From: a virus
DNA length: 30,259 bases
Strand: one strand, 5' to 3'
IMG/VR virus record: IMGVR_UViG_3300034418_007450
Location: 1-30,259 of that record
Shown here: positions 1 through 30,259 of the stretch, in pieces
How positions within the stretch are numbered: the stretch's first letter is position 1
Layout: every line of letters begins with the position of its first letter
The notes under the pieces: generated by a model
Seen by the model: the letters and a program-made list of their open reading frames with translations, nothing else
Told to the model about the DNA's origin: nothing
Database searches by the model: none
Translations under genes and position numbers: made by a program

Positions 1-411
1 TCACAAGGTATTCCCTTAAATACTGATTCAACACTTAAAGGACAAACAGTATTTCTAGCAGAACGTGCAAGTGAACTCATCCAAGAAAATATTATTACAG
101 ATCGTACTGTAATTGATGTTATAGCTTTTACTCAAGCTTCTAAATCAATAGATTGGACTGATAAAGAAGCATTTTATGCTTATGCTATGCGTTTAATTAA
201 AGAATACGATCATATTTTTTATGTTTCTCCTGAAGGTGTTGAAATTGAAGATAATGGTGTTCGTGAAACAGATGTAGATTATAGAGATACAATTGACACT
301 TTTATTCGTCATATTTTAAGCCAACAAAAACATCGTATCAAAAACTACGGCATTCTTGAAGGACCTACTGAGCAACGCATTGAACAATTGAAATTTCAAT
401 TAGGTTTATAA
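1..411 (+). CDS. AAA/NadR-like P-loop kinase, C-terminal part (5' end outside window)
   Basis: The reading frame is open from base 1 to the TAA at 409-411, giving 136 residues with no start in the window, so the N-terminus with its Walker A motif is missing. The visible part contains AERASELIQENIITDRTVID, then a region ending in FYVSPEGVEIEDNGVRETD and a stretch with DYRDTIDTFIRHIL. The order Glu-Arg helix, DRT, a 'pfY.spegv' strand and a 'dnGvRe.d..yrd.id' lid is what I know from the AAA_28/NadR-type nucleotide or nucleoside kinase family. Such enzymes phosphorylate small molecules, and the phage versions may serve nucleotide or NAD metabolism. The substrate cannot be read from this fragment. 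It is followed at once by an ATATTTATA motif. The family call is from remembered pattern, not a search. Confidence 0.55.
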   Translation, partial: SQGIPLNTDSTLKGQTVFLAERASELIQENIITDRTVIDVIAFTQASKSIDWTDKEAFYAYAMRLIKEYDHIFYVSPEGVEIEDNGVRETDVDYRDTIDTFIRHILSQQKHRIKNYGILEGPTEQRIEQLKFQLGL

Positions 412-419
412 TATTTATA
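411..419 (+). promoter_or_regulatory. ATATTTATA motif, site 1 (candidate phage promoter)
   Basis: The 9-mer ATATTTATA begins on the last base of the upstream stop codon and ends 23 nt before the start at 443. It is followed by ACAAAA. The same 9-mer sits upstream of seven other genes here, which is the main reason to call it regulatory. A promoter role is inferred. Confidence 0.5.
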
Positions 420-442
420 ACAAAACCTATTATCTTTTTAAA

Positions 443-1222
443 ATGAAAAAATCTGATTTAAAAGCTTCAATCCGTGAGATGATCATTGATGAACTCACTA
501 TGGTAGATAAAAACACCAACCCAGCTGAAATCAAAGATGAAGATCCTAATACTGTAAAAACAGCTGTTGCTACTGCTAAAAAAACAGGTAAGCCTGTAAC
601 AATAGCAGAAGAAGAGCAACTTGACGAAATGGCTAAAATCGCTGGTGACTTGAAATCAGCTATTGAAAAAGTAATCAAAGCTAATGCTGACGCTGAAAAG
701 AAAGATGTTCGTAAAGCCGTAAAAGCTGATGATAAAGTAATCGCTGCTTTAGGTGATGAAGATTTATTCGATAACCAATTAAATAAATTCATTGATTTAG
801 TAAGAGGTGAAAGAGAAGTAGGACAACGCGGTCGTAAAGCATCAGAAGAGCCTAAAGAAAAGAAAGAAAAAGGTACACGTGGTCGCCCTAAATCAGCTAC
901 TCCTGCTGCTAAAAAGAAAGAAGCTAAACCAAAAACATTCTCAGTAGGCAAGAAAAAATATTACGCTGGGGGTGAAGATGAAGAAGGACCATCAGATAAA
1001 GAACTCAAACAACTTGCTCGCTCAGGTGGTAAATTTGATAAATCAAAATTAAGCCAACTCCGTCAACAAGAAAAAACAAAAATGATCAAATCTTGGTTGA
1101 AAACTATGGTTGATAAAGGTGTTGTTGATTCTGCTAATCGTATCTTAGACAAAGACGCTTATGCTAAAGAGTGGGCAGACGCTAAAGTAGATATTGAAGC
1201 AAAGGTAGCTGCTATAAAATAA
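443..1222 (+). CDS. Lysine-rich protein with AT-hook-like motifs, unknown function
   Basis: A 259-aa highly charged protein that I do not recognise as a named family. The N-terminus, MKKSDLKASIREMIIDEL, is a short amphipathic helix. The middle (about 125-175) is lysine/proline-rich and has two RGR cores, GQRGRKA and TRGRPKSA; the second is a good match to the AT-hook that binds the minor groove of AT-rich DNA. The C-terminal ~75 residues are predicted helical and basic (KELKQLARSG, then KTKMIKSWLKTMVDKG). It has no Shine-Dalgarno; the start follows an ATATTTATA motif. It lies one gene upstream of the terminase, roughly where T4 has the small terminase gp16, but I see no gp16 signature. A DNA-binding role, perhaps in packaging or as a packaged internal protein, is inference. 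Confidence 0.7.
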   Translation: MKKSDLKASIREMIIDELTMVDKNTNPAEIKDEDPNTVKTAVATAKKTGKPVTIAEEEQLDEMAKIAGDLKSAIEKVIKANADAEKKDVRKAVKADDKVIAALGDEDLFDNQLNKFIDLVRGEREVGQRGRKASEEPKEKKEKGTRGRPKSATPAAKKKEAKPKTFSVGKKKYYAGGEDEEGPSDKELKQLARSGGKFDKSKLSQLRQQEKTKMIKSWLKTMVDKGVVDSANRILDKDAYAKEWADAKVDIEAKVAAIK

Positions 1223-1223
1223 C

Positions 1224-1799
1224 ATGAAAAAATATTTTAAAAATATCCAATCACTGCTAATTGCAGTATTGGTAGTTGTGATTTTCCTAATGAGACAATG
1301 TTCTGGTCCTATTGAACCTACTGAACGTGTTGTTAGGGATACTATTGTTGAATATACAACAATTGAAAAAGAATACCCAGTTTATGTACCTAAAATCAAA
1401 TACGTAACTAAAGTTGATATTGATACATTTACAACCCCAATCGATACAGCAGCCATTTTAGCAGATTATTATGCTACTAGAACATACGAGGATACACAAG
1501 TATTAGATAGTCTAGACTTAACAATTACTGATACAGTATCCCAAAACCAAATCGTAGGAAGAAAAATTGCTTATAATTTTACTTACCCACGAAAAACTAT
1601 TAAAGAAACAGTATATATCAACCAAAGGGAATTATATTTTGGTTTACGTGGTGTAGGTAATTTAGATCAAATAAACTACTTAGGTGGTGAAATGTTATTC
1701 AAAACAAAAAAGAAGCAAGTATATAGCTTTGGGGTTGGTGTTGACCAAAATCTAGTTCCAGTTATCGCCCTTAGTATGTACTGGAAACTAGGAAAATGA
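1224..1799 (+). CDS. Membrane-anchored protein with beta-rich ectodomain, unknown function
   Basis: A 191-aa protein starting one base after the previous stop and ending in a 4-base ATGA overlap with the terminase start. Residues about 9-25 (IQSLLIAVLVVVIFLM) form a single hydrophobic segment followed by RQC, and there are positive charges before it, so it looks like an N-terminal anchor with the rest outside. The cysteine is not in a good lipobox. The middle has alternating polar/hydrophobic strands (YPVYVPKIKYVTKVDIDT). The C-terminal 55 residues (YFGLRGVG, LGGEMLFKTKKKQVYSFGVG, ending YWKLGK) resemble short outer-membrane beta strands. I associate proteins of this shape with phages of Bacteroidota. 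A spanin or envelope role in lysis is possible but unproven. Confidence 0.7.
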   Translation: MKKYFKNIQSLLIAVLVVVIFLMRQCSGPIEPTERVVRDTIVEYTTIEKEYPVYVPKIKYVTKVDIDTFTTPIDTAAILADYYATRTYEDTQVLDSLDLTITDTVSQNQIVGRKIAYNFTYPRKTIKETVYINQRELYFGLRGVGNLDQINYLGGEMLFKTKKKQVYSFGVGVDQNLVPVIALSMYWKLGK

Positions 1800-3382
1800 G
1801 TAGTCCGAATTTAAGACAAGTAATCCAACAAGAATATATAAAGTGTGCTCAAGACCCAGTACACTTTATGAAAAAATACTGTTTTATTCAACACCCCCAA
1901 CAAGGTAGAATTTTATTCCATTTATATCCTTTCCAAGAAAAAGTATTACACTTATGGAAAGATAACCCATATTCAGTTATTTTAAAATCTCGCCAGTTAG
2001 GTATTTCAACTTTAGGCGCAGGTTATTCTTTATGGTTAATGTTATTCCATAAAGATAAAAACGTGCTCTGTATTGCAACAAAGCAGGAAACAGCTAAAAA
2101 CATGGTAACTAAGGTACGTTTTATGTTTGAAAACCTTCCTAGTTGGCTCAAAATTGACACAGCAGAAAATAACCGACTATCACTTAGATTAACAAATGGA
2201 TCTCAAATCAAAGCAGTAGCAGCGAGTAGTGACGCAGGTCGATCAGAAGCAGTTTCTCTTCTACTAATTGACGAGGCTGCATTTATTGAAAACATTGGTG
2301 AGATTTGGGCATCAGCACAACAAACACTTGCTACTGGTGGTGGTGCTATTGTATTATCTACTCCTTATGGTACAGGTAACTGGTTCCACCAAACATGGGT
2401 TAGAGCAGAAAATTCTGAAAACGACTTTTTACCTATCAAATTACCTTGGTATGTTCACCCTGATAGAGACCAAGTATGGAGAGATAGACAAAATGAATTA
2501 CTAGGTGACCCTAGAATGGCAGCACAAGAATGTGATTGCGATTTTGCATCTTCTGGTGATGTTGTATTTTATGGGGAATATATTGAATTTTACGAACAAA
2601 CTTATATTAAAGACCCATTAGAAAAACGTGGTGCTGATCAAAACCTATGGATTTGGCAACCAGCTGACTATTCAAGAAATTATTTAGTTGTAGCAGACGT
2701 AGCTAGAGGTGATGGTAAAGATTATTCAGCATTCCACGTAATTGATATTGAAACTAATACACAAGTAGCAGAATATAAAGGACAAATTGGAACTAAAGAA
2801 TATGGTCATTTATTAGTAGGTGTTGCTACTGAATATAATGAAGCCCTTTTAGTAATTGAAAACGCATCGATTGGTTGGGCTACTATACAAACTGTAATAG
2901 ATCGTGGATATTCTAATCTATACTATTCATCTAAGAGTGATTCCTCGCTAAGTGAGTCGTATTTTGACAAGTATATGGATACATCAAAAATGGTTCCTGG
3001 TTTTACTATGTCATCAAGGCTACGCCCTATGGTAATAGGTAAATTCCAGGAATACGTAAACGATAAATCTGTTATAATTCAATCGAAAAGATTATTAGAA
3101 GAAATGAAAGTGTTTATTTGGAAAAATGGTCGTGCTGAAGCACAACAAGGATATAACGACGACCTCGTTATGTCATTTGGTATGGCTATGTTTATGAGAG
3201 ACACTTCATATAAATTTAGACAAAATGCTATAGATGCTTCTAAGGCTGCTTTGAGCAATATATCTAGTGCTAAAGTAGCATATCAAGGTGGATATAATAA
3301 TGCTAGTGGTCGCTATGTTCAAAACCCTTATATGCAAAATATAAATGGTAAAGACGAGGATATTAGTTGGCTTCTTAGATAA
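1796..3382 (+). CDS. 17: Terminase large subunit (T4 gp17-like packaging motor and nuclease)
   Basis: A 528-aa two-domain enzyme that pumps DNA into the prohead with ATP and cuts the concatemer. The ATPase domain has a deviant Walker A, KSRQLGIST at residues 64-72. The usual P-loop lysine (T4 SRQLGKT) is Ile, and Lys64 at the front of the loop probably replaces it, as in other phage terminases. Walker B is LLLIDEA with Asp159-Glu160, and the coupling motif is LSTPYGTGNWF. The RNase H-like nuclease domain has its three acidic positions: Asp301 in VADVARGDG, Glu355 in LLVIENA and Asp455/Asp456 in GYNDDLVMSFG. The start overlaps the upstream stop (ATGA), with a weak AGGA before it. The portal gene follows after 23 nt, so the motor and its docking ring are encoded side by side; T4 has genes 18 and 19 between them. 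Confidence 0.97.
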   Translation: MSSPNLRQVIQQEYIKCAQDPVHFMKKYCFIQHPQQGRILFHLYPFQEKVLHLWKDNPYSVILKSRQLGISTLGAGYSLWLMLFHKDKNVLCIATKQETAKNMVTKVRFMFENLPSWLKIDTAENNRLSLRLTNGSQIKAVAASSDAGRSEAVSLLLIDEAAFIENIGEIWASAQQTLATGGGAIVLSTPYGTGNWFHQTWVRAENSENDFLPIKLPWYVHPDRDQVWRDRQNELLGDPRMAAQECDCDFASSGDVVFYGEYIEFYEQTYIKDPLEKRGADQNLWIWQPADYSRNYLVVADVARGDGKDYSAFHVIDIETNTQVAEYKGQIGTKEYGHLLVGVATEYNEALLVIENASIGWATIQTVIDRGYSNLYYSSKSDSSLSESYFDKYMDTSKMVPGFTMSSRLRPMVIGKFQEYVNDKSVIIQSKRLLEEMKVFIWKNGRAEAQQGYNDDLVMSFGMAMFMRDTSYKFRQNAIDASKAALSNISSAKVAYQGGYNNASGRYVQNPYMQNINGKDEDISWLLR

Positions 3383-3390
3383 TATTTATA
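3382..3390 (+). promoter_or_regulatory. ATATTTATA motif, site 2 (candidate phage promoter)
   Basis: The 9-mer overlaps the terminase stop region and ends 15 nt before the portal start. It is followed by ATAATAAAC. There is no Shine-Dalgarno between it and the ATG, so a transcript starting just downstream would have a very short leader. Confidence 0.5.
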
Positions 3391-3405
3391 ATAATAAACA
3401 ATACA

Positions 3406-5238
3406 ATGGCTGATACTAGTTTATTCAGAAGGTTAGAAAGATTATTTGCTTCAGACGTAGTAATTCGTAATGTTGGGGGTGGTCAACTTAAAGTAGTTGA
3501 TACTGACCATATCCAAACATCAGGCGAGTTTGCTACAAATTCTTTAATGGATAGATTCCAAGGAATTTATAGAAACCCAGCATCTACATCATTATATGGT
3601 TCTCAGTTCAACCTCAATTATCAGTATCTAAGAACTTATCTTTATTCTGATTATGATTTAATGGATACAGATGCTATTATCGCATCTGCCCTTGACATTA
3701 TTTCTGATGAGTGTACTCTCAAAAATGATATGGGTGAAGTACTCCAAATCAAATCTTCAGATGAAGGTATCCAAAAAGTATTATATAACTTATTCTACGA
3801 CGTCCTCAACATTGAGTTTAATCTTTGGTCTTGGACTCGTCAAATGTGTAAGTATGGTGATTTCTTCCTCAAACTAGAAATCTCTGAAAAATTTGGTGTA
3901 TACAACGTTATCCCATACTCAGCTTACCATATTGAAAGAAAAGAAAATTTTGACCCAGAAAATCCATCTAAAGTAGTATTCAATTATAATCCTGAAGGTA
4001 TTTTAGGTGGTTCTTCTTCAGGTTACTACCAAACTCCAAATCAAAAAAGTACTGTAAATACTATTGAATTTGATAATTACGAGATTGCTCACTTTAGATT
4101 ATTATCGGATGTAAATTACCTTCCATATGGTCGTTCATATATTGAGCCTGCTCGTCGCCTATACAAACAATACTCATTGATGGAAGACGCGATGTTGATT
4201 CACAGAATTGTCCGCGCCCCAGAAAAACGTATTTTCTATGTAAACGTAGGTTCTATTCCACCTAACGAAGTAGAAAACTTCATGCAGAAAACAATTTCTA
4301 CAATGAAGCGTACTCCGTTTATGGATCAAAATACTGGTGAATATAATTTGAAGTACAACATGCAAAACATCATGGAGGACTTCTATATCCCAGTTAGAGG
4401 TAATGACCAATCAACTAAAATTGATACTACAAAAGGACTTGAATGGTCTGGTATTGAAGACGTTGTGTATTTGAGAGAAAAACTATTCGCAGCTCTTAAA
4501 GTGCCTAAAGCATTTATGGGTTACGATGAAAATCTACAAGGTAAAGCTACATTAGCAGCTGAAGATATCCGTTTTGGTCGTACAATTGACCGTATCCAAC
4601 GTATTCTTCTTTCAGAATTATATAAAATTGCATTAGTTCACTTATATGCTCAAGGGTATAGAGATGAACAAATGACTAATTTTGAATTAGACTTAACTAC
4701 TCCATCAATCATTTATGATCAAGAAAAGATTGCATTGATGAAAGAAAAAGTAGATTTAGCTGCTCAAATTATGGAAAATAAATTACTTCCTACTGATTGG
4801 ATTTATGAGCACGTATTCCACTTTAGTGAAGACCAATATGAAGAATATAGAGATCTTCTTGTTCAAGACCAAAAGCGTAGATTCCGTATGCAACAAATTG
4901 AAACAGAAGGTAATGATCCTATTACAACAGGACGTTCATATGGTACACCACATGATTTAGCTTCATTATACGGCCGTGGAAGATATGATGATGCTTCAGT
5001 GCCTGAGGGTTATGATGAAAAAGAACCTTTAGGTCGTCCCCAAGAAAAAGCATCAAATATCAATACTCAAGATAATGCTTTTGGACGTGATCGTTTAGGT
5101 AGAAAAGATATGAGAAATGATGATCAACCAAGTTTGAAGGAAGATGCCAAAATAGCATATACTAAAAACATGTCATTGCTTGAATCATTAGGAAATCGCA
5201 AAGAATCATTATTAGACGAGTCACAAATCAAAGAGTAA
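3406..5238 (+). CDS. 20: Portal vertex protein (T4 gp20-like)
   Basis: A 610-aa protein, longer than T4 gp20 (524 aa). The portal is the dodecameric ring at the unique head vertex that initiates prohead assembly, docks the terminase and later joins the neck. Family signatures run in the expected order: the DAIIASALDIISDECT helix near residue 90, the HRIVRAPEKRIFYVNVG strand, NMQNIMEDFYIPVRG, then LEWSGIEDVVYLREKLFAAL followed by KVPKAFMGYDE. The last ~105 residues are a charged, probably disordered tail rich in Gly, Arg and Asp (GRSYGTPHDLASLYGRGR). The end carries LLESLG and LLDESQ, which fit the L-x-E pattern cut by T4-type prohead proteases. Preceded by an ATATTTATA motif and no Shine-Dalgarno. 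Confidence 0.96.
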   Translation: MADTSLFRRLERLFASDVVIRNVGGGQLKVVDTDHIQTSGEFATNSLMDRFQGIYRNPASTSLYGSQFNLNYQYLRTYLYSDYDLMDTDAIIASALDIISDECTLKNDMGEVLQIKSSDEGIQKVLYNLFYDVLNIEFNLWSWTRQMCKYGDFFLKLEISEKFGVYNVIPYSAYHIERKENFDPENPSKVVFNYNPEGILGGSSSGYYQTPNQKSTVNTIEFDNYEIAHFRLLSDVNYLPYGRSYIEPARRLYKQYSLMEDAMLIHRIVRAPEKRIFYVNVGSIPPNEVENFMQKTISTMKRTPFMDQNTGEYNLKYNMQNIMEDFYIPVRGNDQSTKIDTTKGLEWSGIEDVVYLREKLFAALKVPKAFMGYDENLQGKATLAAEDIRFGRTIDRIQRILLSELYKIALVHLYAQGYRDEQMTNFELDLTTPSIIYDQEKIALMKEKVDLAAQIMENKLLPTDWIYEHVFHFSEDQYEEYRDLLVQDQKRRFRMQQIETEGNDPITTGRSYGTPHDLASLYGRGRYDDASVPEGYDEKEPLGRPQEKASNINTQDNAFGRDRLGRKDMRNDDQPSLKEDAKIAYTKNMSLLESLGNRKESLLDESQIKE

Positions 5239-5249
5239 TATATCTCCAT

Positions 5250-5258
5250 ATATTTATA
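5250..5258 (+). promoter_or_regulatory. ATATTTATA motif, site 3 (candidate phage promoter)
   Basis: Located between the portal stop and the next gene, ending 14 nt before the ATG at 5273 and followed by ATAAACC. The leader also has CCTTAAGGA directly abutting the ATG, too close for a normal ribosome site. Confidence 0.5.
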
Positions 5259-5272
5259 ATAAACCTTAAGGA

Positions 5273-6139
5273 ATGAATATTAAGCATTCAAAGTATAAAA
5301 ATACCGGTATCCTCTTTGAATTACTTGTTCGTCAAGTAACATCCGATACATTAAATGGTATCGACTCTACTGCCCTCAAACTTATCCAAAAATTCTTTGT
5401 CAAATCTGAATTAGGAAAAGAATATAAATTATATGAGTCATTAGGTAAAAACACTTCACTAACTGAAGGTAAAGCTAATGTAATGATTCAAACCCTACTT
5501 GAAACTTCTAAAAAATTAAATAGAAGTAATTTGAGAAGAGAAAAATATAACCTAATCAACGAAATAAAAAAGCATTATAATTTAGAAGATTTCTTTAAAA
5601 CTAAATTACCTAACTATAAAACGTTTGCTGCTTTTTATATGTTAACTGAAATTCAAAATTCTGAGGCTTTAGTAGATGCTGATATTATTGTAAACAATAA
5701 AATGACTCTATTAGAACATTTATCTACATCTCAAATTAAACCCGAAGCTGTAGAAGCAGAAATTTTAAGAGAATTTCAATCTTATGATAAAGATACTCGT
5801 ATTTTGACTTACCGAATCCTAATGGAAAAATTTAATGGTAAATACTCAAACTTATACGAATCCCAGAAAGAAATTCTTAGACAATATATCAATTCAGTAG
5901 ATTCTACTCCTGTATTAAAAGAGTTTTATAACACTAAAGTAACTGAAATTAAAATTGCTTTAAATGAATTAAATTCTAAAGTTACTGATAAAGCTGTTCA
6001 AATTAAAATTAACGAGGTTGCTAACTTAATTACTGAGTTAGATAAAACTGCTAAAGTTTCAAGTGAGGATATTGTCAATATCCTCCAATATTGTGAACTT
6101 TATGAAGAATTGAAAACAGCAAATGAAGCCATTAAGTGA
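5273..6139 (+). CDS. Conserved-looking helical protein between portal and protease, unknown function
   Basis: A 288-aa, mostly alpha-helical protein. I do not recognise a named domain. It opens with KHSKYKNTGILFELLVRQVT, a distinctive block, followed by repeated charged helices (RREKYNLINEIKKHYNLEDF; ILTYRILMEKFNGKY) and a C-terminal helix pair near residues 225-285. The sequence SLTEGKANV near residue 62 fits the L-x-E cleavage pattern of prohead proteases. It has its own ATATTTATA motif and overlaps the next gene by 17 bases. T4 has the small prohead core genes 67 and 68 between 20 and 21, so a role in the prohead core or its initiation is a reasonable guess from position only. Confidence 0.75.
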   Translation: MNIKHSKYKNTGILFELLVRQVTSDTLNGIDSTALKLIQKFFVKSELGKEYKLYESLGKNTSLTEGKANVMIQTLLETSKKLNRSNLRREKYNLINEIKKHYNLEDFFKTKLPNYKTFAAFYMLTEIQNSEALVDADIIVNNKMTLLEHLSTSQIKPEAVEAEILREFQSYDKDTRILTYRILMEKFNGKYSNLYESQKEILRQYINSVDSTPVLKEFYNTKVTEIKIALNELNSKVTDKAVQIKINEVANLITELDKTAKVSSEDIVNILQYCELYEELKTANEAIK

Positions 6140-6704
6140 ACATAAAGTAGGCGATGTAAAAATCGAAGGTGGAATTAAAACCACAGTTACTGATATTGAT
6201 CCTAAAACAGGAGCTGTATCTTGGAATGTAGAATACGCTGCTGACTATCTCAAACTTTACCAACAAGTCCAACAGTTATTTAAAACTGTAGAAAAAGCAT
6301 CAAGGCAATCTAATGCTGAACCCTTTATTAAAGATTGGGGGAAGGATATCCGTCAATTGAGAAATTCACTTCGTACTTATTTACGTAATAATAAATCTGA
6401 AGAATACGAGCGTGTCAAAAATATGAATGAAATGTCTGGAACCGGAGGTTCTGCAGCAGCATCACCAGGCACAGGAGCTCAAACAGCAACCCCATATGCA
6501 TTCAAGAAACAAGAAGACATAACTGAATCCAACCCAGGTTCATCTTTAGGTTTAGGTCCTAAAGCATCCGAAAATGGAGTAAAAGATAATTACTACGTAA
6601 AAGGATTTAAATATAAATTAGTTGATCCCAAAAAATTAGCTAAACAATCTAAAGCCATAGATACCAAATATTTATGGGCACCCGACACATTCGTAAAAGA
6701 GTAA
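6123..6704 (+). CDS. Unknown protein in the prohead gene block
   Basis: A 193-aa protein starting inside the end of the previous gene (17-base overlap), which suggests translational coupling. The first 30 residues (HKVGDVKIEGGIKTTVTDID) look like two or three beta strands. A helical part follows (YLKLYQQVQQLFKTVEKASR), then a low-complexity Gly/Ala/Thr linker around residues 105-125 (GTGGSAAASPGTGAQTATPY), and a C-terminal segment with KYKLVDPKKLAKQSKAIDTK. No family is recognised. The linker suggests two separately folded parts, perhaps bridging structural components of the prohead. Function is not assigned. Confidence 0.7.
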   Translation: MKPLSEHKVGDVKIEGGIKTTVTDIDPKTGAVSWNVEYAADYLKLYQQVQQLFKTVEKASRQSNAEPFIKDWGKDIRQLRNSLRTYLRNNKSEEYERVKNMNEMSGTGGSAAASPGTGAQTATPYAFKKQEDITESNPGSSLGLGPKASENGVKDNYYVKGFKYKLVDPKKLAKQSKAIDTKYLWAPDTFVKE

Positions 6705-6709
6705 ACAAT

Positions 6710-6961
6710 ATGTATAAGTATCGATATAAAATTAAAATGAACGAGGCCGACCCAGGTCGTGCTCAATTTCAAGAAAGACGTATGCAAGCTTTTAAAGAAA
6801 TTGAGGCTCGTTTAAATAATTTATATCCTATGTTAGACAATGCTAAAGACGAAACAGCAAATTACTACAAAGAAAACCCACAATCATACGCTGTAGTATA
6901 TGGAACTGATTTAGTCCTAGAATTAATAAAAGATATTGAAACAATATTAAAAGGAGAATAA
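6710..6961 (+). CDS. Small helical protein, unknown function
   Basis: An 83-aa protein (MYKYRYKIKMNEADPGRAQF at the N-terminus). I chose the ATG at 6710 rather than the upstream in-frame ATG at 6674, because 6674 would overlap the previous gene by 31 bases and add a peptide read from inside its coding end. The body is a charged amphipathic helix (QAFKEIEARLNNLYPMLDNA) followed by a second one (LVLELIKDIETILKGE), so a coiled-coil or helical hairpin is likely. Its stop overlaps the next start as TAATG. Position in the portal-protease block suggests a minor prohead core component, comparable in size to T4 gp67 or gp68, but I see no sequence match to either. Confidence 0.65.
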   Translation: MYKYRYKIKMNEADPGRAQFQERRMQAFKEIEARLNNLYPMLDNAKDETANYYKENPQSYAVVYGTDLVLELIKDIETILKGE

Positions 6962-8013
6962 TGAAACAACCAACATTACAAGAACAATACAACCTAATTA
7001 AAGAGGGAAAAGGACGTAAAGATATGTTCATGAAATCCGCTCGTAGGTTATTCCCTAATCTATTCACTCCTATCACTACTTTTGATACAGCAGTGTCTGT
7101 ATTAACAAGAAAATCTATTATCTCTGAAGGAATTGGTGGTGTTGTTACTGCTAAGTCTGCTAATCCTTTTATCAATTGGAAAGAGTTTTTAGCTGAAGAA
7201 GCTAAAGCAGAAGAGAAAAAACCTACTAAGGAAGTTACAGATATGGAAACTCGTGGGTTTGATTATAAAGATAAGAAAAATATTGATAACTTATATGGTG
7301 AAGCTTTCTTAGAAGGATATTATGCCGAAATGAAAGACCCTAAAAATGCAGATAAGTCTGTAGATGAGTTAAAAGAAATTGTAGCTAAAAATATGTCTAA
7401 GGACGTAAATTATTATATGAAAAACGCTGCGTTTGGAGTTAAAGGTATTGGCTACACAGATGACCTCCCAGGCTTGAAAGCCTCAAAAGACGACAAAATG
7501 ACAGCTGTCAAACTAAAAGAAAATATGATTAAATTAACTGACTTACTCAACGAAAATCTTTCGGGTTATGTAGATTTAGCTGCATTGAAAGAAGAAGAGG
7601 ATAAAATGGACGAAAATGCTCGTACTGATGCTGAAGAAGAGGGTTACCTTGATGGAATGCATGACGAGAAAGTAGACATGGAAGACAAAGCTAAAGACAA
7701 AGATAAAAAAGTTGAAAAAGAAGGCTTAGAAAATCGTCTCCGTCAAATCGAAGTAGCAGGTAACGTAGCTGCTTTAGAAGCTAAAATGAATGCGATTGAT
7801 GAAGAAATTGCTGCTCGTGAAGGTAAATTAGCTATGGTAGCTGAAAATGATGCTATCGCTGAATTTATCAACCCAACCCGCATCAAAGAAATCAACCGCG
7901 AAATTTCAGAATTACAAAAAGCACAAGCTAAATACGGCAAATTATACGAAAAAGTAGCTGGTAAAGCTTATGTAAAAAAAGAAGTTGTAGACGAGACTGA
8001 ATCTGAATACTAA
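6961..8013 (+). CDS. Acidic/charged protein sharing a module with the scaffold; candidate prohead core protein
   Basis: A 350-aa protein with one of the few real Shine-Dalgarno sequences here (AAGGAG, 5 nt before the ATG). The N-terminal ~65 residues (FMKSARRLFPNLFTPITTFD) look like a small folded or targeting segment, and LIKEGKG at residues 12-18 fits the L/I-x-E protease pattern. Residues about 80-200 hold a helical region (GEAFLEGYYAEMKDPKNADK). Residues 220-233 are ARTDAEEEGYLDGM, followed by HDEKVDMED, a module found twice more in the scaffold gene at 8793. A long coiled-coil-like helix (LENRLRQIEVAGNVAALEAK) makes up the C-terminal third. The shared module and location between portal and protease point to a second core or scaffold component that touches the same partner as gp22. 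This is inference. Confidence 0.72.
   Translation: MKQPTLQEQYNLIKEGKGRKDMFMKSARRLFPNLFTPITTFDTAVSVLTRKSIISEGIGGVVTAKSANPFINWKEFLAEEAKAEEKKPTKEVTDMETRGFDYKDKKNIDNLYGEAFLEGYYAEMKDPKNADKSVDELKEIVAKNMSKDVNYYMKNAAFGVKGIGYTDDLPGLKASKDDKMTAVKLKENMIKLTDLLNENLSGYVDLAALKEEEDKMDENARTDAEEEGYLDGMHDEKVDMEDKAKDKDKKVEKEGLENRLRQIEVAGNVAALEAKMNAIDEEIAAREGKLAMVAENDAIAEFINPTRIKEINREISELQKAQAKYGKLYEKVAGKAYVKKEVVDETESEY
7618..7686 (+). repeat. ARTDAEEEGYLDGM module, copy 1
   Basis: Codes for residues 220-242 of the 350-aa protein (ARTDAEEEGYLDGMHDEK plus VDMED). The first 18 residues are identical to copy 3 in the scaffold gene, and copy 2 differs only by K for H within them. The DNA differs at many synonymous third positions, so this is a protein-level repeat rather than a fresh duplication. 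Confidence 0.85.
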
Positions 8014-8014
8014 G

Positions 8015-8617
8015 ATGAAACAAGTTCTTATTGAAACTCAGCTCTTTAAAGCTAACCCTGTGTCATTGACAGAGGGTAAACTTTCCGAAAGAGGTAATCC
8101 TATGGTAGAAGGTATTTTAGCGACAGCCGAAGTCAAAAACGGCAACGGTCGTTACTATGCTAAAGACTTATGGGAAAGAGAGATCGATAAGTATATGGAG
8201 TCGGTTAAACAAAAAAGAGCATTAGGCGAATTAGACCACCCAGAATCTTCTATCATCAACCTTAAAAACGTATCACATAATATAGCTGATATGTGGTGGG
8301 ATGGAGATCACGTAGTTGGTAAAATTGAAATCTTACCTACTCCAAGTGGTAATATCTTAAAAGCACTTATTGATAGTGGAATTCAAGTCGGCGTATCTTC
8401 GCGCGGTATGGGTTCTCTCAAGCAAATGGGTGAAGTATTAGAGGTCCAAGATGATTTCGAGTTACTTTGTTGGGATTTTGTATCAACTCCATCTAACCCA
8501 GGTTCATACATGCATGTAATCAAAGAAGGTAAAGAACATTTAGTTGATTCATATGCCAAAGTAAACTCTATAATTACAGAAATCCTTTGTTCGAACGGAC
8601 AATGTCCTATTATCTAA
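8015..8617 (+). CDS. 21: Prohead maturation protease (T4 gp21-like)
   Basis: A 200-aa serine protease that sits in the prohead core and cleaves scaffold and capsid proteins after DNA-independent assembly. Family features seen: the MVEGILATAEVKNGNGRYY opening strand block (about 30-48), the catalytic histidine region GELDHPESS with His75, and the nucleophile region GVSSRGMGS with Ser128/Ser129. This is the His...Ser order of the T4 gp21/HK97-type prohead proteases. T4 gp21 is of similar size (212 aa). SLTEGKLSERG near residue 17 fits an L-x-E self-processing site. Starts one base after the previous stop, so translation is probably coupled. A terminator follows. Confidence 0.93.
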   Translation: MKQVLIETQLFKANPVSLTEGKLSERGNPMVEGILATAEVKNGNGRYYAKDLWEREIDKYMESVKQKRALGELDHPESSIINLKNVSHNIADMWWDGDHVVGKIEILPTPSGNILKALIDSGIQVGVSSRGMGSLKQMGEVLEVQDDFELLCWDFVSTPSNPGSYMHVIKEGKEHLVDSYAKVNSIITEILCSNGQCPII

Positions 8618-8632
8618 TTTAAGAAGCCTGCT

Positions 8633-8646
8633 ACCTTAGGCAAGGT
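8633..8646 (+). other. Hairpin ACCTT-AGGC-AAGGT overlapping the terminator stem
   Basis: A perfect 5-bp stem with a 4-nt loop just after the gp21 stop. Its 3' arm uses the GGT that also begins the terminator stem, so the two structures cannot form fully at once. Possible anti-terminator or just a short chance palindrome. Confidence 0.4.
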
Positions 8647-8668
8647 CCCCGAAAGGGGGCCTTTTTTT
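8644..8668 (+). terminator. Rho-independent terminator after gp21
   Basis: GGTCCCC, GAAA tetraloop, GGGGGCC (7-bp stem with one G-U pair), then seven T. It separates the packaging/protease block from the scaffold-capsid block. Confidence 0.9.
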
Positions 8669-8704
8669 ACCTTTGATATCTCTTTATATATGTATCAATA
8701 TAAT

Positions 8705-8724
8705 ATACCATCTCTATATGGTAT
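8705..8724 (+). other. Inverted repeat ATACCAT/ATGGTAT in the gp22 leader
   Basis: Perfect 7-bp arms with a 6-nt spacer (CTCTAT) in the 175-bp gap between gp21 and gp22. Either an operator-like DNA site upstream of the candidate promoter at 8731 or an RNA hairpin. No T tail, so not a terminator. Confidence 0.5.
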
Positions 8725-8730
8725 CAAGTG

Positions 8731-8739
8731 ATGTATAAT
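8731..8739 (+). promoter_or_regulatory. ATGTATAAT motif (candidate promoter for gp22-gp23)
   Basis: ATGTATAAT occurs here and again at 11782, in both cases in the gap after a terminator and before a gene that lacks the exact ATATTTATA motif. It shares TATAA with that motif. It leaves a 53-nt leader before the gp22 ATG. Promoter role is inferred. Confidence 0.4.
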
Positions 8740-8744
8740 ACTTA

Positions 8745-8766
8745 TTAAGGTTCCTAATAACCTTAA
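8745..8766 (+). promoter_or_regulatory. Hairpin in the gp22 5' leader
   Basis: TTAAGGTT, six-base loop CCTAAT, AACCTTAA: perfect 8-bp arms lying between the ATGTATAAT motif and the gp22 start, 26 nt upstream of the ATG. If transcription starts at the 8731 motif, this is near the 5' end of the scaffold-capsid mRNA, where a stem could stabilise the message. That role is inferred. Confidence 0.55.
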
Positions 8767-8792
8767 CTCCCAAACAAAAATTTTGAGGAAAA

Positions 8793-10019
8793 ATGGCAAA
8801 CAGAGACATGCTTGCAGAAGCAATCGCTGAGGCAAAAGCGCTTAAAGAAACCGCTATTGCTAACGCAAAAGCTGCTTTAGAAGAGGCCTTTGAACCAAGA
8901 TTGAAGTCAATGCTTTCAGCAAAACTTCAAGAAATGGAAAAAGAAGACTTAGACGAAGTAGAAGACGAAATGACTGAAGCCAAGAAGGAGTATAAAGACG
9001 ATGATCGTAAAGACGGAGGCGAAAGCAAAGAAACTAAGCGTACTGAAAAAATGAAGTACGGTAAAGACTTAGCTGAAGCTGAAGACATGGACGAAGAAAT
9101 GGATTTAGACGAACTCTTAGCTGAAATCGATGGTGAACTCGAAGAAGATGCCCGTACAGATGCCGAAGAAGAAGGCTATTTAGATGGTATGAAGGACGAG
9201 AAAGAGGACATGGAAGACGATATGGAAGACGAGGATATTGACCTCGAAGAAATGTCAGAAGATGATCTCAAATCATTTATCGAAGACGTAATTCGTGATA
9301 TGGTAGAAGGCGGTGAATTAGAAGCTGGCGACGAATTTGAAGTTGAAGACGACGAAGAAGGCGAAGACGAGGAAGAAGTTGACGTTGACGTAGATGTTGA
9401 AGACGAAGAAACTGTAGACGAAAACGCCCGCACAGATGCTGAAGAAGAAGGCTACTTAGACGGGATGCACGATGAAAAAGAGGATTTAGATGAAGCTGCA
9501 ATGGATAAACTTAAGCAACTTTACAATGACAAGGAATTACTTTCTAAAATCATTACTGTAGATGGTGAAAAAGTTTCTGTAAAAGACTTACTCAAATTAG
9601 CAGCATCAGGTGCTGTTGGTGGTATGAAAAAGTCTGGTGCAGGTCACGACATCGGTCCTAAAGAAGGCATGGAAGAAGTGGACGAAATGAAGAAAGAGAT
9701 CGAAGAATTAAGATCTGATCTTCAAGAAGTAAATTTACTCAATGCTAAACTTCTTTACACAAATAAAATCTTTAGAGCTAAAAACTTACAAGAAGCTCAA
9801 AAGGTAAAAGTTTTAGAAGCATTTGACAAGGCGTCAAGTGTAAAAGAAGTTAAACTTGTATTTGAAACTTTGAATGAAGGTATCAAAAATACTCCTAAAA
9901 CTCAAATCAAAGAATCATTAGGTTCAGCTTCTAAAGCAGCTGGTGTTGCCCAGAAAAGACCAATTATGGAAATTGATCCACAAGTGGCTAGATGGCAAAA
10001 ATTAGCTGGTATAAAATAA
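8793..10019 (+). CDS. 22: Prohead scaffold/core protein (T4 gp22-like)
   Basis: A 408-aa, very acidic protein. The N-terminus is helical (EAIAEAKALKETAIANAKAA); the middle (about 45-225) is Asp/Glu-rich and probably extended. The C-terminal part from residue 312, EVNLLNAKLLYTNKIFRAKN, with a following segment of the type KVLEAFDKASSVKEVKLVFE, is the signature I know from gp22-type scaffolds of marine T4-like phages. The scaffold forms the prohead core and is degraded by gp21. Two copies of ARTDAEEEGYLDGM lie at residues 120-133 and 212-225, and a third is in the gene at 6961. GAGG lies 4 nt before the ATG. Only 29 nt separate it from the capsid gene, so the two are probably co-transcribed. 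It is larger than T4 gp22 (269 aa), and the extra length is the acidic insert. Confidence 0.88.
   Translation: MANRDMLAEAIAEAKALKETAIANAKAALEEAFEPRLKSMLSAKLQEMEKEDLDEVEDEMTEAKKEYKDDDRKDGGESKETKRTEKMKYGKDLAEAEDMDEEMDLDELLAEIDGELEEDARTDAEEEGYLDGMKDEKEDMEDDMEDEDIDLEEMSEDDLKSFIEDVIRDMVEGGELEAGDEFEVEDDEEGEDEEEVDVDVDVEDEETVDENARTDAEEEGYLDGMHDEKEDLDEAAMDKLKQLYNDKELLSKIITVDGEKVSVKDLLKLAASGAVGGMKKSGAGHDIGPKEGMEEVDEMKKEIEELRSDLQEVNLLNAKLLYTNKIFRAKNLQEAQKVKVLEAFDKASSVKEVKLVFETLNEGIKNTPKTQIKESLGSASKAAGVAQKRPIMEIDPQVARWQKLAGIK
9150..9218 (+). repeat. ARTDAEEEGYLDGM module, copy 2
   Basis: Codes for residues 120-142 of the scaffold (ARTDAEEEGYLDGMKDEK plus EDMED). Copy 3 lies 276 bp downstream in the same gene, with synonymous differences. 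Confidence 0.85.
9426..9494 (+). repeat. ARTDAEEEGYLDGM module, copy 3
   Basis: Codes for residues 212-234 of the scaffold (ARTDAEEEGYLDGMHDEK plus EDLDE). Preceded by DEN, as in copy 1 (copy 2 has EED), so the module may extend a few residues upstream. Confidence 0.85.
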
Positions 10020-10048
10020 TAATAACAATTCAAAAACACATTTAAACA

Positions 10049-11713
10049 ATGTCACAAATTCAATCTCTTTTAGAGTCTGCTGGTGAAGGTTGGAAAAACC
10101 TCCAAAGCGACGCTGCTAGATTGGCTAACAAGTGGGAAAAGACAGGTTTATTAGAAGGTCTCGGTAGCGAGATTAATAAGAACAACATGTCTTTAATCCT
10201 TGAGAACCAAGCTAAGCAATTAGTAGTTGAGCAATCATCAACTGGTGGTTCAGCTAATTTCACAGTAGGTACAGGTGAGCAGTGGGCAGGCATCGCCCTC
10301 CCATTAGTTCGTAAGGTATTCGGTCAGATCGCTGCTAAAGAATTCGTTTCTGTACAGCCAATGAACTTACCTTCAGGTCTTGTATTCTATTTAGACTTCC
10401 AGTACGGTGATAATAAAAACCCATTCACACAGGGCGAATCACTTTACGGTACTAAGAATTCTGGTGCTTACCCATTCGAAACTGATGCCTCTAACTTAGG
10501 TGCAGTAAACACAGGTGGTTTATACGGTGCTGGTAGATTTACTTATTCTACTAACCAGTTTTCTTCTTCAGCTACAACAATGACTGTTGCTAGTTCAGGT
10601 TCAAACCAGGACATTAACTTCGACTCAAGATTAACTGCTTCTTTAGAGGCTGATGAGTTACACGTAGTTACTTTCCCATTATCAGCTATCCCTAACTATG
10701 ACCCAGAAGCAGTACGTGGATTCGTATTAGTTTCAGGTTCAACTGTTGGTGCTGATAACTTAGTAATGGCTTTAACTAAAGTAGTTGGTAATAACATCCA
10801 ATTCGTAGTTTCTGCTTCTGACGGTGTTATCACACAGGGCAACAACGCTATTGTATACTACCAAAAGCAAACTACAATGTCTCCTTACGAAGTAGGTGAT
10901 TTCGAAGCTGGTAACGACTATGCTTACCCTAACTCATTATCTCAAACTGACATCGACATCCCTGAGATCAACATTCAGATGAGAAGTGAGGCTATCGTAG
11001 CCAAGACTAAGAAGTTAAGAGCTGTTTGGACTCCTGAGTTCGCACAAGATCTTAACGCTTACCAAGCTCTTGACGCTGAAGCTGAAGTAACTAACATTAT
11101 GAGCGAGTACATTTCATTAGAAATCGACCTCGAGATCCTCGAAATGTTAATCAACGACGCTGCAGCTGGTACAGAGTACTGGTCAGCTCAAAACAACCGC
11201 CAACTCAACGCCGCTGGTACTGAGTTTACAGTAGACGCTTCTGGTTTCTACAATACACAAGGTGGTTGGTTCCAAACTTTAGGAACTAAGATCCAGAAGT
11301 TATCTAACAAGATTCACCAGTTAACTCTTAGAGGTGGTGCAAACTTTATGGTAATTTCTCCTGCTGTAGCTACTATCCTCGAGTCAATCCCTGGATACGC
11401 TTCTACTTCAGACGGTGATGTAACTAAAAACTATGCCTTCGGTGTTCAGAAAGCTGGTTCATTAAACAACAGAATGGATGTTTATAAGAACCCATACATG
11501 AACGAAAACTTAATCTTATTAGGTTACAGAGGTTCACAGTTCTTAGAGTCTGGTGCTGTATTTGCTCCATACATTCCGTTAATCATGACTCCGCTTATCT
11601 ACGATCCAGATACATTTACTCCACGTAAAGGTCTCTTAACTAGATACGCTAAGAAGATGATTCGTCCAGAATTCTACGCTAAATTATATGTAAACGGTTT
11701 AAATACCCTTTAA
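10049..11713 (+). CDS. 23: Major capsid protein (T4 gp23-like)
   Basis: A 554-aa protein (T4 gp23 is 521 aa) that forms the hexamers of the head shell with an HK97-type fold. Seen: a helical N-terminal propeptide region (about 1-61), then WAGIALPLVRKVFGQIAAKE, VSVQPMNLPSGLVFYLDFQY, the long insertion, FMVISPAVATILESIPG, and a C-terminal stretch of the type GAVFAPYIPLIMTPLIYDPD with TRYAKKMIRPEF. The propeptide offers several L/I-x-E sites for gp21: LLE9, LLE36 and ILE52. T4 gp23 is cut after Glu65, so removal of roughly 50-60 residues is expected. Codons look optimised for high expression (many CTC, AAC, TAC and GGT compared with neighbours). No Shine-Dalgarno; A-rich before the ATG. Ends at a strong terminator. 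Confidence 0.97.
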   Translation: MSQIQSLLESAGEGWKNLQSDAARLANKWEKTGLLEGLGSEINKNNMSLILENQAKQLVVEQSSTGGSANFTVGTGEQWAGIALPLVRKVFGQIAAKEFVSVQPMNLPSGLVFYLDFQYGDNKNPFTQGESLYGTKNSGAYPFETDASNLGAVNTGGLYGAGRFTYSTNQFSSSATTMTVASSGSNQDINFDSRLTASLEADELHVVTFPLSAIPNYDPEAVRGFVLVSGSTVGADNLVMALTKVVGNNIQFVVSASDGVITQGNNAIVYYQKQTTMSPYEVGDFEAGNDYAYPNSLSQTDIDIPEINIQMRSEAIVAKTKKLRAVWTPEFAQDLNAYQALDAEAEVTNIMSEYISLEIDLEILEMLINDAAAGTEYWSAQNNRQLNAAGTEFTVDASGFYNTQGGWFQTLGTKIQKLSNKIHQLTLRGGANFMVISPAVATILESIPGYASTSDGDVTKNYAFGVQKAGSLNNRMDVYKNPYMNENLILLGYRGSQFLESGAVFAPYIPLIMTPLIYDPDTFTPRKGLLTRYAKKMIRPEFYAKLYVNGLNTL

Positions 11714-11750
11714 TACATAAATTTATAGTATTATTTCTGAAAAGGAAGAG

Positions 11751-11778
11751 GAACCCCGCGAAAGCGGGGTTCTTTTTT
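11751..11778 (+). terminator. Rho-independent terminator after the capsid gene
   Basis: GAACCCCGC, GAAA loop, GCGGGGTTC (perfect 9-bp stem) and six T. The strongest terminator in the window. Confidence 0.95.
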
Positions 11779-11781
11779 CAT

Positions 11782-11790
11782 ATGTATAAT
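11782..11790 (+). promoter_or_regulatory. ATGTATAAT motif (candidate promoter for phoH)
   Basis: Second copy of the motif at 8731. In context (ATATGTATAAT) it is one base different from the ATATTTATAAT sites. It ends 22 nt before the PhoH start and directly follows the capsid terminator. Confidence 0.45.
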
Positions 11791-11812
11791 CAACAACAAA
11801 AGTTCTTATTTT

Positions 11813-12544
11813 ATGGCTTCAAATCATCACAACGATGAGGTCTTTGTAGAAAAACGAAGACCTAAAACCCCAATCAAGTTTAAAATTCAATTAAATGAAG
11901 AACAAAAAGAAGCAAAAGCAAAAATCCTAAATAATACAGTTACATTACTAGCCGGATCGGCTGGTTCAGGCAAGACATTATTAGCATGCCAAGTCGCATT
12001 AGAAAAATTATTTACAAGAGAATGCGAAAAAATTATAATTACACGTCCTACGGTGAGTAAGGAGGAAATTGGCTTCCTACCAGGTGACCTCCGCGAAAAA
12101 ATGGACCCATGGGTCCAACCCATATACCAAAACATGTATTCTTTATATGACAAAGTCAAAATCGAAAAGCTCATCAGCGATGGGGCAATTGAGATTGTGC
12201 CTGTTAGTTTTATGCGCGGTCGCACTTTTCTTGATAGCGTAGTAATAGTTGACGAAGCACAAAACGTTACACATGAACAGATGGAAATGATCGTTACTCG
12301 TATTGGTTTACGTAGTAAAATGATTATTTGTGGTGACGATCATCAAGTAGACCTAAAACGTAAGGCTGATTCTGGATTTAGATTTTTATATGTAGCAGCA
12401 CGTAAAGTTAAAAATATGTGCGCTATATCTTTAAAAACTAATCATAGGGATCCAATTGTAGATTCTTTGATAGGATTATACGAAGAAGCAAATGAACAAG
12501 GTTTGAATTTAGGCACCTCAGGCTCTAGCGGAAGAAATAAATAA
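11813..12544 (+). CDS. phoH: PhoH-like P-loop ATPase
   Basis: A 243-aa ATPase of the PhoH family, common in marine tailed phages. Walker A is GSAGSGKT (residues 48-55). Other family blocks are IIITRPTVSKEEIGFLPGDL, DPWVQPIYQNM, VSFMRGRTF, Walker B VVIVDEAQN (Asp147-Glu148), IICGDDHQVDL and a late TNHRDPIVDSLI. The function in phages is not settled; PhoH proteins are linked to phosphate stress or RNA metabolism in bacteria. It stands alone between two gaps after the capsid terminator. The last residues, LGTSGSSGRNK, contain GTSGSSG, the unit of the giant fibre repeats downstream; this tail lies beyond the ATPase fold. No Shine-Dalgarno. Confidence 0.95.
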   Translation: MASNHHNDEVFVEKRRPKTPIKFKIQLNEEQKEAKAKILNNTVTLLAGSAGSGKTLLACQVALEKLFTRECEKIIITRPTVSKEEIGFLPGDLREKMDPWVQPIYQNMYSLYDKVKIEKLISDGAIEIVPVSFMRGRTFLDSVVIVDEAQNVTHEQMEMIVTRIGLRSKMIICGDDHQVDLKRKADSGFRFLYVAARKVKNMCAISLKTNHRDPIVDSLIGLYEEANEQGLNLGTSGSSGRNK

Positions 12545-12558
12545 TAATATTTCTTGCA

Positions 12559-12567
12559 ATATTTATA
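12559..12567 (+). promoter_or_regulatory. ATATTTATA motif, site 4 (candidate phage promoter)
   Basis: In the 35-bp gap after phoH, ending 12 nt before the next ATG and followed by ATAAAAAT. Confidence 0.5.
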
Positions 12568-12579
12568 ATAAAAATATAA

Positions 12580-13083
12580 ATGGCAAATAACTGCGTTAAA
12601 ACCCCAGCTACGGGTTGCTTAGAAGTAACTATTCAAGAATCCATTATTCTTCCTAACTATAACGTTCAGGAATCATATAACACTTTTACAGTATGTGGAA
12701 TCAATAATTACGTTACAAGAACTGAAGTTATTGATTATAGATGGAGTGGCTCAGGTATTGGTATTATTTCATTCGTAGATTCTAAATCAGAACAAACCCC
12801 AGGTTCATTTGTAAATTCGGATGTTAAGTATATTAGAATTACTAATTTCCCAACAAGTGATAAATTTGCTAGTATTCATTGTATCAAAGATAATGATGAA
12901 TCTGTAACATTTAAAGTAGAACCTGGAAAATCTATTATCTTGAGTAATGATGATCTAGAAATCCCCTCAGCTCTTACTTCTTCATTTTCATATATGACTG
13001 AAATTAAAGCAATGGCAGGTGGAGGTGGTGATACTACCTATTCGGGTTCAATTCAAATTGAATATGTTGTAGCTTCTATTTGA
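12580..13083 (+). CDS. Beta-rich protein of unknown function, possible virion decoration
   Basis: A 167-aa protein with no transmembrane segment or signal peptide. It is rich in Ser, Thr, Ile and Val with alternating patterns (VKYIRITNFPTSDKFASIHC; SVTFKVEPGKSIILSNDD), which suggests an all-beta fold such as a jelly roll or Ig-like domain. Four cysteines (C4, C13, C38 and C101 by my count) are unusual for the neighbourhood. It ends GSIQIEYVVASI, a plausible last strand. It has its own ATATTTATA motif and its own terminator, so it is a single-gene unit and perhaps strongly expressed. A small decoration or tail protein fits the context, but I recognise no family. Confidence 0.72.
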   Translation: MANNCVKTPATGCLEVTIQESIILPNYNVQESYNTFTVCGINNYVTRTEVIDYRWSGSGIGIISFVDSKSEQTPGSFVNSDVKYIRITNFPTSDKFASIHCIKDNDESVTFKVEPGKSIILSNDDLEIPSALTSSFSYMTEIKAMAGGGGDTTYSGSIQIEYVVASI

Positions 13084-13109
13084 TATATAAATCTATGCAT
13101 TTAATCTAA

Positions 13110-13136
13110 GGGGCTCACAATTAGAGCCCCTTTTTT
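13110..13136 (+). terminator. Rho-independent terminator
   Basis: GGGGCTC, 7-nt loop ACAATTA, GAGCCCC and six T. The T-run is followed within two bases by the next ATATTTATA motif, so terminator and candidate promoter are back to back. Confidence 0.93.
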
Positions 13137-13137
13137 A

Positions 13138-13146
13138 ATATTTATA
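13138..13146 (+). promoter_or_regulatory. ATATTTATA motif, site 5 (candidate phage promoter)
   Basis: Begins two bases after the T tail of a terminator and ends 10 nt before the gp13 ATG. Transcription of gp13 therefore most likely begins here; this is the best contextual support for a promoter role. Confidence 0.58.
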
Positions 13147-13156
13147 ACAAAAACGT

Positions 13157-14320
13157 ATGGCAAACATTCCTATTTGGCCAGGATCATCATCTTTTCACCC
13201 TGGAGATACTCCATTTGGTTTTTACGATTATAATCCTGACTTTCAAAAAGACGCTGATAAGGTAGCAAAGTTTTGTGCTTTGCGCTTAGGTTACCCTATT
13301 GAAAACGTCGAATTACAAGATATAAATTTTTATGCAGCTTTTGAAGAAGCTGTTACAGTTTACTCTAACGAATTGTTTGCTTATAAACAAAGAGAAGATT
13401 ATTTGTCTTTAGAAGGCTCTCCTTATTCATACGAAAATAGTAATGTAAATTTTCAAGATGCAATTGTAACCCCTAATCTACAAACTATTGTTAATTTATC
13501 TGAACAATATGGAACTTGGGCAGGAGTAGGTGGTGATGTAGATTGGCATAGTGGTTCAATCGTATTGACCTCAAGTGTTCAAGATTATAATTTAGATGAT
13601 TGGGCTGCTTCTGTTGGTTTGACAGGTAGTGATGTTGAAATCATGAGAGTATTTTACCAAGCAGTCCCAGCATCTATTCAAATGTATGGCGGTTTAGGAT
13701 TTGCAGGTACAGGTATGGGAGCTCTAGCAACTGCTGGTTTAGCCGGTTGGGGTGCTAATTCATTTTTAATGTTCCCACTAAGCTATGATTTACAACTTAT
13801 TCAAGGTATAGAAATGTATAGGGATGTATTATTCTCTAATTTCTCATTTCAACTTATAAACAACAAACTCAGAATATTCCCAATCCCAGGAGACCAAGCA
13901 AATGGAGATAAAATTTGGTTCCAATATATGCTAAAATCTGAAGAATATTGCGCTTCAGTAGATATAAATTCCAATTCAATTTCTAATATATCTCAAGTAC
14001 CTTATAGAAATATCGATTATGATACAATTAACTCTGTAGGTAGAGCTTGGATTTTTGAGTATACCTTAGCTTTAGTTAAAGAAATTTTAGGATATGTTAG
14101 AGGTAAATACACTCAAGTACCTATCCCAGGAGCTGAAGTAACCCTAAACCAAGCTGATTTATTAGCATCTTCCGCATCTTCAAAAGAAGCTTTAGTTACA
14201 AAATTAAGAGAATATTTTGAATCAACTTCACGTCAAGCATTACTTGAAAGAAGACAAGCAGAATCCGTAGCACGTAATAGTGAATTAGGTCAAGTACCAA
14301 TGGTAATCTTTATTGGGTAA
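13157..14320 (+). CDS. 13: Neck protein (T4 gp13-like)
   Basis: A 387-aa virion protein (T4 gp13 is 309 aa). The N-terminus has PGDTPFGFYDYNPDFQKDAD and CALRLGYPIENVELQDINFY, the pattern I recall for gp13-type neck proteins of marine T4-like phages. The C-terminal third has a helical block YDTINSVGRAWIFEYTLALV, then KEILGYVRGKYTQVPIPGAE and LREYFESTSRQALLERRQAE, again as in that family. gp13 and gp14 form the neck that seals the filled head and accepts the tail. A Gly/Ala-rich segment near residue 175-195 (GGLGFAGTGMGALATAGLAG) is unusual. The stop overlaps gp14 as TAATG. The call is from remembered family pattern and from the order 13-14-15. Confidence 0.72.
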   Translation: MANIPIWPGSSSFHPGDTPFGFYDYNPDFQKDADKVAKFCALRLGYPIENVELQDINFYAAFEEAVTVYSNELFAYKQREDYLSLEGSPYSYENSNVNFQDAIVTPNLQTIVNLSEQYGTWAGVGGDVDWHSGSIVLTSSVQDYNLDDWAASVGLTGSDVEIMRVFYQAVPASIQMYGGLGFAGTGMGALATAGLAGWGANSFLMFPLSYDLQLIQGIEMYRDVLFSNFSFQLINNKLRIFPIPGDQANGDKIWFQYMLKSEEYCASVDINSNSISNISQVPYRNIDYDTINSVGRAWIFEYTLALVKEILGYVRGKYTQVPIPGAEVTLNQADLLASSASSKEALVTKLREYFESTSRQALLERRQAESVARNSELGQVPMVIFIG

Positions 14321-14886
14321 TGGCATTATACGGACAAGCAAGAGATATTAGTATGTTTAGATACGTCAACCGAGAGTTGATGCATAACATTATCTCTCAA
14401 CAATGTGTCCTTTACAAATACGATATTGAAGAAACCACAGTAAATATTTACGGAGAAGCCGCTTCCAACAAATATTACCACCCACCAATTTTATTATATG
14501 CTTTGATTGAAATTGGAGGACAAGGATATAAAGATAGTGAAATTGGTCCTGATTTCAATTGGAATCTTACTTTTAGATTTTTGAAAGATGACTTATTAGC
14601 AGCTAGTCAAGGTAGTAATGTTTGTAATGATGATAACCCAAATGGTGCTAATGTAGTCCCTCAAGTAGGTGATATTATTATGTATCAAAAGGCTTACTAC
14701 GAAGTAGATACTGTAAATATATCTCAATTCTTTGTAGGTAAAGACCCGAATTATGATTTTAAAGATGATAATGGAAACAACCCATTAGAAACTGACCTAA
14801 ATGAATTCGGATATAACATTTCAGTAATCTGTGAAACACATTATGTACCAGCAGATAAAGTACAAATTGAATTAGAACGATTCTAA
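14320..14886 (+). CDS. 14: Neck protein (T4 gp14-like)
   Basis: A 188-aa protein that overlaps both neighbours by one base (TAATG), so it is probably translated by re-initiation. Seen: a helical start (SMFRYVNRELMHNIISQQCV), the strand-rich block YKYDIEETTVNIYGEAASNK, PPILLYALIEI, a segment around FGPD-like GPDFNWNLTFRFLKDDL, and VVPQVGDIIMYQKAYYEVDT with YFVGKDPNY-like FFVGKDPNYDF. The 'VGDII.y...YYEVD' block is typical of gp14-like neck proteins of marine T4-like phages as I remember them. With gp13 it closes the head portal end. T4 gp14 is longer (256 aa). Assignment depends on pattern and on gene order. Confidence 0.72.
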   Translation: MALYGQARDISMFRYVNRELMHNIISQQCVLYKYDIEETTVNIYGEAASNKYYHPPILLYALIEIGGQGYKDSEIGPDFNWNLTFRFLKDDLLAASQGSNVCNDDNPNGANVVPQVGDIIMYQKAYYEVDTVNISQFFVGKDPNYDFKDDNGNNPLETDLNEFGYNISVICETHYVPADKVQIELERF

Positions 14887-15863
14887 TGGCTAAACAAAGA
14901 AAACCAGTACCTAAATCTCAAAAAGAGATAAGTGAAGGACTAATTACCCCAAGTTACACTCAGGCAGGTAATCCTAATGGGGCTACTCCATATTCTGTAA
15001 ATCCTAATGTAAACCAAACTGGTATCCCATTTAATCGTTCTACTAAATTATCTCGTAAAGAAGACACATATAAAGAATTTACTGTTGGGTTACAAGATTT
15101 AGATGAAGCTATTTTTTATTACTTTGAAAATGTAATTCGTCCCTATGTTTTTCAAAATGGACAAAGGATAGCTGTGCCATTGATTTATGGTTCTCCTGAA
15201 AGATGGAAAGCTGTTCAAAAAGATGGGTATTATAGAGATAAAGATGGTAAAATAATGATGCCTCTTATCATGTTTAAGCGTAATACAATTACTAAAAATA
15301 GAAGTATTACAAATAAATTAGACGCTAATTTTCCTAATTTATATACATCATGGCAAAAATCATATAATCCTTCTAACTTTTATTCTAATTTTAATGCATT
15401 GAATAATAGGGTACAAACTAAACAGTTTGTAGCAAATGTTGTACCTGATTATGTAACAGTTACTTACGATGTAGTCGTACAAACTTATTATATAGAACAA
15501 CTCAATAAAATAGTCGAAGCATGCGAATATGCATCAGACGCATATTGGGGTAACCCTGAACGTTTTAAATTTTTAGCTAAAATTGATAGTTTCAACACAG
15601 TAAATGAAACTAACCAAGGTGAAGAACGTTCTGTAAAGAGTACATTTACCATCAATATGTATGGATATATAATTCCGGAGACAGTACAAAAGGATTTAAG
15701 TTCTATAAAAAAATATAACTCGAGATCAAAAGTCATATTTTCAATGGAAACTACCTCAGATCCCCAAGTATTTAACCCAGACCCCCAGGTTACAGAAGAT
15801 GGTAGAAACCGTCTTGTTGAAAACGTAAATACTAGAAGAAGACTAAACGACGAAATATTATAA
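14886..15863 (+). CDS. 15: Tail sheath completion/terminator protein (T4 gp15-like)
   Basis: A 325-aa protein. It aligns by eye with T4 gp15: a helix then a strand RIAVPLIYGSPERWKAV (T4 has VPITYASKEHF), a variable middle (LDANFPNLYTSWQKSYNPSN), the pairing VTYDVVVQTYYIEQLNKIVE with acidic/aromatic residues after it (T4: YELSIFTRYEDDMFQIVE), and TFTINMYGYIIPE near the C-terminal third (T4: LTFEVNGWMYPP). gp15 hexamers cap the tail sheath and tube and bind the neck. The first ~50 residues are Pro/Ser/Asn-rich and extended. One-base overlaps on both sides tie it to gp14 and to the next gene. The order 13-14-15 is as in T4. Confidence 0.75.
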   Translation: MAKQRKPVPKSQKEISEGLITPSYTQAGNPNGATPYSVNPNVNQTGIPFNRSTKLSRKEDTYKEFTVGLQDLDEAIFYYFENVIRPYVFQNGQRIAVPLIYGSPERWKAVQKDGYYRDKDGKIMMPLIMFKRNTITKNRSITNKLDANFPNLYTSWQKSYNPSNFYSNFNALNNRVQTKQFVANVVPDYVTVTYDVVVQTYYIEQLNKIVEACEYASDAYWGNPERFKFLAKIDSFNTVNETNQGEERSVKSTFTINMYGYIIPETVQKDLSSIKKYNSRSKVIFSMETTSDPQVFNPDPQVTEDGRNRLVENVNTRRRLNDEIL

Positions 15864-16201
15864 TGTCAAATATTAGATTTTTAGACCAAGTACCCCTATC
15901 AGCTTACCAAGTTCCAGCTGACCCATCTACTGGACAAGGTTCTTATATTCCGCGTATTATATATGGAGGTGAAACTTTTACAGTTAATAAAAATACTAGT
16001 ATAGCTACTTTTAGATTAACAGTAGTAGGAAACTTAGTTTTAGAACTAGGCCCTGAATTAGAACTCCCAGATGGTAGTACAGCTCGTGCTAACTCTTATT
16101 TATGGGTAGAAGATAGACTTGATAACCAAGGTACTATAGATATAGCAGGGATTATAGAGTTCGGAGAAAACAGCACATTTGCATCAGCAACGATAATTTG
16201 A
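15863..16201 (+). CDS. Small beta-rich virion protein candidate
   Basis: A 112-aa protein translationally coupled to gp15 (TAATG) and the last of the 13-14-15 unit. After a short N-terminal part with YQVPADPSTGQGSYIPRIIY, the rest alternates polar and hydrophobic residues (IATFRLTVVGNLVLELGPEL; LDNQGTIDIAGIIEFGENST) and looks like a beta sandwich or short beta helix. There is no family match that I recognise. Its location directly before three fibre genes suggests an adaptor or fibre-attachment role, but this is only context. Confidence 0.65.
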   Translation: MSNIRFLDQVPLSAYQVPADPSTGQGSYIPRIIYGGETFTVNKNTSIATFRLTVVGNLVLELGPELELPDGSTARANSYLWVEDRLDNQGTIDIAGIIEFGENSTFASATII

Positions 16202-16213
16202 TAAAAGAGTCTA

Positions 16214-16222
16214 ATATTTATA
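16214..16222 (+). promoter_or_regulatory. ATATTTATA motif, site 6 (candidate phage promoter)
   Basis: In the 38-bp gap before the first fibre gene, ending 17 nt before its GTG start and followed by CATAAACATAC. Confidence 0.5.
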
Positions 16223-16239
16223 CATAAACATACATACAA

Positions 16240-18108
16240 GTGGCCCAAATTAATATTACACAAACCGGAACATCAGGAGTAGCAACCCCCAATAGTGGTG
16301 TTGTAGCTGTATTTTCTAATTCAGCCGATAATGGTGCTTTATACTATAGATTTTCAGATGGAACTTATGCCCCAGTAGGTAGTACTAGTGGTGGTGGGGG
16401 CACTAATGGCACATCAGGTTCTTCTGGTACATCAGGTTCTTCTGGTACTTCAGGTACAAACGGTTCAAGCGGAACTTCAGGTACAAACGGAACATCAGGT
16501 ACAAATGGTACTTCAGGTACAAACGGTGTAGATGGTTCAAGCGGAACATCAGGAACATCAGGTTCTTCAGGTGTTGACGGTACTTCAGGTTCATCTGGTA
16601 CTTCAGGAGAGAGTGGAACTTCAGGTTCTTCAGGAACTTCAGGAGAAAGTGGAACTTCAGGTTCTTCAGGAACTTCAGGAGAGAGCGGAACAAGCGGTTC
16701 ATCTGGTACATCAGGTGAGAGCGGAACTTCAGGTTCATCTGGTACTTCAGGAGAGAGTGGAACTTCAGGCACAAACGGAACTTCAGGTACAAACGGCTCA
16801 AGCGGAACTTCAGGCACAAACGGAACTTCAGGCACAAATGGTGCAGACGGCTCAAGCGGAACTTCAGGTACAAACGGCTCAAGCGGAACTTCAGGCACAA
16901 ACGGAACTTCAGGCACAAATGGTGCAGACGGCTCAAGCGGAACTTCAGGCACAAACGGCTCATCTGGTTCATCTGGTTCTTCAGGTACAGACGGTGCAGA
17001 TGGTTCAAGCGGAACTTCAGGTACAAACGGTACTTCAGGTACAAACGGTACTTCAGGTTCAAACGGCTCATCTGGTTCATCTGGTTCTTCAGGTACCTCA
17101 GGTGTAGGTACAGACGGTTCATCTGGTTCATCTGGTTCTTCAGGTACAGACGGTTCATCAGGCTCATCAGGTACTTCTGGTATAAATGGTACTTCTGGTA
17201 CTTCAGGTACAAACGGTACTTCAGGTACAAACGGTACTTCAGGTTCAAACGGCTCATCTGGTTCATCTGGTTCTTCAGGTACCTCAGGTGTAGGTACAGA
17301 CGGTTCATCAGGTACTTCAGGTACCTCAGGTGTAGGTACAGACGGTTCATCTGGTTCATCAGGTACTTCTGGTGTCGACGGTTCATCAGGTACTTCTGGT
17401 ATCAACGGTTCATCAGGTACATCTGGAGCTGATGGTTCATCTGGTACATCAGGTACTTCAGGAACTGGAGGAGGTATTTCAACAGTTTATACTAACGTAG
17501 TTAGATACGAATACTCATCAGGTAATGATTCAGCTCAACTAATGTCATCCGGTACATTATTTGGAGGATTGAGTTGGACTCGTTCAGGTACTACTTTGAC
17601 AGTAACATCAACTGCTCACGGTTTGACAACTGGTGATTATGTAGTACTAAGAGGATTCAACGTTGATTATTTTCACGTTTCAATCACATCAACTGGTGCT
17701 AATACATTTACTTGTACAGTAACTGATACAGGTGCAACTAGTGGTACAGCAGGTGCTTACATTCCTGTATTGAATGCTTCTACAATTAGTGATTCAGCTA
17801 TTGAAATTGAAGCCCCATCAGCAGGAAATGTTCAGTTGATTTCAATGCAAGTTTATATTGATAACTCAGAAACAAACCCTAAATCATTTACAGTGCCAGC
17901 AAATGCACTTACTAATGGTGCAGGAGGTAATAGTTCACTCACCTCCAGAATCCCACCAGTATTTATTGCTTGGAACGTAGCAGGTGCTAACTCTTCTAGA
18001 ATTGGTACAGGATCCTTAACTTTTGTAACAGGTGGTGCTGCAAACGTTTATGGTTTATCAGGTGGTTTAGATATTTTTGGCTCAGTAATGATGACATTTA
18101 ATTTCTAA
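16240..18108 (+). CDS. Collagen-like fibre protein 1 (Gly-X-Y repeats, HGL-type C-terminal domain)
   Basis: A 622-aa protein; the only GTG start in the set (GTG GCC CAA ATT), supported by the ATATTTATA motif and the lack of a closer ATG. Residues 1-50 (MAQINITQTGTSGVATPNSG) are a small beta part ending in YYRFSDGTYAPVGS, like other fibre attachment tips. Residues 54-409 are Gly-X-Y repeats of GTS, GSS, GTN, GES and GAD type with almost no proline. There are five tandem 36-bp units and three one-residue register breaks at GVGTDG. Residues 410-622 are a globular beta domain with LTVTSTAHGLTTGDYVVLRG, the 'aHGLttGd.V' motif seen in phage tail and fibre proteins. Probably a trimeric fibre with a C-terminal tip. 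A terminator follows. Confidence 0.88.
   Translation: MAQINITQTGTSGVATPNSGVVAVFSNSADNGALYYRFSDGTYAPVGSTSGGGGTNGTSGSSGTSGSSGTSGTNGSSGTSGTNGTSGTNGTSGTNGVDGSSGTSGTSGSSGVDGTSGSSGTSGESGTSGSSGTSGESGTSGSSGTSGESGTSGSSGTSGESGTSGSSGTSGESGTSGTNGTSGTNGSSGTSGTNGTSGTNGADGSSGTSGTNGSSGTSGTNGTSGTNGADGSSGTSGTNGSSGSSGSSGTDGADGSSGTSGTNGTSGTNGTSGSNGSSGSSGSSGTSGVGTDGSSGSSGSSGTDGSSGSSGTSGINGTSGTSGTNGTSGTNGTSGSNGSSGSSGSSGTSGVGTDGSSGTSGTSGVGTDGSSGSSGTSGVDGSSGTSGINGSSGTSGADGSSGTSGTSGTGGGISTVYTNVVRYEYSSGNDSAQLMSSGTLFGGLSWTRSGTTLTVTSTAHGLTTGDYVVLRGFNVDYFHVSITSTGANTFTCTVTDTGATSGTAGAYIPVLNASTISDSAIEIEAPSAGNVQLISMQVYIDNSETNPKSFTVPANALTNGAGGNSSLTSRIPPVFIAWNVAGANSSRIGTGSLTFVTGGAANVYGLSGGLDIFGSVMMTFNF
16399..17466 (+). repeat. 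Gly-X-Y repeat region of fibre 1
   Basis: About 1.07 kb coding for residues 54-409. The X and Y positions are mostly Ser and Thr, with Asn, Asp, Glu and Val markers. Blocks such as GTNGADGSSGTSGTNGSSG occur in near-duplicate, and the block around GVGTDGSSGSSG recurs. Confidence 0.95.
16606..16785 (+). repeat. Five tandem 36-bp units (GESGTSGSSGTS)
   Basis: GES codons start at 16606, 16642, 16678, 16714 and 16750, exactly 36 bp apart. The units differ at third positions (GGA/GGT, AGT/AGC, TCT/TCA), and the fifth has GTN in place of GSS. Confidence 0.93.
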
Positions 18109-18133
18109 AAAAAAACTTTTGAAAGTCTTTTAT

Positions 18134-18160
18134 AGAGCCCCAATTTGGGGCTCTTTTTTT
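18134..18160 (+). terminator. Rho-independent terminator after fibre gene 1
   Basis: AGAGCCCC, loop AATTT, GGGGCTCT (8-bp stem) and a T run. Two bases later comes ATATTTATA site 7, repeating the terminator-motif pairing seen at 13110-13146. Confidence 0.93.
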
Positions 18161-18161
18161 G

Positions 18162-18170
18162 ATATTTATA
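18162..18170 (+). promoter_or_regulatory. ATATTTATA motif, site 7 (candidate phage promoter)
   Basis: Directly downstream of a terminator and 35 nt before the start of the giant fibre gene, the longest leader in the set. Confidence 0.55.
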
Positions 18171-18205
18171 CTAGAATATTCACTCATATAGATCTATTAT
18201 AGCAC

Positions 18206-21200
18206 ATGGCCCACGACCAACTCTTTTACGGAGCCTTATCTAACGTTACCCCTATTGCATCTGGAAGCAATAGTTACGTTCGAGTTAGAGGTGATTACAA
18301 CACGGCTTCAAAAACAATTGAAAATGTCTCAAACGAAGGCTCATATCTCAACATAGATTATGTACGCCCTGGTCAAACTTTAGTAGCTAGCGGTCCTTTT
18401 TCAGCAGGTACTGTTGTAGTTTCGGTTGATACCGGAGCTGCTACTATTACAGTGGCAGATTTCCCGGCTACCACCGCTACTAACGTAGTAACTAGAATCT
18501 CCCCAGCACCTGGTGAGTACTATATAGCCTCAGCGTCTTTCCTAGACCCTAACACACAAGTTCCTATTAGTACTAAAAATATTACTGGTAGTAACGACCC
18601 AGAATATCAATCAAGCTTATCCCCTATTTACACAGTTATTGGTCCAGCTCGTGTGCCAGGAGGATCATCACCAATTGAGGGTGAATATCATTTATATAAT
18701 ATTAAAGAAGTTTATTATAGAAACGGTGCTGGTACAGAAGCATCTTTTTATATTGGATGGGGTGAAGACGGAACAGAATCAGAAACAGGTACTGTATTAT
18801 TAGGAACATCGAACCAACAAGTAGGTATTGTTGCTGTTACCCCTTCACAATCATTAGCCCCTATTTTTAGCTCTAGACTCTCAGGTCTAACTAGTTTACC
18901 TGTTGGTACTGATATAGCAGCATATCAAGTAGCAGTAACTGCTTTCTTTGATAACCTAAGCACTTCAGGTGGTGCTGGTTCAGCTGGTTCATCTGGTACA
19001 TCAGGTTCAAGTGGATCATCAGGCACTTCAGGCGAATCAGGTACATCAGGTACTTCAGGTGAATCTGGTTCTTCTGGTTCATCAGGTACTTCAGGTGAAT
19101 CTGGCTCATCAGGTTCTTCAGGTACTTCAGGTGAATCTGGCTCATCAGGTTCATCAGGTACATCGGGTTCATCAGGAGTAAGTGGCGTAGACGGCACTTC
19201 AGGTACTTCAGGTTCATCAGGTTCATCAGGTGAATCTGGTTCTTCTGGTTCATCAGGTACTTCAGGTTCAAGCGGCTCATCTGGCACATCTGGCTCATCT
19301 GGTTCATCAGGAACTAGTGGCTCGTCAGGCGTTTCAGGCGTAGACGGCACTTCAGGTACTAGTGGCTCATCAGGTTCATCAGGTACTTCAGGATCTTCAG
19401 GCTCCTCAGGTACAAGCGGTTCATCTGGTACCTCAGGTTCATCAGGTTCATCGGGAACTAGCGGATCTTCAGGTGTTTCTGGTGTAGACGGCACTTCGGG
19501 TACTAGTGGCTCATCAGGTTCATCAGGTACTTCAGGATCTTCAGGCTCCTCAGGTACAAGTGGTTCATCTGGTTCATCTGGTACATCTGGTTCATCTGGT
19601 TCATCAGGAACTAGTGGCTCGTCAGGCGTTTCAGGCGTAGACGGCACTTCCGGCACATCTGGTTCATCAGGTTCCTCAGGTTCATCAGGCTCATCAGGTT
19701 CATCTGGTTCCTCAGGCTCATCAGGTACTTCAGGTTCATCAGGTTCATCAGGTACATCTGGTTCTTCAGGTGTTTCTGGTGTAGACGGTACTTCAGGTAC
19801 CTCAGGTTCAAGTGGCTCATCAGGTACTTCAGGCTCATCAGGTTCATCAGGAACTAGTGGTTCATCTGGTTCATCAGGAACTTCAGGTTCAAGCGGCTCA
19901 TCTGGTACATCTGGATCATCAGGTGTAAGTGGTGTAGATGGTACTTCTGGTACTTCAGGCTCATCAGGCTCATCAGGAACTTCAGGCTCATCAGGTAGTT
20001 CAGGCACATCCGGTTCTTCAGGCTCATCAGGTACTTCAGGTTCATCAGGCTCATCAGGTACATCTGGTTCTTCAGGTGTTTCAGGCGTAGACGGAACTTC
20101 AGGTACTTCAGGTTCAAGCGGTTCATCAGGCACATCTGGTTCATCAGGTAGTTCAGGTACATCTGGTTCATCAGGTTCATCTGGTACATCAGGTTCAAGT
20201 GGCTCATCAGGTACTTCAGGATCTTCTGGTGTTTCTGGTGTAGACGGTACTTCAGGTACATCTGGTTCATCAGGTTCATCAGGTACTTCAGGCTCATCAG
20301 GTTCATCAGGAACTAGTGGTTCTTCAGGTTCATCAGGCACTTCAGGTTCAAGCGGCTCATCTGGTACATCAGGTTCATCAGGTGTTTCTGGTGTAGACGG
20401 CACTTCTGGTACATCTGGTTCATCAGGTTCATCTGGTTCATCAGGTTCATCAGGAACTAGTGGTTCTTCAGGTTCATCAGGCACCTCAGGTTCAAGCGGC
20501 TCATCTGGTACATCAGGTTCATCTGGTGTTTCAGGTGTAGATGGTACTTCTGGCACATCTGGTTCATCAGGTTCTTCTGGTTCATCAGGTTCATCAGGTA
20601 CTTCAGGCTCATCAGGTTCATCTGGTACTAGCGGTTCATCAGGTTCATCTGGTACATCTGGATCATCAGGTGTAAGTGGTGTAGACGGTACTTCAGGCAC
20701 ATCTGGCTCATCAGGCTCATCTGGTTCATCAGGTTCATCAGGAACTTCAGGCTCATCAGGTTCATCTGGTACTAGCGGTTCATCTGGTACTAGCGGTTCA
20801 TCTGGTTCATCTGGTTCAAGCGGTTCTTCAGGAACTAGCGGTTCATCAGGCTCATCAGGTACTTCTGGTTCATCTGGTTCATCAGGTACTTCAGGTTCAT
20901 CAGGTTCATCAGGAACATCAGGTTCGTCAGGAACTTCAGGCTCATCAGGTTCGTCAGGTACTTCAGGCTCATCAGGCGTAAGCGGTGTAGACGGTACTTC
21001 AGGTACATCTGGCTCTTCAGGCTCATCTGGTACTTCAGGTTCATCAGGTTCATCAGGAACATCAGGTTCAAGTGGTTCATCAGGTACATCTGGCTCATCA
21101 GGCTCATCAGGAACATCAGGCTCATCAGGAGTTTCAGGTGTAGACGGTACTTCTGGCACATCTGGTTCATCAGGTTCTTCTGGTTCATCTGGTTCATCAG

Positions 21201-24200
21201 GAACTTCAGGCTCATCAGGTTCATCTGGTACAAGTGGTTCATCAGGTTCATCAGGAACTTCAGGCTCATCAGGTGTAAGCGGTGTAGACGGTACTTCAGG
21301 CACATCTGGTTCATCAGGTTCATCAGGCACTTCAGGCTCATCAGGTTCATCTGGCACATCAGGTTCAAGCGGTTCATCAGGTACATCTGGCTCATCAGGT
21401 TCATCAGGAACTAGTGGCTCGTCAGGTGTTTCAGGCGTAGACGGTACTTCAGGCACATCTGGCTCATCAGGCTCATCAGGTACTTCAGGATCTTCTGGTT
21501 CATCAGGTACATCTGGATCATCTGGTTCATCAGGTACAAGCGGTTCATCTGGTACAAGTGGCTCATCAGGTACAAGCGGTTCATCAGGCTCATCAGGTAC
21601 ATCAGGTTCGTCTGGTTCATCTGGTACAAGTGGCTCATCAGGTAGTTCAGGTTCGTCTGGCACATCTGGATCATCTGGTTCATCAGGTACAAGTGGTTCA
21701 TCAGGCTCATCTGGTACATCAGGTTCATCTGGTGTTTCTGGTGTAGACGGCACTTCAGGTACTTCTGGTTCATCTGGTTCATCAGGCACTTCAGGTAGCT
21801 CAGGTTCATCAGGTACTAGCGGATCTTCAGGTTCGTCAGGCACTTCTGGTAGCTCAGGCTCATCTGGTACATCAGGTTCATCTGGTGTTTCTGGCGTAGA
21901 TGGTACTTCAGGCACATCTGGCTCATCAGGCACATCTGGCTCATCAGGTACATCTGGTTCATCAGGTTCTTCTGGTTCATCTGGTTCATCTGGTTCATCT
22001 GGTACATCTGGTTCATCTGGTTCTTCAGGCACATCTGGTTCTTCAGGTACTAGCGGTTCATCAGGTACTTCAGGATCTTCAGGTTCATCTGGTACATCAG
22101 GTTCTTCTGGCTCTTCAGGCACATCTGGTTCTTCAGGTTCATCTGGTACATCTGGTAGCTCAGGCTCATCAGGCACTTCAGGTTCATCAGGTGTAAGTGG
22201 TGTAGACGGCACTTCAGGAACTTCAGGTTCAAGCGGTTCATCAGGTACATCTGGCTCATCTGGTTCATCAGGTACTAGTGGTTCATCAGGCACTTCAGGT
22301 AGCTCAGGTTCATCAGGTACATCAGGTTCTTCAGGTGTTTCAGGCGTAGACGGTACTTCAGGCACATCTGGTTCATCAGGTTCATCAGGTACTTCAGGAT
22401 CTTCAGGTTCATCAGGTACTAGCGGATCTTCAGGCTCATCAGGCACTTCAGGTTCAAGTGGTTCATCAGGTACTTCAGGCTCATCAGGCGTAAGCGGTGT
22501 AGACGGTACTTCAGGTACATCTGGCTCTTCAGGCTCATCTGGTTCATCAGGCTCATCAGGTACTAGCGGTTCATCAGGCTCATCAGGTACTTCAGGTAGT
22601 TCAGGTTCATCAGGCACATCTGGTTCTTCAGGTGTAAGCGGTGTAGACGGTACTTCTGGTACTTCAGGTTCATCTGGTACAAGTGGTTCATCAGGTACTT
22701 CAGGTTCATCTGGTTCTTCAGGCACTAGCGGATCTTCAGGTTCATCTGGTACATCTGGCTCATCAGGCTCATCAGGTACTTCAGGATCTTCAGGTTCATC
22801 AGGTACTTCAGGTTCATCAGGAACATCAGGATCTTCAGGCTCATCAGGTACTTCAGGCTCATCAGGCACTAGCGGATCTTCAGGTTCTTCAGGCACTAGC
22901 GGATCTTCAGGTTCTTCAGGTACTAGCGGATCTTCAGGCGTTTCAGGCGTAGACGGAACATCAGGAACATCAGGCTCTTCAGGCTCTTCAGGTACTTCAG
23001 GAAGTTCAGGTTCATCCGGAACATCAGGATCTTCAGGCTCATCAGGTACCTCAGGCTCATCAGGTAGCTCAGGCACATCTGGTTCATCTGGTACTTCAGG
23101 TTCATCTGGTACTTCAGGCTCTTCAGGTACATCTGGCTCATCTGGATCATCTGGTACATCTGGTTCATCAGGAACATCAGGTAGTTCAGGCTCATCAGGT
23201 ACATCAGGAAGCTCTGGTTCATCAGGCACATCTGGTTCTTCAGGCGTAAGTGGTGTAAACGGTACTTCAGGTACAAGTGGTTCATCTGGTACTAGTGGTT
23301 CAAGCGGTACTTCAGGATCTTCAGGTTCATCTGGTTCGTCTGGTTCATCTGGTACATCTGGTTCGTCTGGTTCATCAGGAACAAGTGGATCATCAGGTAC
23401 AAGCGGTTCATCAGGAACTAGCGGTTCATCAGGTTCATCTGGTACATCTGGATCATCTGGTTCATCAGGTACTTCAGGAAGTTCAGGTTCATCTGGTACA
23501 AGCGGTTCATCAGGAACATCAGGCTCATCAGGCTCATCAGGCACTTCAGGCTCATCAGGCGTAAGTGGTGTAAACGGTACTTCAGGTACAAGTGGTTCAT
23601 CTGGTACTAGTGGTTCAAGCGGTTCATCTGGAACTAGCGGTTCATCAGGTTCATCAGGAACATCGGGCTCATCAGGCTCATCAGGTACATCTGGATCATC
23701 AGGCGTTTCAGGAGTAGATGGTACTTCAGGTACTAGCGGCTCATCAGGAACATCAGGTTCTTCAGGAACTAGTGGTTCATCAGGTACAAGCGGCTCATCA
23801 GGTTCTTCAGGTACATCAGGCAGTTCAGGCTCAAGCGGTACTTCAGGAAGTTCAGGTACTTCAGGTTCTTCGGGAACTAGTGGCTCAAGTGGTACTTCAG
23901 GCAGTTCAGGTTCATCAGGCACATCTGGTAGCTCAGGTTCTTCAGGTACGTCTGGTTCATCAGGTACTAGCGGTTCATCAGGCTCATCAGGTACAAGTGG
24001 ATCATCAGGCGTAAGCGGTGTAAACGGTACTTCAGGTACAAGCGGTTCATCAGGTACTTCAGGTAGCTCAGGCTCATCTGGTACAAGTGGTTCATCAGGT
24101 TCATCAGGTACGTCTGGATCAAGCGGTACAAGCGGTTCATCAGGTACTAGTGGTTCATCAGGCACAAGCGGAACAAGCGGTTCATCAGGTTCAAGCGGTA

Positions 24201-27200
24201 CTTCAGGTAGCTCAGGCTCATCTGGTACAAGTGGTTCATCTGGTACTTCAGGAAGTTCTGGTTCATCAGGAACTAGCGGTTCATCAGGTTCATCAGGAAC
24301 TTCAGGTTCTTCTGGTGTAAGCGGTGTAAACGGTACTTCAGGTACATCTGGTTCATCAGGAACAAGTGGTTCAAGCGGTACTTCAGGCTCATCTGGTTCT
24401 TCAGGTACTTCAGGTTCAAGCGGTTCATCAGGAACAAGCGGTTCTTCAGGCTCATCAGGCACATCTGGATCAAGCGGTACAAGCGGTTCATCAGGTACAA
24501 GCGGTTCATCAGGAACTTCAGGTTCATCTGGTTCATCAGGCTCATCTGGTTCATCAGGCACTTCAGGTTCATCAGGAACTAGCGGAAGTTCGGGCTCATC
24601 TGGTACATCTGGTTCATCAGGTGTTTCAGGCGTAAACGGAACTTCAGGTACTTCAGGTTCATCAGGTACTTCAGGATCTTCAGGTTCATCAGGTACAAGC
24701 GGTTCATCAGGCTCATCTGGTACATCTGGTTCATCAGGTACAAGCGGATCTTCAGGTACTAGTGGTTCATCAGGAACTTCAGGTTCAAGTGGCTCATCAG
24801 GCTCATCTGGTTCATCAGGCACTTCAGGCTCATCTGGTACATCAGGTTCAAGTGGTACATCCGGAAGTTCAGGTTCATCAGGAACTAGCGGAAGTTCAGG
24901 TTCATCAGGCACATCTGGTTCATCAGGCGTAAGCGGTGTAAACGGTACTTCAGGTACTTCAGGTTCATCAGGTACTTCAGGATCTTCAGGTTCATCAGGT
25001 ACTAGCGGATCATCAGGTTCATCTGGTACTAGTGGTTCATCAGGTACTAGCGGTTCATCTGGTACTAGTGGTTCATCAGGAACTTCAGGTTCAAGTGGCT
25101 CATCAGGCTCATCTGGTTCATCAGGTACTAGTGGTTCATCAGGAACTTCAGGTTCATCAGGTACTTCAGGATCTTCAGGTTCATCAGGAACTAGTGGAAG
25201 TTCAGGCTCATCAGGTACATCTGGTTCATCAGGTGTTTCAGGCGTAAATGGTACTTCAGGAACATCAGGTTCATCAGGTTCTTCAGGAACAAGCGGTTCA
25301 TCAGGTAGTTCAGGAACATCAGGTTCATCAGGAACAAGTGGTTCATCTGGTTCATCAGGTAGCTCAGGCTCATCTGGTACAAGCGGATCAAGCGGTACAA
25401 GCGGATCAAGCGGTACAAGCGGTTCATCAGGAACTAGCGGGTCAAGCGGTTCATCAGGTAGTTCAGGTTCATCTGGTACTAGTGGTTCAAGTGGCACTTC
25501 AGGATCTTCAGGTTCATCAGGTACATCTGGTTCATCAGGCGTAAGTGGTGTAAACGGTACTTCAGGTACATCTGGTTCATCAGGTTCATCAGGCACTTCA
25601 GGTTCATCAGGTACAAGTGGTTCAAGCGGTACTTCAGGTTCTTCAGGTTCATCTGGTTCATCAGGTTCATCAGGAACTAGCGGTTCTTCAGGAACTAGCG
25701 GTTCTTCAGGAACTAGTGGCTCATCTGGTTCATCAGGTAGCTCAGGCTCATCTGGTACAAGTGGTTCATCAGGTACTAGTGGTTCATCAGGAACATCAGG
25801 TAGTTCAGGTTCATCAGGAACTAGCGGTTCATCAGGCGTAAGCGGTGTAAATGGTACTTCTGGAACATCTGGTTCATCTGGTACAAGCGGTTCATCTGGC
25901 TCATCTGGTAGTTCAGGTTCATCAGGCACTTCAGGTTCATCTGGTACTTCAGGTTCATCTGGCACATCTGGTTCATCAGGTTCAAGTGGTACTTCAGGAA
26001 CTAGCGGCTCTTCAGGCACAAGCGGTTCATCAGGAACAAGTGGTTCATCAGGCTCATCTGGTAGTTCAGGTTCATCTGGTACTAGTGGTTCATCAGGAAC
26101 TAGCGGTTCATCAGGATCATCAGGTACAAGTGGATCATCAGGCGTAAGCGGTGTAAACGGCACTTCAGGAACATCAGGTTCATCAGGTACTAGCGGCTCT
26201 TCAGGTACAAGCGGTTCATCAGGTTCATCAGGTAGCTCAGGCTCATCTGGTACAAGCGGATCAAGCGGTACTTCAGGTTCGTCAGGAACTAGCGGATCAT
26301 CAGGTTCTTCAGGTTCATCTGGTTCATCTGGTACAAGCGGTTCAAGCGGTACAAGCGGATCTTCAGGTACAAGTGGTTCAAGCGGTTCATCTGGTTCATC
26401 AGGTTCAAGCGGTACTTCAGGTACCAGTGGTTCATCAGGTACTAGCGGATCTTCAGGTACTAGCGGATCTTCAGGTACTAGCGGTTCAAGTGGTTCATCT
26501 GGTTCATCAGGCTCATCTGGTACAAGCGGATCAAGCGGTACTTCAGGTTCATCAGGAACTAGTGGTTCATCTGGTTCATCAGGAACTTCAGGCTCATCAG
26601 GCGTAAGCGGTGTAAACGGTACTTCAGGTACATCAGGTTCATCAGGAACAAGTGGATCATCAGGAACAAGCGGTTCATCAGGTTCTTCAGGTAGCTCAGG
26701 TTCATCTGGTACAAGCGGATCAAGCGGCACTTCAGGTTCATCAGGTACTAGCGGTTCAAGCGGCACAAGTGGATCATCAGGTTCATCAGGTTCATCAGGT
26801 TCAAGCGGTACTTCTGGATCATCAGGTACTAGCGGTTCTTCAGGAACTAGTGGTTCATCTGGAACAAGTGGATCAAGCGGATCATCAGGTACAAGTGGAT
26901 CATCAGGCGTAAGCGGTGCTAACGGAACTTCAGGAACATCTGGTTCATCTGGAACAAGTGGTTCATCAGGTTCAAGCGGTACTTCAGGTACAAGCGGTTC
27001 ATCAGGTTCAAGCGGTACTTCAGGTACAAGCGGTTCATCTGGTACGTCAGGTTCATCTGGTACTTCAGGTTCATCAGGAACATCAGGTTCATCTGGTTCA
27101 TCAGGTACAAGTGGTAACTCAGGTACGTCTGGTTCATCTGGAACAAGCGGATCAAGTGGCACAAGTGGATCTTCAGGTTCATCAGGTACATCTGGTTCAT

Positions 27201-28039
27201 CAGGCGTAAGCGGTGCTAACGGAACTTCAGGAACATCTGGTTCATCTGGAACAAGTGGTTCATCAGGCTCATCAGGTACAAGTGGTACAGCTACTATTAC
27301 TAATAACGCTGATAATAGAGTTATTACAGGTGGTACTGGTGCAAACCTAAATGGTGAAGCTAACCTAACATTTGATGGAACAACATTGACTGTAACAGGT
27401 GGTATCACAGCTACAATTGGAACAGGTACTGATAACTCAGTAGTAGTTAAAAACGCAACAAACCAACTTGTAACAGACGAAATTGATTCTCGTGTTTGGG
27501 GTTCAAGCTTAGTAGACGGTTCAGGTGTTGCTACTTATGTAACATATTGGTCAGATGCTAATACAGTTACTGGTGAGGCTGCGTTTACTTATAACGCTAC
27601 TACAAACCTATTGACAGTAGATAATATCTCAGGATTTACAGCTGCAGGTAGTATTGATATGAATAGTTTTGATATTACCAACATACAAACTCTCCAAGCT
27701 GCAGAAAAGAACTTCGATATTCCTCACCCAACTAAAGAAGGATGGAGATTACGTTACTCAGTTCTTGAAGGCCCAGAAAGAGGTGTTTATGTTCGTGGCA
27801 AAGTAGAAGGCGAAGGCGTAATTACCCTCCCAGACTACTGGATCGGATTAGTATACGAAGATAGTATTACAGTTGATCTAACCCCAATCGGTAAAGCGTG
27901 CACTCACTACGTAATTAGCGCTAACAGTACACAAATCAACGTAGGTTGTGAGTGTGGAAATGTCAACGCCTACTACGTGGTATTTGCAGAAAGAAAAGCA
28001 GCAGAACCAGTATGGGTTGAGTATCAAGTAGTACAATAA
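18206..28039 (+). CDS. Giant collagen-like fibre protein 2 (3277 aa)
   Basis: A 9.8-kb gene. Residues 1-254 are a non-repetitive N-terminal domain (SYVRVRGDYNTASKTIENVS; EYHLYNIKEVYYRNGAGTEA), probably the virion attachment end. Residues 255-3027 are about 924 Gly-X-Y triplets, nearly all GSS and GTS, with GVSGVD, GVSGVN or GVSGAN markers and almost no proline. Residues 3028-3277 are the tip: fibre-type beta repeats (NLTFDGTTLTVTGG; GSIDMNSFDITNIQ), then from residue 3169 NFDIPHPTKEGWRLRYSVLE, GPERGVYVRGK, LPDYWIGLVYEDSITVDLTP and YYVVFAERK. This HPTK...LEGPE...VY.RG...LPDYW...LTPIG domain recurs in fibre proteins of marine T4-like phages as I remember them. The glycine register is unbroken through 8.3 kb, which argues for selection and against misassembly. 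No proline means a classical stable collagen helix is uncertain; a polyglycine-II-like bundle or a flexible glycosylated rod are alternatives. Confidence 0.92.
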   Translation: MAHDQLFYGALSNVTPIASGSNSYVRVRGDYNTASKTIENVSNEGSYLNIDYVRPGQTLVASGPFSAGTVVVSVDTGAATITVADFPATTATNVVTRISPAPGEYYIASASFLDPNTQVPISTKNITGSNDPEYQSSLSPIYTVIGPARVPGGSSPIEGEYHLYNIKEVYYRNGAGTEASFYIGWGEDGTESETGTVLLGTSNQQVGIVAVTPSQSLAPIFSSRLSGLTSLPVGTDIAAYQVAVTAFFDNLSTSGGAGSAGSSGTSGSSGSSGTSGESGTSGTSGESGSSGSSGTSGESGSSGSSGTSGESGSSGSSGTSGSSGVSGVDGTSGTSGSSGSSGESGSSGSSGTSGSSGSSGTSGSSGSSGTSGSSGVSGVDGTSGTSGSSGSSGTSGSSGSSGTSGSSGTSGSSGSSGTSGSSGVSGVDGTSGTSGSSGSSGTSGSSGSSGTSGSSGSSGTSGSSGSSGTSGSSGVSGVDGTSGTSGSSGSSGSSGSSGSSGSSGSSGTSGSSGSSGTSGSSGVSGVDGTSGTSGSSGSSGTSGSSGSSGTSGSSGSSGTSGSSGSSGTSGSSGVSGVDGTSGTSGSSGSSGTSGSSGSSGTSGSSGSSGTSGSSGSSGTSGSSGVSGVDGTSGTSGSSGSSGTSGSSGSSGTSGSSGSSGTSGSSGSSGTSGSSGVSGVDGTSGTSGSSGSSGTSGSSGSSGTSGSSGSSGTSGSSGSSGTSGSSGVSGVDGTSGTSGSSGSSGSSGSSGTSGSSGSSGTSGSSGSSGTSGSSGVSGVDGTSGTSGSSGSSGSSGSSGTSGSSGSSGTSGSSGSSGTSGSSGVSGVDGTSGTSGSSGSSGSSGSSGTSGSSGSSGTSGSSGTSGSSGSSGSSGSSGTSGSSGSSGTSGSSGSSGTSGSSGSSGTSGSSGTSGSSGSSGTSGSSGVSGVDGTSGTSGSSGSSGTSGSSGSSGTSGSSGSSGTSGSSGSSGTSGSSGVSGVDGTSGTSGSSGSSGSSGSSGTSGSSGSSGTSGSSGSSGTSGSSGVSGVDGTSGTSGSSGSSGTSGSSGSSGTSGSSGSSGTSGSSGSSGTSGSSGVSGVDGTSGTSGSSGSSGTSGSSGSSGTSGSSGSSGTSGSSGTSGSSGTSGSSGSSGTSGSSGSSGTSGSSGSSGSSGTSGSSGSSGTSGSSGSSGTSGSSGVSGVDGTSGTSGSSGSSGTSGSSGSSGTSGSSGSSGTSGSSGSSGTSGSSGVSGVDGTSGTSGSSGTSGSSGTSGSSGSSGSSGSSGSSGTSGSSGSSGTSGSSGTSGSSGTSGSSGSSGTSGSSGSSGTSGSSGSSGTSGSSGSSGTSGSSGVSGVDGTSGTSGSSGSSGTSGSSGSSGTSGSSGTSGSSGSSGTSGSSGVSGVDGTSGTSGSSGSSGTSGSSGSSGTSGSSGSSGTSGSSGSSGTSGSSGVSGVDGTSGTSGSSGSSGSSGSSGTSGSSGSSGTSGSSGSSGTSGSSGVSGVDGTSGTSGSSGTSGSSGTSGSSGSSGTSGSSGSSGTSGSSGSSGTSGSSGSSGTSGSSGTSGSSGSSGTSGSSGTSGSSGSSGTSGSSGSSGTSGSSGVSGVDGTSGTSGSSGSSGTSGSSGSSGTSGSSGSSGTSGSSGSSGTSGSSGTSGSSGTSGSSGTSGSSGSSGTSGSSGTSGSSGSSGTSGSSGSSGTSGSSGVSGVNGTSGTSGSSGTSGSSGTSGSSGSSGSSGSSGTSGSSGSSGTSGSSGTSGSSGTSGSSGSSGTSGSSGSSGTSGSSGSSGTSGSSGTSGSSGSSGTSGSSGVSGVNGTSGTSGSSGTSGSSGSSGTSGSSGSSGTSGSSGSSGTSGSSGVSGVDGTSGTSGSSGTSGSSGTSGSSGTSGSSGSSGTSGSSGSSGTSGSSGTSGSSGTSGSSGTSGSSGSSGTSGSSGSSGTSGSSGTSGSSGSSGTSGSSGVSGVNGTSGTSGSSGTSGSSGSSGTSGSSGSSGTSGSSGTSGSSGTSGSSGTSGTSGSSGSSGTSGSSGSSGTSGSSGTSGSSGSSGTSGSSGSSGTSGSSGVSGVNGTSGTSGSSGTSGSSGTSGSSGSSGTSGSSGSSGTSGSSGSSGTSGSSGTSGSSGTSGSSGTSGSSGSSGSSGSSGTSGSSGTSGSSGSSGTSGSSGVSGVNGTSGTSGSSGTSGSSGSSGTSGSSGSSGTSGSSGTSGSSGTSGSSGTSGSSGSSGSSGSSGTSGSSGTSGSSGTSGSSGSSGTSGSSGSSGTSGSSGVSGVNGTSGTSGSSGTSGSSGSSGTSGSSGSSGTSGSSGTSGSSGTSGSSGTSGSSGSSGSSGSSGTSGSSGTSGSSGTSGSSGSSGTSGSSGSSGTSGSSGVSGVNGTSGTSGSSGSSGTSGSSGSSGTSGSSGTSGSSGSSGSSGSSGTSGSSGTSGSSGTSGSSGTSGSSGSSGSSGSSGTSGSSGTSGSSGSSGTSGSSGVSGVNGTSGTSGSSGSSGTSGSSGTSGSSGTSGSSGSSGSSGSSGTSGSSGTSGSSGTSGSSGSSGSSGSSGTSGSSGTSGSSGTSGSSGSSGTSGSSGVSGVNGTSGTSGSSGTSGSSGSSGSSGSSGTSGSSGTSGSSGTSGSSGSSGTSGTSGSSGTSGSSGTSGSSGSSGSSGSSGTSGSSGTSGSSGSSGTSGSSGVSGVNGTSGTSGSSGTSGSSGTSGSSGSSGSSGSSGTSGSSGTSGSSGTSGSSGSSGSSGSSGTSGSSGTSGSSGTSGSSGSSGSSGSSGTSGTSGSSGTSGSSGTSGSSGTSGSSGSSGSSGSSGTSGSSGTSGSSGTSGSSGSSGTSGSSGVSGVNGTSGTSGSSGTSGSSGTSGSSGSSGSSGSSGTSGSSGTSGSSGTSGSSGTSGSSGSSGSSGSSGTSGSSGTSGSSGTSGSSGTSGSSGSSGTSGSSGVSGANGTSGTSGSSGTSGSSGSSGTSGTSGSSGSSGTSGTSGSSGTSGSSGTSGSSGTSGSSGSSGTSGNSGTSGSSGTSGSSGTSGSSGSSGTSGSSGVSGANGTSGTSGSSGTSGSSGSSGTSGTATITNNADNRVITGGTGANLNGEANLTFDGTTLTVTGGITATIGTGTDNSVVVKNATNQLVTDEIDSRVWGSSLVDGSGVATYVTYWSDANTVTGEAAFTYNATTNLLTVDNISGFTAAGSIDMNSFDITNIQTLQAAEKNFDIPHPTKEGWRLRYSVLEGPERGVYVRGKVEGEGVITLPDYWIGLVYEDSITVDLTPIGKACTHYVISANSTQINVGCECGNVNAYYVVFAERKAAEPVWVEYQVVQ
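18968..27286 (+). repeat. 8.3-kb Gly-X-Y array with 153-bp higher-order repeat
   Basis: Base unit is 9 bp (one Gly-X-Y triplet). The next level is GTS-GSS-GSS (27 bp) early and GTS-GSS (18 bp) late. The highest level is set by 36 GVSG[VA][DN] markers: 23 VD, 11 VN and 2 AN. Marker spacings measured from the Val/Ala codon are 144, 153, 297, 306, 315 or 459 bp. Single spacings dominate up to about 22.6 kb and doubled ones after it. Confidence 0.95.
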
Positions 28040-28040
28040 T

Positions 28041-28049
28041 ATATTTATA
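28041..28049 (+). promoter_or_regulatory. ATATTTATA motif, site 8 (candidate phage promoter)
   Basis: In the 24-bp gap between fibre genes 2 and 3, ending 14 nt before the ATG at 28064. Followed by ACAAATAAAATAGG; AGG abuts the start and is too close for a normal ribosome site. Confidence 0.52.
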
Positions 28050-28063
28050 ACAAATAAAATAGG

Positions 28064-30259
28064 ATGGCTAAAAACGTTCAAATAGTTCCAGCTTCAGGAA
28101 GCCTAGATTTCCAAGATAGTGATGTAAGTAAAATCACTATGGAATTAGATGCAGGCAATGGTAAATTAGTTACCAAAGCAGGTGCAGTTACTCTTTTAGA
28201 AGTAAGTGACGGTTTAGTAAACGTAGGAAACTCAGCAAAATTAGTATTACCTGTAGTAGCAGGCACCCCTCCAGGTGCCTCTACAGGTGATCTTTGGTTT
28301 GACTCTTCAGCAAATAAATTATCAGTATATGGTAATAGTGGAGTAGCAGCTGGGGGTGGTGCTCAAGGTCCAATCGGTCCACAAGGTCCACAAGGTCCTA
28401 TCGGTCCTAAAGGTAATACAGGCTCTCAAGGTCCTATCGGTCCTAAAGGTAATACAGGCTCTCAAGGCCCACAAGGCCCTATCGGACCTCAAGGTCCAGA
28501 TGGAGCTCAAGGTCCTATCGGTCCTATTGGTCCATTAGGTCCACAAGGTCCTATTGGTGACATAGGTCCACAGGGTCCTCAAGGTCCAATTGGTAATATT
28601 GGTCCAATTGGTCCTGTTGGAGATAAAGGTGCTATTGGTCCAATTGGTCCAATCGGTCCACAAGGTCCACAAGGTCCTAAAGGTAACATAGGTCCAATTG
28701 GTCCTAAAGGAGATACAGGTGCTCAAGGTCCTATTGGTGACATTGGTCCACAAGGTCCACAAGGTCCTAAAGGTAACCAAGGCCCAATCGGCCCTAAAGG
28801 AGATACAGGTGCTCAAGGTCCTATTGGTCCAATTGGTCCTCAGGGTCCAATCGGCCCTAAAGGAAATCAAGGTCCTATCGGTCCTAAAGGTAATACTGGA
28901 GCACAAGGTCCTATTGGCCCTATCGGACCACAAGGCCCAGATGGAGCTCAAGGTCCTATTGGTAACATTGGCCCAATTGGTCCTATCGGTCCTCAAGGTC
29001 CACAAGGTCCTATTGGCCCACAAGGTCCAATTGGTAATATTGGTCCAATTGGTCCTGTTGGAGATAAAGGTGCTATTGGTCCAATTGGTCCAATCGGTCC
29101 ACAAGGTCCACAAGGTCCTATTGGTAATATTGGTCCACTCGGTCCTAAGGGTAATACTGGTGCTCAAGGTCCAATTGGTAATATTGGTCCTATTGGTCCT
29201 AAAGGTGTAATTGGAGCAATTGGTCCAATCGGTCCTAAAGGTAATATAGGTCCATTAGGTCCTAAAGGTAATACAGGAGCTCAAGGTCCTATTGGTACTA
29301 TTGGTCCTATAGGTCCAAAAGGAGTTCAAGGTAATATTGGTCCTATCGGTCCTAAAGGTAATACTGGAGCACAAGGTCCTATTGGCCCACAAGGTCCTAT
29401 TGGTCCTAAAGGTGTAATTGGTGCTATTGGTCCTATTGGTCCTAAAGGTAATATTGGTCCATTAGGTCCTAAAGGTAATACTGGATCACAGGGCCCTATT
29501 GGTAATATAGGCCCAATCGGTCCTAAAGGAGTTCAAGGTAATATTGGTCCATTAGGTCCTAAAGGTAATACTGGATCACAAGGCCCTAGAGGTAATATTG
29601 GTCCTATTGGTCCTAAAGGTAACCAAGGTCCTATTGGTCCTATCGGTCCAAAAGGTACTGCAGGTACTTCACCTATTGGTCCTCAGGGCCCAATCGGTCC
29701 AAAAGGTACTGCAGGTACTTCACCAATTGGCCCTATCGGTCCACAAGGTCCTATAGGCCCAGGCGGTAGTTCTCCTATTGGTCCAATCGGCCCACAAGGT
29801 CCAATCGGTCCAGGTGGTTCATCTCCTATTGGTCCTATCGGCCCACAAGGTCCAATTGGTAACTCTCCAATCGGCCCACAAGGTCCTATTGGTCCTAAAG
29901 GTACTGCAGGTACTTCACCTATTGGTCCTATTGGTCCAATCGGTCCTAAAGGAACTGCAGGTTCATCCCCAATCGGTCCTATAGGTCCACAAGGTCCTAT
30001 TGGCCCCGGAGGTTCATCTCCTATCGGTCCAATTGGTCCACAAGGTCCAATCGGTAACTCTCCAATTGGTCCTCAGGGTCCAATCGGTCCTAAAGGTACA
30101 GCCGGTACTTCACCTATTGGTCCTATCGGTCCACAAGGTCCTATTGGCCCAGGAGGTTCATCTCCTATCGGTCCAATCGGTCCACAAGGTCCAATTGGTC
30201 CTGGAGGTAGTTCTCCAATTGGTCCTATTGGTCCAATCGGTCCTAAAGGTACAGCAGGT
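28064..30259 (+). CDS. Collagen-like fibre protein 3, proline-rich Gly-Pro-X type (3' end outside window)
   Basis: Open from the ATG at 28064 to the window end, 732 codons without a stop. Residues 1-98 are an N-terminal domain with [20 protein letters not shown], the 'tGDLW.D...n.L.vY' motif found at the start of many phage fibre proteins. From residue 99 it is a classical collagen pattern, mostly [15 protein letters not shown] and GDK. Pro is almost always in X and Lys, Gln or Ile in Y, which suits a non-hydroxylated triple helix. Residues 99-536 run without interruption. After that the register is broken repeatedly by a four-residue xSPI insert (GTSPIG, GSSPIG, GNSPIG). The composition is quite unlike fibres 1 and 2, although the genes are adjacent. 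The C-terminal tip is not in the window. Confidence 0.9.
28580..28678 (+). repeat. 99-bp perfect direct repeat, copy A
   Basis: Codes for [20 protein letters not shown] and the following [14 protein letters not shown]. It is identical base for base to 29021-29119, exactly 441 bp (49 triplets) downstream. Confidence 0.93.
29021..29119 (+). repeat. 99-bp perfect direct repeat, copy B
   Basis: Second copy of 28580-28678. Flanking triplets differ, so identity stops sharply on both sides, as expected for a recent recombination or gene-conversion tract. Confidence 0.93.

Follow-up and report, generated by a model that had tools for sequence, protein, structure and literature searches.

A short conserved peptide behind a predicted prohead-protease site in putative core proteins of uncultured T4-like phages

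Introduction

The prohead core of phage T4 comprises gp22, gp67, gp68 and internal proteins. The cleavage consensus of its protease gp21 is hydrophobic-x-Glu (Phi-x-E below), L/I-X-E being sufficient, and the core proteins get cut into several fragments (PMC9026906). Furthermore, otherwise different head-internal proteins of T4 carry a short peptide linked to a site of the prohead protease, the capsid targeting sequence or CTS (PMC9026906). The CTS is N-terminal, has a length of 10–19 residues and stands ahead of the cut.

The DNA analysed here (the window, a 30,259-base virus record) represents part of the genome of an uncultured T4-like phage, which resembles the T4 system in gene order, in its acidic core proteins and in cleavage consensus. 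It differs from it by a repeated peptide, module A, common to its scaffold and to a 350-aa protein, whereas the sequences of T4 gp22, gp67 and gp68 are without such a shared repeated module. The nearest cultured relative found, Flavobacterium phage immuto (Immutovirus), has the gene order of the window, a scaffold with similar C-terminal 100 aa (60%) and a 350-aa counterpart with a similar N-terminus (43–44%), but lacks module A, and its scaffold carries a different duplicated segment, EGFEQWLDSVSAQMDKF... A tblastn search of cultured phages with the module alone gave no matches, the query having probably been masked as low complexity.

The head operon of the window

The genes of the window encode, rightward, TerL, the gp20 portal, three unknown products, the 350-aa protein, the S77 protease, the scaffold, gp23 and PhoH. 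This arrangement is that of T4 for the portal, the protease, the scaffold position and gp23, the head genes matching the T4 order 20-67-68-21-22-23 (Table 1). The protease presumably cuts at Phi-x-E. In gp23, a V-x-E↓ site is predicted where T4 has E65↓A66, and [LIVM]xE is found at the propeptide position in 156/156 homologues; ILENQAK, considered as the mature N-terminus of gp23, was rejected because the T4 comparison points to the later V-x-E instead.

Table 1. Features of the head operon discussed in the text (window coordinates; an arrow marks the predicted cut)
Feature	Coordinates	Strand	Remarks
350-aa protein, candidate second core component, T4 gene-68 position	6961..8013	+	Lies after the portal and before the S77 protease
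Predicted prohead-protease site ISE↓G after residue 56 of the 350-aa protein	7120..7131	+	[LIVM]xE in 47/48 aligned relatives
Module copy 1, MDE↓NARTDAEEEGYLDGMHDEKVDMED	7606..7686	+	Exact 14-mer 7618-7659, residues 220-233 of the 350-aa protein
Prohead (S77) protease, gp21 homologue	8015..8617	+	PF03420 2.3e-32, phrog_207 4.2e-59
Acidic scaffold at the gp22 position (pI 4.2), carrying two copies of the module	8793..10019	+	Between gp21 and gp23 homologues
Module copy 2, LEE↓DARTDAEEEGYLDGMKDEKEDMED, scaffold	9138..9218	+	Exact 14-mer 9150-9191
Module copy 3, VDE↓NARTDAEEEGYLDGMHDEKEDLDE, scaffold	9414..9494	+	Exact 14-mer 9426-9467
ARWQKLAGIK motif, scaffold C-terminus	9987..10016	+	In relatives also N-terminal in other putative core proteins
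gp23 major capsid protein	10049..11713	+	PF07068 4.3e-74

The putative scaffold is acidic and encoded between the gp21 and gp23 homologues, as is gp22. Its ORF matches no Pfam or PHROG family at E<=0.001, and the name given to it therefore rests on position and composition.

The 350-aa ORF lies directly upstream of the gp21 homologue, at the gp68/gp67 position. Its product has no Pfam, PHROG or PDB fold match; a fold search with its model returned two unnamed phage proteins and nothing from the PDB. Homology to T4 gp67 or gp68 was not found either, the profile comparison (hhalign) giving a probability of about 0.1%. AlphaFold predicts a confident three-helix N domain (residues 1-52), a disordered stretch (200-253) and a confident C-terminal helical hairpin (256-333). 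Most homologues have the first ~180 residues in common and many also share the hairpin, module A sitting in the variable linker between the N-terminal part and the hairpin. Gene position, predicted cleavage site and shared module all argue for a role in the core. The proposal, made in a sequence-only reading of the window, that this gene encodes a second core component is thus likely right, although the protein shows no homology to gp67 or gp68.

A near-invariant peptide in two head genes

The 14-residue peptide ARTDAEEEGYLDGM occurs in exactly three identical copies in the window, one in the 350-aa protein and two in the scaffold, and nowhere else in the 30-kb record. Behind each copy come [HK]DEK[EV]D[ML] and an acidic stretch. 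The repeat described in the sequence-only reading, including [HK]DEK and the acidic run, is therefore confirmed. An origin by chance or low complexity was rejected, the chance expectation being 0.00 in 100 shuffles.

Constraint on the peptide was assessed on 167 distinct copies of module A from viral contigs of uncultured relatives, numbered from the first A as 0. Positions 1, 4, 5, 7, 8, 9, 11, 12 and 15 are invariant (R, A, E, E, G, Y, D, G and D), while positions 0, 10, 14, 18 and 21 vary. This spacing of the variable positions would suit a helix with one face exposed; AlphaFold predicts no helical or docked module A and leaves the region disordered. The disordered linker is where a docking motif would be expected. 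A protease+scaffold fusion made from one relative (L153) by stop-read-through folded too poorly to speak for or against docking on the protease, with a mean pLDDT of 52 and both modules below 50.

A superficial similarity of DAEEEGYLD to the calcium loop of EF-hands, D-x-E-x-E-G-x-L-D, could suggest that the module binds calcium. Loop position 8 is hydrophobic in 103/167 copies and K or E in 64/167, and position 12 is acidic in only 28/167; these two positions largely refute this reading, which was rejected as scarcely credible.

At the DNA level, copies from different genomes show in the 12 invariant codons a mean of 0.5 differences at first, 0 at second and 4.9 at third positions, a random choice among synonymous codons being expected to give 5.2 third-position differences. 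Synonymous sites are therefore saturated, which indicates that the peptide is under strong selection, as had been proposed from the three copies of the window. Scaffold and 350-aa copies inside one genome differ by 5.05 positions, as much as between-genome copies (p=0.68), which gives no sign that DNA was recently copied from one gene to the other. Within a single gene, the copies are slightly more alike (3.8 differences), as internal duplication would predict. The presence of the same short segment in several genes, at differing positions in a third family described below, could otherwise suggest a functionless DNA repeat, mobile or copied recently, that recombination has spread between neighbouring genes. 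This is very improbable: second codon positions never differ in the 12 invariant codons, the two genes of one genome are no closer to each other than genes of different genomes, and synonymous-site saturation refutes DNA copying between genes as the sole explanation.

A predicted protease site at the edge of the module

The similarity of the three window copies extends upstream to a Phi-x-E-[DN] edge (MDE↓N, LEE↓D and VDE↓N), a boundary that the sequence-only reading had missed. Among relatives, upstream conservation ends sharply at position -4, and the flanks further upstream are not conserved. Positions -4 to -2 are [LVIM]-x-E in 129/129 scaffold copies, a hydrophobic residue standing two positions ahead of Glu with a background frequency of 26%; in all these copies, the prohead-protease consensus Phi-x-E↓[DN] forms the exact start of the conserved block. 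In the 350-aa family, the [LVIM]-x-E edge is found in 22/33 copies, the other 11 having T or A at -4, off the consensus. Module A is most simply viewed as a predicted protease site plus the ~22 residues behind it, i.e. ~25 residues in all.

This arrangement could mean that the module is a recognition element of the prohead protease itself, an exosite on the 20 residues behind the cut allowing earlier or more efficient processing of core proteins. Indeed, the module starts exactly at the predicted cut, and multiple copies would provide multiple cuts, tandem copies being separated by MSE↓D. However, the predicted sites in gp23 and in the N-terminal part of the 350-aa protein of the same phages are without the module, T4 gp21 requires only L/I-X-E (PMC9026906), and a protease 96% identical to that of the window occurs in a phage devoid of module A, all of which makes this reading doubtful.

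The edge could also delimit a product. In ~50 copies a second Phi-x-E ends 23 residues past the first A, the module is acidic, and T4 core proteins are likewise cut to several fragments (PMC9026906); the released segment might thus be an internal peptide left in the head, acting for example in charge balance or DNA condensation. But the downstream Phi-x-E is missing in most copies, and mere charge does not need a fixed G, Y, R and A, so that such a function is unlikely.

Presence and absence among relatives

The 15 core positions of the module were scored in 125 scaffolds and in 127 proteins of the 350-aa family. All proteins score either 13–15 or at most 8, with none between: the module is intact or absent, never half-decayed. 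It is absent from 46/125 scaffolds and from 97/127 homologues of the 350-aa protein, counts which do not give its frequency since the sample was partly gathered by searching for it. The protease tree requires a minimum of 6 changes of its state for the 350-aa family and of 15 for the scaffold. In a close relative (L079) whose protease, portal and gp23 are 96%, 81% and 69% identical to those of the window, neither protein carries it. Therefore, module A is not obligatory. Homologous scaffolds without the module had been named in advance as the finding that would speak against a docking motif; they do speak against an obligatory one, while some of the phages concerned hold another module at the same place.

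Both proteins carry module A in 18 phages, the scaffold only in 46, the 350-aa protein only in 2 and neither in 37 (Fisher p=0.004), a suggestive association that is not significant when kinship is removed, too few independent pairs then remaining for a decision. When module A is absent, scaffold and 350-aa proteins have no excess of 6-mers in common within phages (5/90) over pairs taken across phages (122/1778), which means that sharing is not a property of all pairs.

A second module and a third family of carriers

In the phage L079 and several others (including L008), the 350-aa slot holds YEYEKGKxAGEK in place of module A. This second module, C (YEYEKGKxAGE), is found in the same slots and the same three families as module A: a scan retrieved it from 22 distinct contexts in scaffolds, from 10 in the 350-aa family and from 18 elsewhere, mostly in third-family proteins. 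Its commonest form is Phi-x-E↓G[EKM][AG]AYEYEKGKxAGEK, in which the predicted cut is as far from G8 and G12 as in module A. Two further subtypes have other upstream residues and no Phi-x-E in the same register (E at -2 in 32/50). Modules A and C occur together in seven scaffolds. For two rarer candidate modules, B (RDAEKDDAAHI) and D (GEEEVYGAGV), the 350-aa slot is the only place of occurrence observed.

The third family consists of acidic proteins encoded outside the head operon, in which module A (L140, L217, L233 and L240, the last from a metagenome bin) stands at differing chain positions. These proteins have a common C-terminal QIGNTxxFFTR-like region, and many of their N-termini resemble targeting sequences (MNNQFKRMQKLAGLITE↓G, MADNFDLKKFLKEN). 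Two proteins with similar N-termini (L277 and L140) differ in the module that occupies the same place, which is C in L277 and A in L140. On four of the contigs scanned as described below, a distance of 16–31 kb separates the gene of a third-family protein with module C from those of gp23, the scaffold and the 350-aa homologue. This third family outside the head operon and the second module in the same slots are new beyond the sequence-only reading.

The modules appear confined to these families. A profile scan of 18 whole contigs of up to 166 kb gave 24 matches to A or C, all in scaffold, 350-aa or third-family proteins. The terminal motif of the scaffold points the same way: RWQKLAGI-type sequences are found at scaffold C-termini and at 13 N-termini of other proteins (KRMQKLAGLITE or similar), never internally, and many of these 13 proteins carry module C.

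Confinement to presumed core proteins, in chains otherwise unrelated and some with targeting-like N-termini, would also fit a core-sorting signal comparable to the T4 CTS and without separate structural role. Module A indeed resembles the T4 targeting sequences in idea, but lacks their defining N-terminal position: it comprises ~25 residues, is internal and repeated, begins at the predicted site instead of ending there, and is also present in the scaffold. This main core component, which should not need sorting, even has more copies than the other carriers. A sorting signal is therefore an improbable explanation.

A putative docking motif of prohead-core proteins

The reading that we favour, with a probability of roughly one half, is that module A, like module C, is a linear docking motif of prohead-core proteins with a protease site in front, released at maturation. 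The module would be a short linear motif in disordered linkers of the scaffold, of the 350-aa protein and, in relatives, of the third acidic protein, all of which would belong to the core. During assembly, it would bind its carriers to each other or to a common surface, located either within the core or on the inner wall of the capsid, several copies providing avidity. At maturation, the protease would cut at the site ahead of the motif and the contact would be released. What the sequences show is the conservation of the module, its edge at Phi-x-E, its restriction to three gene families, the T4-like gene order and the exchange with module C at the same sites, whereas the core location of all carriers, the cleavage and the binding are inferred.

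Concerning the partner, the protease is a less likely candidate, since a 96%-identical enzyme serves the phage L079, which is without module A, although it has module C. Other candidates are the inner face of gp23, the portal, and mutual binding among core proteins.

A broader and more tentative reading is that the core is built from a few interchangeable cassettes (A, C with its subtypes, perhaps B and D), placed beside a protease site, which would define core membership and be exchanged among unrelated core proteins as well as among phages.

A near-invariant peptide common to several probable core proteins provides a handle for fishing out its partner. It also allows the prediction of unrecognised core proteins by sequence alone, as for the third family, and could perhaps direct foreign proteins into phage heads.

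Peptides shared among the putative head proteins

A second module, YEYEKGKxAGE, is common to the scaffold, the 350-aa family (candidate core proteins) and the acidic proteins of the third family, and occupies in all three the slots of ARTDAEEEGY. The scaffold C-terminal motif RWQKLAGI is also carried N-terminally by 13 other proteins; in many of these a predicted protease site follows it directly. No protein has the motif in its interior. The Flavobacterium phage immuto scaffold, which carries a duplicated segment of its own (EGFEQWLDSVSAQMDKFGKNNPTIQAIEKAV), is annotated as 'DNA polymerase phi-like protein', a name that is probably wrong and due to the acidic stretches of the scaffold.

Features and their positions (L numbers, compared viral contigs)
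Feature	Location	Remark
Scaffold C-terminal RWQKLAGI	window 9987-10016
RWQKLAGI-like N-termini	e.g. L265, L274, L296, L316
Immuto scaffold	L260 15582-16823	immuto35A_203
YEYEKGKxAGE	L079	residue 238 of 350-aa homologue
YEYEKGKxAGE, further carriers	L128, L151, L277, L290, L313 and others
Third family	L140 2225-2965	(-)
Third family	L217 4974-5657	(-)
Third family	L233 12128-12814	(+)
Third family	also L274, L290, L313
Repeat gene 1	window 16240-18108	Pfam Collagen
Repeat gene 2	window 18206-28039	Pfam Collagen
Repeat gene 3	window 28064-30259	GP-rich repeat resembling the first two

Collagen-like repeat genes

Three repeat genes lie side by side in the window; the 3277-aa product of one of the first two matches Pfam Collagen with 1176 bits. 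The repeats have probably given rise, as a by-product, to a very long open frame on the other strand (18925-27408).

The third family

These acidic proteins have no convincing match in PHROG and none by tblastn in cultured phages. Their N-termini are targeting-like, and in L140 and L217 the adjoining genes likewise start with short amphipathic stretches. The C-terminus resembles QIGNTxxFFTR. The third-family proteins are likely head-internal.

Follow-up and report, generated by a model that had tools for sequence, protein, structure and literature searches.

Does the regular repeat inside the giant fibre gene of this phage contig belong to the DNA, in the manner of a satellite, or to the protein that the gene encodes? 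The window, by which we mean the whole 30,259-base stretch of this virus record, was described in a first-pass annotation as holding a satellite-like hierarchy within a protein gene, probably built by unequal recombination under selection for glycine register. Our results favour another reading, to which we assign a probability of roughly 60%: the gene would encode a tail-fibre-type protein of great length, from a T4-like myovirus, with a collagen-like shaft in which a repeat of about 50 residues is selected as protein while recombination proceeds in a 9-bp register. An apparent DNA satellite can, in other words, be a protein-level pattern.

The giant fibre gene and its surroundings

The window carries T4-like myovirus head genes (terminase, portal gp20, protease, gp23 and a PhoH-like ATPase), among which the major capsid protein gene gp23 at 10049-11713 on the plus strand (Pfam Gp23, E 4.3e-74) gives the context. 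By capsid protein, the closest cultured relatives are Flavobacterium phage immuto (55.2%) and Microcystis phage Mel-JY01 (48.9%). Three consecutive collagen-like genes, all on the plus strand, follow downstream of the head genes, at 16240-18108, at 18206-28039 and from 28064 to the contig end. The first codes for 622 amino acid residues, and its N-terminal part contains a Ser/Thr-rich GXX array (Pfam Collagen, 156.2 bits), and the third, of the Gly-Pro-Ile/Gln/Lys type (28064-30259; Pfam Collagen, 212.8 bits), runs off the contig. Internal repeats of 90, 117, 195 and 207 bp occur in this third gene.

The middle gene, a single ORF of 3277 codons for amino acids with an ATG start, reads as a tail-fibre-type protein in which a collagen-like shaft, mainly of Ser and Thr, lies between an N-terminal domain and a C-terminal domain of phage type. 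The N-terminal non-collagen domain (18206-18967, plus strand; 254 residues) is conserved in contigs L002 (98% identity) and L004 (63%) and probably serves in virion attachment. It had no Pfam or PHROG match at E 0.001, and AlphaFold2 with an alignment of three sequences (A2) gave an unusable model (mean pLDDT 29.9). The shaft consists of 925 unbroken Gly-X-Y triplets, or 2775 residues, at 18968-27292 on the plus strand; it begins where the array had been placed earlier and continues 6 bp past the end given then, 27286. The triplets are GSS (507), GTS (337), GVS (36), GVD (23), GVN (11), GES (5), GAN (2) and four singletons, such that position X holds S 508 times, T 338, V 70, E 5 and others 4, and position Y holds S 886 times, D 23, N 13 and A 3, Thr never being found at Y. 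The main regular departure from Ser/Thr is the stud, which combines two branched hydrophobic residues with Asp or Asn. Serine codons of the AGY type at Y are found in 120 of the 337 GTS triplets and in 44 of the 507 GSS triplets of 18968-27292, where adjacent codons are not independent.

Pfam Collagen (PF01391) scored 85.1 and 84.9 bits on two 152-residue pieces of the array, against a cutoff of 27.2. The gene thus has the long unbroken Gly-X-Y run, the PF01391 score above cutoff and the non-collagen domains at both ends that are expected of a phage collagen-like tail fibre; the Pro- or charge-rich X and Y positions usual in such fibres, which are not a strict criterion, are absent. When an array piece was used to query the PDB by sequence, it brought up collagens and 8zxl ('spindlefibril', 'axialfibril'); because the alignments match through the glycine register, no conclusion was based on them. 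A 2827-residue antisense ORF at 18925-27408 on the minus strand is no evidence of a gene, because TTA, CTA and TCA are absent from the array at that offset; its coding role is unsupported and it is a by-product of the frame.

The C-terminal domain (27293-28036, plus strand), a probable tip, matches phrog_17490, of unknown function (E 7.3e-38 on the piece 27287-28036), and could be aligned with eight relatives (A1). AlphaFold2 with these nine sequences reached a mean pLDDT of 47.4, with confidence at residues ~170-235 alone and no nameable fold; Foldseek with this model found no match at E <= 0.001, and a PDB profile search with the domain gave nothing below E 0.048. The domain is homologous to part of the 'putative tail fiber-like protein' of immuto (MW353176; 50.8% identity over 53% of the query). 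The two phages have a similar gene order of terminase, portal, protease, capsid, PhoH and then fibre, and the immuto protein, of 587 residues, has no long Gly-X-Y array in its translation.

As in the side tail fibres EPclA and EPclB, according to the available text of PMC3368898, a Gly-X-Y rod lies here between N- and C-terminal phage fibre domains. The rods described there measure 111 to 322 residues, in contrast with 2775, and are rich in Pro and charges instead of Ser/Thr; among their relatives, rod lengths typically differ by multiples of three residues, and the periodicity described in that text concerns the coiled coil of the prophage proteins, not their collagen rod. Since the present shaft has no Pro and few charges, unlike the prophage collagens in that text, any stable triple helix in it is putative. 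The same composition, with X and Y almost exclusively Ser and Thr, would suit a Ser/Thr-rich, possibly O-glycosylated protein that forms an extended or polyglycine-II-like brush or bundle instead of a triple-helical rod, with the studs as hydrophobic bundling contacts. We consider this unlikely given that a strict Gly at each third residue over 925 triplets is a collagen signature and that the Pfam Collagen score lies well above its cutoff, although that score probably stems mostly from the Gly register.

Marker spacing and the protein cassette

The 36 GVSG[VA][DN] markers that the first-pass annotation had reported from 19187 to 27215 were all found, in agreement with the twelve positions that it wrote out, and the 35 gaps between them have the sizes that it had described: 306 bp (13 gaps), 153 bp (10), 144 bp (8), 297 bp (2), 315 bp (1) and 459 bp (1). 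That all are multiples of 9 bp follows trivially from the triplet register, which does not explain why they are multiples of 16-17 triplets. Gap coherence is 0.986, compared with at most 0.587 when 36 markers were placed at random 2000 times, and in-phase coherence reaches 0.981 at 16.9 triplets (95% of the null, 0.424). The anticipated peaks of DNA autocorrelation are present but low (0.706 at 306 bp, 0.686 at 153 bp and 0.685 at 144 bp, compared with ~0.64-0.67 at adjacent multiples of 9), and Tandem Repeats Finder likewise recovers a period of 153 over 19037-27277, with 70% matches. For whole triplets, autocorrelation is highest at lag 34 (0.566) and is also high at lags 83 (0.532) and 100 (0.524), which correspond to about 5 and 6 units, and at lags 17 (0.510), 3 (0.509) and 16 (0.506), chance being 0.435.

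The array changes along its length. In its N-terminal part (18968-22949, plus strand), 17 of 21 gaps measure 16-17 triplets, the local pattern is of 3 triplets and all markers read GVSGVD. In the C-terminal part (22950-27292, plus strand), gaps are mostly of 33-35 triplets, markers are mostly GVSGVN with GVSGAN as the final two, and the pattern becomes one of 2 triplets; the 3-triplet sub-period extends across about the first two thirds of the array before giving way to 2 triplets toward the C-terminal end. The hierarchy that had been proposed therefore exists as a 9-bp register, a sub-period of 3 and then 2 triplets, a unit of 16 or 17 triplets and, in the C-terminal half, a unit of 33-35 triplets. 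It does not hold as homogenised DNA, identity between copies being ~0.7 at the DNA level.

Each GVS triplet begins 12 bp before the Val/Ala codon by which its marker is listed, and offsets are counted in triplets from GVS. A marker-centred cassette of 11 triplets, from offset -6 to +4, is first encountered at 19121-19219 (plus strand) and recurs at all 36 markers. All 36 copies agree at offsets -4 to 0 and +2 to +4, and 35 of them at offsets -6 and -5; offset +1 is GVD (23), GVN (11) or GAN (2), whereas Ser and Thr are freely mixed at offsets -7, -8, +5 and +6. Scaled from 0 (background) to 1 (fixed), Ser/Thr conservation in the window is 0.99 in the core versus 0.13 in the spacer, and the third base of core codons, scored as purine or pyrimidine, yields 0.06 for Gly and 0.30 for X. 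The cores of L003 and L004, two of the phage arrays considered below, are likewise fixed as protein and loose in codons: Ser/Thr 0.98, Gly third base -0.16 and X third base 0.17 in L003 (spacer Ser/Thr, 0.16), and 0.97, -0.18 and 0.23, respectively, in L004, for which we used the 39 of 49 markers that have no neighbour inside 11 triplets. The L003 core is shorter (-1 to +5), and that of L004 extends from -2 to +3 with different letters; it is not sharply bounded, as the L004 spacer is itself fairly conserved (0.48). Because core limits were set on the same data, the evidence resides in the contrast between amino acids and codons, not in the limits. Selection on the glycine register alone cannot account for a choice between Ser and Thr that is fixed within the cassette and open elsewhere.

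The same looseness appears over whole units. With V for GVS, D for GVD, t for GTS and s for GSS, nine of ten 17-triplet units read exactly V-D-t-t-s-s-t-s-s-t-s-s-t-s-s-t-s, and these nine canonical units, identical in protein, have a codon identity of 0.557 compared with 0.498 for random codons drawn by array codon usage. Scrambling is incomplete in the cassette, where the third base is kept at offsets -6, -3, +2 and +4 for X (0.62 to 0.87) and at -6, -3 and +4 for Gly (0.61 to 1.00). GVD and GVN use GTA for Val in all 34 copies, and the next Thr codon is ACT in 35 of 36, other codons being loose; the DNA or RNA next to the marker may itself be constrained.

Turnover of the array DNA

Exact repeats in the array reach 78 bp at most. 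Pairs of exactly matching 40-mers number 336, compared with 17 (sd 12) in codon shuffles, and nine of the 13 exact repeats of at least 47 bp are displaced by 144, 297, 306, 315 or 459 bp. We conclude that the repeat units arose by duplication, for the most part in the distant past. Selection acting against repeats in the DNA can be discarded, exact repeats being in excess rather than in deficit.

This excess is also what would be left by a recently amplified coding satellite, in which unequal crossing-over of 153- or 306-bp units generated the periodicity as a trace of growth and protein selection acted on glycine register alone. Contig L002, with an exact repeat of 120 bp at a distance of 108 bp and an indel of exactly 153 bp relative to the window, points the same way. 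We nevertheless judge this history improbable, since units of identical protein are written in nearly random codons, which counts against it over most of the array, since in the window Ser/Thr varies freely in the spacer but is fixed in the cassette, and since other phages have different markers yet similar spacing. Of the properties of a higher-order-repeat satellite, the array has the periodicity of a multimeric unit and lacks the high DNA identity between copies (0.706 at 306 bp): paralogous units encode the same protein with largely scrambled codons, and are therefore not a homogenised satellite.

A collapsed or scrambled repeat is a natural concern for a repetitive stretch of a metagenome contig. 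Such an assembly artefact is highly unlikely in this case because the longest exact repeat is below common read length and because 1378 bp are identical in contig L014; in addition, L002 is colinear at 96.7% identity and the ORF is open throughout.

Comparison with L002 reveals how the array DNA changes. Outside the arrays, the two contigs differ by 33 mismatches in 7,631 columns, a count that leaves out 12.5-13.5, 16.5-17.5 and the region beyond 19.0 kb. The fourfold sites that differ number 4 of 734 in six flanking genes and 42 of 609 in the array. The 96.7% identity comes from an unconstrained DNA alignment over the common 2.1-2.3 kb of the array, and the differences there are clustered to a degree that none of 1000 permutations equalled. 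Eight array indels, of 9, 9, 9, 9, 153, 9, 135 and 108 bp, remained unchanged under three gap settings. Copy-number change in steps of 153 or 306 bp had been expected between relatives; one step of 153 bp was found and none of 306 bp, the others being 9 bp (five times), 108 bp and 135 bp. All eight are multiples of 9 bp, i.e., whole-triplet length differences of the kind known from BclA, which indicates that register-keeping duplication and deletion occur. The exact repeats at unit displacements agree with this; what does not stand is the likening to an ordinary DNA satellite. Indels of 90, 9 and 54 bp also separate the array of the adjoining gene at 16240-18108 from its L002 counterpart (97.6% identity in a global alignment of 16.5-17.5 kb). 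The L002 array additionally contains a non-collagen insert of ~105 residues (L002 9831-10145) that is absent in the window.

Protection of the cassette between the two contigs was not significant: five of 11 amino-acid changes fall in cassettes, which is not significantly below expectation (Fisher p 0.16), and alignment may explain these five since all lie at most 4 triplets from an indel. For five tracts of at least four changes relative to L002, the best paralogous match as a gene conversion donor generally improved little or not at all on synonymous controls; these tracts may have come from a third phage by exchange. The gene at 12580-13083, which is not one of the six flanking genes, differs from L002 at 10 of 71 fourfold sites and by 29 synonymous codons between near-identical neighbours, as if exchanged with another phage; it has no Pfam match.

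The last 1378 bp of the array in L014 are those identical to the window; the two diverge after ~27487, L014 having a different, longer C-terminus. Together, the L002 indels and the L014 end imply that shaft length changes by whole triplets and that the tip can differ behind an identical shaft end. At L014 1380-3994, an array end identical to that of the window is followed by the other C-terminus, an apparent tip exchange just behind the shaft. The 810 residues of that C-terminus had no Pfam match (E up to 0.1) and a single weak PHROG match of unknown function.

Spacing in other phages and a possible ruler

Arrays with at least three G[VIL]SG[VILA][DN] markers and at least two in-frame gaps were sought in the window and in L001-L340 minus four duplicates. 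Among the matches listed, those of the window, L002, L003, L004, L014, L174, L202 and L115 qualified, and spacing was tested on seven, L014 being left out as a repeat of the window. The L004 array is complete, with 938 triplets and GISGID markers; that of L003, with GVSGVN markers, counts at least 922 triplets and is cut by the contig end. Marker letters differ between phages (GVSGVN, GISGID, GISGIN), and spacing stays near 17n triplets. Gaps measure 31-37 and 50-54 triplets in L174; 18-21, 33-38, 50, 53 and, once, 63 in L202; and 30, 34 and 32 in L115, whose period is not significant alone. Pooled, the 36 gaps of these three arrays have a coherence of 0.738 at 17.4 triplets, compared with 0.415 for 95% and 0.561 for the maximum of 5000 draws of uniform random gaps. 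Near the N-terminus of L004, nine short gaps alternate between 4 and 12-13 triplets; taken singly they are off the step, neighbours summing to 16 or 17, as if this region had two studs per unit. L013, which has the common C-terminal domain, shows lags of 33, 18, 16 and 50, with GTA/GSA triplets replacing markers.

The gap widens from N- to C-terminus in five of the seven arrays tested (p 0.01 to 4e-10), with Spearman coefficients of 0.62 in the window, 0.69 in L003, 0.76 in L004, 0.76 in L174 and 0.77 in L202. No gradient was seen in the first 2.1 kb of the L002 array (rho -0.02), and the three gaps of L115 are not decisive. This thinning may be structural, or it may reflect how the array grew, its young units lying near the N-terminus.

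It is quite conceivable that the 17n spacing and its gradient were inherited from one ancestral array and are not kept by structural need. L003 and L004 have the C-terminal domain in common with the window, L004 also has the N-terminal domain, and L174 and L115 have neck-region genes in common at 49-58% identity. Against common descent as the whole explanation, L202 has the spacing and no match to six window proteins in the 14.8 of its 110.9 kb that were compared, marker letters vary between arrays, and descent alone would require indels to be rare, whereas sister phages differ by 8 of them in 2.1-2.3 kb.

For the long fibre selected as protein, the following mechanism can be proposed. The N-terminal domain would anchor the fibre, the 925-triplet Gly-X-Ser shaft would span the distance, and the C-terminal tip would bind or fold. 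What we infer for the shaft is its trimeric state, its length and its function: three chains may form a triple helix, as in the E. coli prophage protein EPclA, described in the available text of PMC3368898 as a trimer with a 111-residue Col rod of ~30 nm and a predicted rise of 0.288 nm per residue. Fully triple-helical, 2775 residues would extend over ~0.8 um (~800 nm) at that rise, and a step of 16.8 triplets over ~14.5 nm. The G(V/I)SG(V/I)(D/N) stud with its flanks would then be a structural module placed about every 50 residues (~14.5 nm at 0.288 nm per residue), and we think that studs register or bundle chains or fibres. Recombination or slippage in the 9-bp register would add and remove triplets and whole units, and selection would discard changes that break the glycine register or the stud cassette and hold studs at their step, with the highest density near the base and a thinning toward the tip.

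More tentatively, and with some doubt, ~17 triplets (~50 residues, ~14.5 nm) could be a physical ruler of Ser/Thr collagen-like phage shafts, with hydrophobic-acidic studs at one, two or three steps, graded from base to tip and held by protein selection while recombination rewrites the DNA. Fibre length and stud density would, if so, evolve in whole steps. The D-period orders animal collagen, and a 17-triplet ruler may be likened to it. If the spacing is structural, these phages would offer an example from nature of a collagen design that lacks proline and has its step built in, and a clear setting in which to study how selection keeps a protein pattern over rewritten DNA.

Collagen-like phage fibres and length-variable collagen-like regions are already known. 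BclA of the Bacillus exosporium, and of Clostridioides according to the available text of PMC13188886, similarly has a length-variable collagen-like region between conserved ends. BclA is a bacterial spore protein, whereas the giant fibre belongs to a phage, and the two are likened by description, not by sequence. Judging by the title of a 2003 study by Sylvestre, the length of the collagen-like region of Bacillus BclA reportedly varies filament length. In antireceptors of Streptococcus thermophilus phages, which are of another phage type, collagen-like repeats separate the domains of a host-recognition protein with variable regions, according to the available text of PMC5601072. Among the matches listed from open-licence PubMed Central titles and abstract openings, we found no report of a phage collagen-like fibre equally long or mainly composed of Ser/Thr, nor of a quantised stud spacing common to several phages.

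Ser/Thr arrays of at least 60 triplets were also surveyed in the sequences compared here, once five duplicate loci had been removed. The 116 listed showed no 17-triplet period general to such arrays. The whole-triplet autocorrelation of L174 and L202 is not above null; these two being outside the 26 arrays with a significant period, their spacing belongs to the markers and not to the Ser/Thr pattern. None of the seven bacterial genome arrays in the survey had a significant period. Among the matches listed, the top period exceeded the array's own 95% null in 26 of 116 (~6 expected), and 14 of these 26 significant periods lie at 15-18, 31-36 or 48-54 triplets, which is a broad class. The Gly-Ser/Thr pattern is also matched by L219-L337, which are bacterial genome contigs of varied taxa.
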